IMG/VR virus record: IMGVR_UViG_3300046804_002082
Location: 1 to 57,200 of that record
Strand: one strand, 5' to 3'
DNA length: 57,200 nt
Source of the DNA: a virus
The translations under genes were made by a program, and so were the position numbers. Positions 1 to 57,200 of this stretch are shown here, piece after piece. How positions within the stretch are numbered: the first letter of the stretch is position 1; each line of letters begins with the position of its first letter. Below the pieces are notes generated by a model. It had not been told where the DNA came from. It searched no databases and saw only the letters and a list, made by a program, of their open reading frames with translations.

Positions 1-1
1 T

Positions 2-277
2 AAGCCAAAAGCTGACGAAATTAATGGTTATAATGATGTTATATTAGCTGCAATATGGAAATATATTGGCACTGATGAATACAATAGAAGTGCTGAATAT
101 TTGGAAACATCTTTTTTTAGATTAAATGCAGACAATACATTTGTCCCTTATGATGAAATAACGGATGAGATTGTTATATCTTGGATACTACCAACCATTA
201 ATTTAACTCAAATTGAAAATTATATAGCTAGTAAATTGCCAGCTATTGATATTAAACCAGAAGATAAAAAAGCTTAA
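2..277 (+). CDS. Phage structural-region protein, C-terminal part (DUF7936-like)
   Basis: The reading frame is open from the left edge of the window and stops with TAA at 275-277, so only the last 91 residues are seen. They contain a short ITDEIVISWI segment followed by a helix of the type LTQIENYIASKL. This pattern resembles the C-terminal half of small phage proteins of the DUF7936 type, where an acidic 'EExVxxWI' helix ends the domain. The assignment is from memory of that pattern and is tentative. The gene ends one base before the ATG of the S74-type fibre, so the two are probably co-transcribed and this product may belong to the fibre or baseplate module. The start lies outside the window. 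Confidence 0.7.
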   Translation, partial: KPKADEINGYNDVILAAIWKYIGTDEYNRSAEYLETSFFRLNADNTFVPYDEITDEIVISWILPTINLTQIENYIASKLPAIDIKPEDKKA

Positions 278-278
278 T

Positions 279-2228
279 ATGGCACAAATACTTGATAATA
301 TAGTTTCAATAATGATGGTTGACAATGCTGGGGCAGTAGTTTCTGTGCCAGTAAATGACCTATTTGCTTCAACTCAAATATTACAATCTGACGCGACAAA
401 ATCCACTTCAAATGTTACTAACGTAACAACAAATGTTACCAATACTACATCTGAGTCGGTAGTAAGCCTTGAAATAGAAGCTGATTCATCTTATCTGCCA
501 ATTGTAAATTCATTAAAAGATAATCTTATCAATTCCATTGCTTATCAGACAAATGGCAAAATTGGTCTTAATACAAAATCTCCAAAGTATATTCTTGATG
601 CAAAAGGAGATAGTATTAATGTCACCGCTTCAAAAGTTGCTGATGGATTTAGAATATCAGGTAATTTAATGCTTTCTATAGACCCAACTTTATTAAGAAT
701 ATATGTTGGAGATTCAAAAGTGAAAGATGTTTCTATTGATACCTTATATTTATCAGGTCTTGCTTTAACGCCAGCAGCAACATACAATAAAATACTTCAA
801 GTTCAGCCAGACGGAAAAGTTATTCCTTATGTAGTGCCAGCTATAAATTCAATTATTTTTAGTGATGGAGACAAGCTAGTTGGAGATGCTACAAAGTTAT
901 CTTGGAATGCATCTACAAGTGTATTAAATGTAACTGGATATGCAAAAGCAAGTACAGGTGTATATACTGCTGCTATTGGAGAATATACTTCTGGCGGAGG
1001 CGTAAATGCAATAAACACTTGGACGTTCTCATCAAATGTAATTATACCGACTGTTCCAACAAATCCTAATCACGCAGCATCAAAAGATTATGTAGATAAT
1101 ACAGCTTTAACAGGATTAAAACTTGGAGCTTCCGTATTAACAGTTTCTGTGTCAAATATTGGATTGAGCGGACTTTCTACTGTTAATGGATATACTCCTT
1201 CATCTGGGGACAGAATACTCGTTATAGGGCAAACAAATGCTACTCAGAATGGTGTATATATTGCAAGTGCATCAGGTTGGTCAAGGGCAACTGATTCTGA
1301 TTCAGATGCAGAATTACGTGGATATCAATATTTAGTTACAGCAGGTTCAAACGCAAATTACAGATATGGCAACACAAATCAATCTGCAATATCAGTAGGC
1401 TCAACAAATATCACTTATCAAACTATCTCAGCAGGTGAAACAGACCCAATATTTACAGCTTCTCCATCATTTGGAATTACAAATACTAACATTACTAGCT
1501 GGACAACTGCTTATAACAGGTCTCCTGTATCTTTGGGCTTTTCGGGAACATCTACTAAAACGCTCACACTAACAAAGCAAGATGGAACGACATTAACAGC
1601 TTCATTTGGATTAACAACTTCTGATACAGCAGAAGGCTCAAATTTATATTATACAGATGCTAGGGCAAGAGGTGCAATTAGTTTGACAACATCAGGGACT
1701 TCTGGAGCGGCAAGTTACAATTCATCAACTGGCGTATTAAATATTCCTCAATATCAAGGAGGAGTTACATCTATTACGGCTGGAACGGGTATATCTGTTA
1801 ATACATCAACTGGTTCGGTAACTATTACAAATACTATTACAAATACCAATCAGCTAACAAATGGTGCAGGGTTTTTAACTTCAGAATCTGATACACTACA
1901 AACAGTAACTAATAGAGGGAATGTTACTACTACATCAATTACCGCTTCTTCATTCTTTGAGCAATCTGATGTTAGATACAAAAATATATTAGGCGAAAAT
2001 CCTGACATAGATGTTTCTGGGGTTGATGTAATTAAATATATGCGTACTACTTATGATAAAGATAAAATTAGATACGGATACTCAGCTCAGCAAGTATTTG
2101 ATATTGTACCCGAATTAGTCAATAACGATGGGATATCATTAAGTGTAAACTACACTGACTTACACACATTAAAGATTGCGCAATTAGAAAGAAGAGTAGC
2201 AGAATTAGAGGCTAAACTAGGTTTATAA
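279..2228 (+). CDS. Tail fibre/spike with C-terminal S74 intramolecular chaperone
   Basis: 649 residues from the ATG at 279. An in-frame TTG at 246 is rejected because it lies inside the preceding gene. The body is Ser/Thr/Asn-rich and repetitive, as in trimeric fibres, with a YYTDARARGAI segment and a TDPIFTASPSFG segment near residue 388. The last ~90 residues match the peptidase S74 endosialidase-chaperone domain: SDVRYK begins at Ser563-Asp564, followed by a GYSAQQV segment and a terminal coiled coil (IAQLERRVAELEAKL). In this family the chaperone helps the fibre trimerise and then cuts itself off before the conserved Ser; that role is family knowledge. It shares sequence modules with the fibre starting at 55633. 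Its stop overlaps the next ATG by one base (TAATG). Confidence 0.92.
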   Translation: MAQILDNIVSIMMVDNAGAVVSVPVNDLFASTQILQSDATKSTSNVTNVTTNVTNTTSESVVSLEIEADSSYLPIVNSLKDNLINSIAYQTNGKIGLNTKSPKYILDAKGDSINVTASKVADGFRISGNLMLSIDPTLLRIYVGDSKVKDVSIDTLYLSGLALTPAATYNKILQVQPDGKVIPYVVPAINSIIFSDGDKLVGDATKLSWNASTSVLNVTGYAKASTGVYTAAIGEYTSGGGVNAINTWTFSSNVIIPTVPTNPNHAASKDYVDNTALTGLKLGASVLTVSVSNIGLSGLSTVNGYTPSSGDRILVIGQTNATQNGVYIASASGWSRATDSDSDAELRGYQYLVTAGSNANYRYGNTNQSAISVGSTNITYQTISAGETDPIFTASPSFGITNTNITSWTTAYNRSPVSLGFSGTSTKTLTLTKQDGTTLTASFGLTTSDTAEGSNLYYTDARARGAISLTTSGTSGAASYNSSTGVLNIPQYQGGVTSITAGTGISVNTSTGSVTITNTITNTNQLTNGAGFLTSESDTLQTVTNRGNVTTTSITASSFFEQSDVRYKNILGENPDIDVSGVDVIKYMRTTYDKDKIRYGYSAQQVFDIVPELVNNDGISLSVNYTDLHTLKIAQLERRVAELEAKLGL

Positions 2229-4066
2229 TGTCCGTTTGGAGTAGCATAGCAAATAACGAAATAGTAACAGATACAGACTTAGCAGAAGCTGTGATTGCTG
2301 GGATATTTGTCGCAAAGACATCTATTCCACAAACAAATAAGGCTTTGACTAAATCAAGAGCAATCTCTTATGTATATCTTAATCAATCCAATTCGACGTA
2401 CGCTCCAAAGGCTAATAACCAATTAGTTGCTAAAAGAGATTTACAAAATCCAACTCCAACATTAGTTGCTCAAGGAACAAACACCTGTGTAGGATGCTCA
2501 GATTATCCAGTTTACAAAGATACTAATACGGATTCTTCAACATATAATCAATATTATGTTAATGGATTTCCTGTCGGAACAACTGCTCCTGCTCCAGCTT
2601 GTAATTATTCTGCTAGTTATGTAATTGAAGTAGGTACTAAATGTATTGGCTGTGTAAACTATTCAGTATTCAAAAATAATAATACTTGTTTTACAGGAGA
2701 CCAATATACAGTTAATGGCGTTACTTATGTTGATAATCCATCAACTGGAGGATGTAACTATAATGCAGACTATTCTATTGAAAATGGTACTTTATGTTCA
2801 GGATGCACAAATTACACCATATATAGAAATGCTAATTCTTGCTTTACAGGAAATCAATACATTGCCAATGGCGTTATTTATCCCGCTAATCCAAATACAG
2901 GAAATTGCAATACTGCTGCATCTTATACTAGTGCTGTAGGTTATTATTGCAATGGATGTACAACATATACTGTTTATCAAAATACAAATTCTTGCTTCTT
3001 AGGAAATCAGTTCTTTTTGAATGGCATTTCTTATTCAACAAATCCTTCAACTAGCGCTTGTAACACATCTGCTGTTTATGATATTCTTGTTGGGAATAGA
3101 TGTGTAAGTTGCACAAATAGAGCAGTTTACAAAAATAGTAATCCTTGTTTTGGTGGTAATCAATATTATACACCATATAATGGGCAAACTTGGGTATCAG
3201 ACCCAACTACAACTGATTGTCAATTTTCAGCAAACTATAATATAGCAATTGGTTCAAGATGTATTGGATGTACAACTTATACTGTTTACCAAAATTCTAA
3301 TATATGTTATTCTGGAGACCAATATATTGTTAATGGTACTACGTATTCTACAAATCCATCAACAGGAGATTGTAGTCCAAATCCAAACTATAATAGTATT
3401 GTGGGCTATATGTGCATTAGTTGCACCACATATACTGTTTATGGTAATACAAACTCTTGCTATTTAGGAAACCAATACTATACATCATATAATGGCGGAA
3501 CTACATATTCCACAAATCCTAGTACAACATCTTGTTTATCAACTCCAAATATTCAGAACACGGGTTTTCAAACTTGTTCAGGATGTACAACGTATTATAT
3601 ATACAGAGACCAAAATCCTTGCTCATCTACATTCAATCATTATTTTGTTAATTTCGTAGATGTTGGATTAAGTGTTCCTCCTACTGGAGCTTGCTCTACA
3701 GGGCAAAATATTGTATATCAAGGATATAATACTTGCGTTAGCTGCATATCATACGGGGTGTATAAGGATATAAATTCTTGCTCATCTACTTATAATAACT
3801 ATTTTGTAAATGGTTCTAATGTTGGAACTGCCGCACCATCATCAGCTAATTGCAATTGTTGTGAAGAAATATCTGCTTCAAATAATACTGGCGTAGAGCA
3901 GTATATTGAATGGCTTCCTTGTACAGCAAGTAGCAATACTAGTTATTGGCTTCAAGATGGAGAAACAATATATTTTTGTAGAAATACAAATGCTTCTTTT
4001 AATGTAAGTGGATTAAGTTATTCGACTGGCGGAGTTTGTTCTTACAATGGATATAGTGTTGTATAG
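2228..4066 (+). CDS. Cysteine-rich nine-repeat virion-associated protein
   Basis: 612 residues, translationally coupled to the fibre gene (TAATG). After ~85 residues it consists of nine degenerate repeats of roughly 45-50 residues. Each opens with CxxC (CVGC, CIGC, CSGC, CNGC, CVSC, CIGC, CISC, CSGC, CVSC), then a TYTVYxNxN stretch, another Cys, a NQYxVNG stretch, a TNPSTxxC stretch and an aromatic strand. There are about four Cys per repeat, so each unit may be pinned by disulfides or bind metal. No catalytic motif is visible. Position next to a fibre suggests an adhesin, fibre accessory or decoration role; this is inference. I do not recognise a named family with certainty. The gene ends about 20 bases before the promoter of the next gene. 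Confidence 0.85.
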   Translation: MSVWSSIANNEIVTDTDLAEAVIAGIFVAKTSIPQTNKALTKSRAISYVYLNQSNSTYAPKANNQLVAKRDLQNPTPTLVAQGTNTCVGCSDYPVYKDTNTDSSTYNQYYVNGFPVGTTAPAPACNYSASYVIEVGTKCIGCVNYSVFKNNNTCFTGDQYTVNGVTYVDNPSTGGCNYNADYSIENGTLCSGCTNYTIYRNANSCFTGNQYIANGVIYPANPNTGNCNTAASYTSAVGYYCNGCTTYTVYQNTNSCFLGNQFFLNGISYSTNPSTSACNTSAVYDILVGNRCVSCTNRAVYKNSNPCFGGNQYYTPYNGQTWVSDPTTTDCQFSANYNIAIGSRCIGCTTYTVYQNSNICYSGDQYIVNGTTYSTNPSTGDCSPNPNYNSIVGYMCISCTTYTVYGNTNSCYLGNQYYTSYNGGTTYSTNPSTTSCLSTPNIQNTGFQTCSGCTTYYIYRDQNPCSSTFNHYFVNFVDVGLSVPPTGACSTGQNIVYQGYNTCVSCISYGVYKDINSCSSTYNNYFVNGSNVGTAAPSSANCNCCEEISASNNTGVEQYIEWLPCTASSNTSYWLQDGETIYFCRNTNASFNVSGLSYSTGGVCSYNGYSVV

Positions 4067-4083
4067 ATATTAATAAAATATTG

Positions 4084-4091
4084 TATATTTG
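4084..4091 (+). promoter_or_regulatory. Promoter -7 box TATATTTG
   Basis: TATATTTG matches the Bacteroidota -7 consensus TAnnTTTG. It is followed by the AACCAAACAAT leader at 4096-4106 and the ATG at 4112. The box overlaps a GTG at 4091 and so excludes that codon as a start. Confidence 0.65.
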
Positions 4092-4111
4092 TGAAAACCA
4101 AACAATACTCA

Positions 4112-4375
4112 ATGAACAAATTTCTAACTATTATTAAGGCTTGGGGAACGGCTATGTTCCATACAGAAGAGCAAAAGAAGCTAGCGGAAACAAGAATGAC
4201 TATCTGCGAGGCTTGTCCATCACTACAGGAAGTAGATGTTAAATCAGTTACAGGCTCAATTGTAAATAATTATTTTCAATGCGGAGCGTGCGGATGCCCA
4301 ATTGCTGCAAAAATTTATACATCAGCAGATGCGCCTAGAGAACAAAAATGTCCACAAGGTAAGTGGGAAAATTAA
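4112..4375 (+). CDS. Small zinc-ribbon-like phage protein
   Basis: 87 residues from the ATG at 4112; the GTG at 4091 lies within the promoter box. Visible metal-binding pattern: CEACP near residue 30, then CGACGCP and a final KCPQGKW, giving about six cysteines in CxxC/CxC pairs. This is the layout of short phage zinc-ribbon proteins that end in CPxGKW; function is unknown. It has its own promoter (4084-4091) and leader. The N-terminal helix is amphipathic rather than a signal peptide. Confidence 0.8.
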   Translation: MNKFLTIIKAWGTAMFHTEEQKKLAETRMTICEACPSLQEVDVKSVTGSIVNNYFQCGACGCPIAAKIYTSADAPREQKCPQGKWEN

Positions 4376-4398
4376 TATCACCTTAATCAAACAAAAAA

Positions 4399-4827
4399 AT
4401 GGCAAAAATTGAACTTACATTAGCAGAAATCTTAACATTAGAAGCTGAATTAAATGGATTTGTAAACCAACAAACAGGAGAAAAAGTGTTAGATGGTTTA
4501 TTGAAACAAAAACTTACTTTGGGAGCAAAGTATAGATTAACTAAATTATCAGAAGAATTAAAAGCCGAAAAAGCTATTCTTGATGGATTGCGCGATGATT
4601 TAATTAAGGAATATGGAGAAGAGAACGATGGAATGGTTTCTATTAATGCATTTGAAGACGAGGAGCGGACTAAAATTAATCCTAAGTTTATTGAATTTCA
4701 GGATAAATATGGCGAACTTTTGTTAGAGAAAAAGGAAATTAATTATTCTCCATTATCATTAAAAGATGTTGAGGATATTTCTAGTGAAGATAATTACACA
4801 ATATTATTCAAACTAATAGAAGAATAA
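4399..4827 (+). CDS. Hypothetical protein, helical
   Basis: 142 residues, predominantly helical and charged, with heptad-like leucines between residues 30 and 70 (LKQKLTLGAKYRLTKLSEEL). No family recognised. The start ATG is preceded by an A-rich leader (AATCAAACAAAAAA). The stop overlaps the ATG of the next small gene by one base. Its location between fibre genes and the lysis cassette leaves open a tail-assembly or lysis-timing role; neither is supported by a motif. Confidence 0.75.
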   Translation: MAKIELTLAEILTLEAELNGFVNQQTGEKVLDGLLKQKLTLGAKYRLTKLSEELKAEKAILDGLRDDLIKEYGEENDGMVSINAFEDEERTKINPKFIEFQDKYGELLLEKKEINYSPLSLKDVEDISSEDNYTILFKLIEE

Positions 4828-4961
4828 TGACAGACAGCCAGTTAATTTTGCTGGGAGTAGTTATAGGGGCGATAGAGTTAAGCTTTGTCGCCTTTTTAAC
4901 TTATCTTATTTGGCAGAAGCGCAAAGATTTAGATATTACTTATAAGAAGATTTTGCGATAA
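4827..4961 (+). CDS. 44-aa single-pass membrane protein
   Basis: Starts in the TAATG overlap with the preceding gene. About ten polar residues are followed by one hydrophobic segment (residues ~6-29, LILLGVVIGAIELSFVAFLT) and a basic tail (WQKRKD...YKKILR), so an N-out/C-in topology is predicted. No family recognised. Placed directly upstream of two other small membrane proteins and the endolysin, it may be part of the lysis module. Confidence 0.65.
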   Translation: MTDSQLILLGVVIGAIELSFVAFLTYLIWQKRKDLDITYKKILR

Positions 4962-4974
4962 ATTAATTATCGGT

Positions 4975-4982
4975 TATCTTTA
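4975..4982 (+). promoter_or_regulatory. Weak promoter candidate before lysis cassette (TATCTTTA)
   Basis: TATCTTTA differs from the TAnnTTTG box only in the last base and lies 18 bases upstream of the ATG at 5001. It could give the lysis genes separate transcription. One mismatch at a conserved base keeps confidence low. Confidence 0.3.
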
Positions 4983-5000
4983 CTAGGTAATATTTAAACA

Positions 5001-5195
5001 ATGAATGAACATCATTATAGCGAAGGTATAGCTAATATCACAATAGCGATTTTAGGTGCAGTTATTTCAATTGCCAATATTCAAGCAGTAGTGAGTATAG
5101 TTGCAGGAACAGTAGCAATTATATCAGGTATTTCAGCTGCGCGATATTACATTCTACAGGGAAATGAAATCATCAAAAAGAGAAAGAAGTCTTAA
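5001..5195 (+). CDS. Holin-like small membrane protein (first of two)
   Basis: 64 residues. A hydrophilic N-terminus is followed by hydrophobic segments around residues 10-27 and 28-50, and a strongly basic C-terminus (IIKKRKKS). Two membrane segments and a charged C-terminal tail, together with position upstream of the endolysin, fit a small holin or antiholin. No family assignment is possible from sequence alone. It overlaps the start of the next gene by 32 bases in another frame. Confidence 0.65.
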   Translation: MNEHHYSEGIANITIAILGAVISIANIQAVVSIVAGTVAIISGISAARYYILQGNEIIKKRKKS

Positions 5196-5499
5196 AGATT
5201 TCATCTCATATAACAATCAGTATTCCCATACACGCCTCATATCTCTTGTAGGCTCATTAATTGTCTTTATTATGTTTATCTTGAATCCGTTAAACGACGG
5301 ACTTCAAAATATTGTACTTGGAATATTAGCGGCTTCATTAACAAACGCAACAATAAGTAAATTTTCAAACGAATCTAAACAAACAGAATATGGTGACGAG
5401 TCAACAGGCGCTGAAGAAATATGGTCAGCCGAGTCCGAGCAACCCGAACCTAGTCCTATGGGACGTTCCAGCAGAACTAGAAATCGGAGTAATTCCTAA
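5164..5499 (+). CDS. Holin candidate with long hydrophilic tail
   Basis: 111 residues. The basic N-terminus (MKSSKRERSLKDF) is followed by two adjacent hydrophobic stretches (LISLVGSLIVFIMFIL; IVLGILAASLTNATI) and a polar C-terminal tail of ~40 residues. The layout fits a two-helix holin acting in the inner membrane to release or activate the M15 endolysin. The reading frame overlaps the preceding small membrane gene by 32 bases and the endolysin by 110 bases. Both neighbours have their own clear frames, so the overlaps look genuine. Confidence 0.68.
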   Translation: MKSSKRERSLKDFISYNNQYSHTRLISLVGSLIVFIMFILNPLNDGLQNIVLGILAASLTNATISKFSNESKQTEYGDESTGAEEIWSAESEQPEPSPMGRSSRTRNRSNS

Positions 5500-5809
5500 A
5501 AGAATCTATTGTAACAAAGATATGGTTGCACCACTAACGGCTGCATTCAAAGCTCTTATATCTACAGGATGTGTTACAGAACTTAAAACTTGGGATGGGT
5601 GTTTTAATATTAGAAAAAAACGTGGTTTAGCATCTATGAGTCTCCACTCTTGGGCGATTGCTATTGATGTTAACGCCTTTGAAAATGGATTGAATCAAAC
5701 GCCTAAGTTATCTAAACTTTTTGTGTCTTGCTTTACAAATAATGGATTTGACTGGGGTGGTACTTGGACAAGAAAAGACGGTATGCATTTTCAATTATCA
5801 AAGATATGA
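5390..5809 (+). CDS. Endolysin, peptidase M15 family (L,D- or D-Ala-D-Ala peptidase)
   Basis: 139 residues, one M15 domain over the whole length. The zinc-binding signature SLHSWAIAIDVN gives His86 and Asp93, and DGMHF gives His133; ligand spacing is that of M15 (HxxxxxxD ... H). The N-terminus (MVTSQQALKKYG, then VLWDVP and IGVIPKRIYCNK) matches the usual phage version. The enzyme cuts cross-linking or stem peptides in peptidoglycan to lyse the host. There is no signal peptide, so export depends on the adjacent holin. The first 110 bases overlap the holin candidate out of frame, and the end overlaps the spanin by four bases (ATGA). Confidence 0.93.
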   Translation: MVTSQQALKKYGQPSPSNPNLVLWDVPAELEIGVIPKRIYCNKDMVAPLTAAFKALISTGCVTELKTWDGCFNIRKKRGLASMSLHSWAIAIDVNAFENGLNQTPKLSKLFVSCFTNNGFDWGGTWTRKDGMHFQLSKI

Positions 5810-6261
5810 GGTATTTAATTGTAATAATCGCCGCATTTTTGCTGCTATTAGTTTCTTGTAAACGACCACAGAGTACGTACTCTTCTAAGGAAACTGTACG
5901 TATAGATACGTTTTTTCGCTATAAAGAAGTTATCAAAACACTTCCACAGAAAGATTCAATTGTTATTTTTAACCCTTGCGATAGTTTAGGTATTATTAAT
6001 CGATTCTACGCTCAAATATCAATCCCAAATGGCAAAGTTGAAATACAAAGTAAAGGAAATAAGATTATGGCAACTGTTAGGAGTAATGGTTTTACGTCGT
6101 CGATGGACTCCGTACAAGTCAGTTCAACTAAGAAAGATTCTACTACGGTGGAAAAAGTCATTGTAAAAAATATTATACCTTCGTGGATAATTATAGTTCT
6201 ATTTATTGAAACTATGATTATTTTGCTTTACCTTTATTTCAAGTTAATATATCCTAAATAA
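5806..6261 (+). CDS. Unimolecular spanin (u-spanin) candidate
   Basis: 151 residues from the ATG in the ATGA overlap with the endolysin. The N-terminus is a lipoprotein signal (MRYLIVIIAAFLLLLVSC; lipobox LVSC, Cys18), predicting attachment to the outer membrane. The C-terminus is a transmembrane helix (residues ~126-148, WIIIVLFIETMIILLYLYFK) for the inner membrane. The periplasmic part between them is beta-rich and contains many Ser/Thr/Val. A single protein anchored in both membranes is the definition of a u-spanin (T1 gp11 type), which fuses the two membranes in the last step of Gram-negative lysis. The call rests on topology and context, not on sequence similarity. Confidence 0.75.
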   Translation: MRYLIVIIAAFLLLLVSCKRPQSTYSSKETVRIDTFFRYKEVIKTLPQKDSIVIFNPCDSLGIINRFYAQISIPNGKVEIQSKGNKIMATVRSNGFTSSMDSVQVSSTKKDSTTVEKVIVKNIIPSWIIIVLFIETMIILLYLYFKLIYPK

Positions 6262-6398
6262 TGGCAAAAGCAATTGCAACAGCAAATTTTAAACCAAAGG
6301 CTAAAAAAAGCAATAAAGGGGTTCACGCTAAGACAAAGTCATCGTCATCAAAGAACTCCAAAAACTATAAAAAGCCCTACAAGGGACAAGGAAAATAA
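6261..6398 (+). CDS. 45-aa lysine-rich protein
   Basis: Starts and ends in TAATG overlaps with its neighbours. The product is almost entirely Lys/Ser/Ala/Asn/Gly with no hydrophobic core, so it is probably disordered and may bind nucleic acid. Similar tiny basic proteins occur downstream of the giant protein at 25217 and 25831. No function can be assigned. Confidence 0.6.
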   Translation: MAKAIATANFKPKAKKSNKGVHAKTKSSSSKNSKNYKKPYKGQGK

Positions 6399-6574
6399 TG
6401 GAAGCAACGAATAACTTGTCATTAGCTTTTATCCAACAGCAAGAATTGGCTATTGAAGATAGATTGCAATTATTACTTGATACGCTTGAAGCTATTAAGG
6501 ATTCATCAGCGCCGACATTTGAACTTCAACTTAAAATTATATCTAAGATTGAAGATTTAATAGACGAACTTTAA
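6398..6574 (+). CDS. 58-aa acidic helical protein
   Basis: Coupled to the upstream gene by TAATG. The product is acidic and helical, with leucines at heptad spacing (LAIEDRLQLLLDTLEAI), and could dimerise as a coiled coil. It is the last gene before the terminator at 6601. Function unknown. Confidence 0.6.
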   Translation: MEATNNLSLAFIQQQELAIEDRLQLLLDTLEAIKDSSAPTFELQLKIISKIEDLIDEL

Positions 6575-6600
6575 TTGTTGTTTAGTTTGTTTTGTTTAAG

Positions 6601-6635
6601 AACCCCTGACCAAAAATAGTCGGGGGTTTCTTTTT
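6601..6635 (+). terminator. Rho-independent terminator after lysis operon
   Basis: A 10-bp stem (AACCCCTGAC pairing with GTCGGGGGTT, one G-T pair) encloses an 8-nt loop and is followed by a T-rich tail. It separates the lysis genes from the promoter at 6659. Confidence 0.85.
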
Positions 6636-6658
6636 AAATAATTCTTAATTATTTTTTC

Positions 6659-6666
6659 TATCTTTG
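6659..6666 (+). promoter_or_regulatory. Promoter -7 box TATCTTTG (head-tail connector operon)
   Basis: TATCTTTG lies directly after the terminator and 24 bases before the ATG at 6690. It matches TAnnTTTG. Since the next seven genes are tightly spaced, this promoter probably drives the whole block to 15098. Confidence 0.7.
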
Positions 6667-6689
6667 ATACAAAATAAATCATTCATAGG

Positions 6690-7379
6690 ATGGCTATATT
6701 AATAAAAGATGCGCACGATTTTATTCGGATGCAAATCAAAAAGAATAAGATGGGCTTTATCTCTCCAGAGGATATTGACCGCGCTATTAATCGTGGTGTA
6801 TCTGACTGGATGAGTGCCGTTGTATATAAGTATAAAAAAACGGGGAAGTATTCATACGACCATTTATTTGTTAAAAGAAAAGACTATACAGTAACTAGCT
6901 CTAATGCTGGGTTAATGGATATGCCAACAGATTATACTGAGGCACTTACTGTTTACGTTATGAATAATGGTGTTTTAACTGAGGGTACTATTTATTCTTG
7001 GGATGAATTTTTAGAGATTCAAAATAGTAATATTTTAGCGCCAACTTTAGCTTATCCTGCCGCTACAATTTATGTTTCGGAGACGGGAACTGCAAAGATT
7101 CAATTCAAACCTACACCACTTTCTGCTGGGACTAATTATACATTTACACTAGTATATATGAGAAAGCCAGCAGCAGGTGTTTATAAATATTCGGTGTCTC
7201 CTACAACAGGAACTATTAAGTATGAAACATCTGGTTCTGTAGACTTAGATATTGACGACAGATATTTTTCAGATATCTTAACTCGCGCACTAATGTACTT
7301 AGGTATTAGTTTGCACGATGCAGATACGACGTCAACAGAACAAATTAAAGACAATAATCAAAAAGTTGACGAGCGATAA
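6690..7379 (+). CDS. Structural protein, head-tail connector/ring candidate
   Basis: 229 residues. The N-terminal helical part (DAHDFIRMQIKKNKMGFISPEDIDRAINRGVSDW) is followed by beta-rich segments (ATIYVSETGTAKIQFKPTP) and a C-terminal acidic helix. The pattern of an N-terminal helix hairpin followed by a beta domain recurs in phage neck or ring proteins. First gene of a coupled trio (TAATG at both following junctions) preceding the large tail protein, so a head-tail connector ring is likely; this is inferred from order. Confidence 0.75.
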   Translation: MAILIKDAHDFIRMQIKKNKMGFISPEDIDRAINRGVSDWMSAVVYKYKKTGKYSYDHLFVKRKDYTVTSSNAGLMDMPTDYTEALTVYVMNNGVLTEGTIYSWDEFLEIQNSNILAPTLAYPAATIYVSETGTAKIQFKPTPLSAGTNYTFTLVYMRKPAAGVYKYSVSPTTGTIKYETSGSVDLDIDDRYFSDILTRALMYLGISLHDADTTSTEQIKDNNQKVDER

Positions 7380-8023
7380 TGACAACTAAGAATATACTTG
7401 CCGAGCAGATACAAAGATTGTACGCTCGTTTTATTGATAAGGATAACGTATCTGACGTAATTGATTTGCGTGAAGTTAAGTTGTTGCTTGTTCAATCAAT
7501 CAATAAAATATTAAAACTACAAGTAGCTGAATCATTTAAGGCTGGTCAGGTTGACGTGCCTAAGTGTAACTTACTTGAATACACTTGTGCTGTGACATCG
7601 GATTCGGGCAATAATCGCTCATACATCACGTTGCCTGCAATTCCATTAACTCTTCCTTTGGATATGGGTATATGGTCTATTGCCGCTTCCAATGCCGCTT
7701 TAACCCCGTATATTCCAATTCCAGCACAAGACATCATTGTATTTCAAGGAACAAATGTTTCAGCTCTTGAACAGCAGGTAGGATATTACGTTCAAGGCAA
7801 AAAGATTTATTTTACAAAAGATATTACGTTATCAGCAAACGGCTCGATAACATCTGTAATTGTTAATCTACTTGTTTCCGACTTTAACCAAATTGGAGAT
7901 AATGACTTGTTGCCTATTTCCCCAGAAGTAGAAGCGGTTGTTATTGAAGATGTATTAAATGCAATTAGCGGAGGCAAGGTAGCTCAAATTGAATTACAGA
8001 CTAAACAAAGTCAGCAGCAATAA
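7379..8023 (+). CDS. Structural protein, head-tail connector/ring candidate
   Basis: 214 residues, coupled to its neighbours by one-base overlaps. The N-terminal third is helical (IQRLYARFIDKD, then LLLVQSINKILKLQVA), the centre is beta-rich with many Pro/Ile, and the C-terminus is Gln/Lys-rich. No enzymatic motif. Likely one of the neck-ring proteins that sit between portal and tail in podovirus-like virions; assignment by context only. Confidence 0.75.
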   Translation: MTTKNILAEQIQRLYARFIDKDNVSDVIDLREVKLLLVQSINKILKLQVAESFKAGQVDVPKCNLLEYTCAVTSDSGNNRSYITLPAIPLTLPLDMGIWSIAASNAALTPYIPIPAQDIIVFQGTNVSALEQQVGYYVQGKKIYFTKDITLSANGSITSVIVNLLVSDFNQIGDNDLLPISPEVEAVVIEDVLNAISGGKVAQIELQTKQSQQQ

Positions 8024-8781
8024 TGAAAACTAAATCATTAAATACCATAGTAAGAGAGGCGTTGTTAGACAATAATCTCCCTTTGCATTATTACTCAAGA
8101 TACTTGCATCACGGTTTACGTATTGTAGACGAATTGTCTATGGACTTTGATATGGGTAATATCAAAATGGTAGAACTTGATGTAACTTCTTATCAGCGCG
8201 CTATCTTGCCGTCTGACTTTGTTGATTTTATTGATGTGTCTGCTAAGCACGGAGAGCGTTTACTTCCTATGGAAAGAGAGCGTACTCTTAACAAGAACTA
8301 CAACTACGATGACGCAGGAAATAAAATTCCTTACGAATCTTCTATTAGCATTAACTATGATGCAGAGATTAACTATAATTTAATTTCTGGTAGCAATAAT
8401 ATGAATACACGTGGAGAACTTGTTGGTCGTTATTATGGACGCAAGCGTTTCCCTAAGTTGACATTTGATATTGACACAAAGAATCAAGAGATTGTATTTA
8501 GTAATGGAATGATTTTGACTAAGGTTACTTTAGTCTATATGACTTCAGCAGTATCTCGCTCTTCGGCAAACGTAGTTACGCCTTACGCAACAGATGTTGT
8601 GGTAAACTACATTAATATGATGGCGGCTAAGGCAGAAGATACAACATTGGGCAAATTCCAATTAGCAAAACAAGAGTTTGAGAACTCACGCAGAAAGTTC
8701 CGTGCTAGAATGAATGCTATGGATTACGCTGAAATTATCGGTGCAATCAGAAATGGTATTTACGGAAGCGTTAAGAACTAA
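8023..8781 (+). CDS. Head-tail adaptor / ring protein candidate (gp4/gp11-like position)
   Basis: 252 residues. The N-terminus (TIVREALLDNNLPLHYYSRYLHHGLRIVDEL) is helical, followed by a QRAILPSDFVDFIDV segment reminiscent of the 'LPxDF' motif found in podoviral adaptor proteins. The C-terminal helix is rich in Arg/Lys/Glu. Together with its place after two ring-like genes and before the 1228-aa tail protein, this supports an adaptor role. Sequence evidence for a specific family is weak. Confidence 0.75.
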   Translation: MKTKSLNTIVREALLDNNLPLHYYSRYLHHGLRIVDELSMDFDMGNIKMVELDVTSYQRAILPSDFVDFIDVSAKHGERLLPMERERTLNKNYNYDDAGNKIPYESSISINYDAEINYNLISGSNNMNTRGELVGRYYGRKRFPKLTFDIDTKNQEIVFSNGMILTKVTLVYMTSAVSRSSANVVTPYATDVVVNYINMMAAKAEDTTLGKFQLAKQEFENSRRKFRARMNAMDYAEIIGAIRNGIYGSVKN

Positions 8782-8813
8782 CATTTAACAAGGCTCATTT
8801 TAACAATTAACAA

Positions 8814-11800
8814 ATGGCGAAGGTAACTCTCAGAGCGACAGGAGGTTTGAACTCAGATACAGACCCAAACAATTTACCAGAAGGAGATTATGTTTCTGCA
8901 AATAACATCGTTTTTGATGCAGGTAAAGATGGAGGAGCTGGAGCAATAAAAATGATGGAGTCTATCAAGTCTACTGGTGTAACTTTCACTGAGACAATAA
9001 AGGCAACATTCTTAAATAGCGATGGAGTTATTTATGTTTTAGGTAGAGCTGCATCAAATGGCTCTACAGCTTCTATTTATAAAATACCTGCTACATTAGA
9101 TAGCAAAACATTAATTGTTACTTATACGCACGGAATTACAACAGACTTTGTTCCTGATTTAAAAGTAGTTGGAACATCTATTGTTTGGAATTATGCTGAA
9201 GAGGGAACACCTTTGTCATTCTCATTATCAAGAACATTTGGAAGCACAATCCCTTTAACCGATTTAAAACTTCAAAAGAAAACTCCTAACAACGTATATA
9301 CTATTACCAAAACTATTGGTACAGGAGTTACATTATTAGAAGCAAGCGATTTTCAATTTGCATCAAGATATCAATATGATACAGGAGAGTATTCTGCATT
9401 AGGGGCTTACTCTCAGATGTTTAAAGGAGAAAAAGATACAGCGAATTACACATTTGCTTATTCATTTTCAGGAGTCCCTACATACGTTACAACATTAGAA
9501 ACTTATGTTCGAGTTGGCAATAATGGAACTTGGAGAAGAATTGATTCTAGAACAAAAACAGAAACAACTAACCTTGTTTGGACAGGTCAGATTTACGAAA
9601 GCCTTGATGCAATAACAACAGGAAAGCCATTTGATGCTGTACCTGTAAATGCTAAGCATATCGAAATTGCAAAGAATAGAATTTTCTTAGCAAATATTAA
9701 AGATGACTATGATGTAACCTCTGGTACAAATCTTGATTTTACTTTATCTGAAGCGTCTGGATATTCTTTAGATTCTGGAACTTATAATAGTTATTTAGGA
9801 AACAATAAGTCATCTACTAGTTCTGAAACAGGAACATATTATAAGCCGTTTGCAAATGATTCAACTTATGCAATTGGATTAGCTTATTATGATGAAGCGA
9901 TGAAAACTCGTGGAGTCGAAAAATACATTAAATTTAAAACAGGAAAGTTTGCCTTACCTATTTTACCGACAATTAATGTTGCATTAGGGGCTTCTTGGGC
10001 TAAGCCTAGCTGGGCGAAGTATGCACAATTAGTATATACTAAGAATATATCTAAAGCTTATATATATGAAGGTTATGCTAGCAATATTTTCTTTCAATTA
10101 AATCAAACAGAAACTAATGCTGTCACAAAAGAAGTAACAACATTAAAGGTTGTCAGCCAATCTGTTACAAAAGACCAATTAAAAAACATTGAGTATTTTG
10201 CTGTTGATTTAATGGGAATGTTCAGAGCAGGCTTAATTTATACATATCAAGAAGGAGACAGGATATCAATTAATACGCCAAATGGAATACTTGATTTAGA
10301 TGTTGTAGCCCAAAACGCAAATATTATTTATTGTAATTATACAGCGGGGGAAATGACTAATCTTGAAATTCCATCTCCTGCTGATTTGTATTTTGAAATC
10401 TACACACCTAAACAAGAACAAGAGGAAGACAATTTATTATTTTATGAATACGGCAACCTAATTGATATGGCTGCGGCAGGATGGTCTGCTGGGGCTACTA
10501 TTGGAATATCGGGAGCTGGTACAGTCAATAATAATAAATTGATTGGAGATATGGTGTTTAGCAAGATTGAAATACCTGTTTACTCTACCGCCCCATTCTT
10601 ATATAATACTCAAAAAACAGTGCCAGCTGATATAACAGAAGATGTAATTACTATTGTCAATGGTATTACAACTCAGACAATGACTAGTTCATTGACCAAC
10701 AATGGTACTGCGTCACCTATTAAATATACTCCAATTTTAACAATTCCTTCAGGGACAAATGGAGATGGAGCAAGCTTAACGTCAACTGCTGACGCATTTA
10801 AAGTTTCAGGGTTTTATGATATTGGAAATCAAGACCCAAGTGTAAATAAGATGAAAATTCAATTTAATCTTATTTCAACAAACAATTTAGCTTTATCTAC
10901 TCCATCAATTGGAGACCCTAGTGGAGATATGAGTTGGACATTGAATGCTCAAGTATATCGAACTCCTTATAACAATAAGGACAATAAGTATGAAGCGACA
11001 GAAACATTTGGTTCTAAATTTGAAGTAGATAGTAGAACTTTTTCTTCGGCAACTTCAGGCGCAACTGTTCCAATAACAGCTATAAAAGAAATAAATTTAA
11101 GTTCTGATATTAAAAAAGATATTTCAGCTAATGATAAATTTTCAGTTGAATTAACTTTAGATTTTTCAGCAGGAGGAGGTATTAGCGCGGCATCTGTAAG
11201 TATTGCAAAACAAAGTTCTTCAACTTACGGTATGGTGATTACATTAAATGGAGATAGAACTGCTCCAAAAACAATCACAACATACAATAGCAACTCTGAA
11301 GTTTCTGCAACAAAATCTAAGTTTTTATTAAGAAATATTTCTAATGCAATTGATAATAAGCAATGGAATACTTCGGCAGGTAAACCTTCATTTGAAGTAA
11401 AAGCACTAGTATCTCCACGTAGAACTCAATCAATTAGATATTCAGGTAATTACGTTGCAGGGACTAAAGTTAACAACATCAACTCATTCTTTGCATTAGA
11501 TAGCAATGATGTGCCTATTGAGAATGGTGAGATTACTTCATTGCAACGTGCATCAAGACTACAGGGCAATGGTGCAATGATGATTGTCCTTTGTGAAAAG
11601 GAGTCTGCATATATTATGCTTGGAGAACAAGAATTATCACAAGGTAACAATACTAGCATTCGTTCCTTGACAGCCAATATGATTGGTACTATCAGAAACT
11701 TTGGAAATAATCTAGGTATGCTTACAAAGCAATCCGTGATGAACTATAAAGGATTTATTTGGTGGTGGGATGATTTTAATAAGAAGATTGTTAAATATAC

Positions 11801-12500
11801 TCCTGATGGGCTTCAAATAGTTAGTGATATTTTTACCCGTTCATTATTTAGAAATAAATCTGGGGCAGCTTCATTTTGTTATGATGCCTTTTACAATATG
11901 GCATTTGTAGCAATTGGCTCTGATACACAATCTATGGGATTCTCAGACAATCTTAACAGATGGATTGGGGCATACGATTTCGTTCCAAACTTTGGAGAAT
12001 CTTATGGAGACAGAATGATTCTATTTAAAAATGGAGCGGTGTATCGTTCTCTTGAAAGTGGTTCTAAAAATGATTATAATTCATTTTTAGGTGCTTCTGG
12101 CGTTAATGGTAATATTTCATTTATTTTAAATAGTCGATTCCCAGTAAATCCGTTGAACGTGGCTGTATGGCACAATATGAATGTTATTGATTGGAATAAA
12201 GCGGCTGATATTAACGGAGAGAAAAATTACGTAAAAGACAATCTATTACAGATTGATATTACAAACGAGAATAATCAGGCTACATTAATTAGAGAAGGTA
12301 ATTTTATTGTAGAAGATAATAGATTATATGCGCACATTATGCGCGATACTAATACTCCTAATTTAGATAGCCCATTAATTCAGGGTGACTACATTGTTGG
12401 GTATCTTAACAAATTTGTTGTAACTTTAAAAGACAAAACTCAGAATATGCGAATTAATTCGATTGACGTTGAGGTTGCGTCTGTATCAGGACATTCGTAA
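8814..12500 (+). CDS. Large tail hub/stabilisation-type protein
   Basis: 1228 residues, almost entirely beta-rich (Thr, Ser, Ile, Asn, Gly). The N-terminus has a GGLNSDTDPNNLPEGDY stretch followed by ANNIVF. That resembles the start of podoviral tail stabilisation proteins (P22 gp10-like), where 'GGLN.D..P..LPEGxx..A.N' opens a beta-propeller-like domain. Middle segments repeat short beta strands; the C-terminal part contains a WWWDDFNKKIVKYTP motif and a domain ending in SIDVEVAS. It would form the tail tube or hub below the ring proteins. The 32-base gap before it has no promoter box, so it belongs to the 6690 operon. Confidence 0.82.
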   Translation: MAKVTLRATGGLNSDTDPNNLPEGDYVSANNIVFDAGKDGGAGAIKMMESIKSTGVTFTETIKATFLNSDGVIYVLGRAASNGSTASIYKIPATLDSKTLIVTYTHGITTDFVPDLKVVGTSIVWNYAEEGTPLSFSLSRTFGSTIPLTDLKLQKKTPNNVYTITKTIGTGVTLLEASDFQFASRYQYDTGEYSALGAYSQMFKGEKDTANYTFAYSFSGVPTYVTTLETYVRVGNNGTWRRIDSRTKTETTNLVWTGQIYESLDAITTGKPFDAVPVNAKHIEIAKNRIFLANIKDDYDVTSGTNLDFTLSEASGYSLDSGTYNSYLGNNKSSTSSETGTYYKPFANDSTYAIGLAYYDEAMKTRGVEKYIKFKTGKFALPILPTINVALGASWAKPSWAKYAQLVYTKNISKAYIYEGYASNIFFQLNQTETNAVTKEVTTLKVVSQSVTKDQLKNIEYFAVDLMGMFRAGLIYTYQEGDRISINTPNGILDLDVVAQNANIIYCNYTAGEMTNLEIPSPADLYFEIYTPKQEQEEDNLLFYEYGNLIDMAAAGWSAGATIGISGAGTVNNNKLIGDMVFSKIEIPVYSTAPFLYNTQKTVPADITEDVITIVNGITTQTMTSSLTNNGTASPIKYTPILTIPSGTNGDGASLTSTADAFKVSGFYDIGNQDPSVNKMKIQFNLISTNNLALSTPSIGDPSGDMSWTLNAQVYRTPYNNKDNKYEATETFGSKFEVDSRTFSSATSGATVPITAIKEINLSSDIKKDISANDKFSVELTLDFSAGGGISAASVSIAKQSSSTYGMVITLNGDRTAPKTITTYNSNSEVSATKSKFLLRNISNAIDNKQWNTSAGKPSFEVKALVSPRRTQSIRYSGNYVAGTKVNNINSFFALDSNDVPIENGEITSLQRASRLQGNGAMMIVLCEKESAYIMLGEQELSQGNNTSIRSLTANMIGTIRNFGNNLGMLTKQSVMNYKGFIWWWDDFNKKIVKYTPDGLQIVSDIFTRSLFRNKSGAASFCYDAFYNMAFVAIGSDTQSMGFSDNLNRWIGAYDFVPNFGESYGDRMILFKNGAVYRSLESGSKNDYNSFLGASGVNGNISFILNSRFPVNPLNVAVWHNMNVIDWNKAADINGEKNYVKDNLLQIDITNENNQATLIREGNFIVEDNRLYAHIMRDTNTPNLDSPLIQGDYIVGYLNKFVVTLKDKTQNMRINSIDVEVASVSGHS

Positions 12501-12511
12501 ATTAAAATAAA

Positions 12512-13507
12512 ATGGGACTAGAAGCATTAATGGGCGGACTTAACCCTGTGGGAATGGGGCTTAATGTATTAGGCGGAGTAGCCAATATTGTCGGAGCTAT
12601 TGGTCAAAGAAATGAGGCTAAAAGACAGCTTGAGGCGCAAAAAATGTTTGGAAATACTCAGCGTGCAACCTTAAAAGAAGGTTATGCTGATTTAATTTCT
12701 CAAGCTAAAGGATTGCCTACATATCAGGCTGACATCACTAAATACGTACAGGCACAACAAGAAGCTGAAAAACAAAAGTTAATGGCTGGCGGTGGCGGTC
12801 GTGTAGCTGGTCAAGCTATTGCCGAAGAACAAGCTCGTCAAACAACAGCTAATGCATTAGCAGCTGCTCAGAAAGGCGCTCAGTCGGGTTCTGACTTATT
12901 AACAGCGGCTTTAATGGGACAACAGCAAGAAGGCGCTCAGATGCAAGATATCACATCGAAATCAATGCAACTTCGTTCTGACTGGGAAACGCAAGCCAAT
13001 CAAAATTATTTGCAATCATTAGGTCAGACAGCAGCAGCTCAAGCGCAACAGGCTGGACTACAATTTCAATCAGAATCTCAAAGAGCAAATCAGGTATTGG
13101 GATTAGGTCAAGAAAGACTTGGTCAATCAATGAATCTTGAGCAGAATTTATTTCAATCAGAACAAGCTAAAGCTGCGGCAGTAGCTCAAGCTCAAGCAGC
13201 AATTTGGTCTGGAGTTGGCGGATTAGCTTCTGGTATTGGAGGTGGATTAATGCAGATGCAGCAGGGTCAGAATCAAATGGATATGTTGAGTAAAATTTAT
13301 GGAATTGAGAAAGGTACACAAGCTGGTGCTGGATATTCTAATTTTGCTAATGTGGCTATTGGAAGAGGGAATAGTTTAGCTAAAGTGTTAAATCCGACAT
13401 TTGGGCAAGCTACAAATTTAGCTACTATAGCTCCATTTAAGAAAACAATTGTACCACCACAGTTCCCTGTTTATTCTAGCGACCAATTAGAATGGACAAT
13501 TAAATAA
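12512..13507 (+). CDS. Internal virion (ejection) protein candidate, Ala/Gln-rich
   Basis: 331 residues. Gly-rich hydrophobic stretches stand at the N-terminus (GLEALMGGLNPVGMGLNVLGG) and near residue 230-250 (IWSGVGGLASGIGGGLMQMQ). A long Ala/Gln-rich helical region lies between them. This composition is typical of podoviral ejected proteins (T7 gp14, P22 gp7/gp20 types), which pass through the tail and form a channel across the envelope. No sequence family is identified. It lies between the tail hub gene and two longer candidate ejection proteins. Confidence 0.75.
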   Translation: MGLEALMGGLNPVGMGLNVLGGVANIVGAIGQRNEAKRQLEAQKMFGNTQRATLKEGYADLISQAKGLPTYQADITKYVQAQQEAEKQKLMAGGGGRVAGQAIAEEQARQTTANALAAAQKGAQSGSDLLTAALMGQQQEGAQMQDITSKSMQLRSDWETQANQNYLQSLGQTAAAQAQQAGLQFQSESQRANQVLGLGQERLGQSMNLEQNLFQSEQAKAAAVAQAQAAIWSGVGGLASGIGGGLMQMQQGQNQMDMLSKIYGIEKGTQAGAGYSNFANVAIGRGNSLAKVLNPTFGQATNLATIAPFKKTIVPPQFPVYSSDQLEWTIK

Positions 13508-13529
13508 CACCATTTTTTAAAAAATAATA

Positions 13530-15098
13530 ATGGCAGATTACATTTATAATCCAGCAGAAAGTATTAAGCAAGGATTCCAGCAAACACAAGCTGGTCTAGG
13601 GAATATATTCACTCAGATAATTCAACAGCAACAACGTGACTATACGTTGGCTGAATCTGCGTTCCAAAATATCGAAGCCTTGAAAAAGGATGTTAATATT
13701 TTTGGTCAAAAGAATATTACAGCAAAATCTAACGAATTATTAAAGCAGGCAGGCTCAGCTATCTTAAAAGATGGCAAACTAGACTACTCTAAACTAGGAG
13801 AAATTCGTCAAGGTATCTCCGATATTAAAGACCTTAAAGCAGGTTACGATGTAGGAGCTAAGGAATATGAGCGTATGCTTCAATTGGGTATTGCTAATAA
13901 AGACAATCTTGTAAGCTTTGAGAAGTTCTATAAAGATTTGTCAGCTAAAATGGCTGATGAGAATCTTGTTAAGAATCCTCAAGACTTACAACGTGCGATG
14001 GCAGATACTTATTCAAATAATCTTGATTCATTTAAGATGTATGGTAAGTCTTATTTAGGCGCTAACCCTTATCAAAAAATTGCTCAAGATGTTAAAGACC
14101 CTAAAACAGGTGCTTTAATGCGTGTACAAGCAGAATTGCCTACTGGATGGACAATAGATGCTCAAGGTAATAAAGTTCCTCCTGCGCCAAAGACAATGGT
14201 TGTTAATGGGCAGAATGTTACAATGGATTATGTTGACCAAGAATTAGCTAGACTTCAATCTACTAATCCAGATATGCTTGCATTAATGAAAAAACAAGCA
14301 GGATTTGCTGGGCAGACTATGAGTGATAGAGATTTGGTTAAATCTTTTATTGATAGAATCCCTACTACTACACAGGCTACTCAGGTTAAAAATGCTGATG
14401 AGTTACGTGGTCAAAAAGCACAAGCTGACCTTGCTGAATTCAAAGCAAAAACAGCACCGCAGGAATTTAATATGGATATGAGAATTAAAAAATCTCAAGC
14501 TGATTATTATGATGCAAAGGCTAATGAAAAAGCAACAGGAGCTACTGCTCCAGCAGATTACGCTCAAGGTAATATGTATGATATAGATGTTCCATTATCT
14601 AGCGGAAAAGTAGCTCAATTAACTGCAGCACCTCTTGGTAAGAATATGAAACTAAGTATTGGTAATACACAAGCTGTTGTTACGGATATTGCCAAATCTA
14701 AAAAGTCTGGAGACATTTGGGCAAAAGTATTAGTTGACGAAAAAGGGGTATTAGTATTAGACGATAGCAAAGTTGCTGGGGCTAAGCAAACTTGGAGAAA
14801 AGTTACTAATCCAGAAGTATTTAAAAAGACAATTGATAGAACAATCCATTCTGGAGGTTTTGCTAACAAAGAAAAGCCGTATGCACAAGCTTTGGTAGAT
14901 GGTGTATTTAACGCTAAAACTGAGAATCTTTCTTCTATGAAAGGCACAACTCCACCTGCTGCACCTAAACCTGCTGCTGTGAAATATCAATCTGGTCAAA
15001 TTGAAGGGAATACCATTTATTTAGATTCATCACTTAAAGGAAGAGAAAAAGATATATTAAATAAATATAAAGTAAGTCGTGCTGTATATATTAATTAA
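13530..15098 (+). CDS. Internal virion (ejection) protein candidate
   Basis: 522 residues. The N-terminal ~110 residues are helical and Gln-rich (GLGNIFTQIIQQQQRDYTLAE). The centre has a short insertion rich in Pro/Lys (PPAPKTMVVNGQNVTM). The C-terminus has a small beta domain (SLKGREKDILNKYKVSRAVYI). No catalytic motif. Size, position and the neighbouring giant protein suggest an ejection or inner-core protein. It is the last gene before the promoter at 15099. Confidence 0.72.
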   Translation: MADYIYNPAESIKQGFQQTQAGLGNIFTQIIQQQQRDYTLAESAFQNIEALKKDVNIFGQKNITAKSNELLKQAGSAILKDGKLDYSKLGEIRQGISDIKDLKAGYDVGAKEYERMLQLGIANKDNLVSFEKFYKDLSAKMADENLVKNPQDLQRAMADTYSNNLDSFKMYGKSYLGANPYQKIAQDVKDPKTGALMRVQAELPTGWTIDAQGNKVPPAPKTMVVNGQNVTMDYVDQELARLQSTNPDMLALMKKQAGFAGQTMSDRDLVKSFIDRIPTTTQATQVKNADELRGQKAQADLAEFKAKTAPQEFNMDMRIKKSQADYYDAKANEKATGATAPADYAQGNMYDIDVPLSSGKVAQLTAAPLGKNMKLSIGNTQAVVTDIAKSKKSGDIWAKVLVDEKGVLVLDDSKVAGAKQTWRKVTNPEVFKKTIDRTIHSGGFANKEKPYAQALVDGVFNAKTENLSSMKGTTPPAAPKPAAVKYQSGQIEGNTIYLDSSLKGREKDILNKYKVSRAVYIN

Positions 15099-15106
15099 TA
15101 TCTTTG
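15099..15106 (+). promoter_or_regulatory. Promoter -7 box TATCTTTG (giant protein)
   Basis: TATCTTTG overlaps the 3' end of the preceding region and lies 32 bases upstream of the ATG at 15139. It matches TAnnTTTG and would give the 10-kb gene and the small genes behind it their own transcript. Confidence 0.65.
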
Positions 15107-15138
15107 TCTAAAATACATTTTAAGTAAAACCAAGAATA

Positions 15139-18100
15139 ATGTCGAAGCAACAAACAAGAATCGTAGATTTATCTGAATTTGGAGGTGCGCCATCTAAAAC
15201 TGAAGCTCCTAAAATAGTTGACCTATCTGAGTTTACTCAAAAAAAAAATCTAAACGAAACGCCAAACGCCGATACGGGATTATTTGGAGGGATGTTTTCT
15301 ACGGCTGGAGGTTCTGATAAAAACGAAATATCAAAAAAGTTTTTTAATGCGATGTCCTATGCAAAAGGTCTTTTTTCAAGTGATGATTCACCTGAAGTTA
15401 AGCAACCTCTTACTTATGGGCAACAACCAGAAGGGGGATTTAGAGCAGTATCAACAGCTATAAAAACCTTTGTTCCTCAGACAATAGCAAGCGTATCTGC
15501 AGTTGCTGGTGGAGTTCTTGAAAATATTATTAATGATGCAAAAGATGTTGCTGATTTTTATTCAGGAACTAGCGATTATAGCATAGGTAATTTTTTTACT
15601 AACCTTGAAAAGCAGGCTAAGATTGCAGATGAAACAGTTAAGCAAAAAGGGAATACAGTCTCTACTGCTTTATCATTAGAACATCAAGGTCACGACCATC
15701 TAAAATCAAGCGAAAGTATTGCAGCTCCTTTATATGACTTAGCGGCTGAAGCTCAAAAATCTGCCGATGTTTTATTTGATGTGTCTCAAAAACAATGGGG
15801 CATTAAAGAGGAAAATAGAAATAAAAGCATATTTGATTTAACGGCAGAAGGCGACTATAAAGATGCCTTTAAAATTGCTGGATTAGGTGTAGCTAGAAGT
15901 ATGCCTCAATCTATTGCATTAGCAATGACAGGTGGTTCTGCTGGTGTATTTGCAGGAGCTGGTATCTCGGCTGGTGGTGCAGAATTAGCAAAAGAATATT
16001 CTCAAACTGGAGATATTACAGGAGAGGACGCATTCCGCGCAATTGGATATGGAGTTGGCGAAGGTTTATCAGAAATGCTATTTCAAGGAGATTTAATGGC
16101 AATTAAATCATTGGGTAAAAGTATTTTTAACCTTACCGATGATGCTGTAAAAGCTTCCGTAAAAACTCTCGTAAAGGAAGAAGGTAAGCAAGTTGCAAAA
16201 GAAAAGATAGCAAGAAGTTTTCTGGATGGCGGTATTTCTAAAATGCTCAAAGGAGGTCTTGAAGAAGGTGTTGAAGAAATTGCAGCTACGGTTAGTAATT
16301 TTGCGGTAGATAGAATTCTTGATGGAAACATATCTGGAGCTGACTACAATAAATTAATGAAAGATGCAGTTGATTCATTTGTTATTGGAGCAATGTCAGG
16401 TGGATTAATGTCTGGTTCAGCAGCTTTAGCTACTCACAATCCATTGTCAAAAGAACAGCAACAAAGAGTTGATAAGTTTATGGAGGTTGCCAATAATGAA
16501 GAACTATCACAAGAAGTTCGAGATATGGCAAAATCAAAAGCTGACGAAATCATTAAATATGACGCTGATAGACATTATGCCGAATATACTCAATTAGCTA
16601 ATCTTCCTTTGCAAGATAGAATAAAGGCGGTTGCTATTTCAAATGAAATCAAAACTTTAGAAGAAAATAAAAAAGAAATAAAGGATGTTGAGACTATTTC
16701 TGAAATAGATAAAAAAATTGAAGAAAAGTCACAAGAGGTAAAAGATATCATTGATAATCATACTTTAAATCTAGCTGACGAAGTTATTAATAGTAACGAA
16801 GCTATAGATGGTAAGGTTGCATTCTCAAATGAAACACAATTAAATGTAAACCCAGATACGGGATATGTATTTCATTTTGATTCTCCTAACGAAGTTCCTG
16901 CTGAATTAAAAAAAATAGAACCTATTTCTTCTGGCGTAATAGCTGGCAGAGATAAGTCTGTATTTAGAGTTGCCTACACAGGTCAAGATTTAATTAATGC
17001 TGGCTTAGCAACTCAAGCGTCTGAAATAACTCCTGAGCAAGTGTCGCAAGCTTCTGCTGACGTAGAAACAACTGCAAATACAGTACAAGAGATACTAGAT
17101 AAAGCCCCTGATACATTAGGGAATATCCCTTCAATGTTTCAAGAGCAAGAAGGAAAGACTATTGCACAGCAAATTGCAGAAGAGTATCAGAAAGCAAAGC
17201 AGGATAATTCAAATCCAGAATTGGTATCTCAGGTAGAATCGGCAATTACTAATAGTTTGACAGCTCCTACAATGGCGGCTCAACCCGTTATTGCTCCTAA
17301 GCCTAAGAGAAAACGTAATGTTCAAACTCTAAGAGGTATGAAGCCTACTGAGGGTGTAGAACTAACGGATAATATTGTAAATGACTTTACTGGCGTATTA
17401 GGCAAGATGAGTCGTGGAACTAAACAAGTTCTACAAAACTATGTTAAGGCGTTAAAGTCTGTTAGACCAGAGGCAAAAGTATTCTACTATGAAGATGCTG
17501 TTGCAATGGAGAAAGGATTAAAGAATTCTGGATTCAGCCCATCAAAAGCTAAATCATTAGCATCTAGTTCTGGTGGATTGTTTACTACTGTAAATGACGG
17601 AGGAGAAGTTATTATTCACGTAAACCGTCAAGCTGATTTATCTAAGAAAGGTCAAGATGCTGGACAGCAATCTAATCTTATCTTAGCTCACGAAATTGTT
17701 CACGCCACATTATTAGAACTAGCAAGAACAAATCCATCCGAGTTTAAGAATATGCGCGACTCTTTGTTGACTATGTTAGCAAAAGATGAGGCGGCTAATG
17801 AGGAGGTTAAAGCATTCGTAGAAAGATATTCTAATCAAAGCGAAGAGGTTCAAGCAGAAGAGTTTTTAGCTCAATTAGGAGCATTACTTACTCGTCAAAA
17901 AGCTACACTTCAAAGAAGTACACTTGATAAGATTAAGCTAGCAATTAGACAATTCTTACAAAAGGTTGCTGGTAAGTTTAGAAGCAAAGCTTTAATGGAT
18001 TTGGTTGATAGTGAAGTATTTGCGGAAACAGCTAAGATAGAAGATACTGCACAATTCTTAGAAGGTCTTGGTAAGTCATTGAGAGAAGGTACTGACATTA

Positions 18101-21100
18101 ATATGAAGTACATTAAGAATCTAGTAAAAGGCTCTAAGGAGTATCAAGCTGGATTGCGTTATAGTGTAATTGAAAATGCGCCAAGTATCCCGCAAGGTAT
18201 GGATGCCAATACGTTAATGGATAACGATATGGTCGTTGAACCAGAAAATGTTAAGCAATCTGTCGACGAAGGGAATTGGACTGATAATGCTGAAAACAGA
18301 AAGCGTATGACTAAATATATGTCTACTATTAAAGGTATGACAGAGGACGATATTTGGTTAGCTAAGGCTATTGCATATAACGAGAACAAGGGGGTTAAGC
18401 TTTACACATTAAAGGATAAGGAATCCGTTATTGCTGCGCTTGAGAATCAATTAAACAATATTGTTCAAAGCTTAGATAATGAAATTGTTGGACAATATGA
18501 ATTTGCAAACGAAGGAACTCTTTGGGAGTCTAATGGAGGATATCTTTTTACAGGATGGAAGCCAGAATACATTGCAAATAGAATTATTTTATTTAAAAAC
18601 GACCTTAACACAAATGAGGTGTTGCGTTGGACTGAAATAAGAGATAATGAAAATTATCATAAGCAAGAAGTCGGAGTAATTCGTGAAATGCAAAAGAATG
18701 CTTTGTTGGCAAATATTAAAGAGTTTAATGGTCACAATGACTTTGACCCAGCATTCTCTTATATGTTAATCAACTCTATGATTTACAACAAGTATCAGGT
18801 TGCAAATGAAGAGACTGGTGAGATTAAGGTGTTCAAATACAAACAAAATCAATTGTCATCTACTGATGCAACTTATGCTTCTTTACAATATAGTGTAGCT
18901 AAGGCTCTTTACGATAGCGAAAAATCACGAAATTCTGCTGATGAAATTGGTATTCAATACCAAAAAACTTATATGAATATGGACAAGTTAAATGTCCAAA
19001 ATTCTAAGTTTGCAAAATACATTGATAAGAAAAGTTCTACGGGAGAAGGATATTGGTTAAAGTTTCCAAAAGGAGATAACCCAGAGGTAGCTTATGATTT
19101 ATTTGAAATAGCTAAAACTTCTCACAAGTATCCTGCTAAATGGTGTACTGGTTCATCAGATAGTACAGCTGCAAGCCAACTAAGGGGAGGCGATTTTTAT
19201 ATGTTTGTTGACAGCAAAACAGGTGACGCCAGAATTGCAGTTAAATACAATAATGATAGCATTGGAGAGGTTCGTGGACTAGGTGAGGGGCAAGCTATAT
19301 TGGCTAAAGACTCAGGAATTATTGAAGAAATTTCAGATACATTCAAAGATGGAAAATCTTATGAGTCATATAGTAAGACTCTTAATGATACCAAGAAGAT
19401 TGCAAAAGAGTTTTTCACAAAAGAGGAATTTGAAACTTTTCAAGAAAAAAATACTAGTGGAGATAGTTTATTGGGGAATTCCAATAATTTTATAAAATAT
19501 ATTGGAGATAATTTTTCAGTAGACGATATTGCTAGAATATTAATTGAGGAAGATAGAAGTTATAACCAAAGTGATTATTTTTTACAAAATATACAAGGCG
19601 AAATAAACTCATATTTAAAACTAATTTTAGAGAATAAAGGAGAAAGTCCTTATGCTATTGTACACAATTTTTTCACATCTCCTTCTAATTTAGGAACAAT
19701 AAATGATGTTAAATATGTAATTGATTATTTATCTATTGATGAAGATGTTAATTTTGAAAATTTAATTTATGCGAAAAATATTGGCATCAATGACGGAGAA
19801 CTTACTGCTAACAAACTCAAAACAGTAAATAATCTACAGATTGAAAATGGTGCATTATATTCTAAATCATTAGAGATTGCATCTGATATTGATGCTAGAG
19901 AAGGCGACATAATAGTCCCAAATCTCAAAAAAGTTTCTGATTTAAAAATTGGTTTATTTGGGAATGGAATAAATGATTTTAGTTCATTAGAACAAGCTTC
20001 AAGAATCTCTATTAATATTAACTCAAATAATGTTAAGTTTGACTTTCCTAAGTTGATAAGTGCAAATAGAATTTCTTTCAAAGGGGGTACTGAAATAGCA
20101 TCTAAATCTGAAATAAATCTTCCGTCTATTGATGGTAAAATTAAAACATTAACATTGTCTGGATACAATGGAAGTGATGTCAATGTAAATATTAATAAAA
20201 ATGTTGTTACTGAAATAGAAAATATTATTATTTCTGATAGCATTGAGAATGAATTGTCAATTAATGCACAGAGAGCTGATATTAGAGAAATTAATGTTTA
20301 TGAGGGGCAACTTAATATTAATTTAGAAGATGGCGCAAACATTAAATTAATAGATGGCACAGGAACTGTTGCTATTAATAATGTTACCGAAAATGAAAAT
20401 TTTACTACTGACATTAAGACGGCTAGCTTACATAAATCCGCCAAATTAATATTTGGAGAAAATCAAACTGTTTCAATGGATGAAGTTGAAATGAGAAATG
20501 ATTCCAGTATAGATGGTAAAGTAAACTTTATTAATACATTAAGAATATATAATCCTTCAATTACCACATTGTCAGTAGGGCAAATAGAAAAGCTAAAAGT
20601 TAATGCTGGTATGCTTATGTTAAGGGATAATAAATATATTGACCTTCTTAATATCAATGGGGCTACTGCATCAATTTCATCTGAAAGAATTGGAGTTGCT
20701 GAAGGTTTTTCTTCTCAATTACTTGCCTCTAATTTACAATCTGTGGATGGATTGCTTTTTCAATTAAACGAAACAAGTGAATTATTTTTACCTAATTTGA
20801 TAAAAGTTAACAACAGATTAACATTATCTGGGAAAGCAAATAGCTCAAAAATTAATCTTAGCAAATTAAATGAAGCAACACAGTTAGACATTTATGACGA
20901 TAAATTTGAGTTATTATCATTAAAAAATGCAAAAATAATTACTCTAAAATCTGGCACACTTGAAGCTAGACAGTTGCAAAGTACATCTATAGTTACATTA
21001 GAAGATGGGTCTGATTTATATGCGCCACAACTAAAAAACGGATATAAACTTCAATCTCTTTATGGAGAATTTAATCCCAACGAGAATAATAATCGCATAT

Positions 21101-24100
21101 TCGATGAAAATGGCGGTCAAACTTTCCCAAAACAAGCAGAACCTTCTGATGTAAAATCATCTCTTGGAGATATTGGTCAAGCGGCTAGAGAAGAGCATAA
21201 GCGTCGTACAGAAAAGACTGCTAAACAAAGAGTTGCTGAGATATACAATAATGTATTTGAAAGAAATGAGGAGGCTAGACAAGCATTTAAGAAAGCAGAT
21301 ATGCCTTTCTCTATGTACTCTATGTATCTAAAGGCTGGCGCTAGTCCATTTGCAATGAAGAAGTTTGCTGATGCATACTTTAATATCTATGGCGGGTTAA
21401 ATGAGAAGCAGATACATAACTTGGATAGCGTTATTTTCTTAGAACGTGTAATCGCTATTGATGAGAACTTTGATAATCGTGGCAAGAAAAGACCTGCTCA
21501 CCCAGATATTATAGAAAACAATGGTACAAGAAGGGTAGTTAATCGCGAATCAGCAATCGCTGAATTGGATGCTTACGAAAAAGCTTTTGGCAAAGAATAT
21601 GTTGACGATTTACGCGCAAGAGCAAAAGAATACTTCAATACTTTTTCAGAGATATTGAAATACAAGTATGACAATGGATTAATTAGCAAAGAGACGTATG
21701 AGCTTTACAAAGACTATAATTATTCTCCTCGTAAATTCATAGAGCATATTGTTGATGTAAATGGAGTGCCAGTAAATGCTTATATAAATAGAGGCATCAA
21801 ACTAGGGGCAGAAGAGATTAAGAACATTACTACTGGTAGCACAGACTTGATGTTAATTAATTCTGCTGACCTATTAAAGATGGCAATGATTTCTGCTGAG
21901 AATAGAGTATTCACTAATCGTGCGCTTAAATTTATCTTTGAAGAGGGTGTAACTCGTAACAATAATATTGTTAAGGATGCTAAGGTTGTTAAATTAAAAG
22001 ACGGAACAATTAAGCTAGACAAAGATGGAGTTCCAGTTGTAAAGCAAAAAGCGGATGAAGGATTTGTATATAAAACTTATCGTGATAATAATGGTAAGGC
22101 TTATACATTCCAAATGAGAAGCGACATTGCTAAGCAGTTTGATGATTCTGACATATCTAATAATAAAGAAACATACAAAAAAATATTAGCTTGGGTTTCT
22201 GGTGCGCCTATCTTGAGAAACTTAGCGGTAACATTAAACCCATTCTTTGGATTAGTCAACCCTATTATTGACTTAGGAACTCAAGTTATGTTTAGCAATA
22301 CATACAAGGGAGCTGGAAGGGGTTTATTAGCACAATCATTTGCAGCTACAAAAGAGTTTGTGAGCATTACCAATGCAATGATAGGTATGGATTTATCTGC
22401 TTCAAAAGTTGGTAAAAAATTTGGTCTTTCAGAATCTGCTAAGCAAGGAGAGATTCGTCAACTTATGGAAGAATATGGTGTGTATGGTGGATTTATGACG
22501 ACTCAAAGTGAGGTTGGGCAAGATGCGAATAAACTTGCATCGGCACTAAGTTACTATGGTAACGTGACCGAGATTGCGGCTAAGTTATCTGCATACAAGT
22601 TCTTGAAACAGACGATGTTAAATGATTTTGCTAAAGAGAATATTGACCCAGCTACTGGTGAATCTATCGAGCCTAATGAGAAGCAAATGAGAGATATTAT
22701 GATTTCTGCTGCTTATCACGCAAGAGCAACACTTGATTACAATCGTGGAGGAAAATGGGCTAAAGATATGAGTCAGTATATCCCATTCTTAAATGTAAGC
22801 TTACAGGTTAAAAAAGTCGGAGGTCAGTATATTGTTGATAACAAGGCAGATTTTATAAGAAAAATGGCTGATGGTATTTTTGTGACAGCGGCGATTACTT
22901 TAGCTAACTTATTGATTAGTGACGATGATTATGAAAAGGATAAGAGAATAAAGAGAGACAAGGTAGATAAGACTATTATTATGTTACCTTTCTTATTAGA
23001 AAATGGAGAAAGAGCGTATGTTGCCTTACCTACCCCTAGCTTTGCTAAAGTATTCTTTAATGCTGGACAAGTAATGGCTGAGCAGATTTACTATGATGCA
23101 GTTGGGAAAGTCAATCCAAATGAAGGAAGTTCGGTGTCTAAAATTATTGAGAATAACTTCAGTATGATGGCTCGTGAGATTAAGGGTACATTTATGCCTA
23201 AAACTATTCAGGCTACAATTTCCTACTTAGCCAACTATGATTTCTGGACTCAAGATAGATTGACAAAGGATGAAAGAATGGTTGCATCTCAACAAGGTTA
23301 TGGCAACGAAAATATTATGTCTTCTTTAAAGCTTATTGCTCAGGGATTAGATAAATTAACCGATAAGGAAGGCATTGGATACGGTGGTGGCGCATTTACA
23401 TTCTCTCCTGAGAAATTACAAAAATCAATGGAGGTAATTACTACATCTCCAACATATAATGGTCTTGCTAATACAGCATACTGGATGTTAGACAATTTAT
23501 TCCAAGCTGGGCATAAAGTAATGCTTGGCAAAGATATTGATGAGAAATTGAAATCTAAATTCAATACTCAGACCGTTATGGAAAATATTGCAGATACATT
23601 CGGGAAAGGATTTGGTAGACTTGTAAGATTTACAGACCCATCTAAGTACAACTTGCCAGACTTTGATGCTAATCAAGATTTAAAAGAAGAGATTAATTTA
23701 GTTGATGCGCGCCTTGATACTAAGAAGAGCATTATGTATAAAGACTTAATGAAAATCTACGATGATAGCAAGGAGCAAAAGAATGCTGGCGAGTTTATCA
23801 AGAAAGAAGTTGAGGCATATAGAGATAAGATTAAAGACCCTAGAGAGTATAACTACATAAATAGTCTTGGTCAGCTTTTGATTGACAGAACAAAAGTTCA
23901 ATTAGGAACAAATGTTGACAAGTATTATATGATTTCTACTGAGGCTAAGGACGCGCGCGCAAAAGCTTTTGCTATCTGGAAAAACTTTGGAGATATCAGA
24001 GGCAATGAGGCTTTGCTTAATGACCTTAAAAATATAGGAATTGACCAATCTGTTATTAACCAATATCGTGGAATCTTAATTCAAAATAATATGATTGAGG

Positions 24101-25215
24101 TTGATAAAGATAGAAAACCTATTTATGAAGAATGGTATAAGTCTATGATTAATGCTTTACCTAAAAAATCTCCTACACCTCCATTAAGTGCAGTTGGTAC
24201 ACCATCAAATGGAGTTTCAGTTAGCGCTGTAGCAAACACAATTAATGCATCTGAAAAAGTTTCAAGTGCAGTGGCTAATATCTTTAATGCGTTTGGCGAT
24301 GAAATTACTGGTGTAGGAGATAAGGTTGCAGATAAGATAAATGTTATCCATAAAGCAATTGAGGCTAATCCTATTTATCAGAATGTAAAAGAGGTTGCGG
24401 CTAATCCTGATTTAATCCTAGCGGCTATTCAGAGAGAGATTGACAAGAGAGATGAATCAGGAACTGTATCTAAAAAGATTGTTGTTCCAAAGCAGGTTAC
24501 GCCTGAGTTTTCACTAACAGGTGGTAAGCCAATAGTAGCGTCTGATACGGTTAATTTGGGAAATATGCGAGGCTCAAATTCTGAATACTTAGCAACTTCG
24601 TCTATCACAGACTTGAATAAAGTTAATGTTGGTGAGCGTAATCGTGGGGATTATAAAGAGGGACAAGGGAATATAATTGCAAACTTTTTAGCACCATTCA
24701 CTAAGCCAGAAAACTTGAACAACAATGATATGTATGTTGGAATTAAAGATGGCAAATTGGTAACAGGGAATGGCTCAAAAGTTAAGGATGCCCAATCGGT
24801 GACTAAAACTCCTTTTGCTCAAGTTGTTGAAATTACAGACGAGTTAATTAAAAACCAGTCTTATTTGTTTCCGAAATTAAAGACTTTAAAAGAAGGTCAG
24901 GAAAATAAGCTAAATATTTCAGCAACTAGAGAAGGCAAAGGTGATGCGAACAACAAATTTGCAGGTGGAGCAACTATTATTGAGACGCCCGATGGCTCAC
25001 AAAAATATTTAGTAAGAGGCAGTTTAGACCAAGTTAAATCAGCATTTAATGATTTAAAAAAGAATACTAATAGTCCTTATTTAAATATGTATATATTAGA
25101 TAATGGTTCATTCTCTACGGGATTATTTACGGGAGATAAAAAATCTACCGAAGAAGAATTGAAGGCTTACGAGTCAAAAAATATTAATGGAGGACACGGA
25201 ATTTATTTAAAATAA
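15139..25215 (+). CDS. Giant polyvalent virion protein: metallopeptidase, WCTG domain, beta-solenoid, LPD38-like region
   Basis: 3358 residues. Order of parts: two copies of IVDLSEF at residues 8-14 and 26-32; a Gly/Ala-rich hydrophobic stretch ~250-290; a charged helical part ~480-540; a zinc-peptidase motif HEIVHA (His851, Glu852, His855) with acidic EEVQAEEF downstream; a KWCTGSSDS motif (Trp1335) followed by FYMFVD and IAVKYN strands; a regular repeat region ~1535-1975 of short alternating Leu/Ile strands, like a solenoid; a helical part; a hydrophobic NPFFGLVNPIIDLG segment near 2360 and NRGGKW near 2535 followed by YIPFLN, which resembles LPD38 of phage polyvalent proteins; and a terminal domain ending in GGHGIYLK. 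Such proteins are packaged and ejected into the host. Domain names other than the peptidase motif are inferred from patterns. Confidence 0.88.
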   Translation: MSKQQTRIVDLSEFGGAPSKTEAPKIVDLSEFTQKKNLNETPNADTGLFGGMFSTAGGSDKNEISKKFFNAMSYAKGLFSSDDSPEVKQPLTYGQQPEGGFRAVSTAIKTFVPQTIASVSAVAGGVLENIINDAKDVADFYSGTSDYSIGNFFTNLEKQAKIADETVKQKGNTVSTALSLEHQGHDHLKSSESIAAPLYDLAAEAQKSADVLFDVSQKQWGIKEENRNKSIFDLTAEGDYKDAFKIAGLGVARSMPQSIALAMTGGSAGVFAGAGISAGGAELAKEYSQTGDITGEDAFRAIGYGVGEGLSEMLFQGDLMAIKSLGKSIFNLTDDAVKASVKTLVKEEGKQVAKEKIARSFLDGGISKMLKGGLEEGVEEIAATVSNFAVDRILDGNISGADYNKLMKDAVDSFVIGAMSGGLMSGSAALATHNPLSKEQQQRVDKFMEVANNEELSQEVRDMAKSKADEIIKYDADRHYAEYTQLANLPLQDRIKAVAISNEIKTLEENKKEIKDVETISEIDKKIEEKSQEVKDIIDNHTLNLADEVINSNEAIDGKVAFSNETQLNVNPDTGYVFHFDSPNEVPAELKKIEPISSGVIAGRDKSVFRVAYTGQDLINAGLATQASEITPEQVSQASADVETTANTVQEILDKAPDTLGNIPSMFQEQEGKTIAQQIAEEYQKAKQDNSNPELVSQVESAITNSLTAPTMAAQPVIAPKPKRKRNVQTLRGMKPTEGVELTDNIVNDFTGVLGKMSRGTKQVLQNYVKALKSVRPEAKVFYYEDAVAMEKGLKNSGFSPSKAKSLASSSGGLFTTVNDGGEVIIHVNRQADLSKKGQDAGQQSNLILAHEIVHATLLELARTNPSEFKNMRDSLLTMLAKDEAANEEVKAFVERYSNQSEEVQAEEFLAQLGALLTRQKATLQRSTLDKIKLAIRQFLQKVAGKFRSKALMDLVDSEVFAETAKIEDTAQFLEGLGKSLREGTDINMKYIKNLVKGSKEYQAGLRYSVIENAPSIPQGMDANTLMDNDMVVEPENVKQSVDEGNWTDNAENRKRMTKYMSTIKGMTEDDIWLAKAIAYNENKGVKLYTLKDKESVIAALENQLNNIVQSLDNEIVGQYEFANEGTLWESNGGYLFTGWKPEYIANRIILFKNDLNTNEVLRWTEIRDNENYHKQEVGVIREMQKNALLANIKEFNGHNDFDPAFSYMLINSMIYNKYQVANEETGEIKVFKYKQNQLSSTDATYASLQYSVAKALYDSEKSRNSADEIGIQYQKTYMNMDKLNVQNSKFAKYIDKKSSTGEGYWLKFPKGDNPEVAYDLFEIAKTSHKYPAKWCTGSSDSTAASQLRGGDFYMFVDSKTGDARIAVKYNNDSIGEVRGLGEGQAILAKDSGIIEEISDTFKDGKSYESYSKTLNDTKKIAKEFFTKEEFETFQEKNTSGDSLLGNSNNFIKYIGDNFSVDDIARILIEEDRSYNQSDYFLQNIQGEINSYLKLILENKGESPYAIVHNFFTSPSNLGTINDVKYVIDYLSIDEDVNFENLIYAKNIGINDGELTANKLKTVNNLQIENGALYSKSLEIASDIDAREGDIIVPNLKKVSDLKIGLFGNGINDFSSLEQASRISININSNNVKFDFPKLISANRISFKGGTEIASKSEINLPSIDGKIKTLTLSGYNGSDVNVNINKNVVTEIENIIISDSIENELSINAQRADIREINVYEGQLNINLEDGANIKLIDGTGTVAINNVTENENFTTDIKTASLHKSAKLIFGENQTVSMDEVEMRNDSSIDGKVNFINTLRIYNPSITTLSVGQIEKLKVNAGMLMLRDNKYIDLLNINGATASISSERIGVAEGFSSQLLASNLQSVDGLLFQLNETSELFLPNLIKVNNRLTLSGKANSSKINLSKLNEATQLDIYDDKFELLSLKNAKIITLKSGTLEARQLQSTSIVTLEDGSDLYAPQLKNGYKLQSLYGEFNPNENNNRIFDENGGQTFPKQAEPSDVKSSLGDIGQAAREEHKRRTEKTAKQRVAEIYNNVFERNEEARQAFKKADMPFSMYSMYLKAGASPFAMKKFADAYFNIYGGLNEKQIHNLDSVIFLERVIAIDENFDNRGKKRPAHPDIIENNGTRRVVNRESAIAELDAYEKAFGKEYVDDLRARAKEYFNTFSEILKYKYDNGLISKETYELYKDYNYSPRKFIEHIVDVNGVPVNAYINRGIKLGAEEIKNITTGSTDLMLINSADLLKMAMISAENRVFTNRALKFIFEEGVTRNNNIVKDAKVVKLKDGTIKLDKDGVPVVKQKADEGFVYKTYRDNNGKAYTFQMRSDIAKQFDDSDISNNKETYKKILAWVSGAPILRNLAVTLNPFFGLVNPIIDLGTQVMFSNTYKGAGRGLLAQSFAATKEFVSITNAMIGMDLSASKVGKKFGLSESAKQGEIRQLMEEYGVYGGFMTTQSEVGQDANKLASALSYYGNVTEIAAKLSAYKFLKQTMLNDFAKENIDPATGESIEPNEKQMRDIMISAAYHARATLDYNRGGKWAKDMSQYIPFLNVSLQVKKVGGQYIVDNKADFIRKMADGIFVTAAITLANLLISDDDYEKDKRIKRDKVDKTIIMLPFLLENGERAYVALPTPSFAKVFFNAGQVMAEQIYYDAVGKVNPNEGSSVSKIIENNFSMMAREIKGTFMPKTIQATISYLANYDFWTQDRLTKDERMVASQQGYGNENIMSSLKLIAQGLDKLTDKEGIGYGGGAFTFSPEKLQKSMEVITTSPTYNGLANTAYWMLDNLFQAGHKVMLGKDIDEKLKSKFNTQTVMENIADTFGKGFGRLVRFTDPSKYNLPDFDANQDLKEEINLVDARLDTKKSIMYKDLMKIYDDSKEQKNAGEFIKKEVEAYRDKIKDPREYNYINSLGQLLIDRTKVQLGTNVDKYYMISTEAKDARAKAFAIWKNFGDIRGNEALLNDLKNIGIDQSVINQYRGILIQNNMIEVDKDRKPIYEEWYKSMINALPKKSPTPPLSAVGTPSNGVSVSAVANTINASEKVSSAVANIFNAFGDEITGVGDKVADKINVIHKAIEANPIYQNVKEVAANPDLILAAIQREIDKRDESGTVSKKIVVPKQVTPEFSLTGGKPIVASDTVNLGNMRGSNSEYLATSSITDLNKVNVGERNRGDYKEGQGNIIANFLAPFTKPENLNNNDMYVGIKDGKLVTGNGSKVKDAQSVTKTPFAQVVEITDELIKNQSYLFPKLKTLKEGQENKLNISATREGKGDANNKFAGGATIIETPDGSQKYLVRGSLDQVKSAFNDLKKNTNSPYLNMYILDNGSFSTGLFTGDKKSTEEELKAYESKNINGGHGIYLK

Positions 25216-25216
25216 G

Positions 25217-25363
25217 ATGATAAAGAAAACTAAAGGAGGCTACAAGTTAGTCTCCAAAACAACTGGCAAAAATCTTGGTACAGCTAAGAGCTTAGAAGGT
25301 ATCAAGAAAAGAGAAAAACAAGTAAATTATTTTAAGTATCTTGCATCAAAAAAGAAGAAGTAA
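25217..25363 (+). CDS. 48-aa basic protein
   Basis: Starts one base after the giant gene and ends one base before the Dps-like gene. The sequence (KGGYKLVSKTTGKNLG, then IKKREKQVNYFKYL) matches a small Lys-rich protein often found in phage structural operons, with a beta hairpin followed by a 'KREKQxxYFK' helix. Function unknown; it may accompany packaged DNA or ejected proteins. Confidence 0.72.
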   Translation: MIKKTKGGYKLVSKTTGKNLGTAKSLEGIKKREKQVNYFKYLASKKKK

Positions 25364-25364
25364 A

Positions 25365-25829
25365 ATGGCAAACTTATATGAACTACAAAAGGGTGCAGCG
25401 GTTAAGCAAGCTTTTGGCAAACTAATGGATTATTCACAACCTGCTAGCGAAGCTGGCGAAATGGAATCCCCACAAGAAGAGTTATTATGTGAGATGCTAG
25501 AAGCGTCTGCACAAGCTAAAGTATTCCACTGGCAAACAAGTTCTTTCGCAGAACACGAAGCTATGGGTGAATTTTACGATGACTTCAATGACTTGATGGA
25601 TAAGTTCATCGAAGCGTATCAAGGATGTTATGGTCGCATTATGTTAGGTTGCGATATGGAGGTTAAACCATACACTATGGATGCACCTATTGCTTTTTTA
25701 ACTTCTTTCAAAGAGTATATTTCAACGGGAGCTAGAATGATGGTAATTGGCAATACTGCTTTATCTAATATTCTAGATGAAATTAACGGATTAGTAGAGC
25801 AAACTTTATATCGTTTAACTTTCAAATAA
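25365..25829 (+). CDS. Ferritin-like/Dps-like protein (DUF5856-type)
   Basis: 154 residues from the ATG at 25365; an earlier in-frame TTG would read back through the preceding gene. The central part AKVFHWQTSSFAEHEAMG, then FYDDFNDLMDKFIEAYQG, has the layout of the Dps dinuclear iron site (HW...H...D...DxxxE). The pattern matches the DUF5856 phage family. A four-helix bundle that binds DNA or oxidises iron is possible; which of these applies is unknown. It is in the late structural operon, so it may be a virion component or protect DNA during packaging. Confidence 0.8.
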   Translation: MANLYELQKGAAVKQAFGKLMDYSQPASEAGEMESPQEELLCEMLEASAQAKVFHWQTSSFAEHEAMGEFYDDFNDLMDKFIEAYQGCYGRIMLGCDMEVKPYTMDAPIAFLTSFKEYISTGARMMVIGNTALSNILDEINGLVEQTLYRLTFK

Positions 25830-25830
25830 T

Positions 25831-25977
25831 ATGAAGAATGGGTTATACGCTAATATTCACGCTAAGCGGAAACGAATTGAAGCTGGTTCTGGAGAAAAAA
25901 TGAGAAAGGTAGGGGCAAAAGGCGCTCCTACCGCTAAGCAGTTTAAACAAGCGGCTAAGACAGCCAAAAAGAAATAA
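25831..25977 (+). CDS. 48-aa basic protein
   Basis: The ATG is one base after the Dps-like gene stop; the stop overlaps the next ATG by one base. The sequence NGLYANIHAKRKRIEAGSGE, then GAKGAPTAKQF, is a recognisable small conserved phage protein with GLY-N-IH and GAPT motifs, strongly basic. Function unknown. Confidence 0.72.
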   Translation: MKNGLYANIHAKRKRIEAGSGEKMRKVGAKGAPTAKQFKQAAKTAKKK

Positions 25978-26291
25978 TGTTCTCAAGAGACGCAATAAAA
26001 GCAAAATTAGAGCGTTATGGTTTATCGGGAGTGAATAAACCTAAACGTGAAACACATAACGGCAAATCTCACGTCGTACTAGCAAAAGAAGGCGACAAGG
26101 TTAAACTAATTCGTTTTGGTCAAGCAGGTGTTAAAACTAATCAAACCGTTGGTCAACGTGAGGCATTCAAATCTCGCCACGCAAAGAACATTGCAAAGGG
26201 TAAGATGTCAGCAGCTTATTGGGCAAACAAAGTAAAATGGAGTCCAAGTAAGACGGCATCGTCATCTAAAAAGTGGGTTAAAGGCTCATAG
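25977..26291 (+). CDS. Conserved small phage protein (DUF6321-like)
   Basis: 104 residues. The order of motifs SHVVLAKEGDKVKLIRFGQ, FKSRHAKNI and KMSAAYWANKVKW is that of a widely shared phage family that I recall as DUF6321. The SHVV...FGQ part is beta and the ARH...AYWA part is helical and basic. The function of the family is not known to me. It is coupled to the preceding gene. Confidence 0.75.
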   Translation: MFSRDAIKAKLERYGLSGVNKPKRETHNGKSHVVLAKEGDKVKLIRFGQAGVKTNQTVGQREAFKSRHAKNIAKGKMSAAYWANKVKWSPSKTASSSKKWVKGS

Positions 26292-26296
26292 TTGAT

Positions 26297-26761
26297 TTGG
26301 CTTATTCTCAAGTAAGATATTGTCAGGTTTGTGGTAAAGAAATGACCTATGCCACAAAGTACGAGTTCAATAGAGCGGCTAAAAAGAAAAGTAATTGTAG
26401 AACTTGTGCTTACAAAGATGCTGTTGGCAAAAAGAAGTATCAGGATATACCAAAAGGGTGGTTTGATGCAAAGCGGAGGCGTGCATTAGAGAGAGATAAA
26501 GAATGGGATATCACAATAGAATATCTTTGGAAAGTTTATTTAAGACAGGGAAAGGTTTGCGCATTATCAGGTCTACCATTGGACTTTGACGCAGATAGCG
26601 ATAATGGAACTGTGTCGATTGACAGGATTAAAAATGACAAGGGGTACGTTAAGCGTAATATCCAATTAATCCACAAAGATTTAAACTTTATGAAATACGT
26701 CTACGACCAGAAATACTTCATAAAAATGTGTAAATTAGTAGCTGAAAAGCATAAAAGTTGA
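26297..26761 (+). CDS. HNH-type endonuclease with N-terminal zinc ribbon
   Basis: 154 residues if it starts at the TTG at 26297, which is favoured because the next ATG (26342) would cut off the first CxxC of the zinc ribbon (CQVCGKE ... CRTC). The C-terminal half has CALSGLPLDF, then VSIDRIKNDKGYVKRNIQ and HKDLNFMK, which is the usual HNH layout 'C..SG....SxDRID...GYxxxNxQxvhxxxNxmK'. It cuts DNA; it could be a homing endonuclease or serve in packaging or recombination. The position next to late genes is common for free-standing HNH genes. Confidence 0.85.
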   Translation: MAYSQVRYCQVCGKEMTYATKYEFNRAAKKKSNCRTCAYKDAVGKKKYQDIPKGWFDAKRRRALERDKEWDITIEYLWKVYLRQGKVCALSGLPLDFDADSDNGTVSIDRIKNDKGYVKRNIQLIHKDLNFMKYVYDQKYFIKMCKLVAEKHKS

Positions 26762-26766
26762 TAGTG

Positions 26767-27036
26767 ATGAAAAAGACAGCAAGATATTACGCAGCAAATC
26801 CAGAGGCTAAGGCTAAGAAAGACGCATACAATAAAGAGTTTAACAAGAAGCCTGAGCAACGTGCTAAGCGTGCGGAACTTGTCAAGGTTAATCGTGAGAG
26901 AGGAACTTATGGTAATGGCGACGGCAAAGATGCTTCTCATACAAAGAAAGGTATCGTAATGAAAAAAGCCTCCGTTAATAGAGGCTCTAAATCAGATTCG
27001 GCAGGAGATAAGCGTGCAAGGGGTGGCAAAAAATAG
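26767..27036 (+). CDS. Conserved basic phage protein with GNGDGKDASH motif
   Basis: 89 residues from the ATG at 26767. Very basic, with ARYYAANPEAKAKKDAYNKE, then YGNGDGKDASH and NRGSKSD and a GDKRARGG ending. This set of motifs recurs in small proteins of phage structural operons; function unknown. The stop ends exactly one base before the stop codon of the convergent gene on the other strand. Confidence 0.75.
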   Translation: MKKTARYYAANPEAKAKKDAYNKEFNKKPEQRAKRAELVKVNRERGTYGNGDGKDASHTKKGIVMKKASVNRGSKSDSAGDKRARGGKK

Positions 27037-27564
27037 CTACCCTTTTAAATCCTCTTCATACAATACTTTCTTATTAAGTTCTGCTTTTCTTGGCGGACGA
27101 TATAAATCAATAACATCTACTGCTTTTGTAATATAAGCCTGAAATACGGAGCTTTGCACCATAATAACAAGGGCAATAGTTTCATTCTCAGATGGCGAAT
27201 TTACTAGCGAATCGTTAGGTTGAAATACCCAAGAGTTTCCATAAGTAGGTGAATCAATACAAGATTTCACGTGAAGCGGAACTGATTCGTTTACATATAA
27301 ATCAGCGTCATAAGATTTCTGCTTTGCCTCGTAAATCATAATGTCTGGCGCAGTGCATTTTCTATCTATGCTTAATAGGTAATTATACACGGCAAACTCA
27401 GCCATCTTACCAAAGTATATATCAGACTTTACCTTCTCTTCATTTGTTTGATTTCGGCTTGCATACATATCCTTGTTGGTGTAAAATACCTCATTAGAAA
27501 ATAATGCACAAAGTTTTTCTTGATACAAACTAGGTGCGACGAGGTTTATTTTTTTCAATTGCAT
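27037..27564 (-). CDS. PD-(D/E)XK-type nuclease candidate
   Basis: 175 residues. The pattern GKMAEFAVYNYL (Glu in the first helix), YDADLYV (Asp86, Asp88) and PLHVKSC (Lys100), then SWVFQ, is that of phage PD-(D/E)XK nucleases with the D...xVK core. The usual E of ExK is replaced by His. Proposed role: DNA repair, recombination or host DNA degradation. It is the last gene of the DNA-metabolism operon and its start overlaps the RusA-like gene by 35 bases, a sign of translational coupling. Confidence 0.62.
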   Translation of the reverse strand: MQLKKINLVAPSLYQEKLCALFSNEVFYTNKDMYASRNQTNEEKVKSDIYFGKMAEFAVYNYLLSIDRKCTAPDIMIYEAKQKSYDADLYVNESVPLHVKSCIDSPTYGNSWVFQPNDSLVNSPSENETIALVIMVQSSVFQAYITKAVDVIDLYRPPRKAELNKKVLYEEDLKG

Positions 27565-27925
27565 ACGAAATGATTTCTAATTTTAGGATGTAATGTTTCT
27601 TACCCATTGTTTCGTCGGGTTCGATTGTGACTCCCTTACAATACTTTTTGGTATCGTCTACTATGTAGTGATTCTTTTTCATCGTGTCCTCCGCAATTTT
27701 CATCATAGGGATAGTATTTGTCGGGTCTAGGCGACTATTATATCGTAGATGAAGTTTATACTTATCTATCTGTTTTAATCGCTTAGGTAGCAACTTTAAG
27801 AATAGGGTAGACCAGAACTCTTTCTCCTTGTTCCTAAAATGCCAATGACGTGAAGCGTACCATTTGTTCAATGATATATCCACGTCTTTCCATTCTAGAA
27901 TAATTTCTCCTAGTGGTTCACTCAT
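27530..27925 (-). CDS. RusA-like Holliday junction resolvase
   Basis: 131 residues from the ATG at 27925 (MSEPLG), which overlaps the previous stop in ATGAGTGA. Upstream in-frame ATGs lie within the preceding gene. The order LEWKDVDISLNKWYASRHWH, RLDPTN and HYIVDDTKKY matches RusA-fold proteins: N-terminal 'sxNkxy', a DxxN pair and the terminal I-DD. RusA resolves branched DNA, which fits a recombination-dependent replication or packaging role. One of the usual acidic residues may be replaced (DPTN rather than DxDN), so activity is likely but not certain. Confidence 0.7.
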   Translation of the reverse strand: MSEPLGEIILEWKDVDISLNKWYASRHWHFRNKEKEFWSTLFLKLLPKRLKQIDKYKLHLRYNSRLDPTNTIPMMKIAEDTMKKNHYIVDDTKKYCKGVTIEPDETMGKKHYILKLEIISYAIEKNKPRRT

Positions 27926-28103
27926 AAGTTTTAAGTCTTTGCCATTCATCACGAACATCTAGCCAATACGCTTTATCGTCAAATCTTTCGAACTTAAATT
28001 TTGCACAAATCTGATTCAAAAAGTAATCGACGATAAAGGTATCTTGGCTAAACTGCATCAAGAATGCGGCTTGCTCTTGAGGTGTAAATTTATTGGGTTT
28101 CAT
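27918..28103 (-). CDS. 61-aa hypothetical protein
   Basis: Tightly packed between the XRE regulator (one-base overlap) and the RusA-like gene (eight-base overlap). It is helical and ends in WLDVRDEWQRLKTYE. No family recognised. Confidence 0.68.
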   Translation of the reverse strand: MKPNKFTPQEQAAFLMQFSQDTFIVDYFLNQICAKFKFERFDDKAYWLDVRDEWQRLKTYE

Positions 28104-28333
28104 TAGCTGAGAAGGATATCCTCGTCATCAACACTAACAATTACCGTAAGAGTTGCACGATGCCCTGATACATTTAAGGAATCAACCATCTTTTTAATTA
28201 ATCCTAGACCGACGTTTTGTCTATCGTTTTCTAGATTAGATACTTGTTGGATGGAATTGAATCCAGCTACTTTGGCAAATTTAGATTGAGATAAGCCTAA
28301 CTTGCTTCTCAATTCTTTTACTATGTTTCTCAT
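28103..28333 (-). CDS. XRE-family helix-turn-helix regulator
   Basis: 76 residues. The first 55 form a Cro/CI-type helix-turn-helix (ELRSKLGLSQSKFAKVAG, then QQVSNLENDRQN), with the conserved LSQ, A.xAG and E.D positions. The short acidic C-terminal part is unlike a CI oligomerisation domain, so it may act as a Cro-like repressor or antitoxin-type regulator. It lies inside the operon, not at a control region. Confidence 0.8.
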   Translation of the reverse strand: MRNIVKELRSKLGLSQSKFAKVAGFNSIQQVSNLENDRQNVGLGLIKKMVDSLNVSGHRATLTVIVSVDDEDILLS

Positions 28334-28334
28334 A

Positions 28335-28451
28335 TTATCTATAATATTGTTCGAACTTCTTTTTTGACTCTTCTTTTTGTTTCTGATAGTAGGCTTTTAA
28401 CTCTCTGTCGATTGTTGCAACCCATTCATTAAAGTTTGGTTTCGGTTTCAT
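28335..28451 (-). CDS. 38-aa charged peptide
   Basis: ATG at 28451, stop two bases before the XRE start. Lys/Glu/Gln-rich and helical (EWVATIDRELKAYYQKQKEE). It fills the only gap in this stretch of the operon, which supports it being real. No function assigned. Confidence 0.55.
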   Translation of the reverse strand: MKPKPNFNEWVATIDRELKAYYQKQKEESKKKFEQYYR

Positions 28452-28452
28452 A

Positions 28453-28923
28453 TTATTCTACTGAGCTTCTGATTGTTTCTGAACTTGATTTAGATGGAGG
28501 GTAATGCGTTACAGCCTCTCCTGTCTCTTCGTCAACTGATGTCATTGGCGACTTCAATGATTTAAGGAATGTCTCAATGTCTTTCAGCCTTGCAGCTTCT
28601 TCGTCTGCGCGTTTCTTTTGTTCTACCCAAATCTTTGATTCTGAATAGTCATACTTAACGCCCGATGCAACGACTTTGATATCAGTTCCTAATGCGCGAC
28701 TCTCACGCTTATCGCAAAACTCTAACTCTTTGATAACGTAAGGCTTTAAACCTTCTTTCATTGAATTAACTAGCACTCCGTATTTCTCGCAGATTGCCCA
28801 ATCTCTAAGCACATCTCCTCCGTTGAAAGCTATATCCTCGATATACTTGTCAACCATTCCTGTTATACCTTCTTTGGTAGAAAGTACAACAGGATTTTCT
28901 TTTATTAAGGTTAACTCTTGCAT
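28453..28923 (-). CDS. Hypothetical protein beside ssDNA-binding gene
   Basis: 156 residues from the ATG at 28923, two bases after the stop of the preceding gene; a longer frame from 28977 would overlap that gene and is rejected. N-terminal strands (QELTLIKENPVVLSTKEGI), then helices with WAICEKYGVLVNSMKEGL and a long charged helix, and a Ser-rich tail. No family recognised. Its constant pairing with the SSB-like gene could suggest a recombination or replication partner. Confidence 0.72.
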   Translation of the reverse strand: MQELTLIKENPVVLSTKEGITGMVDKYIEDIAFNGGDVLRDWAICEKYGVLVNSMKEGLKPYVIKELEFCDKRESRALGTDIKVVASGVKYDYSESKIWVEQKKRADEEAARLKDIETFLKSLKSPMTSVDEETGEAVTHYPPSKSSSETIRSSVE

Positions 28924-28924
28924 A

Positions 28925-29620
28925 TTAGAAAGGTAGGTCACTTGTATCAGGTGCTTCTTCAAACTTAGGTTGTGCAACCTCTTCTGCGTGAACTAATTCA
29001 GGCGCATCAACTTTATTGTCACGACTTTTCATATAGGAAACTAATTCAGCGTAAGCAGTTTCCGCCTTTGCATTTACATCATCAGCAATAGCTTTGCCTA
29101 GTGTAAACACAGGTTGCGTGTACTTTGTAGCGCCTTTCTTCTTGTCTTCTACTGACAGAATCTCTACGCTATTAGATATAAACTGCTTGCGATTCTTTTC
29201 AACAAAGTCATACCAAGCTGAGAACGATGAGCCTGATAGTTTCAAGCAAACTAACTCTCCGTTTAATAATGCGTAAACAGACATTGCAAACTTAGCACCT
29301 GCGGTAGCCAATGTAGGCTTAATGTCTCCATAGATACCCTTAGCAATTAATAATCCCTTAGAGGTCTTAACCGTAAGTTCTTGTGTCTTTAAGTTAATAG
29401 TAGCTAACTCATTAGAATAGATACCTGATTTAGTTGGCTCGTGGTATCCACTAATTGTAGCCATTTCTTTTAATACAACAAAGTTCATAGGCATCTTGAT
29501 GTACTCATCCTTAGATGTTTCCTTGTTGTAATGTTTGAACGTGCGTTCTGCTGAATCCCATTGTAAATATTTAGCAACTGGCGACTTAGCACTTGATGAA
29601 AATTCGTCTGCTCTTGACAT
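28925..29620 (-). CDS. Probable single-stranded DNA-binding protein
   Basis: 231 residues. The C-terminus is acidic and ends in APDTSDLPF, the same kind of D-x-x-x-PF tail by which SSB proteins recruit partners. The body has an OB-like strand pattern (FVVLKEMATISGYHE, then LTVKTSKGLLIAKGIYGDI and LVCLKLSGSSFSAWYDF). I recall similar proteins in Bacteroidota phages annotated as ssDNA-binding, but the fold is inferred. The leader upstream (ACCAAACCAAACAAAA) is the phage's common translation leader. Confidence 0.6.
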   Translation of the reverse strand: MSRADEFSSSAKSPVAKYLQWDSAERTFKHYNKETSKDEYIKMPMNFVVLKEMATISGYHEPTKSGIYSNELATINLKTQELTVKTSKGLLIAKGIYGDIKPTLATAGAKFAMSVYALLNGELVCLKLSGSSFSAWYDFVEKNRKQFISNSVEILSVEDKKKGATKYTQPVFTLGKAIADDVNAKAETAYAELVSYMKSRDNKVDAPELVHAEEVAQPKFEEAPDTSDLPF

Positions 29621-29646
29621 AATTTTTGTTTGGTTTGGTTTTAAAA

Positions 29647-29823
29647 TTAATAATGATACTCTGTTGGTTTTTCAAATTGCGATAAGAAGGCAATCTTCAT
29701 TATCATTTTGTTTAACTTATGTTTAGCGCGGGGCTTTAACTGTCCTCTACTATTTAAGTTGTTTGGGTCTTTTGCGAATGCCTCTGCCTTGCATAGCACG
29801 TCCGCCATTTTTTGTTTTCTCAT
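29647..29823 (-). CDS. 58-aa basic protein, first gene of the DNA-metabolism promoter unit
   Basis: Starts at the ATG at 29823, 22 bases downstream of the TATCTTTG box; the longer upstream frame overlaps the promoter and is rejected. Basic, helical, with a RGQLKPRAKHKLNKM stretch that may contact nucleic acid. No family recognised. Confidence 0.68.
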   Translation of the reverse strand: MRKQKMADVLCKAEAFAKDPNNLNSRGQLKPRAKHKLNKMIMKIAFLSQFEKPTEYHY

Positions 29824-29844
29824 TGTTTTATTTGATTTCGTTAG

Positions 29845-29852
29845 CAAAGATA
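29845..29852 (-). promoter_or_regulatory. Promoter -7 box TATCTTTG, minus strand
   Basis: Plus-strand CAAAGATA reads TATCTTTG on the minus strand, 21 bases before the ATG at 29823. It drives the SSB-like to nuclease genes (29823 to 27037). Confidence 0.72.
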
Positions 29853-29906
29853 AATGGAATAATTTATATATCAAAGACTTTAATAGGAAAAGATTTAACT
29901 TTTTTT

Positions 29907-29943
29907 AGTGAAAACCGTGAAAAAAGCGTGAACAAAACGTGAA
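29907..29943. repeat. GTGAA iterons, 11-bp phased
   Basis: Four GTGAA units start at 29908, 29917, 29928 and 29939; the last three are preceded by C and are exactly 11 bp apart. They lie 55-90 bp upstream of the promoter at 29845. Equal helical phasing suggests a protein-binding array. Confidence 0.6.
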
Positions 29944-29976
29944 AAAGAAAGGTAGCCCGCAAAACAAGCTACCTTT
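29938..29976 (-). terminator. Rho-independent terminator, minus strand
   Basis: A perfect 9-bp stem (AAAGGTAGC with GCTACCTTT) around an 11-nt loop, followed on the minus strand by TTTCTTTTTC. It ends the transcript of the 30010-31595 genes before the next promoter. Confidence 0.82.
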
Positions 29977-30009
29977 ACTATGGAAATCACTAAAACAAAT
30001 CAACCTTTG

Positions 30010-30396
30010 TTATCTATGCCAATTGTATTTTTTTCTTACAATAGGCTCTTCATCTGTATAAGTTTCGTTTGGTTTCGGCTTCATCCAACTTGGTTTCGGC
30101 GCAATATGATATACAATTTTCGTGCCATTTTCGTCAACCTTGTTTTCGGCATTTAATCTGTGAGCTGCAAGTTCTAACTCCAACTCCATAATATCTTTTT
30201 TGAGCCTAGTCAGATAAACTAGTCCGTCCATCAACTCTTCACGTAAGTGCTGACACCAATCGGCAACGGACAAATCTGTCCTATCCATATCAGTACCATA
30301 CTTATCGTATCCTTTCTGCGCACGTTCTCCAAACTCTTTAATGATTTCAAACACTACGCTATCTGTAAATGTCGTTGTCTCTCTATTCGATTCCAT
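30010..30396 (-). CDS. MazG-like nucleotide pyrophosphohydrolase candidate
   Basis: 128 residues. Motifs FGERAQKGYDKYGTDMDR, DWCQHLREELMDGLVYLTRL match the all-alpha NTP pyrophosphohydrolase layout (ExxxD in EELMD on helix three, after a KYG loop). This type hydrolyses dNTPs or (p)ppGpp-like nucleotides, altering the host nucleotide pool. The C-terminal ~45 residues are a Pro/Lys-rich tail without a known role. It overlaps the previous gene by 14 bases and is followed by a terminator. Confidence 0.72.
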   Translation of the reverse strand: MESNRETTTFTDSVVFEIIKEFGERAQKGYDKYGTDMDRTDLSVADWCQHLREELMDGLVYLTRLKKDIMELELELAAHRLNAENKVDENGTKIVYHIAPKPSWMKPKPNETYTDEEPIVRKKYNWHR

Positions 30397-30745
30397 ATTC
30401 TTTTAATATATCTGATATTTTTGTTGCACATTCTTCTCTCTTATTTTCTTCTAGTAGTTGCATCTTTAAGGCTGTTTCAAATAGATTGTCAGCTTGAATA
30501 GATGCGTTAACGAATTGGTCAACCAATAGGCTTGTATCTAGGTTTGTGTTACTAGCCAATAGCACATCAATCTGTTTTTCAATTGTAGTTGCTAATTGAT
30601 TGGTTAGGCTTTTTATATTATTATGATACAATCCGTTTGCCCTCACCTTGTCGTCAATAAAATCTCTAAGTGATTGGCAATACGCATAATAACGTAACAT
30701 ATCTCTTACTTCTGCGTCAGTTAATGCTCTTTTAATTCTTTTCAT
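30383..30745 (-). CDS. Hypothetical helical protein
   Basis: 120 residues, nearly all helical and Leu/Ala/Asn-rich with a basic start (MKRIKRALTDAEVRDML). It overlaps both neighbours by 14 bases. No family recognised. Confidence 0.7.
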   Translation of the reverse strand: MKRIKRALTDAEVRDMLRYYAYCQSLRDFIDDKVRANGLYHNNIKSLTNQLATTIEKQIDVLLASNTNLDTSLLVDQFVNASIQADNLFETALKMQLLEENKREECATKISDILKEYGIE

Positions 30746-31187
30746 CTTGATTGTTTAGGTATGATTTAATTGTTCTAGAATCCATTTTACCGCCATTCTC
30801 TTTAAAGAAGGCTATTATTGTAGGGTGACTTATTGAAACCATTTCGCACTCTTGGCAAAACTCTTTTCTTGCAAGCCTAACCCAGTCGCTTCGCCCCGAA
30901 AGAAAGAATGTTTTCTCTAACTTTCTATCGTACTTCTTTGCTGACGAAAATATTGCAGGTTTTAATATGCCATACATATACTTGAAATCCTTTTCTTGTT
31001 CTAGTTTCTTGTAATAGTATGCCATCCTACATTCTCGTTTAACCAAATGGATGAAACCATTTTTCGGTCTAACTTTTATTTTCTTATCGCACTTCTCACA
31101 TTTAAAACTTTTCCAAATGATTGCCTCCATCTCTTCTTCTCCGTACGGGAATCCGCAATAAGGACAATCAAGTTTATCTCCTTTCAT
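30732..31187 (-). CDS. Zinc-ribbon protein with possible DnaA-IV-like C-terminus
   Basis: 151 residues. Two CxxC pairs (CPYCGFPYG, CEKCDKK) at the N-terminus form a zinc ribbon. The middle is basic. The C-terminal ~50 residues (DWVRLARKEFCQEC, then SISHPTIIAFFKENGGKMDSRT) vaguely follow the DnaA domain IV pattern (R...xR ... IG..F...xxSTV). A DNA-binding role is plausible; replication initiation or transcription control cannot be told apart. Confidence 0.65.
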   Translation of the reverse strand: MKGDKLDCPYCGFPYGEEEMEAIIWKSFKCEKCDKKIKVRPKNGFIHLVKRECRMAYYYKKLEQEKDFKYMYGILKPAIFSSAKKYDRKLEKTFFLSGRSDWVRLARKEFCQECEMVSISHPTIIAFFKENGGKMDSRTIKSYLNNQDEKN

Positions 31188-31447
31188 TAGAAAAAATCAG
31201 TATAAATTAATATAGGAGCATTCTCTACGTAAGGTATTGAGCGGGCGGTATTGTATTCGTAATTATCAATAGCCTCCTCTTCGGTCATACCTTGCTTAAT
31301 AAAGCATTCAACAATATCTCCAATAGAATATACAAGTCTAGGATTATCTGTGTCAGCATAAACGCCAATGATTGCATCATCTAAATCGTCTAGTTTAACA
31401 AAGTTATTGTCGGGAAATTGTTCGAGTATCTGTTCTAGTTTTGTCAT
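31187..31447 (-). CDS. Conserved acidic phage protein
   Basis: 86 residues. The order DAIIGVY, RLVYSIGDIVECFI, MTEEEAIDNYEYNTA and APILIY is that of a small protein family common in phages and mobile elements, of unknown function. It is strongly acidic. One-base overlap with the next gene; 44-base overlap with the upstream one. Confidence 0.72.
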   Translation of the reverse strand: MTKLEQILEQFPDNNFVKLDDLDDAIIGVYADTDNPRLVYSIGDIVECFIKQGMTEEEAIDNYEYNTARSIPYVENAPILIYTDFF

Positions 31448-31595
31448 AGTCTATAAAATAAATGCATCGTTCTTCTCCGTCAGAAGGAGTGAACTCAACA
31501 TACACTTGTGAAAATTCGCTTGGGATTACAAGGAAACGATGACACCGATTAGATGACGGGCAATCCTTGTTTTGGCACATTGCGATATCGGGCAT
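31404..31595 (-). CDS. Cysteine-containing small phage protein
   Basis: 63 residues. Pattern C-x4-CPxxxxCHRF at the N-terminus, then a VYVEF strand and CIYFIDY: four cysteines as in a small zinc-bound fold known from Bacteroidota phages. Its leader contains the AACTAAACCAAACAAC motif. Its end overlaps the next gene by 44 bases in another frame. Confidence 0.68.
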   Translation of the reverse strand: MPDIAMCQNKDCPSSNRCHRFLVIPSEFSQVYVEFTPSDGEERCIYFIDYDKTRTDTRTISRQ

Positions 31596-31641
31596 TGTTG
31601 TTTGGTTTAGTTAAAAAATGTTGTAAAAATACATCATTATA

Positions 31642-31698
31642 ATACCCTTTAAGGTATAATGTTTAGAAATCCCGTCGTATTTGTACCTATAAGGGTAT
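31642..31698. repeat. Paired palindromic inverted repeat
   Basis: ATACCCTTTAAGGTAT (31642-31657) is itself palindromic. It is repeated as an inverted copy TACCTATAAGGGTAT (31684-31698), 14 of 15 bases complementary. The whole lies in the 183-bp gap upstream of the gene starting at 31595, where no TAnnTTTG box is seen. It is probably an operator or control site; nothing else was recognised in this gap. Confidence 0.5.
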
Positions 31699-31778
31699 AA
31701 ATATGATGTCTTTCCATCAGTCAACGCAGTACATCTCAAAGGATTTCGGGCGATTTATTACACTTGAACAAATATACG

Positions 31779-32045
31779 CTAAACTAATTTCTCAAGCAAA
31801 CCTTTATCTTTAATCTTTTCAATAAATTGTTTAAAATCTCTGATATGGTAATAAGCGCTTCGCTTAATGATAATAGAATCTTCTTTAAGTCTAGCAAGAT
31901 TTGTTTGCAGGAATTGAATATCGTTATCGATAATCTCTCCCTGCTTATAATTAAACTGCAAAGGTTCGGTAGCTTCTGACAAATACTTTTCAGTCCAAGC
32001 TATTGCTGCATCATAATACTTCTGATTTTGCTTTTTCAAACCCAT
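31779..32045 (-). CDS. Hypothetical protein
   Basis: 88 residues, helical, Lys/Glu-rich (LKKQNQKYYDAAIAWTEKYL). It is the last gene before the inverted-repeat gap. Overlaps the gene upstream by 35 bases. No family recognised. Confidence 0.65.
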   Translation of the reverse strand: MGLKKQNQKYYDAAIAWTEKYLSEATEPLQFNYKQGEIIDNDIQFLQTNLARLKEDSIIIKRSAYYHIRDFKQFIEKIKDKGLLEKLV

Positions 32046-32253
32046 CCTTCAACTTATTAAACTGCGTGACATTAATCTTTACCCAATTCTTCCTCAACAG
32101 ATACGCTTCGATGCGGTCTTCTGCTGAACCTAGTAACCAACGACGCTTGCCGTTTACCGTGTAATAGTCTTGATTCAATTCGTTGTAATCAATTTCTACA
32201 ATCTCTGTTGACTCTGGATTGCGGTAGTATTTAAGTGAGATTTTCTTTTTCAT
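32011..32253 (-). CDS. Hypothetical protein
   Basis: 80 residues with a beta-rich N-terminus (KISLKYYRNPESTEIVEIDY) and a helical end. It overlaps both neighbours (35 and 4 bases). No family recognised. Confidence 0.65.
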   Translation of the reverse strand: MKKKISLKYYRNPESTEIVEIDYNELNQDYYTVNGKRRWLLGSAEDRIEAYLLRKNWVKINVTQFNKLKDGFEKAKSEVL

Positions 32254-32525
32254 AACTCTGTTGCTAAGGGGTTTCTATTAAATTTTCTAATTTCTCTTGC
32301 TCTTTGATTTTTTCTTCTCTCGATTTCAGTAGCATCGTATATCTTAAACCAATTGTTGGTTAGCAATCTTAAAGATAACTTGCTCTTGCAATCACAGATA
32401 AATGCCATTTGAAACATAATACCTCGTTCGTCAAATTCCTCAATCAGATTGGTATCTGAATAGTCTTTGTTGCACACGGGGCAATTCAAATGGTTGCGTG
32501 TTATTAAAGGTTTTCTATTTGCCAT
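32250..32525 (-). CDS. Zinc-binding hypothetical protein
   Basis: 91 residues. Cysteines at CPVC (residues ~15-18) and CDC (~43-45) probably bind zinc, followed by a basic C-terminus (IERRKNQRAREIRKFN). Possibly nucleic-acid binding. No family recognised. Confidence 0.66.
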   Translation of the reverse strand: MANRKPLITRNHLNCPVCNKDYSDTNLIEEFDERGIMFQMAFICDCKSKLSLRLLTNNWFKIYDATEIERRKNQRAREIRKFNRNPLATEL

Positions 32526-32757
32526 AAGTTTCGTTATAATATTCTTCAGGACTTAAAACTTTTCCAACTACCATAGCTACTATAGAATGCTGAAATGCTT
32601 TTTCTATCTGCTCTTTCTCTATTTCCTTAGCCTTGTCATACCATTCATTTAGAAATTCATCAGCTTGCTTTCTGCTTATTTCATCTCGAACAAGAAGCCA
32701 TTGAATCATTATAAATTTATCCTTTAAAAAATCTACTGCCGTTAGTTTATTTTCCAT
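32515..32757 (-). CDS. Hypothetical helical protein
   Basis: 80 residues, helical throughout, charged (EWYDKAKEIEKEQIEKAF). Overlaps both neighbours by about 11 bases. No family recognised. Confidence 0.65.
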   Translation of the reverse strand: MENKLTAVDFLKDKFIMIQWLLVRDEISRKQADEFLNEWYDKAKEIEKEQIEKAFQHSIVAMVVGKVLSPEEYYNETYGK

Positions 32758-32917
32758 TATATTTTAAGTTTGGTAAATACTGCGGATTAAATACCCCTGT
32801 ATGTGGTTGATGGTTAATTGAATAAGACTTCGTAAGCTTCTCTACACTTACTGGCTTTGGCGGTTCTGCTATCTCGCAGGATGTACATAATATTGTACAT
32901 AAGATTAGTTTTTTCAT
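32747..32917 (-). CDS. 56-aa putative lipoprotein
   Basis: ATG at 32917 in a four-base overlap with the preceding stop. The N-terminus MKKLILCTILCTSCEIAE is short, hydrophobic and ends in a possible lipobox (CTSC, Cys14). It would be exported and lipid-anchored, perhaps acting at the cell surface (for example superinfection exclusion); this is inference. Its end overlaps the next start by 11 bases. Confidence 0.55.
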   Translation of the reverse strand: MKKLILCTILCTSCEIAEPPKPVSVEKLTKSYSINHQPHTGVFNPQYLPNLKYNGK

Positions 32918-33171
32918 AAGCCTTTTAAGTATTTATCTATTGCATCCACCGCTTTATTATAATCACTTGGTCTAGATATCTTGATATCAAAGTGTCGTCT
33001 TTCTGAAAACCAACCTTCGGGCATTGAATAGAACTGAACCAATAGGTAATGATGTGAGCCTGCGCTTCTTAACAGCAGGATGTTATCATTGTGTAATCTT
33101 AAATAAGGCATCTCAATCTTTTTTAGATACGTCCTTATTTTGGAAATCATTGCGGGTTTAATCTTGTCCAT
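32914..33171 (-). CDS. Hypothetical protein
   Basis: 85 residues, mixed alpha/beta (HHYLLVQFYSMPEGWFSERR). Coupled to both neighbours by overlaps. No family recognised. Confidence 0.66.
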   Translation of the reverse strand: MDKIKPAMISKIRTYLKKIEMPYLRLHNDNILLLRSAGSHHYLLVQFYSMPEGWFSERRHFDIKISRPSDYNKAVDAIDKYLKGL

Positions 33172-33436
33172 AGTCGTATGATAATAAAAAGGTTTTTATT
33201 AATTGAGGTAATGTCTGAATCTGATTCGTCTCTTTATGAGTATAAATCAAATCGTCTTCGGTATTATAAGACTGACGATAATTCCTTGTCGTATAAATTG
33301 TAAACGCAGAAATCAAATCAGTTACTCTTGCTCTGACGACCCTATTAAGTTCGCCACCTTTGTTAAGACCACGATTGTACGCATCACGTAACGTAATCTC
33401 TGTCTCTTGAATTAAGTCTTCTATCTCGTCTGTCAT
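33158..33436 (-). CDS. Hypothetical protein
   Basis: 92 residues, helical N-terminal two thirds (IEDLIQETEITLRDAYNRGL). Overlaps the RecB-like gene by four bases (ATGA type) and the next gene by 14. No family recognised. Confidence 0.68.
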   Translation of the reverse strand: MTDEIEDLIQETEITLRDAYNRGLNKGGELNRVVRARVTDLISAFTIYTTRNYRQSYNTEDDLIYTHKETNQIQTLPQLIKTFLLSYDYGQD

Positions 33437-34200
33437 TTTTGTTTGGCTTGATGTTCAAATAATAGTTTTATAATATGCTGATAGTCAGCGCACTGAATTA
33501 GATTATACTTTTCTTGCTCTTCGTGGATATGGATTAGCCATAGCTTTCCAATCTTGATGTTAGTATTCTTCTCTATGATATACTTATACAAGTTTAGCTG
33601 AATCGAATAAGCCTCGAACTCGCATTCGTGTAGAAAGTTAATTGGTGCTTTCATTCGTTTACGATACTTGCTATTCATTGCAATTTCCTTGTTGGTCTTG
33701 TAATCCCATATCTCGTAAGACTTGGTCTTGTTATTCCAAAACAAGCAATCCACCATACCACCAACTCCTAGTTCGGCATCTCCCACAACCAACTCCATAG
33801 CAACGGGATATAGATTAATACTAGCATCTGCATAGAACTCTAAAAACATTCGCTTGCACTCGTTATACCGCTCAATAATCGTAGGATACTGCTCTTCGTA
33901 TTTAAGTTCATCTACGGGGAAAACTTTGTTCAACCAATAGTTCTCTGCGAACGCGTGTAATAGCGTCCCCTTTGTCCTAGATATACCTCCTTTGAAATCC
34001 CATTCAGCTAGAACTTCTTCTACTGATATGCCACGTTTCTTGGCGGTCTTTTCAGCCATCCCTTTTGAGTCAAACTTCTCTTTAAACATTCCAACGAATG
34101 TTGTTCCCGAAATCAACTCTTGCTCGCCTATATAATAAACGTGCGGTTCGTCGTAGTATTTTACGTTCTTAAACTTGGATAATTCTTGATGTATATTCAT
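33433..34200 (-). CDS. RecB/Cas4-like PD-(D/E)XK exonuclease
   Basis: 255 residues from the ATG at 34200, two bases after the helicase stop; the longer frame would overlap it. The motifs are GTLLHAFAENYW (His motif), GVGGMVDCLFW (Asp), YEIWDYKTNK (Asp166-x-Lys168) and QLNLYKYIIEK (QxxxY), in the usual order of RecB-family nucleases. Such enzymes resect DNA ends for recombination, together with the adjacent DnaB helicase and the SSB-like protein. The first ~45 residues have a strand-rich start (YYDEPHVYYIGEQELISGTT). Confidence 0.82.
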   Translation of the reverse strand: MNIHQELSKFKNVKYYDEPHVYYIGEQELISGTTFVGMFKEKFDSKGMAEKTAKKRGISVEEVLAEWDFKGGISRTKGTLLHAFAENYWLNKVFPVDELKYEEQYPTIIERYNECKRMFLEFYADASINLYPVAMELVVGDAELGVGGMVDCLFWNNKTKSYEIWDYKTNKEIAMNSKYRKRMKAPINFLHECEFEAYSIQLNLYKYIIEKNTNIKIGKLWLIHIHEEQEKYNLIQCADYQHIIKLLFEHQAKQK

Positions 34201-34201
34201 A

Positions 34202-35626
34202 TTAGAAAGGCGCATCGTCCCTATCGTCAAACTGATGTGGAATGCTATTTATTTGTGAGTCTATGTAAATTATTTCGGGCTGTGTAAATCTGAATAATTC
34301 TTCCTTCGTATCGGCTACTCGGTTAGTTAATACATCGCAATGACGAACAATAGAACCCGTCATACCATTACGATTCTTTAAAATTACAAACTCCAATGTA
34401 GTATCTATTTCAGTAGGCTCTGGCGTTCCATTTGCTCGCGCCTCCGTCAATGCATAATAGTGTGGACGATACAATCCAATAACGATTGATGCATCTTGCT
34501 CAATATTACCCGACGAACGAATGTCAGATAGTTGTGGGCGCTTATCGTTTCTAGATTCCACCGTTCTACTTAACTGCGACAAGCAAAGGATAGGAATGTT
34601 TAGCTTTCGGGTCAATCTTTGAATCTTTGTTGACACACTAGATACCTGTGCGAAATCGCTTTGGTCTTTGATTTGGCTATCACGAATTAACTGCAAGTAG
34701 TCAATGATTACAATGTCAATCTTATGCTTGCGACACTGCGAAATTATAATGCTTGACAAGTAATTGATATCACGATTATCTGAATCATAAAAGAAAATCG
34801 GTAAGCGCTTCAAGTTGATAGCATCCGAATCTTTAATCTTGTCAATGTCTTCTTGCGATAAACGATATGCACCTAAATCTGCGTAAGTAAACTCTGATGC
34901 TTCTGACGATATGAAACGATTCATTAAGGATTCTTTCGGCATCTCTAATGATAATAGCAATACATTCTTGCCCGACATACCCGCTTTCTTGGCAAAGTCT
35001 AAACCGACAATAGTCTTTCCCGCTGATGGTCTAGCGGCTATAACAATCATCCCTGCTTGCCAACCTCCAACTGAATAGTTAAGCTGACGACTTCCCGTGT
35101 CAACGCCCGAAAACTTTGCCTTCCCCGCATTCTCTTCTAGCAATGTGATTGTGTCGTCAAATACATCTGCAATAGACACCACCTCGCTATTAACATCCAC
35201 ACCTCTATTAAGTGCGTCATTCTCTGCATCAATCGTAGCGCGAATAGTATTAACATCCTCTCCTTTTAATAACATAGAATGAATATTAGCAGACATCTCT
35301 GCTAGTGCGCGCTTTGCATACAATTCCTTTAACTCAATACATACTTCCGACAAGTCAATAATACGCTTGGGTCTCAACGAAAGAATTTCAGCCTCATTGA
35401 CCCCTTTTAATTTCTTTGACTTAACAAGTCGGAATATGTCTGTGCGACTAAATGTATTCTGCGTGTCAGATAATTCAACGCAAGCTGAATAAACTGCCTT
35501 GTTTATCGGGCTAGTAAATACATCTGCGCTCAACATTTTCTTTGCATCTTGGGTATAATGCGAATTTTCAATTAAGAAGCTTGTAAGGTCGGCTTCTAGC
35601 ATCGGGTCAATAAGTTCTAATTTCAT
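34202..35626 (-). CDS. dnaB: Replicative DnaB-type helicase
   Basis: 474 residues, full length for this family. The N-terminal ~110 residues are the helical DnaB-N domain. The RecA-like C-terminal domain has Walker A PSAGKT (Lys204), the LSLEMP motif, Walker B VIIDYLQLI (Asp309), LSQLSRTVE and the arginine-finger region KRPQLSDIRSSGNIEQDA. It unwinds DNA 5' to 3' at the fork. It ends in QFDDRDDAPF, an acidic tail resembling an SSB-type tip. Seven bases separate it from the DnaD-like gene, its presumed loader. No primase domain is present. Confidence 0.95.
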   Translation of the reverse strand: MKLELIDPMLEADLTSFLIENSHYTQDAKKMLSADVFTSPINKAVYSACVELSDTQNTFSRTDIFRLVKSKKLKGVNEAEILSLRPKRIIDLSEVCIELKELYAKRALAEMSANIHSMLLKGEDVNTIRATIDAENDALNRGVDVNSEVVSIADVFDDTITLLEENAGKAKFSGVDTGSRQLNYSVGGWQAGMIVIAARPSAGKTIVGLDFAKKAGMSGKNVLLLSLEMPKESLMNRFISSEASEFTYADLGAYRLSQEDIDKIKDSDAINLKRLPIFFYDSDNRDINYLSSIIISQCRKHKIDIVIIDYLQLIRDSQIKDQSDFAQVSSVSTKIQRLTRKLNIPILCLSQLSRTVESRNDKRPQLSDIRSSGNIEQDASIVIGLYRPHYYALTEARANGTPEPTEIDTTLEFVILKNRNGMTGSIVRHCDVLTNRVADTKEELFRFTQPEIIYIDSQINSIPHQFDDRDDAPF

Positions 35627-35632
35627 ATCGTT

Positions 35633-36328
35633 TTAGTAATTATCAGGTATTTGAATCGTAGTACGTGGCGCTTGTGGGTCGCTAGGTAAATGTGTAGGCG
35701 CTGAATATTTAGGAGCGAATAAACCTGCCCAATTATTAGCAATGGATGTGTCAATGATTTGTTCTAGTTGTGCATCTGAATAGCTAGACCAAGTCTTAAT
35801 CAAAGTCTCACGACCCATTGGTTTATATGTTTGGTTCTTTTCTTTCTTATACTTAAACCATTTTTCAAAAATCAAATCACGTGGACTTAACTCCTTTTCT
35901 TCTTTTACTTTAATTTCCTTTACTTTACTTTCTTTTTCTTTACTTTGTTCAACGGTCGTTGGACTCTCGCTTAGCTGTCGTTTAGCTGCTGACTTTAATC
36001 CAGCCTCTCTGCGTTGTTCTTTCATTCTAAAATATGGTTCTAGATAAACTAACATCTTAGGAGAAAAGAACTTCTCTTCTGCATCAAACTCAAACAATTC
36101 GTAGCCACAAATAGTAGCTTTAACCTTTGCCTCTGACACACCAAACTCTTCTGCAAGTAGGTCAATATCTTCAAGCGGATACATTAAATCTTGTTGCTCC
36201 CTTAATGTTTCTAGGAGCATAAAATAAATACCATACCCCTCTACTCCCAATTCCTTTCTTAGCCTACGAATCTTTCGGTCGTGGCGTGCATTACAAAAAT
36301 GCGGAAAATAATAAGCGTCCTTTTTCAT
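35633..36328 (-). CDS. DnaD-like replication initiator (Lin1244/DUF4373 type)
   Basis: 231 residues. The N-terminal ~100 residues (KDAYYFPHFCNARHDRKI, then LGVEGYGIYFMLLETLREQ) are the Lin1244/Lin1753-like winged-helix domain. After a Lys/Glu-rich linker (~120-145) comes a C-terminal part with FEKWFKYK, a YKPMGRE loop and WSSYSDAQLEQIID. Such proteins bind the origin and help to load the DnaB helicase encoded next. The linker DNA carries one copy of the CCAACGACCGTT sequence and the AAAGTAAAG tract that is found as iterons at 46999, so part of the origin may lie inside the gene or be copied from it. Confidence 0.85.
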   Translation of the reverse strand: MKKDAYYFPHFCNARHDRKIRRLRKELGVEGYGIYFMLLETLREQQDLMYPLEDIDLLAEEFGVSEAKVKATICGYELFEFDAEEKFFSPKMLVYLEPYFRMKEQRREAGLKSAAKRQLSESPTTVEQSKEKESKVKEIKVKEEKELSPRDLIFEKWFKYKKEKNQTYKPMGRETLIKTWSSYSDAQLEQIIDTSIANNWAGLFAPKYSAPTHLPSDPQAPRTTIQIPDNY

Positions 36329-36519
36329 ACTCTTGCTATCTCTTTGTCTAGTGATGAAATAATATCTGATAATCTGTCAACCTCATTCAAAATGATATCG
36401 AATGCGGGAATGTCGGGATTGTAATGTTTAAGCACTCTTTCGTAATCTGAAAGTTCTATTTCAGTGTGTACTTTTTTAACCCGCAAAATTGCTAGATAAG
36501 CTTTGTCTTCTAATGTCAT
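36325..36519 (-). CDS. 64-aa helical protein
   Basis: First gene after the promoter at 36578. It is a helical, charged protein (YERVLKHYNPDIPAFDIILNE) ending in a coiled coil. It overlaps the DnaD-like gene by four bases. No family recognised. Confidence 0.68.
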   Translation of the reverse strand: MTLEDKAYLAILRVKKVHTEIELSDYERVLKHYNPDIPAFDIILNEVDRLSDIISSLDKEIARV

Positions 36520-36536
36520 TTGATTGTTTGGTTAAG

Positions 36537-36576
36537 CCCAAGCCCCTCACTAAATGTTGCTAGTGAAAGACTTGGG
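36537..36576 (-). promoter_or_regulatory. 5' UTR stem-loop of the replication operon
   Basis: CCCAAG (36537-36542) pairs with CTTGGG (36571-36576), and inside it TCACTA (36547-36552) pairs with TAGTGA (36561-36566), with an internal loop between. It starts about two bases after the -7 box, so it would form the very 5' end of the mRNA. No T-run follows, so it is not a terminator. The AACCAAACAAT leader follows (36523-36533). Confidence 0.55.
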
Positions 36577-36577
36577 A

Positions 36578-36585
36578 CAAATATA
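36578..36585 (-). promoter_or_regulatory. Promoter -7 box TATATTTG, minus strand
   Basis: Plus-strand CAAATATA. It lies between the genes ending at 36597 and starting at 36519 and drives the DnaD-like and DnaB genes. Confidence 0.7.
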
Positions 36586-36596
36586 AGCAAATAAAT

Positions 36597-36899
36597 TTAT
36601 TTCGCAATAACGATACTATTTATATTCTGCGTTGGGATAGCTACCACTACGTGTCGTGTGTTATTCTCATAGCAAAACTCGCGTGGTCTACTTAAATCCT
36701 CGAACAATAAAGACTTCGCATCGGTAGTGCATCCAATGTATTTACCTAGCATAATCTCGTTATGCATAAATAATTTATATTCAACCATATACTTCACGTT
36801 TCGGTCATACTGACCTACGTTTGCCCATTTGTTGTCGGGAGCATATACATCTACTTGCTCTCCAAAACGTGTCAAATAAGTTTCCATTACTCTTCTCAT
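36597..36899 (-). CDS. Hypothetical protein
   Basis: 100 residues, mixed alpha/beta (YLTRFGEQVDVYAPDNKW, then GKYIGCTTDAKSLLF). Last gene before the replication promoter. No family recognised. Confidence 0.66.
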   Translation of the reverse strand: MRRVMETYLTRFGEQVDVYAPDNKWANVGQYDRNVKYMVEYKLFMHNEIMLGKYIGCTTDAKSLLFEDLSRPREFCYENNTRHVVVAIPTQNINSIVIAK

Positions 36900-37147
36900 A
36901 ATTCTTTTTCTTTTAAGTTAAAATTGTTTTTAAATCTTACGTTTTTAATACCAAGTCTGTCGTAGAAAATAGTATCTATCTCTTCGGAAAATATTTCATC
37001 TTCTGACACTTGGTTGGTTTGTACTCGTTGTAAAAAATTGTACTTATCGTACACTGGTTTTTCGACTTTCTTTGGATTAAATATTATCCAAGTTGCTAGA
37101 CCGCTTGCGCTTGTTAAGCTTATCAAAATGATTCTTTTTAATTTCAT
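36896..37147 (-). CDS. Small membrane-anchored protein
   Basis: 83 residues from the ATG at 37147. The N-terminus (MKLKRIILISLTSASGLATW) is a signal or membrane anchor, followed by a polar domain. It overlaps the next membrane gene by 71 bases in another frame. No family recognised. Confidence 0.6.
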   Translation of the reverse strand: MKLKRIILISLTSASGLATWIIFNPKKVEKPVYDKYNFLQRVQTNQVSEDEIFSEEIDTIFYDRLGIKNVRFKNNFNLKEKEL

Positions 37148-37325
37148 CCGCAATGTCGTTTTCTAGATTCGCCATCCCTATATAATGAGATGTTAAAATA
37201 AATATTAGAACAAGGATTATGACTGCTAGGAAACAATCCATTTGTGCCTCAAAAGATTTGGTCGTATATATCTTCACCATAAATAATAGCGTAGATAATC
37301 CCGATGTGTATTGTACTAGCTTCAT
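37077..37325 (-). CDS. Two-helix membrane protein
   Basis: 82 residues with a hydrophobic segment near the N-terminus and a strong one at ~33-52 (LAVIILVLIFILTSHYIGM), then a charged tail. Overlaps its neighbours by 71 and 4 bases. No family recognised. Confidence 0.62.
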   Translation of the reverse strand: MKLVQYTSGLSTLLFMVKIYTTKSFEAQMDCFLAVIILVLIFILTSHYIGMANLENDIADEIKKNHFDKLNKRKRSSNLDNI

Positions 37326-37570
37326 AATAGTTCTATTGTTTTTTTGATTTGATTAATGATTTTTTCGCAAAGCACCTCGTCATTAGGCTCTGTACAATCT
37401 ATTGTTAAGTCTGTTAATTGACTACGCAAATGATTTAGATTAATGATTGGCGTGTAGTATTTCTCTTGGTAGCATTGCCGACCTGCTCTATCGAACATTA
37501 CGATTCGTGTCCATAATTTGCCCGACGACACACCTAGTGTATCCCCGCTTGAAAAGTTATATAATAACAT
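37322..37570 (-). CDS. Hypothetical protein
   Basis: 82 residues, beta-rich start (LLYNFSSGDTLGVSSGKLW) and helical end. Leader contains TTAAACCAACCAAT, near the common leader. No family recognised. Confidence 0.64.
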   Translation of the reverse strand: MLLYNFSSGDTLGVSSGKLWTRIVMFDRAGRQCYQEKYYTPIINLNHLRSQLTDLTIDCTEPNDEVLCEKIINQIKKTIELL

Positions 37571-37580
37571 ATTGGTTGGT

Positions 37581-37679
37581 TTAATAAACGATTAAAAGAA
37601 AATATGCAATTGCAACTGCAATAACCATAAGGAGGGCTTCTAGACCCTCCCCGTATGTAGGTTTATTTTTAGAACTCAT
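37581..37679 (-). CDS. 32-aa membrane peptide
   Basis: ATG at 37679, overlapping the previous stop by 11 bases. Polar start then one hydrophobic helix (EALLMVIAVAIAYFLLIVY) to the end. Too short for a family assignment; single-pass membrane peptides of this size are common among early phage genes. Confidence 0.5.
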   Translation of the reverse strand: MSSKNKPTYGEGLEALLMVIAVAIAYFLLIVY

Positions 37680-37932
37680 TTTTATGCGTCAATTTAAAGG
37701 TTGTTGGATAAGGAGATTGTATAGTATAATCATTGTCGTCGTACACTCCTACGAATAATTCGTCTTCGTATGTAAGATGCAACACAAACCGCTTGCCTCC
37801 CATTTCAAATGACTGCCAAGCATCTCTTTCAAAATCCCAATCTAATACAATATCACAATCCACTTTGTTTACCCTTGCCCATACTAATATCTTCTGCGAA
37901 AAAGGATTGATTACTACATTAAATTTAGTCAT
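37669..37932 (-). CDS. Hypothetical protein
   Basis: 87 residues, beta-rich (KILVWARVNKVDCDIVLDWD). Overlaps the upstream gene by eight bases. No family recognised. Confidence 0.65.
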   Translation of the reverse strand: MTKFNVVINPFSQKILVWARVNKVDCDIVLDWDFERDAWQSFEMGGKRFVLHLTYEDELFVGVYDDNDYTIQSPYPTTFKLTHKNEF

Positions 37933-38314
37933 CTGATAATTTGATTTTAAGGGCTGATAATACGTCGTCTAATGATTCACTAGGCTCGTCTGATTCTGAT
38001 TCATCCTCATCGCTTAAAAGCGCCATAAGCAATAGTTTAGACACAAGTTCTTCCATAGATTTTGGATTACGCTCTCGTCTAGCCGAAGCATCAACTCCGT
38101 CACGTTGACTATCTCGTATCTCTCTCCAATAATCTGCACCTTCGGGCGTCTTGGCGAAAAGAAAACTGCTGGATACAAACGTATCAAAGTCGTCAAATTC
38201 CTCTTTCAAGAACTCTTTAAAGTCGTCATTCTCTAATCTGCAATTAACAAAGTTGCTGATGAATTGTGATTGCTCAACCTCGTTAAGCATATCAAAATAT
38301 ATTTGTCCCGTCAT
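37925..38314 (-). CDS. Hypothetical acidic protein
   Basis: 129 residues. N-terminal helices, a FLFAKTPEGADYWREI segment in the middle, and a very acidic C-terminus (LLSDEDESESDEPSESLDD). The acidic end could mimic DNA or recruit a partner, but there is no direct evidence. Confidence 0.68.
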   Translation of the reverse strand: MTGQIYFDMLNEVEQSQFISNFVNCRLENDDFKEFLKEEFDDFDTFVSSSFLFAKTPEGADYWREIRDSQRDGVDASARRERNPKSMEELVSKLLLMALLSDEDESESDEPSESLDDVLSALKIKLSDD

Positions 38315-38315
38315 A

Positions 38316-38543
38316 TTATTTATTAGTTCTTAATTGTTCGATTTGGTTTAAAAGTTTTTGTGAGTCAGCATTAGCCTTCTCTAATAGATTTTTATAAGCC
38401 TCGCTTAAACAATACAATTCAGATATCAACTCGTCTCTCAATTCCCACTCCTCCATTTCTGCATAGCATTCCATTTGCTCGTAGTCGATTGGGGATAAAG
38501 TACAATCCTTGATTGCATTTAAAATTTTTACTCGTGTACTCAT
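38316..38543 (-). CDS. Hypothetical protein, last gene with hairpin leader
   Basis: 75 residues, helical (IKDCTLSPIDYEQMECYAEM). Its start is seven bases downstream of hairpin element 1. No family recognised. Confidence 0.66.
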   Translation of the reverse strand: MSTRVKILNAIKDCTLSPIDYEQMECYAEMEEWELRDELISELYCLSEAYKNLLEKANADSQKLLNQIEQLRTNK

Positions 38544-38550
38544 TGTTTGA

Positions 38551-38575
38551 ACGATTGCCTATACATCGTGAGGTT
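38551..38575 (-). promoter_or_regulatory. Hairpin leader element 1 (ACGAT stem)
   Basis: RNA sense: AACCTC, then stem ACGAT, loop GTATAGGCA, stem ATCGT. Seven bases before the ATG at 38543. Confidence 0.85.
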
Positions 38576-38583
38576 CTAGGTTA

Positions 38584-38829
38584 TTAAATAGAATGTGATG
38601 CAAAAGCTAAGTGAGCCATATCTTCGTAGTCATATTTCTTGGGATAATGAATCCGTTGCAAGTTATATGGGGTAGCGTCAAGACCATACTCGCAAGTGTA
38701 ACCGACTGCTCTTAATTCGTCAATCAATTCATTGCACCGCTCGTAAGAATATACATCGTCGGCATACCGCTCAATGATTTCAGTCACGTTTGCGGGCAAT
38801 AGTTCGGGGTATTCAAATAAGTCTTTCAT
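38584..38829 (-). CDS. Hypothetical protein
   Basis: 81 residues, acidic, with many Tyr (IIERYADDVYSYERCNEL). Its start overlaps the upstream stop (ATGA). Its stop is eight bases before hairpin element 1. No family recognised. Confidence 0.66.
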   Translation of the reverse strand: MKDLFEYPELLPANVTEIIERYADDVYSYERCNELIDELRAVGYTCEYGLDATPYNLQRIHYPKKYDYEDMAHLAFASHSI

Positions 38830-38978
38830 TGTAATTGCATTAAAAGGATTTCGATATTATTAATAAGGTTTTCTTCTTCGGAAAAATCTTCCGCTACATA
38901 CTTTCTATCTTCTAAAAGAGTTCTCAACTCTTCTAGGTTCTCGCGAATTACATCGACGATTGCATCTTGTTTAGGCAT
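38826..38978 (-). CDS. 50-aa acidic helical peptide
   Basis: ATG at 38978 overlaps the end of the upstream gene by eight bases. The product is helical (IVDVIRENLEELRTLLEDRK) with repeated leucines. No family recognised; it completes a gap-free three-gene unit led by hairpin element 2. Confidence 0.58.
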   Translation of the reverse strand: MPKQDAIVDVIRENLEELRTLLEDRKYVAEDFSEEENLINNIEILLMQLQ

Positions 38979-39495
38979 CTTGTTGTTCTTTAATTAGTGC
39001 TTTTAGGAATGAGGAAACACTGCACGTAAAATGAGTCGATTCAATTAATGATTCGATTGAATCGTACGTAAATGAAGAATGCAGACCCATCTCATATTTA
39101 ATATTATGTTTGCATTCATAATTATATTCACCTACTCTCTTATTTGAATAATCTATAAATCCGTGCATCTTAATCATCTCTTCGCCTCTTATTCTATAAG
39201 ACAATGAATGACCATAATATCGTCCCGTCTCTTGCCACACGGGTTCTAATTCAAAACCTAACTCGTCGAAATAATCAGATAGCTTTTGCAAGTTACTTTC
39301 TATTTCTAGGCGTAACATTTTTACCCTAGCTTTTGCAACTTTATTCTGCTCATCACAAAAAGATTTGTCGGATTGCAACTCTTCTAGAATAGGTACTAGT
39401 GGGTTGCTTGATGATACCTTCGTAGTATTCATCTGCTTAAACTCTTCGATTAAAGAGTCAACAATTTTAGATTGGTTTGGGGTTAAATTTTTCAT
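38971..39495 (-). CDS. Hypothetical protein
   Basis: 174 residues. N-terminal long helix (NLTPNQSKIVDSLIEEFKQM), a coiled-coil centre (ARVKMLRLEIESNLQKLSDY) and a mixed C-terminal part with GRYYGHSLSYRI. Start is 12 bases behind hairpin element 2, and the bases between resemble the ACCAAACCAAA leader. No family recognised. Confidence 0.7.
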   Translation of the reverse strand: MKNLTPNQSKIVDSLIEEFKQMNTTKVSSSNPLVPILEELQSDKSFCDEQNKVAKARVKMLRLEIESNLQKLSDYFDELGFELEPVWQETGRYYGHSLSYRIRGEEMIKMHGFIDYSNKRVGEYNYECKHNIKYEMGLHSSFTYDSIESLIESTHFTCSVSSFLKALIKEQQDA

Positions 39496-39507
39496 TTGGT
39501 TTGGTTA

Positions 39508-39532
39508 ACGATTGCCTATACATCGTGAGGTT
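39508..39532 (-). promoter_or_regulatory. Hairpin leader element 2 (ACGAT stem)
   Basis: Identical core to element 1 (ACGAT, GTATAGGCA, ATCGT); 12 bases before the ATG at 39495. Confidence 0.85.
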
Positions 39533-39538
39533 ATTGGG

Positions 39539-39754
39539 TTAAACTTCTTCGCTATTTGTTAGAAACATAATTGATGTAAGCGTGGTATTATCATCTTCAT
39601 CGTATAGGTCTTCTTCTACCTCATACACAATCTCTTCATCTGAATCCCTATCGTATCTATAATAGATATGCACATTGCTTAAATCAAATTCCTTTTGAGT
39701 TTCCAGTAGGAATTCTAATAACTTTTTTGCAGTCAAAGGTTTTTTGTTTTTCAT
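39539..39754 (-). CDS. Hypothetical acidic protein
   Basis: 71 residues from the ATG at 39754 (MKNKKPLT); the in-frame ATG inside the hairpin is not used in other units, so the downstream start is taken. Acidic, with a YRYDRDSDEEIVYEVEEDL stretch. No family recognised. Confidence 0.66.
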   Translation of the reverse strand: MKNKKPLTAKKLLEFLLETQKEFDLSNVHIYYRYDRDSDEEIVYEVEEDLYDEDDNTTLTSIMFLTNSEEV

Positions 39755-39761
39755 AATACTG

Positions 39762-39787
39762 ACGATTGACCTATACATCGTGAGGTT
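39762..39787 (-). promoter_or_regulatory. Hairpin leader element 3 (ACGAT stem)
   Basis: Stem ACGAT/ATCGT, loop GTATAGGTCA; seven bases before the ATG at 39754. Confidence 0.85.
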
Positions 39788-39794
39788 AAAGTGA

Positions 39795-39992
39795 TTAAAT
39801 AGTAAATTGCATAAAGTAGTTTATCATACAATCGTAAAGGCTCTCATATCCGTCATTAGAAGGCGACGCCAAGAAATCCTCATACAATGTAATTATCTCG
39901 CCGAAAGCTAAATCATATTCTAGTTCGACATCAATACGCTCATAGGCATAAGCCAACTGCGTGAACAAAAAGAAATCATAATCGTATTTCAT
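39795..39992 (-). CDS. Hypothetical acidic protein
   Basis: 65 residues from the ATG at 39992. Aromatic and acidic (YDYDFFLFTQLAYAYERIDV). No family recognised. Confidence 0.64.
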   Translation of the reverse strand: MKYDYDFFLFTQLAYAYERIDVELEYDLAFGEIITLYEDFLASPSNDGYESLYDCMINYFMQFTI

Positions 39993-39999
39993 AATACTG

Positions 40000-40025
40000 A
40001 CGATTGTCCTATACATCGTGAGGTT
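40000..40025 (-). promoter_or_regulatory. Hairpin leader element 4 (ACGAT stem)
   Basis: Stem ACGAT/ATCGT, loop GTATAGGACA; seven bases before the ATG at 39992. Confidence 0.85.
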
Positions 40026-40031
40026 AAAGGT

Positions 40032-40181
40032 TTAATTAGTTAAATCGTAATAGCTGTCAGCATAAAAATTAGCTACGTTTATTAGCTTATCTACTAACTG
40101 CGGAACATCTAGTTCTTCTACTTTAATTGCATCGTCATCGTCTAAAAGATTTTTCAATGCTTCAATAAGTTGCTCTCTCAT
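40032..40181 (-). CDS. 49-aa acidic protein
   Basis: Starts at the ATG at 40181 (MREQLIEALKNLLDDDDA); the longer frame would run through the hairpin. No family recognised. Confidence 0.6.
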   Translation of the reverse strand: MREQLIEALKNLLDDDDAIKVEELDVPQLVDKLINVANFYADSYYDLTN

Positions 40182-40191
40182 TGTTTTATTA

Positions 40192-40217
40192 GCGATTGTC
40201 CTATACATCGTGAGGTT
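40192..40217 (-). promoter_or_regulatory. Hairpin leader element 5 (ACGAT stem, one mismatch)
   Basis: Stem ACGAT/ATCGC (outermost pair lost), loop GTATAGGACA; ten bases before the ATG at 40181. Preceded by its own TATATTTG box. Confidence 0.82.
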
Positions 40218-40229
40218 TTTAGTGATACC

Positions 40230-40237
40230 CAAATATA
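40230..40237 (-). promoter_or_regulatory. Promoter -7 box TATATTTG, minus strand
   Basis: Plus-strand CAAATATA in the gap before hairpin element 5. A transcript from here would start some 6-8 bases before the AACCT of the element, so the element would lie at the RNA 5' end. Confidence 0.6.
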
Positions 40238-40249
40238 GGGCGGTAAAAA

Positions 40250-40537
40250 TTATTCTGCTGAAATAGTAGACGAATCCGCTGATTGTGTAGACGAAATATC
40301 TTGGCTTGCTGAATTGTTGCTAGTGATATTATTTCGTCGTGCATAAGCCTTTGCCCAACCTAGTTGCGCTATTGTTAATTGCTCGTTAAACGTAGCGTAC
40401 TTTGCCATTTTGATAATCTTATTGTGTTCGGTATCGGCTTGGTACACATAGTTCTTTTGAGCGCATTCATAGACCGCTTTCATTAGGGCTTCGTTCTCTT
40501 TATAAATACGTGTTGATTCTTTATTAAATGTAGGCAT
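40250..40537 (-). CDS. Hypothetical protein with Ser-rich tail
   Basis: 95 residues. N-terminal helical domain (TRIYKENEALMKAVYECA, then IAQLGWAKAYARRNNI) and a Ser/Asn/Thr-rich C-terminal tail of ~25 residues. No family recognised. Led by hairpin element 6. Confidence 0.66.
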   Translation of the reverse strand: MPTFNKESTRIYKENEALMKAVYECAQKNYVYQADTEHNKIIKMAKYATFNEQLTIAQLGWAKAYARRNNITSNNSASQDISSTQSADSSTISAE

Positions 40538-40545
40538 ATTGTTAG

Positions 40546-40570
40546 GCGGTTTCCTTTACACCGCAAGGTT
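40546..40570 (-). promoter_or_regulatory. Hairpin leader element 6 (GCGGT stem)
   Basis: AACCTT, stem GCGGT/ACCGC, loop GTAAAGGAA; eight bases before the ATG at 40537. Confidence 0.83.
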
Positions 40571-40577
40571 AAGGTTA

Positions 40578-40781
40578 TTAGTCGTTGTTAATCTGATTTT
40601 GTAATTTTTCTATCCAATGATTGGGTAGTTCTACGCAACTGATTACTATCTCATTTGCATAGCAATCAGCAATAGCCTCATCTTTACTGCCAAATATAAT
40701 AATGTCTCCCATTCCGTCTTGCAATGGATTGTCGTTTGCTTTATCATAAACAACAAAGTCGTATTCAGATAATTTTTTCAT
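40578..40781 (-). CDS. Hypothetical protein
   Basis: 67 residues. The pattern YDFVVYDKANDNPLQDGMGD, then IIIFGSKDEAIADC looks like a small alpha/beta domain of the 'D-x-G...F-x-S-x-x-E-A' kind seen in many phage early genes. Function unknown. Confidence 0.66.
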   Translation of the reverse strand: MKKLSEYDFVVYDKANDNPLQDGMGDIIIFGSKDEAIADCYANEIVISCVELPNHWIEKLQNQINND

Positions 40782-40789
40782 AATCTTAT

Positions 40790-40814
40790 GCGGTTGCCTC
40801 TACACCGCAAGGTT
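40790..40814 (-). promoter_or_regulatory. Hairpin leader element 7 (GCGGT stem)
   Basis: Stem GCGGT/ACCGC, loop GTAGAGGCA; eight bases before the ATG at 40781. Confidence 0.84.
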
Positions 40815-40821
40815 AAAATGA

Positions 40822-41247
40822 TTAGTAATTGTAAAGGTCTTCCCACCCGTCTACTGCTTTCGGTACGCTAGGCATCTCTCTTCTGTCCTCGTCGTAGTTG
40901 ATTATTAACTGCACTACCTCTTGGGTATTTGTTAGTCCCAATTTGTAATACTTATGAAATTCGTCAGCATCCATATTAGCAAAGTCAGAATGAGCGAATG
41001 AATGCAAATGATAGTAGTTCCACGTGCCGTCACAATCTCCGTCACAACCCGTATGCAAGAAGCCGTAAGTTGTTGACCCGTCTCTTATTATCTTGACAAA
41101 GTAATGAATACCTTCGCCACCCGTAATAATCGTATCAGTGAACTGAATGAGTTCCCCCCTTAATGATACGGGAACAAACAAATCTCTTTGATAATCGTGA
41201 ATATTCCAATTAACAAATTCTCCTAATCTCATTGCAAGATTTTTCAT
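40822..41247 (-). CDS. Hypothetical protein
   Basis: 141 residues from the ATG at 41247. Contains FLHTGCDGDCDGTWNYYHLH, a His/Cys/Asp-rich stretch that might bind metal, between beta strands. No family recognised. Confidence 0.68.
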   Translation of the reverse strand: MKNLAMRLGEFVNWNIHDYQRDLFVPVSLRGELIQFTDTIITGGEGIHYFVKIIRDGSTTYGFLHTGCDGDCDGTWNYYHLHSFAHSDFANMDADEFHKYYKLGLTNTQEVVQLIINYDEDRREMPSVPKAVDGWEDLYNY

Positions 41248-41257
41248 AATAGTAATA

Positions 41258-41283
41258 GCGGTTGACCTATCCACCGCAAGGCT
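41258..41283 (-). promoter_or_regulatory. Hairpin leader element 8 (GCGGT stem)
   Basis: AGCCTT, stem GCGGT/ACCGC, loop GGATAGGTCA; ten bases before the ATG at 41247. Confidence 0.84.
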
Positions 41284-41298
41284 AAAATGATTAGTGTT

Positions 41299-41841
41299 TT
41301 ATTTTCTACTAGCAATTGTTCGCCAATATGAGTGACCTTTCTTTGTGTTCTCCCAACTAAACGCTCCCGCAACAAACGGGTAAAGACTATCCTCTTTATT
41401 GCGCTCAATATAGTCGTTTGTATAGCCAACCCTATCCGCATTTAATTCGTCAACGAACTCAACCCACTCGTCATAGCTTAACAATTCTAGCACATCCTTT
41501 TGCAAGCAAGCTACCTCAATAGGGTATTTGGCACGCTCTATTTGTACTATATCGTTGTCTAATGAGCCGACCTCATTTAAGAAAGTTGCCTCTATTTTGA
41601 AGCCCTCAAACGTACCCTTAATATCAAGGTATTTGTCAGTCTCGCAACCGCCGTCACGACTTGTAAGGGTTAACGTATCGCTCATTAATAGCTTAGTAAA
41701 CATATCAATTCCGTTACCCTTTTTTAGGTAGAAAAACAAGTCAAGTTCTCCGCTAGACTTGACACTCAAATTGATTACGCTAGCCTCGTTTGGCTTCATC
41801 AATTCCACAAACTTTGTAAGGTTTTTTGTTGCTTGCAACAT
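41299..41841 (-). CDS. Hypothetical protein
   Basis: 180 residues from the ATG at 41841 (MLQATKNL). The first half is beta-rich (SVINLSVKSSGELDLFFYLK); the second has helices and ends in AFSWENTKKGHSYWRTI, a motif in which FSW.....H..W resembles endings of other small genes of this region (for instance the PEGADYWREI of 37925). No family recognised. Confidence 0.7.
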   Translation of the reverse strand: MLQATKNLTKFVELMKPNEASVINLSVKSSGELDLFFYLKKGNGIDMFTKLLMSDTLTLTSRDGGCETDKYLDIKGTFEGFKIEATFLNEVGSLDNDIVQIERAKYPIEVACLQKDVLELLSYDEWVEFVDELNADRVGYTNDYIERNKEDSLYPFVAGAFSWENTKKGHSYWRTIASRK

Positions 41842-41852
41842 AAGATTAATAT

Positions 41853-41878
41853 GCGGTTGACCTATACACCGCAAGGTT
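41853..41878 (-). promoter_or_regulatory. Hairpin leader element 9 (GCGGT stem)
   Basis: Stem GCGGT/ACCGC, loop GTATAGGTCA; 11 bases before the ATG at 41841. Confidence 0.85.
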
Positions 41879-41883
41879 CTAGA

Positions 41884-42177
41884 TTAAAAATGAAAATCAA
41901 AATCAACTTCTTTGCCCTCTACTATATCTTCCTCTTTCCATACGTTTACCTTAAAGTCAACGCCCTTGTCCACTAGCCAAATCATAAGGCTTTTCTCTTC
42001 CATAGTCAACCTTTCTATTGACATAGTTTGTTCGGTAGAAAAATCCCTATTATTTGTGTACTCATAAAATCCAGTGTAGATTGTTTCACATTTCTCTTGA
42101 ATCCAATCTGCTTTAATCTTAAAGGTTTTCTCTCGGTACTCTCCTTTAAAAACGTAAGTGTATGATGTAATAATCAT
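41884..42177 (-). CDS. Hypothetical protein
   Basis: 97 residues from the ATG at 42177 (MIITSYTYVFKGEYREKTF). It is beta-rich and acidic at its C-terminus (EGKEVDFDFHF). The longer frame runs through the hairpin and is rejected. No family recognised. Confidence 0.67.
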   Translation of the reverse strand: MIITSYTYVFKGEYREKTFKIKADWIQEKCETIYTGFYEYTNNRDFSTEQTMSIERLTMEEKSLMIWLVDKGVDFKVNVWKEEDIVEGKEVDFDFHF

Positions 42178-42187
42178 AAGGGTAAAA

Positions 42188-42219
42188 TTCGGTTTAGCGA
42201 CCACCGAAAAGCGTAGGTT
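42188..42219 (-). promoter_or_regulatory. Hairpin leader element 10 (TTCGGT stem variant)
   Basis: AACCTACGCTT, stem TTCGGT/ACCGAA (6 bp), loop GGTCGCTAA; ten bases before the ATG at 42177. Same position and spacing as the others with a different stem and loop. Confidence 0.75.
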
Positions 42220-42236
42220 TATATAATAATTAAACT

Positions 42237-42491
42237 TTAATCTGCTAGCGCCCAAAGTTCATAGACGTCGTCGTAGGTTAATCCGTACATCTCCGCAAGG
42301 CGTTCAAACAATCGCTCTCGCACTAAGCTATCCGTGACCTCTATATAGTCATAGACCTCTTTCTTTAAGCATAGCGTCCCGTAAAGACCTAGAAACGTAG
42401 CCGTCTCATTTAACTCCGCACCTAACTCGTCGGTCGGGAATGTCTTTGTGTAATACTCTTTGATATTATCCGTCATCAAAAATGTTAACAT
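42237..42491 (-). CDS. Hypothetical acidic protein
   Basis: 84 residues, helical (YYTKTFPTDELGAELNETAT, then VRERLFERLAEMYGLTYDDV). The first ATG at 42491 keeps the ten-base spacing to hairpin element 11. No family recognised. Confidence 0.67.
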   Translation of the reverse strand: MLTFLMTDNIKEYYTKTFPTDELGAELNETATFLGLYGTLCLKKEVYDYIEVTDSLVRERLFERLAEMYGLTYDDVYELWALAD

Positions 42492-42501
42492 AGTTTTAGT
42501 G

Positions 42502-42526
42502 GCGGTTGCCTATACACCGCAAGGTT
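42502..42526 (-). promoter_or_regulatory. Hairpin leader element 11 (GCGGT stem)
   Basis: Stem GCGGT/ACCGC, loop GTATAGGCA; ten bases before the ATG at 42491. Confidence 0.85.
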
Positions 42527-42533
42527 AAAGTGA

Positions 42534-42746
42534 TTAATATAATGTTATACTTTTAAGGTCTTTCTCGTTGATTATCGTGGTCACGATTGTGCATTTATGA
42601 CCATAAATCTTTTTGCGCTCTACCATAGCCTTTATAAAGTCTAGGTTTGCCGAATAGGTAGGCTTCCACCCTTCGATTCCGTTCCACGTATCATCACGTA
42701 GGTCTAGTTGAAAACCACGTTGGTTTACGATATGATATACTTTCAT
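42534..42746 (-). CDS. Hypothetical protein
   Basis: 70 residues, alpha/beta (MKVYHIVNQRGFQLDLRDDT, then IKAMVERKKIYGHKCTIVTT). No family recognised. Confidence 0.67.
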   Translation of the reverse strand: MKVYHIVNQRGFQLDLRDDTWNGIEGWKPTYSANLDFIKAMVERKKIYGHKCTIVTTIINEKDLKSITLY

Positions 42747-42756
42747 AATACTAGTG

Positions 42757-42781
42757 GCGGTTGCCTATACACCGCAAGGTT
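42757..42781 (-). promoter_or_regulatory. Hairpin leader element 12 (GCGGT stem)
   Basis: Same core as element 11 (loop GTATAGGCA); ten bases before the ATG at 42746. Confidence 0.85.
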
Positions 42782-42787
42782 AAAAGG

Positions 42788-43051
42788 TTAATTTAAAATT
42801 AATTTTACGTGATATGTATCTACGTCGCCGTATTCATCTAGGACATATTTCTGCCCCTTTACTAATAGCTTTTCGTCTATCGGTTTATTTTGCATTGATT
42901 CTAGCATATCATTTTGTGTTATACTAAACTCACGAAAATTCAATAAATTAGAATAAGCCATAGCTATAAAGTCCCCTCGCTCATTAAGATACCAATCCAA
43001 GAATTTTTCGCGGTCAATGAGCAATGTGTCTGTTAATTCATAAGTTCTCAT
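42788..43051 (-). CDS. Hypothetical protein
   Basis: 87 residues from the ATG at 43051 (MRTYELTDTLLIDREKF). Alpha/beta; no family recognised. Confidence 0.66.
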   Translation of the reverse strand: MRTYELTDTLLIDREKFLDWYLNERGDFIAMAYSNLLNFREFSITQNDMLESMQNKPIDEKLLVKGQKYVLDEYGDVDTYHVKLILN

Positions 43052-43058
43052 AATAATA

Positions 43059-43084
43059 GCGGTTGACCTACACACCGCAAGGTT
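43059..43084 (-). promoter_or_regulatory. Hairpin leader element 13 (GCGGT stem)
   Basis: Stem GCGGT/ACCGC, loop GTGTAGGTCA; seven bases before the ATG at 43051. Confidence 0.84.
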
Positions 43085-43106
43085 TTAAGATTGTTGCTAG
43101 TGAAAA

Positions 43107-44069
43107 TTATTTGGCGGTCTCTAATATTAAAGCTACCGCCTCTTGTGACTTTTTGCTTGACTGCATAATCAAGTTCTTGTCGTCGTTGATTGCCTTAATC
43201 CACCCGTTAATATAGGCTTGACTATTTTTAAAGTCGTCAACCTTGCAATCAATTCCCGTGATAGCTTCTAGATAAAGCGCACCCAACTCCGCTACTAATT
43301 CCTCCTTTGAGTAATTCTCGCTACCGAAATTTGCCGTCGTGTCTAGTCGGTTAAGGCGTGACTTGTGTCCCGTGCTATGGATAGCCTCGTGAAAGAATAC
43401 CTTGTAATAATCCCCGCTTGACTGCCACTGCTTGTCCGTCTTTTCGGGCATTTGAATATAGTCCCCGCTAGGGCTATAAAACGCTTGTCCTTGCTTGCTA
43501 TGTTTAAGCGTGACTACACTAGACCACCCTTTTAATATAGCCTCCGCGCTAGCTACCGCCTCCAATTCGGTTGCCTCTTCTTCTACTAGATTGGGCGTGT
43601 CGTGAGGTAGGTTCGTTTGACTGATTGACCATACTTTCCACTGCTTCAAGTAGAAAGATTTGCGGGCTATTTTCTTGTCCGCTTCGGGTACTTTTGCTAG
43701 GGTAGGATAGTAGGTAGTTTTCCCGTCCTTGTCCACTGCATAGCTGATTTGCCACATAAAGATATCCGTCCCCTTTTCCCCCTTATTAATTAAGCCCTCA
43801 CATTTTTGGATATGGGCAAACGTGTACCACTTGTTGACCCAATTGTTTTCTAAGGCTATTGCCGAAAGAATAAATTGATTCCAACCTTTGTACGGGCGTC
43901 CATAAGCGGACAACGCTTGAAAGCTACCCGTCACGCCGTCCTTGAAAGGCTTAAACCACTGCAATCCCTTGTCTTTGAGACCCGCTATAACCTTGTCGTT
44001 AATTGAGTCAATGATTTGCGCTTGTGTTAATTTTGGTGCGCTTGCAAATGTTTTTTTAGCTACTGCCAT
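43107..44069 (-). CDS. ArdC-like antirestriction protein (ssDNA-binding + zincin domain)
   Basis: 320 residues from the ATG at 44069. The N-terminal ~130 residues (GLQWFKPFKDG, ALSAYGRPYKGWNQF, INKGEKGTDIFMW) are the ArdC-N domain, which binds single-stranded DNA. The C-terminal domain is a zinc peptidase-like domain: HEAIH (227-231) followed by STGHKSRLNR and EELVAELGALYL, which supplies the third ligand. ArdC-type proteins protect entering DNA from host restriction and are often carried by conjugative elements and in phage polyvalent proteins. It is the largest of the hairpin-led genes. The peptidase substrate is unknown. Confidence 0.88.
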   Translation of the reverse strand: MAVAKKTFASAPKLTQAQIIDSINDKVIAGLKDKGLQWFKPFKDGVTGSFQALSAYGRPYKGWNQFILSAIALENNWVNKWYTFAHIQKCEGLINKGEKGTDIFMWQISYAVDKDGKTTYYPTLAKVPEADKKIARKSFYLKQWKVWSISQTNLPHDTPNLVEEEATELEAVASAEAILKGWSSVVTLKHSKQGQAFYSPSGDYIQMPEKTDKQWQSSGDYYKVFFHEAIHSTGHKSRLNRLDTTANFGSENYSKEELVAELGALYLEAITGIDCKVDDFKNSQAYINGWIKAINDDKNLIMQSSKKSQEAVALILETAK

Positions 44070-44080
44070 AAGATTAATAA

Positions 44081-44105
44081 GCGGTTGACCTACCACCGCA
44101 AGGCT
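44081..44105 (-). promoter_or_regulatory. Hairpin leader element 14 (GCGGT stem)
   Basis: AGCCTT, stem GCGGT/ACCGC, loop GGTAGGTCA; 11 bases before the ATG at 44069. Confidence 0.84.
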
Positions 44106-44111
44106 TAAAGA

Positions 44112-44405
44112 TTATTTGATTGTTTTTAATTCTACCGCGTTGGGCAACGTAGAAAGATATTCAACGTAGCCAACCTCATTTTCCGTAACGAAAGCCCAAT
44201 CGTCATTAATAAATGTTTCTAAGGCGCGACCCATAAAAAATGAAGGCTCGAAATCGTCAAGCGTGTAGGGTGATTTCGCTTCACCCGTCATAGATATATA
44301 ATAATTATTAAGCGCGTCAAGCATTTGCTCCTTGTTGTCAAAGCTAAAATGTAAAGGATGTCCGTCCCCTTTCATTCCTAAAATGTTAAAAATTGCGTAG
44401 TACAT
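44112..44405 (-). CDS. Hypothetical protein
   Basis: 97 residues, alpha/beta (MYYAIFNILGMKGDGHPLHF, then SFFMGRALETFINDDWAFVT). No family recognised. Confidence 0.67.
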   Translation of the reverse strand: MYYAIFNILGMKGDGHPLHFSFDNKEQMLDALNNYYISMTGEAKSPYTLDDFEPSFFMGRALETFINDDWAFVTENEVGYVEYLSTLPNAVELKTIK

Positions 44406-44412
44406 AACAAAG

Positions 44413-44437
44413 GCGGTTGACCAATTACCGCAAGGCT
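44413..44437 (-). promoter_or_regulatory. Hairpin leader element 15 (GCGGT stem)
   Basis: Stem GCGGT/ACCGC, loop AATTGGTCA; the loop has lost AGG. Seven bases before the ATG at 44405. Confidence 0.8.
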
Positions 44438-44443
44438 TTAAGA

Positions 44444-44521
44444 TTAAGATAATAAACTAGCAACGATAAGGGCTAGGGCAACCCGTGCCACTAGACCCAA
44501 CTGAAATTTTAAGTCCTCCAT
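44444..44521 (-). CDS. 25-aa membrane peptide
   Basis: ATG at 44521, one base after the stop of the preceding gene. Short polar start then a hydrophobic helix (LGLVARVALALIVASLLS). The position in an otherwise empty gap supports it, but its length makes it uncertain. Confidence 0.4.
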   Translation of the reverse strand: MEDLKFQLGLVARVALALIVASLLS

Positions 44522-44522
44522 A

Positions 44523-44702
44523 TTACTTACCCTCCTCCACTGAAATACAACCACCTGCCGAAAAGATAGACCCAAACACTAAGAAAGCGAAGCGACCGCC
44601 TACGGGCGCATCTGCTACCCAAGCCAAGTCCCACGCCACAAAGGCGATAAGAAAGTAAAACACTACAAAAATCAAAGCGATAACTTTTACATAGATATTC
44701 AT
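44523..44702 (-). CDS. Two-helix membrane protein
   Basis: 59 residues from the ATG at 44702. Hydrophobic segments at ~5-25 (VKVIALIFVVFYFLIAFVAW) and ~35-50, no charged loop between. An overlapping frame of similar length is rejected because it lacks an ATG at the normal spacing from hairpin element 16. No family recognised. Confidence 0.6.
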   Translation of the reverse strand: MNIYVKVIALIFVVFYFLIAFVAWDLAWVADAPVGGRFAFLVFGSIFSAGGCISVEEGK

Positions 44703-44710
44703 AATAATTC

Positions 44711-44736
44711 GCGGTTGACCTATCCACCGCAAGGCT
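44711..44736 (-). promoter_or_regulatory. Hairpin leader element 16 (GCGGT stem)
   Basis: AGCCTT, stem GCGGT/ACCGC, loop GGATAGGTCA; eight bases before the ATG at 44702. Confidence 0.84.
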
Positions 44737-44741
44737 AATGA

Positions 44742-45029
44742 TTATAATAATTCAGTTAATTTGTGCATATCAATTTCGCATTGAACGAATTCGTAAAGCG
44801 ACTGATAAGCTAGTTCGGTTATATTTGTGCAACCCCCGAAATCCGTTACTCCTAATGCCATAACAATAGCGAAGCAATCAGAATAATAGATACAAGCCGT
44901 GTCAATTTCTTGACTGATATAGTCTTGAATTTCGTCGTAATCAGTCATAAGATTAGTCTTTGACCCAATCAAGTCAATAATTTCTTTTTCTAGTGTTTCC
45001 ACAAAAAGAAAGGGATTAAATTTTTCCAT
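44742..45029 (-). CDS. Hypothetical acidic protein, first gene of the hairpin array
   Basis: 95 residues from the ATG at 45029 (MEKFNPFLF). Acidic with several Cys and aromatic residues (DTACIYYSDCFAIVMALGV). Nearest gene to the parS site and control region. No family recognised. Confidence 0.66.
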   Translation of the reverse strand: MEKFNPFLFVETLEKEIIDLIGSKTNLMTDYDEIQDYISQEIDTACIYYSDCFAIVMALGVTDFGGCTNITELAYQSLYEFVQCEIDMHKLTELL

Positions 45030-45037
45030 AGGAAAAG

Positions 45038-45069
45038 TTCGGTTAAAGCGACAACCGAAAAGCAAAGTT
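45038..45069 (-). promoter_or_regulatory. Hairpin leader element 17 (TTCGGTT stem variant)
   Basis: Stem TTCGGTT/AACCGAA (7 bp), loop GTCGCTTT, preceded by AACTTTGCTT; eight bases before the ATG at 45029. Confidence 0.75.
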
Positions 45070-45070
45070 G
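45063..45070 (-). promoter_or_regulatory. Promoter candidate CAACTTTG overlapping element 17
   Basis: CAACTTTG differs from TAnnTTTG only in the first base. If used, its -33 region falls on the parS-type site. One mismatch keeps confidence low. Confidence 0.35.
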
Positions 45071-45077
45071 AAAAAAT

Positions 45078-45093
45078 TGTTTCACGTGGAACA
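45078..45093 (-). promoter_or_regulatory. parS: parS-type centromere site
   Basis: The minus strand reads TGTTCCACGTGAAACA, identical to the well-known chromosomal parS sequence of Bacillus subtilis (consensus TGTTNCACGTGAAACA), which is conserved across many phyla. ParB/Spo0J binds it. It lies at the head of the early minus-strand operon, eight bases upstream of the CAACTTTG box. An extra half-site-like ACGTGG/CCACGT inverted repeat extends it. No parA or parB gene is recognised in the window. Confidence 0.8.
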
Positions 45094-45677
45094 TACCACG
45101 TTGCGACTAGATAGGGAAACGAACCCTACACTCACGGGACTAAGCCTAAGTGAGGCGACCAACGTCTAGCCGTTAAGCGTAAACTATCACTAGCGGTAGC
45201 GGTTCAAAAGGGCTAAACCCAATTTATGTACATCCGTTTCATTGCACCCGTTGACCCTACGGGGGTGGGAATTTGATAACTCTGTTTTTTCAGAAAAGCC
45301 GATAAGTCAAAGAACTATTTAAGCATACTTTCGTCCGTTCGGTCGGGGCTATTGACAAACCGCGTTTAGCGCGGTACAAGTACTTATGTTTAACGTCTAG
45401 CCCTCCCCTAGTGAGCCTATCCTTTGCACCACTATTGCAGTGGCTTCGCATCTCCCCCTAATGAGCCAATTCGGGCGTTCGGGGTATATAGCACGCGCCT
45501 CGTTCGGCGGGCTTGTCTCGTGAGCCGTTGCTCCCGTTTGACATTACAAACCTACACAATTTTATATACCCTTGTCAAGTTTTCTTTGAAAAATGCAATG
45601 AATTAGTTCAAATTAGTTGAAAGTTCTTTAAATAATACAATTAGCATAGTAATAACCCTTTCGCCCTATACTGAATT

Positions 45678-45765
45678 CGCGCTACACGCACGATACGCGA
45701 CACGCACGCTACGCGCAACACGCGACACGTACACGCATCACACGCGCGACGCACACGCGCTACAC
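45678..45765. repeat. CpG-rich ACGC/ACACGCG simple-sequence block
   Basis: 88 bp composed almost only of A, C and G in ACGC, ACACGCG and CGCGAC units, bounded at both ends by CGCGCTACAC (45678-45687 and 45756-45765). Stretches alternate purine and pyrimidine. It is highly unlike the AT-rich rest of the window. Confidence 0.8.
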
Positions 45766-45859
45766 TATGAGCAATTTTAGACCCCCGATTTTGCGTCTAA
45801 TGAACTTTCTTTACTAGGGCGGATAGATTGGACATTTTAGGGGGTAAAGTCGCTTAAAT

Positions 45860-45867
45860 CAAAGATA
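45860..45867 (-). promoter_or_regulatory. Promoter -7 box TATCTTTG, minus strand, in control region
   Basis: Plus-strand CAAAGATA. A transcript would cross ~770 bp of non-coding DNA, including the CpG block and parS, before the gene at 45029. It is either a long leader or a separate non-coding RNA promoter. Confidence 0.5.
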
Positions 45868-45934
45868 TGACCCCTTAAATCGAATGCTTTGTTTTGTACA
45901 ATTTTTGTCTAGGAAAAATCCTATATGAATTGTA

Positions 45935-45977
45935 GGGTCGTTGGGGGGTTGATTTTTGGGGGTTATTGTTGGGCGGG
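45935..45977 (+). other. G-run cluster (quadruplex-capable)
   Basis: Five runs of three or more G (GGG, GGGGGG, GGGGG, GGG, GGG) within 43 bases on the plus strand. Loop lengths of 5, 9, 8 and 1 would allow a G-quadruplex with long loops. Confidence 0.5.
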
Positions 45978-46061
45978 TAGACCCTCTTGCCGACCTATAC
46001 GCCTAGCAATTTATTTTTCTATCCTGACTTGTGGGGGTTGTTGTTTCTTGACGGGGTCAAT

Positions 46062-46079
46062 CAGGATAACTCAGGACAG
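46062..46079. repeat. 18-bp direct repeat, copy 1
   Basis: CAGGATAACTCAGGACAG, identical to the copy at 46133-46150; 71 bp between starts. An inverted TATCCTGA half lies at 46020-46027. Confidence 0.8.
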
Positions 46080-46132
46080 AATTGTTAGGAGGGTATTGTA
46101 TAGGGGTTATTCGTCGGTAATATATTGCCGAA

Positions 46133-46150
46133 CAGGATAACTCAGGACAG
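46133..46150. repeat. 18-bp direct repeat, copy 2
   Basis: Exact second copy of CAGGATAACTCAGGACAG. It lies 150 bp before the plus-strand promoter at 46302, so it may bind a regulator or initiator. Confidence 0.8.
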
Positions 46151-46301
46151 GGAATTTTGGAATTTTGATTATGAAAAGAGACCCCACCCCGTTCGGAATT
46201 TGCGGTTTGTCATTGGTTTGGCGACCCGTCCCGTTTTATATATAACCTTCTGAAAACACCTACGCGCTACATAAAAAATTGCAACATTGGCGACTAATCA
46301 T

Positions 46302-46309
46302 TACCTTTG
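46302..46309 (+). promoter_or_regulatory. Promoter -7 box TACCTTTG
   Basis: TACCTTTG followed by the AACCAAACGAT leader (46318-46328) and the ATG at 46336. Drives the co-chaperonin gene and possibly the head operon. Confidence 0.7.
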
Positions 46310-46335
46310 GACACATAAACCAAACGATATATAAA

Positions 46336-46977
46336 ATGTTACAATACAACATCAGGCAAGCACCTGCAAATACGGTCATTGTAGAGGTTGGTAAAACGCT
46401 AGAAGATACAGTTACTTTTGGCAGTATGACGCTACACATAGACCCTGAATTTAACCCTACACATCACGCAAGAATCTTTGGACGAGTAGTCGCTGTACCA
46501 GACGGTAGAACGTGGGACGAAGAGAACAATACAATTAACGACGAGGTTGAGGTAGGCGACCTTATATACTTCCATTACTTAGTAACTAGCAATGAAGCAA
46601 ACTGTATCTACGGCAACTATTATAAAGTACCTTATTATTGGATTTTTTGTAGCGTTAGGAACGGTAATATATTACCTGTTGGAGGCTGGACTTTATGCGA
46701 GCCGACGGTTGAGCAGGAATATAATACAGTTGAAGTTGAAGGTAAGAAAATGGAAGCGACTTTTAGTGCATCAGGATTAGTGACATCTGTGTTTAAAACA
46801 CCATCTGTTGACGTAGCAAAGTTATCATATATTGGTAAGCCAGTAGGTGACAATTATGAGTGCGAAGCAAAGGTAGGTGCAACAGTAGTTTTAGCTAAAA
46901 ACTCCAACTTTCTTAACAAAATTGAAGGTAAAGACTACTATACTGTTAAGCAACAATACATCTTAGGAGTTAAATAA
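46336..46977 (+). CDS. GroES-like co-chaperonin with two GroES-type halves
   Basis: 213 residues from the ATG at 46336; the track of an earlier in-frame start would run through the promoter. The N-terminal half has NTVIVEVGKTLEDTVTFGSM, then GRVVAVPDG and EVEVGDLIYFHY, following the GroES order 'RVxV...GxxL...GxVVAVGxG...VKxGDxVxF'. The C-terminal half (ECEAKVGATVVLAKNSNF, then IEGKDYYTVKQQYILGV) repeats the end of a GroES subunit. Phage co-chaperonins such as T4 gp31 replace host GroES and are needed to fold the capsid protein. Its place upstream of terminase, portal and capsid genes fits that role. The double form is inferred from the pattern. Confidence 0.7.
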   Translation: MLQYNIRQAPANTVIVEVGKTLEDTVTFGSMTLHIDPEFNPTHHARIFGRVVAVPDGRTWDEENNTINDEVEVGDLIYFHYLVTSNEANCIYGNYYKVPYYWIFCSVRNGNILPVGGWTLCEPTVEQEYNTVEVEGKKMEATFSASGLVTSVFKTPSVDVAKLSYIGKPVGDNYECEAKVGATVVLAKNSNFLNKIEGKDYYTVKQQYILGVK

Positions 46978-46998
46978 AGCACTTTTTGTACGAAAATC

Positions 46999-47031
46999 CA
47001 ACGACCGTTCAACGACCGTTCAACGACCGTT
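46999..47031. repeat. Three tandem 11-bp iterons (CAACGACCGTT)
   Basis: Exact copies at 46999-47009, 47010-47020 and 47021-47031, without spacer. They are followed by CAAC and a purine-rich AAAGTAAAG tract to about 47075. CCAACGACCGTT followed by a similar tract also occurs inside the DnaD-like gene (near 35950, minus strand). Confidence 0.85.
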
Positions 47032-47078
47032 CAACAAAGTAAAGAAAAGAAAAGTAAAGTAAAGTAAATAAAAGGCAC
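47032..47078. other. AT-rich purine tract (possible unwinding element)
   Basis: Repeats of AAAGTAAAG and AAAAG on one strand, directly next to the iterons. Iterons plus an AT-rich tract are the usual parts of an iteron-controlled origin; the purine strand asymmetry could also be a relic of the DnaD-like linker sequence. Confidence 0.55.
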
Positions 47079-47124
47079 TAACGCGCCAGCTGATTGATAT
47101 GTTTTTTGTTAACCCTAAAAGACC

Positions 47125-47132
47125 TACTTTTG
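47125..47132 (+). promoter_or_regulatory. Promoter -7 box TACTTTTG (head operon)
   Basis: TACTTTTG fits TAnnTTTG. It is followed by a GC-rich leader and the CCAAACAAT leader motif (47172-47180) before the ATG at 47188. Confidence 0.6.
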
Positions 47133-47154
47133 CGAAAGCAATGTTGCTCAAGTT

Positions 47155-47173
47155 CCGCCGCCGCGCCGCCGCC
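47155..47173 (+). other. GC-only leader tract (CCGCCGCCGCGCCGCCGCC)
   Basis: Nineteen bases of C and G with internal CCG repeats in the untranslated leader of the head operon, 15 bases before the ATG. In an AT-rich genome this is unlikely by chance. It has near-perfect dyad structure (CGCCGCC/GGCGGCG type) and could form a strong local structure in RNA. Confidence 0.6.
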
Positions 47174-47187
47174 AAACAATAAAAATT

Positions 47188-47748
47188 ATGGCATCATTTA
47201 CCGATGAAGAGTTCAGCAAGATATTAATCCCAGTTGGACAAAAGAATTTAGAGAAAGACCCTGTTGTAAATCAAATCTTTGGAAAGATTAGCAAGGATGA
47301 AATTCCGCTAATCGAGTACGTTGCATTGCTTTATGATATGAAGTCCCCTATGAGATTGAAGATTCCTGACATTGTTGAAAGAAAAGAGGAGTGTGCAGAG
47401 ATGGCTGGGTTAAAAGGAGACAACACTCATATCTTTGATTTAAGCGACGATAAATTGCTTGGGTATATCAATGTATATCTCAAGCACCAATCGTCGAAAA
47501 TATGGGCTATTCTCGCAGCCAACGAAGAAGTTCTATGGCAATACCAGCAAGAACTTTTAACTCCTATTGTAAATTTCAAGAATGACAAAGATAAATTGCA
47601 AGCACTTGAGATTAAATCAAAGTTGATGGGCGAGTGTGATGCAATTATTAAACGAATTGAGGCTTACGAAGAAAAGTTGTTTGGCGACAATCAAACTAAG
47701 AAAGATAAGATTCTTAACTATACTCCTGAATCAATAGCTAATGTCTAA
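47188..47748 (+). CDS. Small terminase subunit candidate
   Basis: 186 residues, helical. Segments KDEIPLIEYVALLYDMKSPM, then LSDDKLLGYINVYLKHQSSK and a C-terminal coiled coil. Position immediately before the large terminase is the only strong evidence; the family is not recognised, and no clear helix-turn-helix is seen. It would recognise DNA and recruit the large subunit to it. Preceded by a promoter at 47125. Confidence 0.6.
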   Translation: MASFTDEEFSKILIPVGQKNLEKDPVVNQIFGKISKDEIPLIEYVALLYDMKSPMRLKIPDIVERKEECAEMAGLKGDNTHIFDLSDDKLLGYINVYLKHQSSKIWAILAANEEVLWQYQQELLTPIVNFKNDKDKLQALEIKSKLMGECDAIIKRIEAYEEKLFGDNQTKKDKILNYTPESIANV

Positions 47749-47834
47749 CAACTACTTTACCTCCACTATATGTTACGTGGTATTGAAAATACACTATATG
47801 CTTCGTCGGTCAGTTTGCTTTAAACGCACTTTTT

Positions 47835-49835
47835 ATGTATAGAACTCACAAGAATTGTACGACTAAAGAAATTAACGGGATAGTCGTTAACATTCCGCCA
47901 GCAGGAATGGTTTACAATGTAATTACAAACGAGTGGGAGAAACGCGATATTGTCAAGCGTTCAGCCCGCAAAGAAAACCAATATTGGGAAAGACCTTTAC
48001 CGCCAACAGATTATGACATTAAACGAAAAAAAGAAATTGCTGCGCAAAAAACCAATTCGGAATACTACAACCCAGAACTACAAGCCTACCGCAATCAAGA
48101 GTGGGATAGGCGACTTAACGGTTACTGGTTTTACAATAATGGTGTGCCTACTTACGTTACTGGCTTACACTATTTTTACTTGGTACACTGGAAGATTGAT
48201 GTAGGCTATCCTCACTTCCGTATGACGGATGTTGACTTTTTTTACTTTTTGGAATACGTAGTTCAAGACCCACGCGCTTTGGGAATGATTGAAGTGACTA
48301 AGCGTCGTCAGGGTAAGACTATGCGTGCAGGTGCATTTTTATTCGAACTGACGTCCAGAAGTAAAAATAAGAACGCTGGTATCCAATCAAAGACTTTTGA
48401 GGATGCTAAGGACAACGTATTTGCAAAGGGAATTGTAATGCCGTTTAAGTACCTACCCGATTTCTTTGTTCCAATTTACGATACTGAAAAGGGTATGACC
48501 CCCAAAGGGGAGCTTCGTTTTTTTAAGACAAACAAACGCGGTAAGGATGAGGAGCTGTTCGACAAAAAGATTGAACTAGAATCTGGTATTACGTTTAAAT
48601 CGGCGGACAAGTTTGCGTATGACGGTACTAAGCTGCACAGATATCTAGGAGACGAGGCTGGTAAAACAAAGGGTGTTGACGTTTATGATAGACATCAAGT
48701 CGTTCAGTTCTGTCTGTTTGAAGAAGAAAAGATTGTCGGAAAGGCACTTTACACAACTACTGTCGAGGAAATGGAAGATGGTGGACAAGCTTTCCAAAAG
48801 TTATGGAACGCATCTGATATTAAAGATAGAGATGCTAATGGAAGAACAAAGTCAGGTCTGTACCAGTATTTTATGCCCGCGTATAAGACTTTATTTTACG
48901 ACAAGTATGGCTTTCCAGATGAAGTTAAAGGCAAAGAATATTTTATGAACGCTCGTGCTGGACTTGAGAGCGACCCACGTGCGTTAGCTTCATATATCCG
49001 TAAGAACCCTTTTACAATTGAGGAGGCGTTCTTTTCAGAAGCAGAATCTTGTTTGTTTGATGCAATGAAATTAAATCGACAAATAGAATCTATTTCGTGG
49101 ATGGATGAAAAAGATTTGTATATTCGCGGCGAATTTATGTGGGAGAATAGTGTGCGAGACAGCAAGGTTTTATTTAAAAAAACGTCCAACGGTAAGTTCT
49201 TGGTTCACAAGAAAGTAAATCCAATGGACACTAGTTACTACAATCAGGTCAAGGAATACGGTACAAAGAAAGCTCCTATTGAGGCAATGAAGTACGTAAT
49301 TGGTTGTGACCCATTTGACCACAACAGTACAGTCTCTAATCAGCGTTCTGATGGAGCAGCTTATGTCTATAAGACTTTTGACGCCGTAAACGAATTAAGC
49401 GAAACCTTTTTAGTCGAATATATTAATCGTCCCGACAAAGCGGAAATCTTTTACGAGGATATGATTAAGTTGTGCCACTTCTTTGGATGTACAATATTAC
49501 CAGAGGATAACAAGGTTGGTTTGATTAAATACTTCGAACACAGGGGCTACGAGCGGTTCTTGTTTAAAAATGGACATAAGTACGGTGTGTCTGCTACAGT
49601 TAAAACACACCAGCAAATAGCTGAATTAATCGAAACTTACGTTGAAGAAAATATTGCAAAATTAAATTTTAAAAATCTTTTGTTAGATTGGTTGAAGTTT
49701 GATATAAATAAAACCACTAAATTTGATGCGACAATGGCAAGTGGCTACACGTTAATGTTAGCCAACAGTTCGCGATTCGCTCAAAAACAAGAAGTAAAAA
49801 AGAAGTTATACGACGTAAAGGAGATATTCCTGTAA
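47835..49835 (+). CDS. terL: Terminase large subunit
   Basis: 666 residues, full length. The ATPase has a Walker A-type motif TKRRQGKT (residues 155-162) and Walker B in YLGDEAGKT (Asp273-Glu274), followed by the coupling region. The nuclease half has IGCDPFDHN (Asp492, Asp495) and ends with TTKFDATMASGYTLML, which carries the last acidic residue. It pumps DNA into the procapsid through the portal encoded next and cuts it. The N-terminal ~100 residues are an extra domain with many aromatic residues (YWFYNNGVPTYVTGLHYFYL), typical of the Bacteroidota and crAss-like type. Confidence 0.93.
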   Translation: MYRTHKNCTTKEINGIVVNIPPAGMVYNVITNEWEKRDIVKRSARKENQYWERPLPPTDYDIKRKKEIAAQKTNSEYYNPELQAYRNQEWDRRLNGYWFYNNGVPTYVTGLHYFYLVHWKIDVGYPHFRMTDVDFFYFLEYVVQDPRALGMIEVTKRRQGKTMRAGAFLFELTSRSKNKNAGIQSKTFEDAKDNVFAKGIVMPFKYLPDFFVPIYDTEKGMTPKGELRFFKTNKRGKDEELFDKKIELESGITFKSADKFAYDGTKLHRYLGDEAGKTKGVDVYDRHQVVQFCLFEEEKIVGKALYTTTVEEMEDGGQAFQKLWNASDIKDRDANGRTKSGLYQYFMPAYKTLFYDKYGFPDEVKGKEYFMNARAGLESDPRALASYIRKNPFTIEEAFFSEAESCLFDAMKLNRQIESISWMDEKDLYIRGEFMWENSVRDSKVLFKKTSNGKFLVHKKVNPMDTSYYNQVKEYGTKKAPIEAMKYVIGCDPFDHNSTVSNQRSDGAAYVYKTFDAVNELSETFLVEYINRPDKAEIFYEDMIKLCHFFGCTILPEDNKVGLIKYFEHRGYERFLFKNGHKYGVSATVKTHQQIAELIETYVEENIAKLNFKNLLLDWLKFDINKTTKFDATMASGYTLMLANSSRFAQKQEVKKKLYDVKEIFL

Positions 49836-49839
49836 GATT

Positions 49840-52137
49840 ATGGCAGAAAACGCAAACACGATTAACAATTTCCCTTCGCACACAATTGATGCGAGCCAGA
49901 AGGATGAAAAATGGATTGCCCAGTATTTGAAAGCAGCTTGGACTGACTTCTCTGCGTACTATCCGAATCAGATGTACAACGGACGTGATAAGTACCACGA
50001 GATTAAGTTGTATATGTATGGCAAGCAATCAGTTAGCCGCTACAAGAAATTGTTACAGCCGCGTGAAGTTGCCAACGAAGACCAGTCTTGGATTAACATT
50101 AACTGGGACATCTTGCCTATCATTCCTAAGTTTCGTCGTATTGCTTTATCAACTTTATTCAAAACCGATTACGATATTTCTGTTGACGCTATTGACCCAG
50201 TAGCTCAAGACGATAAAGATAAGTTTTATGCAGATAATGCCGCTAAATTAATCTTAAAGCAGGAGTTTGAGAAACAGGGATTAGACCCAGAATTAGTTCC
50301 AACACCAGAGGTTAAAGCAGATTCGTTAGAAGAGCTTGATATGTATATGAACTATTCATACAAGCACCGAATGGCGATTGAGTTAGAGATGGCGTTGCAA
50401 CTTATAATGAATCTAAATAAGTTTGAAAATGAGCGTTTAAAAGTCATTGAGGACTTACACGATTGGGGAATTGGAGGTTATAAAGAATATTTTGATGCAC
50501 ACAATAACATTAAAGTTCGCCGCGTAAATCCAATGAATATGGTAATGTCTTATACGACAGACCCTAACTTCAAGGATATCCAATACGTTGGAGAGGTTAT
50601 TGAAATGACTATCTCTGACTTAAAGCAAATGGCTGGCGATAAGTTTACCGAAGAGCAATATGAGATTATTGCTGAAAAGTATTCTAACAAATACAACAAT
50701 ACATCGACACTACGTGACCTTAATAGTAATTACAACGGTATTTACGACGGATTTAGAATCAAGGTATTAGACTTAGAGTTCTACTCTTACAACAGTATGA
50801 TTCTTGAAGAGCGAGTTAACTCAAAGGGGAATGTAGTCGTAGGTCGTGCAGGAAAGATTAAAAACTCCCGTAAGGATAAGAAATACTCAAAGACAGATTA
50901 CAAAGTAGTTTACAAGGGTAAGTGGGTTATTGGTTCTGAGTTTTTCTTTGATTGCGGTTTGGCTACAAATATGAAGCGTGCAAAGTCTTCTTTAACAGAT
51001 ACTTCGTTAAGCTATCATATTTCAGCACCTAATATGTACCAGATGTCAACTTACTCTTTGGGAGACCAAATGAAGAGTATTGCTGACCAGATTCAGTTGG
51101 CTTGGTACAAATTACAGAATGTTATGTTACGTGCTAAGCCACGTGGTATAATGATTGAAATTGGCTCGTTAGAAGGAGTACCTCTTGGAAAAGCAGGTCG
51201 TGCGTTGAAGCCATCAGAAATTTTAGATTTATATAATCAAACAGGTACTCTTGTTTATCGTAGATTAGATGATGAAGGACAAGCAAGCAATTATAAACCT
51301 ATTGAGGAGCTTGAAAATGGTATTGGTAATGAAGCTGTTCAGTATTTCAATATCATTAAACAAAATATTGATTTACTTAGGGACATTTTAGGATTTAATG
51401 AGATTACAGATGGTTCTACACCAGACCCTCGTACATTAAACGGTGTTGCTAAGTACGCAAGTGAATCAACTAATAACTCCCTTGATTTTATTAAGAGAGC
51501 TGAGAGAGATTTGCTTGAAAGATTATGCTATGACCTAACATTGCGTATTCAAGATACTGCGCTTAATGGTTCATTATCAGGGTATGTTAGAGCGCTAGGA
51601 AGCGAAACAGTTCAATTCTTTAAGTTAGACCCTAATGTGTCTGCATACGAATGTGGGCTTATGGTTCGTCAAAAGCCAAACGAATTTGAAAGAGAGAAGC
51701 TTGCTCGTCGTATTGAACAAGCAATCCAATCTAACCAGATTACTTTGGCGGATGCAATGACAGTAGAAAACCTTGAGAATCTTAAATACGCTGAGGTTTT
51801 ACTTGCTATGCGCATTAAAAAGAATCAAGACGAGGCTCAGAAGCGTGCAATGCAGCAGCAAGAAATGAATGGTCAGATTCAAATGCAATCTGCTCAAGCT
51901 GCGGAACAGGCTAAGCAACAAACTATTCAGATTGAAGCTCAGGCAAAACTTATGGTAATCCAGAAAGAAAAAGAACTTGAGTTACAGGTTGAATTAGCTA
52001 AGATGCAGCAGTTAGCTCAGATTGAGGCGATGAAGGTTGAGGGCAAGATTAATATGAGTAAAATTGAAGCAAATAGCCGAGAATACATCGCTCAAATTAA
52101 AAAGGGCGAAAAAGATTTGCCAAAAACTGAAAAGTAA
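49840..52137 (+). CDS. Portal protein
   Basis: 765 residues. Motifs of a portal: the N-terminal wing with YYPNQMYNGRDKYHEIK and YMYGKQSV, WDILPIIPKFRRIALSTLFK, then RRVNPMNMVMSY and the crown region WYKLQNVMLRAKPRGIMIEI. The last ~105 residues (from ~660) are a Gln/Glu/Ala-rich coiled coil. The length and this C-terminal barrel are as in large portals of crAss-like and related phages. It forms the twelve-fold ring for DNA packaging and ejection. It follows the terminase by four bases. Confidence 0.88.
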   Translation: MAENANTINNFPSHTIDASQKDEKWIAQYLKAAWTDFSAYYPNQMYNGRDKYHEIKLYMYGKQSVSRYKKLLQPREVANEDQSWININWDILPIIPKFRRIALSTLFKTDYDISVDAIDPVAQDDKDKFYADNAAKLILKQEFEKQGLDPELVPTPEVKADSLEELDMYMNYSYKHRMAIELEMALQLIMNLNKFENERLKVIEDLHDWGIGGYKEYFDAHNNIKVRRVNPMNMVMSYTTDPNFKDIQYVGEVIEMTISDLKQMAGDKFTEEQYEIIAEKYSNKYNNTSTLRDLNSNYNGIYDGFRIKVLDLEFYSYNSMILEERVNSKGNVVVGRAGKIKNSRKDKKYSKTDYKVVYKGKWVIGSEFFFDCGLATNMKRAKSSLTDTSLSYHISAPNMYQMSTYSLGDQMKSIADQIQLAWYKLQNVMLRAKPRGIMIEIGSLEGVPLGKAGRALKPSEILDLYNQTGTLVYRRLDDEGQASNYKPIEELENGIGNEAVQYFNIIKQNIDLLRDILGFNEITDGSTPDPRTLNGVAKYASESTNNSLDFIKRAERDLLERLCYDLTLRIQDTALNGSLSGYVRALGSETVQFFKLDPNVSAYECGLMVRQKPNEFEREKLARRIEQAIQSNQITLADAMTVENLENLKYAEVLLAMRIKKNQDEAQKRAMQQQEMNGQIQMQSAQAAEQAKQQTIQIEAQAKLMVIQKEKELELQVELAKMQQLAQIEAMKVEGKINMSKIEANSREYIAQIKKGEKDLPKTEK

Positions 52138-52141
52138 TTAA

Positions 52142-52149
52142 TACATTTG
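52142..52149 (+). promoter_or_regulatory. Promoter -7 box TACATTTG
   Basis: TACATTTG, then AACCAAACAAT (52157-52167) and ATG at 52170. Gives the scaffold and capsid genes their own promoter. Confidence 0.7.
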
Positions 52150-52169
52150 TACCGATAACCAAACAATAA

Positions 52170-53243
52170 ATGGAAGAGAACGTAATAAACCTAGACGAAT
52201 TATTGCCTAGTGAAACACAACAAGAGTCAACAGTGCGGGACATTACCCCAGCTTCAGAACAAGCTCCTAGCGAAGATGTTAGCGGTGAAACTGAAGGAAC
52301 TGATGATTCTATTGAAGATGAGTTTCCAAAAGAGGAAACTCAATTAGATGAGGGTATTACAGAAGGTTCGGCAGAACAGGTAGAAGAAAAAGTTGATAGC
52401 ATCCCAGAGGTGGAAGCTGAAGCTGAGACTCCTACTGAAACTCCTGCTGAGCCATCTGAATATAAATTCAAGGACGATTTCATCAAGAAAGCGGTAGAGT
52501 ACTACGAGACGTATGGTACTTTGCAACCGTATCTGGAAGCGACTTCGGTTGATTATGACGCTGTCTCAGACTTAGATTTAGTTAAATCTCAGTTTGAAAA
52601 AGACAATGCAGATTTAAGCGAAAGAGCAAGAACCAGATTGTTTGAAAAAGAACTTGAGAAATATAATCTTGATTCGTATGATGAAGATGACGTTGAGGTA
52701 GGTAAAGCCTTGTTAATGCGAGATGCCAACAAGTTACGTACTAAACTAAAGGAGGAGCAGCAAAAGTTCATCCAAAACATCCAGCCTGCGGGACAAGAAC
52801 AAGTACAACAAGTATCTCCAGAGGAAATTGAAGCGCAACAAGCGGAAACGCGTAAAGCAATTCAATCTGGAGTAAGTAGTGTAATTAAAGACAACTTAAT
52901 TAAGTTGGAAGCTAATGGCGAAGGCATTAATTATCAAGTAGCCGATGCTAACAAAGTCGTTGATTACGCTATTGATTCAAGTAAATTTCTATCAACTTTC
53001 GCCAAAGACGGAAGTGTAGATTGGAACAAGTGGACACAAGTAGTTGCATTCGCAGAGAATCCAACTCAGTTTATAAGTGAACTAATTAAACACGGAAAAT
53101 CTTTGGGTCGTAAGGCGATGGAGGCAGAATTAAAAAATGTCACTCCACCTACGAACTCAAAAGAGGTTATTGAAAACAGCGACTTTACTAGTCCATTTGA
53201 TAACCCTGTTGACTTTTTAAAGGGAATGACTGTAAGAAAGTAA
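52170..53243 (+). CDS. Scaffolding protein
   Basis: 357 residues. Very acidic and Glu/Ser/Thr-rich in the first ~95 residues, then helical with long charged coiled coils (YETYGTLQPYLEAT, ERARTRLFEKELEKYNL, RTKLKEEQQKFIQNIQ), ending in a VDFLKGMTVRK segment. Acidic, helical, without enzymatic motifs, placed between portal and capsid: this is the normal profile and place of a phage scaffold. The C-terminal basic residues would contact the capsid protein. Confidence 0.82.
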   Translation: MEENVINLDELLPSETQQESTVRDITPASEQAPSEDVSGETEGTDDSIEDEFPKEETQLDEGITEGSAEQVEEKVDSIPEVEAEAETPTETPAEPSEYKFKDDFIKKAVEYYETYGTLQPYLEATSVDYDAVSDLDLVKSQFEKDNADLSERARTRLFEKELEKYNLDSYDEDDVEVGKALLMRDANKLRTKLKEEQQKFIQNIQPAGQEQVQQVSPEEIEAQQAETRKAIQSGVSSVIKDNLIKLEANGEGINYQVADANKVVDYAIDSSKFLSTFAKDGSVDWNKWTQVVAFAENPTQFISELIKHGKSLGRKAMEAELKNVTPPTNSKEVIENSDFTSPFDNPVDFLKGMTVRK

Positions 53244-53270
53244 GTTATTCACATTTAAATTTTTATTACA

Positions 53271-54602
53271 ATGGCTATTGGAGCAGGTAATATCGACCGT
53301 ACCTTTTTGTCTACGGTATCGTTTACAAACACGTTAGAGCAACGTGAAATTTTAAAGGACGTTCTTGACATCTATGATGAAGAGGCGTCAATGTTGGACA
53401 TCTTAGATTGGACAGGTAAAGCTAAGGCTACTGCTCAAACTGAGTATTTTACAGTACAAAACAACTTCTTGTATGCAACTGCTACAGTTAAGACCCCAGG
53501 GACTTCTGCGGGTTCTGCTGGTGCTTCTGTTGACATCACTTGCGTTGGAGCTACTTCTGTTAAGCCAGTAGTTGGTGAGTTAATCTTGTTTGCTAACGGT
53601 GTTGTAGGTTATGTATCTGCTGTTTCTGCTGCTACTGACTTTGTTATCACTGTTAAGCCAGTTAACTCTGCTGATGCTATCCCTGCTGCTACAACAGGTT
53701 CTAAGTTGTCATTTATGTCTAACGCATACGCGGAAGGAACTGGTTCTAACCAAATGCGTAAGTCTGATTTGATTAAGCGTTCTAACAAGTTGCAAATCTT
53801 CAAGACTAAGACTTCTATCACTGATATCGCTTACGGTTCTAAAATCGAAGTTGAATTCAAAGGTAAGCCTTACTACTTCTTGAAGCAGCAGCACGATGCA
53901 TATTTGAAGCACCGTATGGACATCTTGTATTCAATCTTGTTCGGACGTGAGTCAGCAGGTTTGACAGATGCTTCAGGTAACGCTATCAATACAACTCGCG
54001 GTTTGCGTGACACTATCGTTAATGCTGGTGGTATTTCATCTTCAGTTGCAACTGGTGGCACTTTGTTATTGTCTGATATCGCTGCATTGTCTCGTTTGAT
54101 GGATGCTAACCGTTGCCCAGCAGAATATCAATTGTGGGCTGGTGCTGACTTTGATAACGCTTTTGATACTCAAATCACTGGTGCTACTCAATTCATCAAC
54201 GGAGCTGTAAACTACGCTTCTTACGGTGGTAAGAAAGAGGTTGCTATCGCATTAGGCGTTCAATCTTTAGCTGCTTACGGACGTACTTTCCACAAGAAGC
54301 GTCTTAACGCATTATCTCACCCACAAGTAACTTCAGTAGGTGGTACAACTACTTTCACAAAAGAGGCGTACTTAGTTCCTGCTGGAAAGATTAAGGTTGA
54401 GCAAGGCGGTGGTCAAGTAGACCGTATGATGGTTCGTTACTTAGAGATGCCAGAAGGCTTGAACTCTCGTTTCCGCGAGAAGATGCTTGGTGGTTTAGCT
54501 CCAGTTCCAACTAGCGATACTGATACTTTAGATATCGTTTACACTTCAATCGAAGGTTTGGAAACTGTAGGTAACGAGCATTTCGTTAAATACTCTATCT
54601 AA
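53271..54602 (+). CDS. Major capsid protein (HK97 fold)
   Basis: 443 residues. The N-terminal arm (NTLEQREILKDVLDIYDEEA) leads into SFMSNAYAEGTGSNQMRKSD, then the E-loop and P-domain parts (YYFLKQQHDAYLKHRMDILY, FGRESAG), the A-domain and a C-terminal segment ending in VYTSIEGLETVGNEHFVKYS. Placement after scaffold and portal and length support the HK97 fold, though the fold is inferred. Codon usage is strongly biased (GCT, GGT, GTT, TCT), unlike its neighbours, as expected for the most abundant protein. A terminator follows immediately. Confidence 0.9.
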   Translation: MAIGAGNIDRTFLSTVSFTNTLEQREILKDVLDIYDEEASMLDILDWTGKAKATAQTEYFTVQNNFLYATATVKTPGTSAGSAGASVDITCVGATSVKPVVGELILFANGVVGYVSAVSAATDFVITVKPVNSADAIPAATTGSKLSFMSNAYAEGTGSNQMRKSDLIKRSNKLQIFKTKTSITDIAYGSKIEVEFKGKPYYFLKQQHDAYLKHRMDILYSILFGRESAGLTDASGNAINTTRGLRDTIVNAGGISSSVATGGTLLLSDIAALSRLMDANRCPAEYQLWAGADFDNAFDTQITGATQFINGAVNYASYGGKKEVAIALGVQSLAAYGRTFHKKRLNALSHPQVTSVGGTTTFTKEAYLVPAGKIKVEQGGGQVDRMMVRYLEMPEGLNSRFREKMLGGLAPVPTSDTDTLDIVYTSIEGLETVGNEHFVKYSI

Positions 54603-54622
54603 TAGGTTTGAGATTAAAAATT

Positions 54623-54650
54623 GGGGAGGAGAAATTCTCCCCTTTTTTTT
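54623..54650 (+). terminator. Rho-independent terminator after capsid gene
   Basis: GGGGAG pairs with CTCCCC around an 8-nt loop, followed by eight T. It isolates the capsid transcript. Confidence 0.9.
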
Positions 54651-54667
54651 GTTTAAAAAATAATATA

Positions 54668-54675
54668 TACATTTG
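54668..54675 (+). promoter_or_regulatory. Promoter -7 box TACATTTG
   Basis: TACATTTG directly followed by AACCAAACAAT (54679-54689) and ATG at 54698; same layout as 52142. Confidence 0.72.
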
Positions 54676-54697
54676 CGTAACCAAACAATAAAAAGAA

Positions 54698-55513
54698 ATG
54701 AAAGCATCTGAATACAATCAGTTGTCTCCAGAAATGGAGAGAAAGTTAGCCTTGAATGAAAGAGCTACTTATCGAGTTAATAATGTGCGTCCTGACCCAG
54801 ATAACTATGGGAAATTCTTGATGCCATCTGCATTGCAAATCCCTTCAACAGACGTTATTTACGACAAAGGCAAGAAAGACTTTGTTACAATTGCTGCTAT
54901 TGAGCGTGTTGACAATGACGGTAATCCAGTATTTTTGAACATTGTTTTTACAGCAGCTAATTTTGGATATTTATTCCTTGATGGCAAAAATCCTGTTCAT
55001 CAGAAAATTTACCAATTCTTAGAGTTATGCAATTACAATGAAAGCAATCCTAATAAAAACGGGGAGGCTGAAATTCATTTTCATCGCGTAGATACTAAGA
55101 AAGAGGCAATCCAAGAACGCTCTATGCGTAAGTTAATTGTTCGTGCAATGAACCTTGCTTTAGAGATGGACGACAAAAAAGCAAAAGAAGTTGCAATGGC
55201 ACTTGGTATTGATGCAGAATCAATCGACGAAATTCGCAATGAATTAGAAGACTACGCAGGCGAGAATCCTAGCGAGTTTTTAGAAGTTGCAGAACGCGCT
55301 ACCATTGAAGTTGAATCTTTGTTGAAAGAAGCAATTAAAAAGGGTATTATTGTAAACAATTCTAATGCACAAACATTTGAGTGGGCGGAAACTCATAAAG
55401 AGATTTACAAGTACAAGAAATCTCCTAATAAGAACTACGTCAAAGAACTAGCCGATTACCTAGAAGAAAACAATCCAGATGAGCTAAATGCCATCAAGAC
55501 CCGCTTGGGGTAA
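54698..55513 (+). CDS. Structural or head-associated protein, unknown family
   Basis: 271 residues. The N-terminal ~125 residues form a mixed beta domain (VIYDKGKKDFVTIAAIERVD, then VFLNIVFTAANFGYLFLDGK). The rest is helical and acidic (MNLALEMDDKKAKEVAMALG), with an ending ELADYLEENNPDELNAI. It has its own promoter and terminator, so it is expressed as a single unit directly behind the capsid gene. It may be a capsid accessory protein; no family recognised. Confidence 0.78.
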   Translation: MKASEYNQLSPEMERKLALNERATYRVNNVRPDPDNYGKFLMPSALQIPSTDVIYDKGKKDFVTIAAIERVDNDGNPVFLNIVFTAANFGYLFLDGKNPVHQKIYQFLELCNYNESNPNKNGEAEIHFHRVDTKKEAIQERSMRKLIVRAMNLALEMDDKKAKEVAMALGIDAESIDEIRNELEDYAGENPSEFLEVAERATIEVESLLKEAIKKGIIVNNSNAQTFEWAETHKEIYKYKKSPNKNYVKELADYLEENNPDELNAIKTRLG

Positions 55514-55554
55514 ATCCGACAACAGGATAGATTGTTTGGTTTCGGTTGATTAGA

Positions 55555-55588
55555 AGGGGTCGCATTTTGTGACCTCTTTCTTTTTTTC
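55555..55588 (+). terminator. Rho-independent terminator
   Basis: A 10-bp stem (AGGGGTCGCA with TGTGACCTCT, two G-T pairs), 3-nt loop and a long T tract. Ends the gene at 54698. Confidence 0.85.
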
Positions 55589-55601
55589 TGATAAATTATT
55601 G

Positions 55602-55609
55602 TATCTTTG
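55602..55609 (+). promoter_or_regulatory. Promoter -7 box TATCTTTG
   Basis: TATCTTTG between the terminator at 55555 and the ATG at 55633; drives the second fibre gene. Confidence 0.7.
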
Positions 55610-55632
55610 AACAAACATAGCATAGCTTAGAA

Positions 55633-57200
55633 ATGTCGGCAAATTTTAGTGTTCAATTTAGAATCAACGAAAAGACTCAGACACGAGTTATTCGTTTAAC
55701 AGATACATCTTCAGGATTTACATTAGCAAAAGGTAACTTTTCAGTAACCTTTCCTGATGGCTCTACTCGAATCAAAACTGAGTGGACTAGCCCTGATATT
55801 ACATCTCCTGCTGCATATATTGATATTTTAGCGGTAACGGATAATAATAACAATGTAATTACGGGTTCATATAAAATTGACTTTATTGCCTTAGATGCGG
55901 CTACAACATCTTATTCAGCATCAAAAGAATTTGATTTTAATTGGGTTAAGCCGACAAACTTAATTACGGATTTATCAGATGTAATTACTCCACAAGTTCA
56001 ATTTAAAGATAATGCTTCCTATTCACCAATAGGTAGTTTTACAGGGACTGTATCAAGAGTATTTTCTGTACCATTCCCAACAACATCTGAAGCTTCTGCT
56101 CAACCTGCAACATCAACGACTGGAAATACATTAACTCCTGTATATTCTGGAAATTATTATGAAGGTGTTTATAATATATCAAATGATGTTTCTTGCAATT
56201 ATACTCATACTACTAATAGTTGGCTGACAATTAATTATGTAGAGCTGTTCACTAAATCTATTGCAATTAAAAAGTGTCCAAATCAATTGGGACTCATTGC
56301 AAAAATGAACACATATAGAGCTGTAATTGAAGCTTATAAAGAAAAGAACGATACGCAATTTAACATACTTAGCGAGCAATATGATTTAGCGATTGCTTTG
56401 TATTCTCATATTATTGCTAGATATGAAACTTCTACGCAAGATGGCTCAGAAGGGCAACTTAGGGAGTTGCTTTCTATTTTAGAGCCATATACTGGTTCTT
56501 ATACGTATCAATCTACAAAGATGTTGCCATTTGAGTTAGCGGTAACAACTAGCAACTCATTTACAATTTCTGATGGCACAAATACGGATTCGGTACAGCT
56601 TGGTGGCACATTAACATTTTCAGGAAACAGTAATGCTTTAAAGCCATCTATAACTGATAATCAAATCAATTTTACTCCTGTATTTGGTACAGATGCAAAT
56701 ACTTTTGCACAAGGTAATGATTCAAGATTCCATAATGCAGTAACCATTGCTACCGCTAACGGTCTTTCTTTGGCTTCTCAGGCACTTTCTCTTGCCACTG
56801 CGACATCTAGTTCATCTGGAGCTATGAGCGCAGCTGATAAGGCAAAATTGGATGGTATTGCTGCTGGTGCAAATGTTGGTACGGTAACTAGTATTGGGAT
56901 TTCAGTTCCTTCTGCATTTACAGTAAGTAATTCTCCTATTACTAGTAGTGGTGTAATTAATATTTCTGCTACGGGTAATCCATTGCAATATATTACAGGT
57001 GCTGGCGCGTTAGCAACATTAAATACTGGTGCAGTTCCTGAGAACGGTAATCTTTATTTTACAAATACAAGAGCAAGAGCTGCTATTTCAGTATCTGGTA
57101 GTTTATCATATAATTCTACGACAGGAGTTATTTCATATACAACTCCTAGTGAAACAGACCCAATATTTACAGCTTCTCCGTCTTATGGTATTACTAACAC
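55633..57200 (+). CDS. Tail fibre/baseplate protein, N-terminal part
   Basis: 523 residues are open from the ATG at 55633 to the window edge. The first ~115 residues are a beta domain (NFSVQFRINEKTQTRVIRL, then FDFNW) like the N-terminal anchoring domains of baseplate proteins (BppU-like order). A helical part follows (~205-300, AIKKCPNQLG, YRAVIEAYKE), then a fibre with SAADKAKLDGIAAGANVG (~400) as in many side-fibre proteins. The last visible part TDPIFTASPSYGITN is nearly identical to the fibre at 279-2228 (residue ~388), so the two share a duplicated module. The C-terminus, outside the window, may carry another chaperone domain. Confidence 0.85.
   Translation, partial: MSANFSVQFRINEKTQTRVIRLTDTSSGFTLAKGNFSVTFPDGSTRIKTEWTSPDITSPAAYIDILAVTDNNNNVITGSYKIDFIALDAATTSYSASKEFDFNWVKPTNLITDLSDVITPQVQFKDNASYSPIGSFTGTVSRVFSVPFPTTSEASAQPATSTTGNTLTPVYSGNYYEGVYNISNDVSCNYTHTTNSWLTINYVELFTKSIAIKKCPNQLGLIAKMNTYRAVIEAYKEKNDTQFNILSEQYDLAIALYSHIIARYETSTQDGSEGQLRELLSILEPYTGSYTYQSTKMLPFELAVTTSNSFTISDGTNTDSVQLGGTLTFSGNSNALKPSITDNQINFTPVFGTDANTFAQGNDSRFHNAVTIATANGLSLASQALSLATATSSSSGAMSAADKAKLDGIAAGANVGTVTSIGISVPSAFTVSNSPITSSGVINISATGNPLQYITGAGALATLNTGAVPENGNLYFTNTRARAAISVSGSLSYNSTTGVISYTTPSETDPIFTASPSYGITN

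Follow-up and report, generated by a model that had tools for sequence, protein, structure and literature searches.

A covarying hairpin element just before the start codons of small genes in unrelated phages

A block of small genes with hairpin leaders

The window analyzed here is the whole 57,200-nucleotide stretch of viral DNA at positions 1 to 57,200 of IMG/VR record IMGVR_UViG_3300046804_002082. Its minus strand carries a block of small, unrelated genes (38316..45029), among which an ArdC-like gene (43107-44069) is the only one of a known family. Seventeen hairpin leaders, 15 canonical and two divergent, lie on the same strand from 45064 to 38548 and precede 17 genes or gene groups. The element is 27-30 nt long, with the consensus A-C-C-U-n-[stem 5]-GUAUAGG(U)CA-[stem 5].

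Numbered from the highest coordinate, the copies with a GCGGT/ACCGC stem are elements 2 (44708..44737; covariance model score 36.7 bits), 3 (44410..44438; loop AATTGGTCA; 16.9 bits, the lowest among canonical copies), 4 (44078..44106; 29.2 bits), which precedes the ArdC-like gene, 5 (43056..43085; 44.6 bits), 6 (42754..42782; 31 bits), 7 (42499..42527; recovered by the covariance model), 9 (41850..41879; 46.2 bits), 10 (41255..41284; 38.2 bits), 11 (40787..40815; 27.5 bits) and 12 (40543..40571; loop GTAAAGGAA; 25.2 bits). The ACGAT/ATCGT stem occurs in elements 14 (39997..40026; 34.1 bits), 15 (39759..39788; recovered by the covariance model), 16 (39505..39533; 32 bits) and 17 (38548..38576; 30 bits), and, with ATCGC as the 3' arm and hence a broken outer pair, in element 13 (40189..40218; 40.2 bits). 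Both divergent copies were missed by the covariance model; they are element 1 (45038..45064; TTCGGTT/AACCGAA, loop without AGG), 8 nt before the ATG at 45029, and element 8 (42188..42219; TTCGGT/ACCGAA, loop GGTCGCTAA). A search of the viral collection for relatives of these two returned chance matches only.

A preliminary description of this DNA had reported 17 copies with ten GCGGT/ACCGC, five ACGAT/ATCGT and two TTCGGT(T)/(A)ACCGAA stems, all laid out as AACCT, one base, stem, loop and stem. The counts hold, with element 13 departing from its stem type, and the layout describes most copies, although four read AGCCT and the two TTCGGT copies do not have the CCT-n-stem-AGG arrangement. A strict rule (CCT, one base, five Watson-Crick pairs and a 9-10 nt loop containing GG) has 15 minus-strand matches, 14 of which fall inside the block; in Markov-shuffled sequence, with both strands counted, the mean was 0.26, or 0.07 if an ATG 5-13 nt downstream was added to the rule. 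By folding energy, the canonical hairpins fall only modestly below shuffled sequences (z -0.6 to -1.6).

The element stands before the first gene of the block and before all 16 block genes with a preceding gap of at least 20 nt, and before none of the 25 that overlap or abut their predecessor. It is restricted to this one block; other spaced genes of the window have unstructured, A-rich leaders, and the lack of the element before five other spaced minus-strand genes counts against the explanation that we favor below. Neighboring copies are the most similar to each other. The duplication of gene plus leader that had been proposed to account for this is contradicted by the block itself, which contains no homologous gene pairs.

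Stem covariation and the predicted fold

Viral contigs were scanned with the stem letters left free. At the correct spacer, 31 of 45 matches had five of five pairs and 12 had four of five, while matches at wrong spacers were mostly unpaired. In the alignment, 93.7% of cells are paired (79.8% after shuffling), the stem has 35 double changes (10 in shuffled alignments) and covariation is 0.498, against 0.223 when shuffled, with none of 500 shuffles as high. Four of the five stem pairs show changes on both sides. Orthologous genes may be preceded by differing yet paired stems: the L095 ortholog of the gene behind element 7 has ACGAT/ATCGT, and the L036 ortholog of that behind element 15 (90% amino acid identity) has GCGGT/ACCGC. 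The loop and the closing U-A pair are near-invariant, whereas the stem varies freely. Covariation in relatives had been set beforehand as one test of the folded RNA, and it is present; the stem is kept through compensating changes in homologs, as is expected of a structured cis-acting RNA.

The CCU upstream of the stem may pair with AGG in the loop. The two co-occur strictly: both CCT and AGG are present in 58 cases, AGG alone in two, CCT alone in four and neither in 155. The spacer base n is linked to stem pair 4, which is A-U in 24 of 24 elements with n = C and G-C in 34 of 35 with another letter. Because CCU and AGG are complementary and n covaries with pair 4, a compact H-type pseudoknot is suggested, in which the link would be expected since the single-nucleotide loop would lie in the groove of that stem. 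Compensating CCU/AGG changes were sought across the element set and none was found, apart from one U.G case (L161), so the predicted pseudoknot rests on the complementarity together with the n/pair-4 link. The link could also stem from a few ancestral events or from the swapping of whole elements.

Distribution and placement at gene starts

By the stem-free database scan, the element recurs in Microviridae, Crassvirales, Flavobacterium phages and many uncultured phages; its carriers are viruses of Bacteroidota together with some other phages. Isolates that bear it include Flavobacterium columnare phage V175 and Kolpuevirus 'frurule', which grows on Bacteroides cellulosilyticus. In Bacteroidota chromosomes, including chromosomal islands, the element is rare, and a general chromosomal regulon was dropped as an explanation because, under lossy filters, no more than 3 of about 590 Bacteroidota genomes matched. 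A plasmid search for the element found none, and isolated phages gave no blastn match to the region. In microviruses the element follows the capsid gene and precedes the next ORF, and many phages have a single copy ahead of one small gene. The genes behind it fall into about 109 unrelated families.

An ATG opening an ORF of at least 40 amino acids lies 5-13 nt past the stem in 80% of elements, compared with 5% of random positions. With upstream ORFs of at least 50 amino acids considered, 97 of 140 elements are intercistronic, lying 1-67 nt (most commonly 7) after the upstream stop codon. In contigs with Shine-Dalgarno-like sequences the element lies directly upstream of these. A Bacteroidota -7 box (TAnnTTTG) precedes a few stand-alone copies by 25-61 nt. 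The element has a covarying stem, is placed in sense orientation after the stop codon of one gene and before the start codon of the next, and is common to unrelated phages; judged from sequence, it is most probably an RNA leader element. The RNA nature assumed in the preliminary description, as opposed to an upstream DNA element, is favored both by copies inside operons and by the -7 box upstream of some stand-alone copies.

Within the window, a candidate Bacteroidota housekeeping promoter, TTGACA...TAGGTTTG (45547..45578, minus strand), lies in non-coding DNA upstream of the entire block. It is plausible as the block promoter from position alone, about 10 matches to the full pattern being expected per window by chance. 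Promoters for each gene were rejected, with four TAnnTTTG boxes in the block versus one upstream of it.

Possible functions and comparison with known elements

The function is most probably control of translation initiation, and we consider it likely, on balance, that the element is a cis-acting mRNA element exerting this control through a host component, as a portable start module. Placed before individual genes of polycistronic phage transcripts, at the 5' margin of their ribosome-entry regions, and folded with CCU paired to the loop AGG, it would govern initiation at the following gene and serve genes that lack translational coupling to a neighbor. It is probably read by the ribosome of the host or by some other host factor, such as an RNA-binding factor, rather than by a phage repressor, because microviruses of six genes carry the element and the genes behind it belong to about 109 unrelated families. 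A phage-specific regulon factor, one of the options originally envisaged, is not supported, the element being common to microviruses, crAss-like phages, Flavobacterium phages and chromosomal islands.

The ribosomes of Bacteroidota do without Shine-Dalgarno pairing, and the 16S partner is sequestered. How these ribosomes recognize start sites is a question for which the element would be a natural probe; alternatively, it may be the handle of a regulatory factor common to these hosts. Single-stranded DNA microviruses, crAss-like phages and Flavobacterium phages all set it at gene starts. It would offer a compact expression-control part for gut Bacteroidota, and it aids start-codon annotation for hundreds of small phage genes. 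Direct pairing of the conserved bases with 16S rRNA was rejected, the longest exact complement in Parabacteroides 16S rRNA being 6 nt. Helix 45 of 16S rRNA, which reads CCUGCGGU/ACCGUAGG in E. coli, resembles the element; this look-alike was dropped, as helix 45 differs in Bacteroidota and the stem letters vary. It is doubtful, if conceivable, that the element acts as a portable pseudoknot for ribosome entry, with an internal ACCU:AGGU helix that mimics the Shine-Dalgarno/anti-Shine-Dalgarno duplex in cis, by which unrelated phages would win initiation for accessory genes without a Shine-Dalgarno sequence. In Flavobacterium johnsoniae, structure close to start codons is generally unfavorable (PMC6847099), and a repressive or conditional role therefore fits better than that of a plain enhancer.

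Among the other explanations, the one we take most seriously, although it is clearly the less probable, is a translational operator that responds to a ligand or a protein. It would be riboswitch-like or bound by an RNA-binding protein of the host, and would switch accessory phage genes jointly through recognition of the conserved loop. A near-invariant loop and closing pair on a free stem is the pattern of a recognized RNA, and both the confinement to one block of the window and the frequent single copy ahead of one small gene agree with it. The operator of the preliminary description fits in its start-codon spacing, while its regulator remains putative: the downstream families share no common pathway, no Rfam riboswitch matches, and no known candidate regulator is common to microviruses and tailed phages. 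Intercistronic copies directly after stop codons, one per spaced gene, would also suit a processing or mRNA-stability site at which a host RNase cuts or is blocked, giving each gene a stable message; such a site would need no tight spacing to a start codon or Shine-Dalgarno sequence, and the element has no strong terminator-like stem, which makes this unlikely.

Still less probable is a DNA element acting as promoter or operator for each gene, or as a single-stranded DNA structure. The conserved TATAGG is similar to the start region of T7-type promoters, the structured STAXI motif has been proposed as possible single-stranded DNA, and single-stranded DNA microviruses are among the carriers. 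N4 has hairpin promoters, with a 5-7 bp stem and a 3-nt loop, that serve a phage-encoded RNA polymerase; an N4-type promoter was rejected, since the loop here is 9-10 nt and none of the six annotated genes of element-bearing microviruses encodes an RNA polymerase. Most copies lie inside operons after a stop codon, those with an upstream -7 box would be transcribed, and all are strictly sense-oriented toward a start codon or Shine-Dalgarno sequence. Non-functional repeats spread by phage recombination and retained as scars would explain the likeness of neighboring copies and the swapping of entire element types ahead of orthologs. Compensating stem changes, a near-invariant loop, fixed ATG spacing and presence in unrelated virus classes make scars scarcely credible, as does the stem-free scan, from which unpaired stems would be expected.

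The element belongs to no catalogued RNA family: in Rfam 15 no family, STAXI included, reached its gathering score, and other matches were at chance level. Small pseudoknot riboswitches of the preQ1-I and SAM-II class act near the ribosome-binding site and likewise measure tens of nucleotides, with a conserved loop and variable stem just ahead of that site; unlike them, the element has many copies per operon and no shared downstream pathway. Phage translational operators include the MS2 coat-protein hairpin and the T4 RegA and gp32 sites, which are also hairpins or pseudoknots at phage gene starts, but these serve one phage's own protein, whereas the element is common to unrelated phages and chromosomes. 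STAXI (RF01728) is a small, repeated pseudoknot-type motif that is likewise found near antirestriction and DNA-handling genes, although its copies are tandem at one locus in Enterobacteriales and the element occurs once per gene, fixed to the start codon (PMC2864571).

A literature search found no description of the motif. The earlier statement that no such element had been described needs qualifying, as the start-associated sequences (SAS) and extended SAS (ESAS) of cluster K mycobacteriophages are the nearest analogue. SAS are 13 bp long, read GGGATAGGAGCCC with a Shine-Dalgarno core (AGGAG), and occur in 11-19 copies per genome, in one orientation, a few nucleotides before non-structural gene starts; their authors saw little support for RNA pairing of the ESAS arms (PMC3203893). 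Membership in SAS/ESAS was rejected, as that consensus and its core are absent from the consensus of the element. Both are short conserved repeats with many copies in one orientation just before start codons, but SAS is limited to cluster K and includes the Shine-Dalgarno sequence, whereas the element does without one, covaries in its stem and crosses virus classes.

Hairpin leaders and their stems

Seventeen short leaders were found on the minus strand of the window between 45,064 and 38,548, all those claimed in the preliminary description, and they fall into the same three stem classes: ten GCGGT/ACCGC, five ACGAT/ATCGT and two TTCGGT(T)/(A)ACCGAA. Strict-rule matches to this element numbered 15 on the minus strand, against 0.26 expected on both strands; one (22277, minus strand) lies outside the block of small genes at 38316..45029. 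The element had been described before nearly every gene or gene group of the block, and it precedes the first gene and all 16 block genes set 20 nt or more apart from their predecessor, but none of the 25 minus-strand genes that overlap or abut their predecessor. Five further spaced genes beyond the block have different leaders, mostly A-rich, instead.

The claim that the stem covaries and is folded also held. A viral collection was scanned with the pattern ACCT-N(4-7)-TGTATAGGTCAA, in which stem letters are free and only the closing T-A, one of the five stem positions, is set by the pattern itself. Distinct matches spaced like the window copies number 45, of which 31 have all five stem pairs and 12 have four of five; paired stems include ATGGT/ACCAT, CCGAT/ATCGG, TCTGT/ACAGA, TTAGT/ACTAA and GGGGT/ACCCC. 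The remaining N(4-7) spacings of the same scan served as a control, and their stems were mostly unpaired. In an alignment of 38 distinct sequences, 93.7% of the stem cells are paired, double changes number 35 and the covariation score is 0.498, exceeding all shuffles and all slid registers, although the scan is the stronger evidence because this alignment was preselected for at least four pairs. Stems also switch between orthologs: the window element at 39,788 has ACGAT and that of its gene's ortholog in contig L036 (90% identical) GCGGT, while the element at 42,527 has GCGGT and its counterpart in L095 (59%) ACGAT. Judged by its sequence, the element is a folded RNA.

Probable pseudoknot and position at gene starts

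The loop AGG is complementary to the CCU 5' of the stem. When only the stem was fixed and the remainder was left to vary, 58 matches had both CCT and AGG and six had just one of them. An H-type pseudoknot with a CCU:AGG helix is probable; we infer this helix, since a search for compensating CCU/AGG changes in the stem-fixed set found none. Where A-U is the fourth stem pair, C stands between CCU and the stem in all but one of 25 elements (the lone exception, in a gammaproteobacterial MAG, is a probable chance match); where this pair is G-C, it does so in 0 of 34 (9/0 versus 1/23 for distinct stems only). In an H-type pseudoknot, a one-base loop would cross the stem groove near pair 4, whereas a plain hairpin keeps these positions far apart. 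Shared ancestry and swapping of entire elements could also explain the link, because the C class varies little in its inner stem pairs.

Position was surveyed for 140 distinct elements, drawn from 97 sources. An ATG that starts an ORF of 40 codons or more lies 5-13 nt after the stem in 80% of elements versus 5% of random positions, and the stop of an upstream gene lies 1-67 nt before the element in 97 of the 140, most commonly at a distance of 7. In a few of the elements lacking such a gene, a Bacteroidota -7 box (TAnnTTTG) is present 25-61 nt upstream. Typical element-bearing Bacteroidota phages have none or one Shine-Dalgarno (SD)-like sequence; such sequences occur at genes of five contigs (L040, L102, L021, L115 and L078), where the element lies between the preceding stop codon and the SD. 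With or without an SD, the element thus stands at the upstream border of the ribosome-entry site. A variant with a 4-bp stem, CCTC GATT GTATAGGTCA AATC, precedes an ATG in two contigs (L124:6096 and L141:263).

Function and known elements

The fixed start-site spacing indicates translation initiation, and we lean towards the element being a translation-initiation module. A responsive operator, which overlaps with this reading, seems less likely. Conditional control is favoured by the element's restriction to one gene block in the window phage and by the cost that structure close to Bacteroidota start sites is known to have (PMC6847099); the wide variety of downstream genes (170 distinct ORFs in 109 families) argues for a general module. 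The reader of the element is probably a host factor or the ribosome itself, since viruses with six annotated genes, crAss-like phages and chromosomes all carry the element. The anti-SD of Bacteroidota ribosomes is held in a bS21-bS18-bS6 pocket (PMC9976891), which is background to an unlikely reading of the element helix as an in-cis SD/anti-SD mimic.

An Rfam search matched the element to no family. Start-associated sequences of cluster K mycobacteriophages (PMC3203893) resemble it in position, copy number and orientation, but differ in structure and reach; STAXI (PMC2864571), which comprises repeated pseudoknots close to antirestriction genes, is similar in its repeats and gene setting and probably in its fold. 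We therefore class it as a start-associated leader element of unusual reach.

Carriers and the window phage

Virus records with the element range from 5 to 327 kb. Its carriers include Microviridae from capybara, pig and tortoise, Crassvirales (cr50_1, Kolpuevirus), Flavobacterium columnare phages and hattifnatt-type phages. The genome scan gave 27 places, the pairing ones nearly all from Bacteroidota assemblies; stems of the Rhizobiaceae and Gracilibacteria matches are unpaired. The element is rare in chromosomes, yet some rumen MAGs have several on one contig, before PD-(D/E)XK nucleases and repeat proteins, as in mobile islands. One rumen Bacteroidaceae MAG (L202) has four in 8 kb, perhaps a mobile or defence island, before genes for a PD-(D/E)XK nuclease, a weakly UDG-like protein and others.

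The window (57,200 bases; a virus record in IMG/VR) lacks terminal repeats. Its terminase has its nearest relatives, at ~33% identity, in Flavobacterium and Cellulophaga phages and in a Caudoviricetes record from spring water, which makes a Bacteroidota host probable. A single 3,358-aa ORF (15139-25215) probably encodes a giant protein, either virion or polyvalent; no PHROG family matched the first 787 aa.

Directly upstream of the first element, at 45078-45093 on the minus strand, lies TGTTCCACGTGAAACA, the exact sequence of parS, the site bound by bacterial ParB. It is also present in L106 (two sites) and L110, while L056 and L095 have it in the form TGTTCCACGTGGAACA. A tRNA-like sequence, GGCTAGA ... 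TAGGGTTCGTTTCCCTA TCTAGTC, lies at 45100-45180 (minus strand), and L106 and L036 have similar T-arm-like stretches ahead of their element arrays; ARAGORN and Rfam called none of the three. Upstream of the block, 45100-45900 forms a long non-coding, repeat-rich leader with GTGCG/CGCGT runs and several hairpins.
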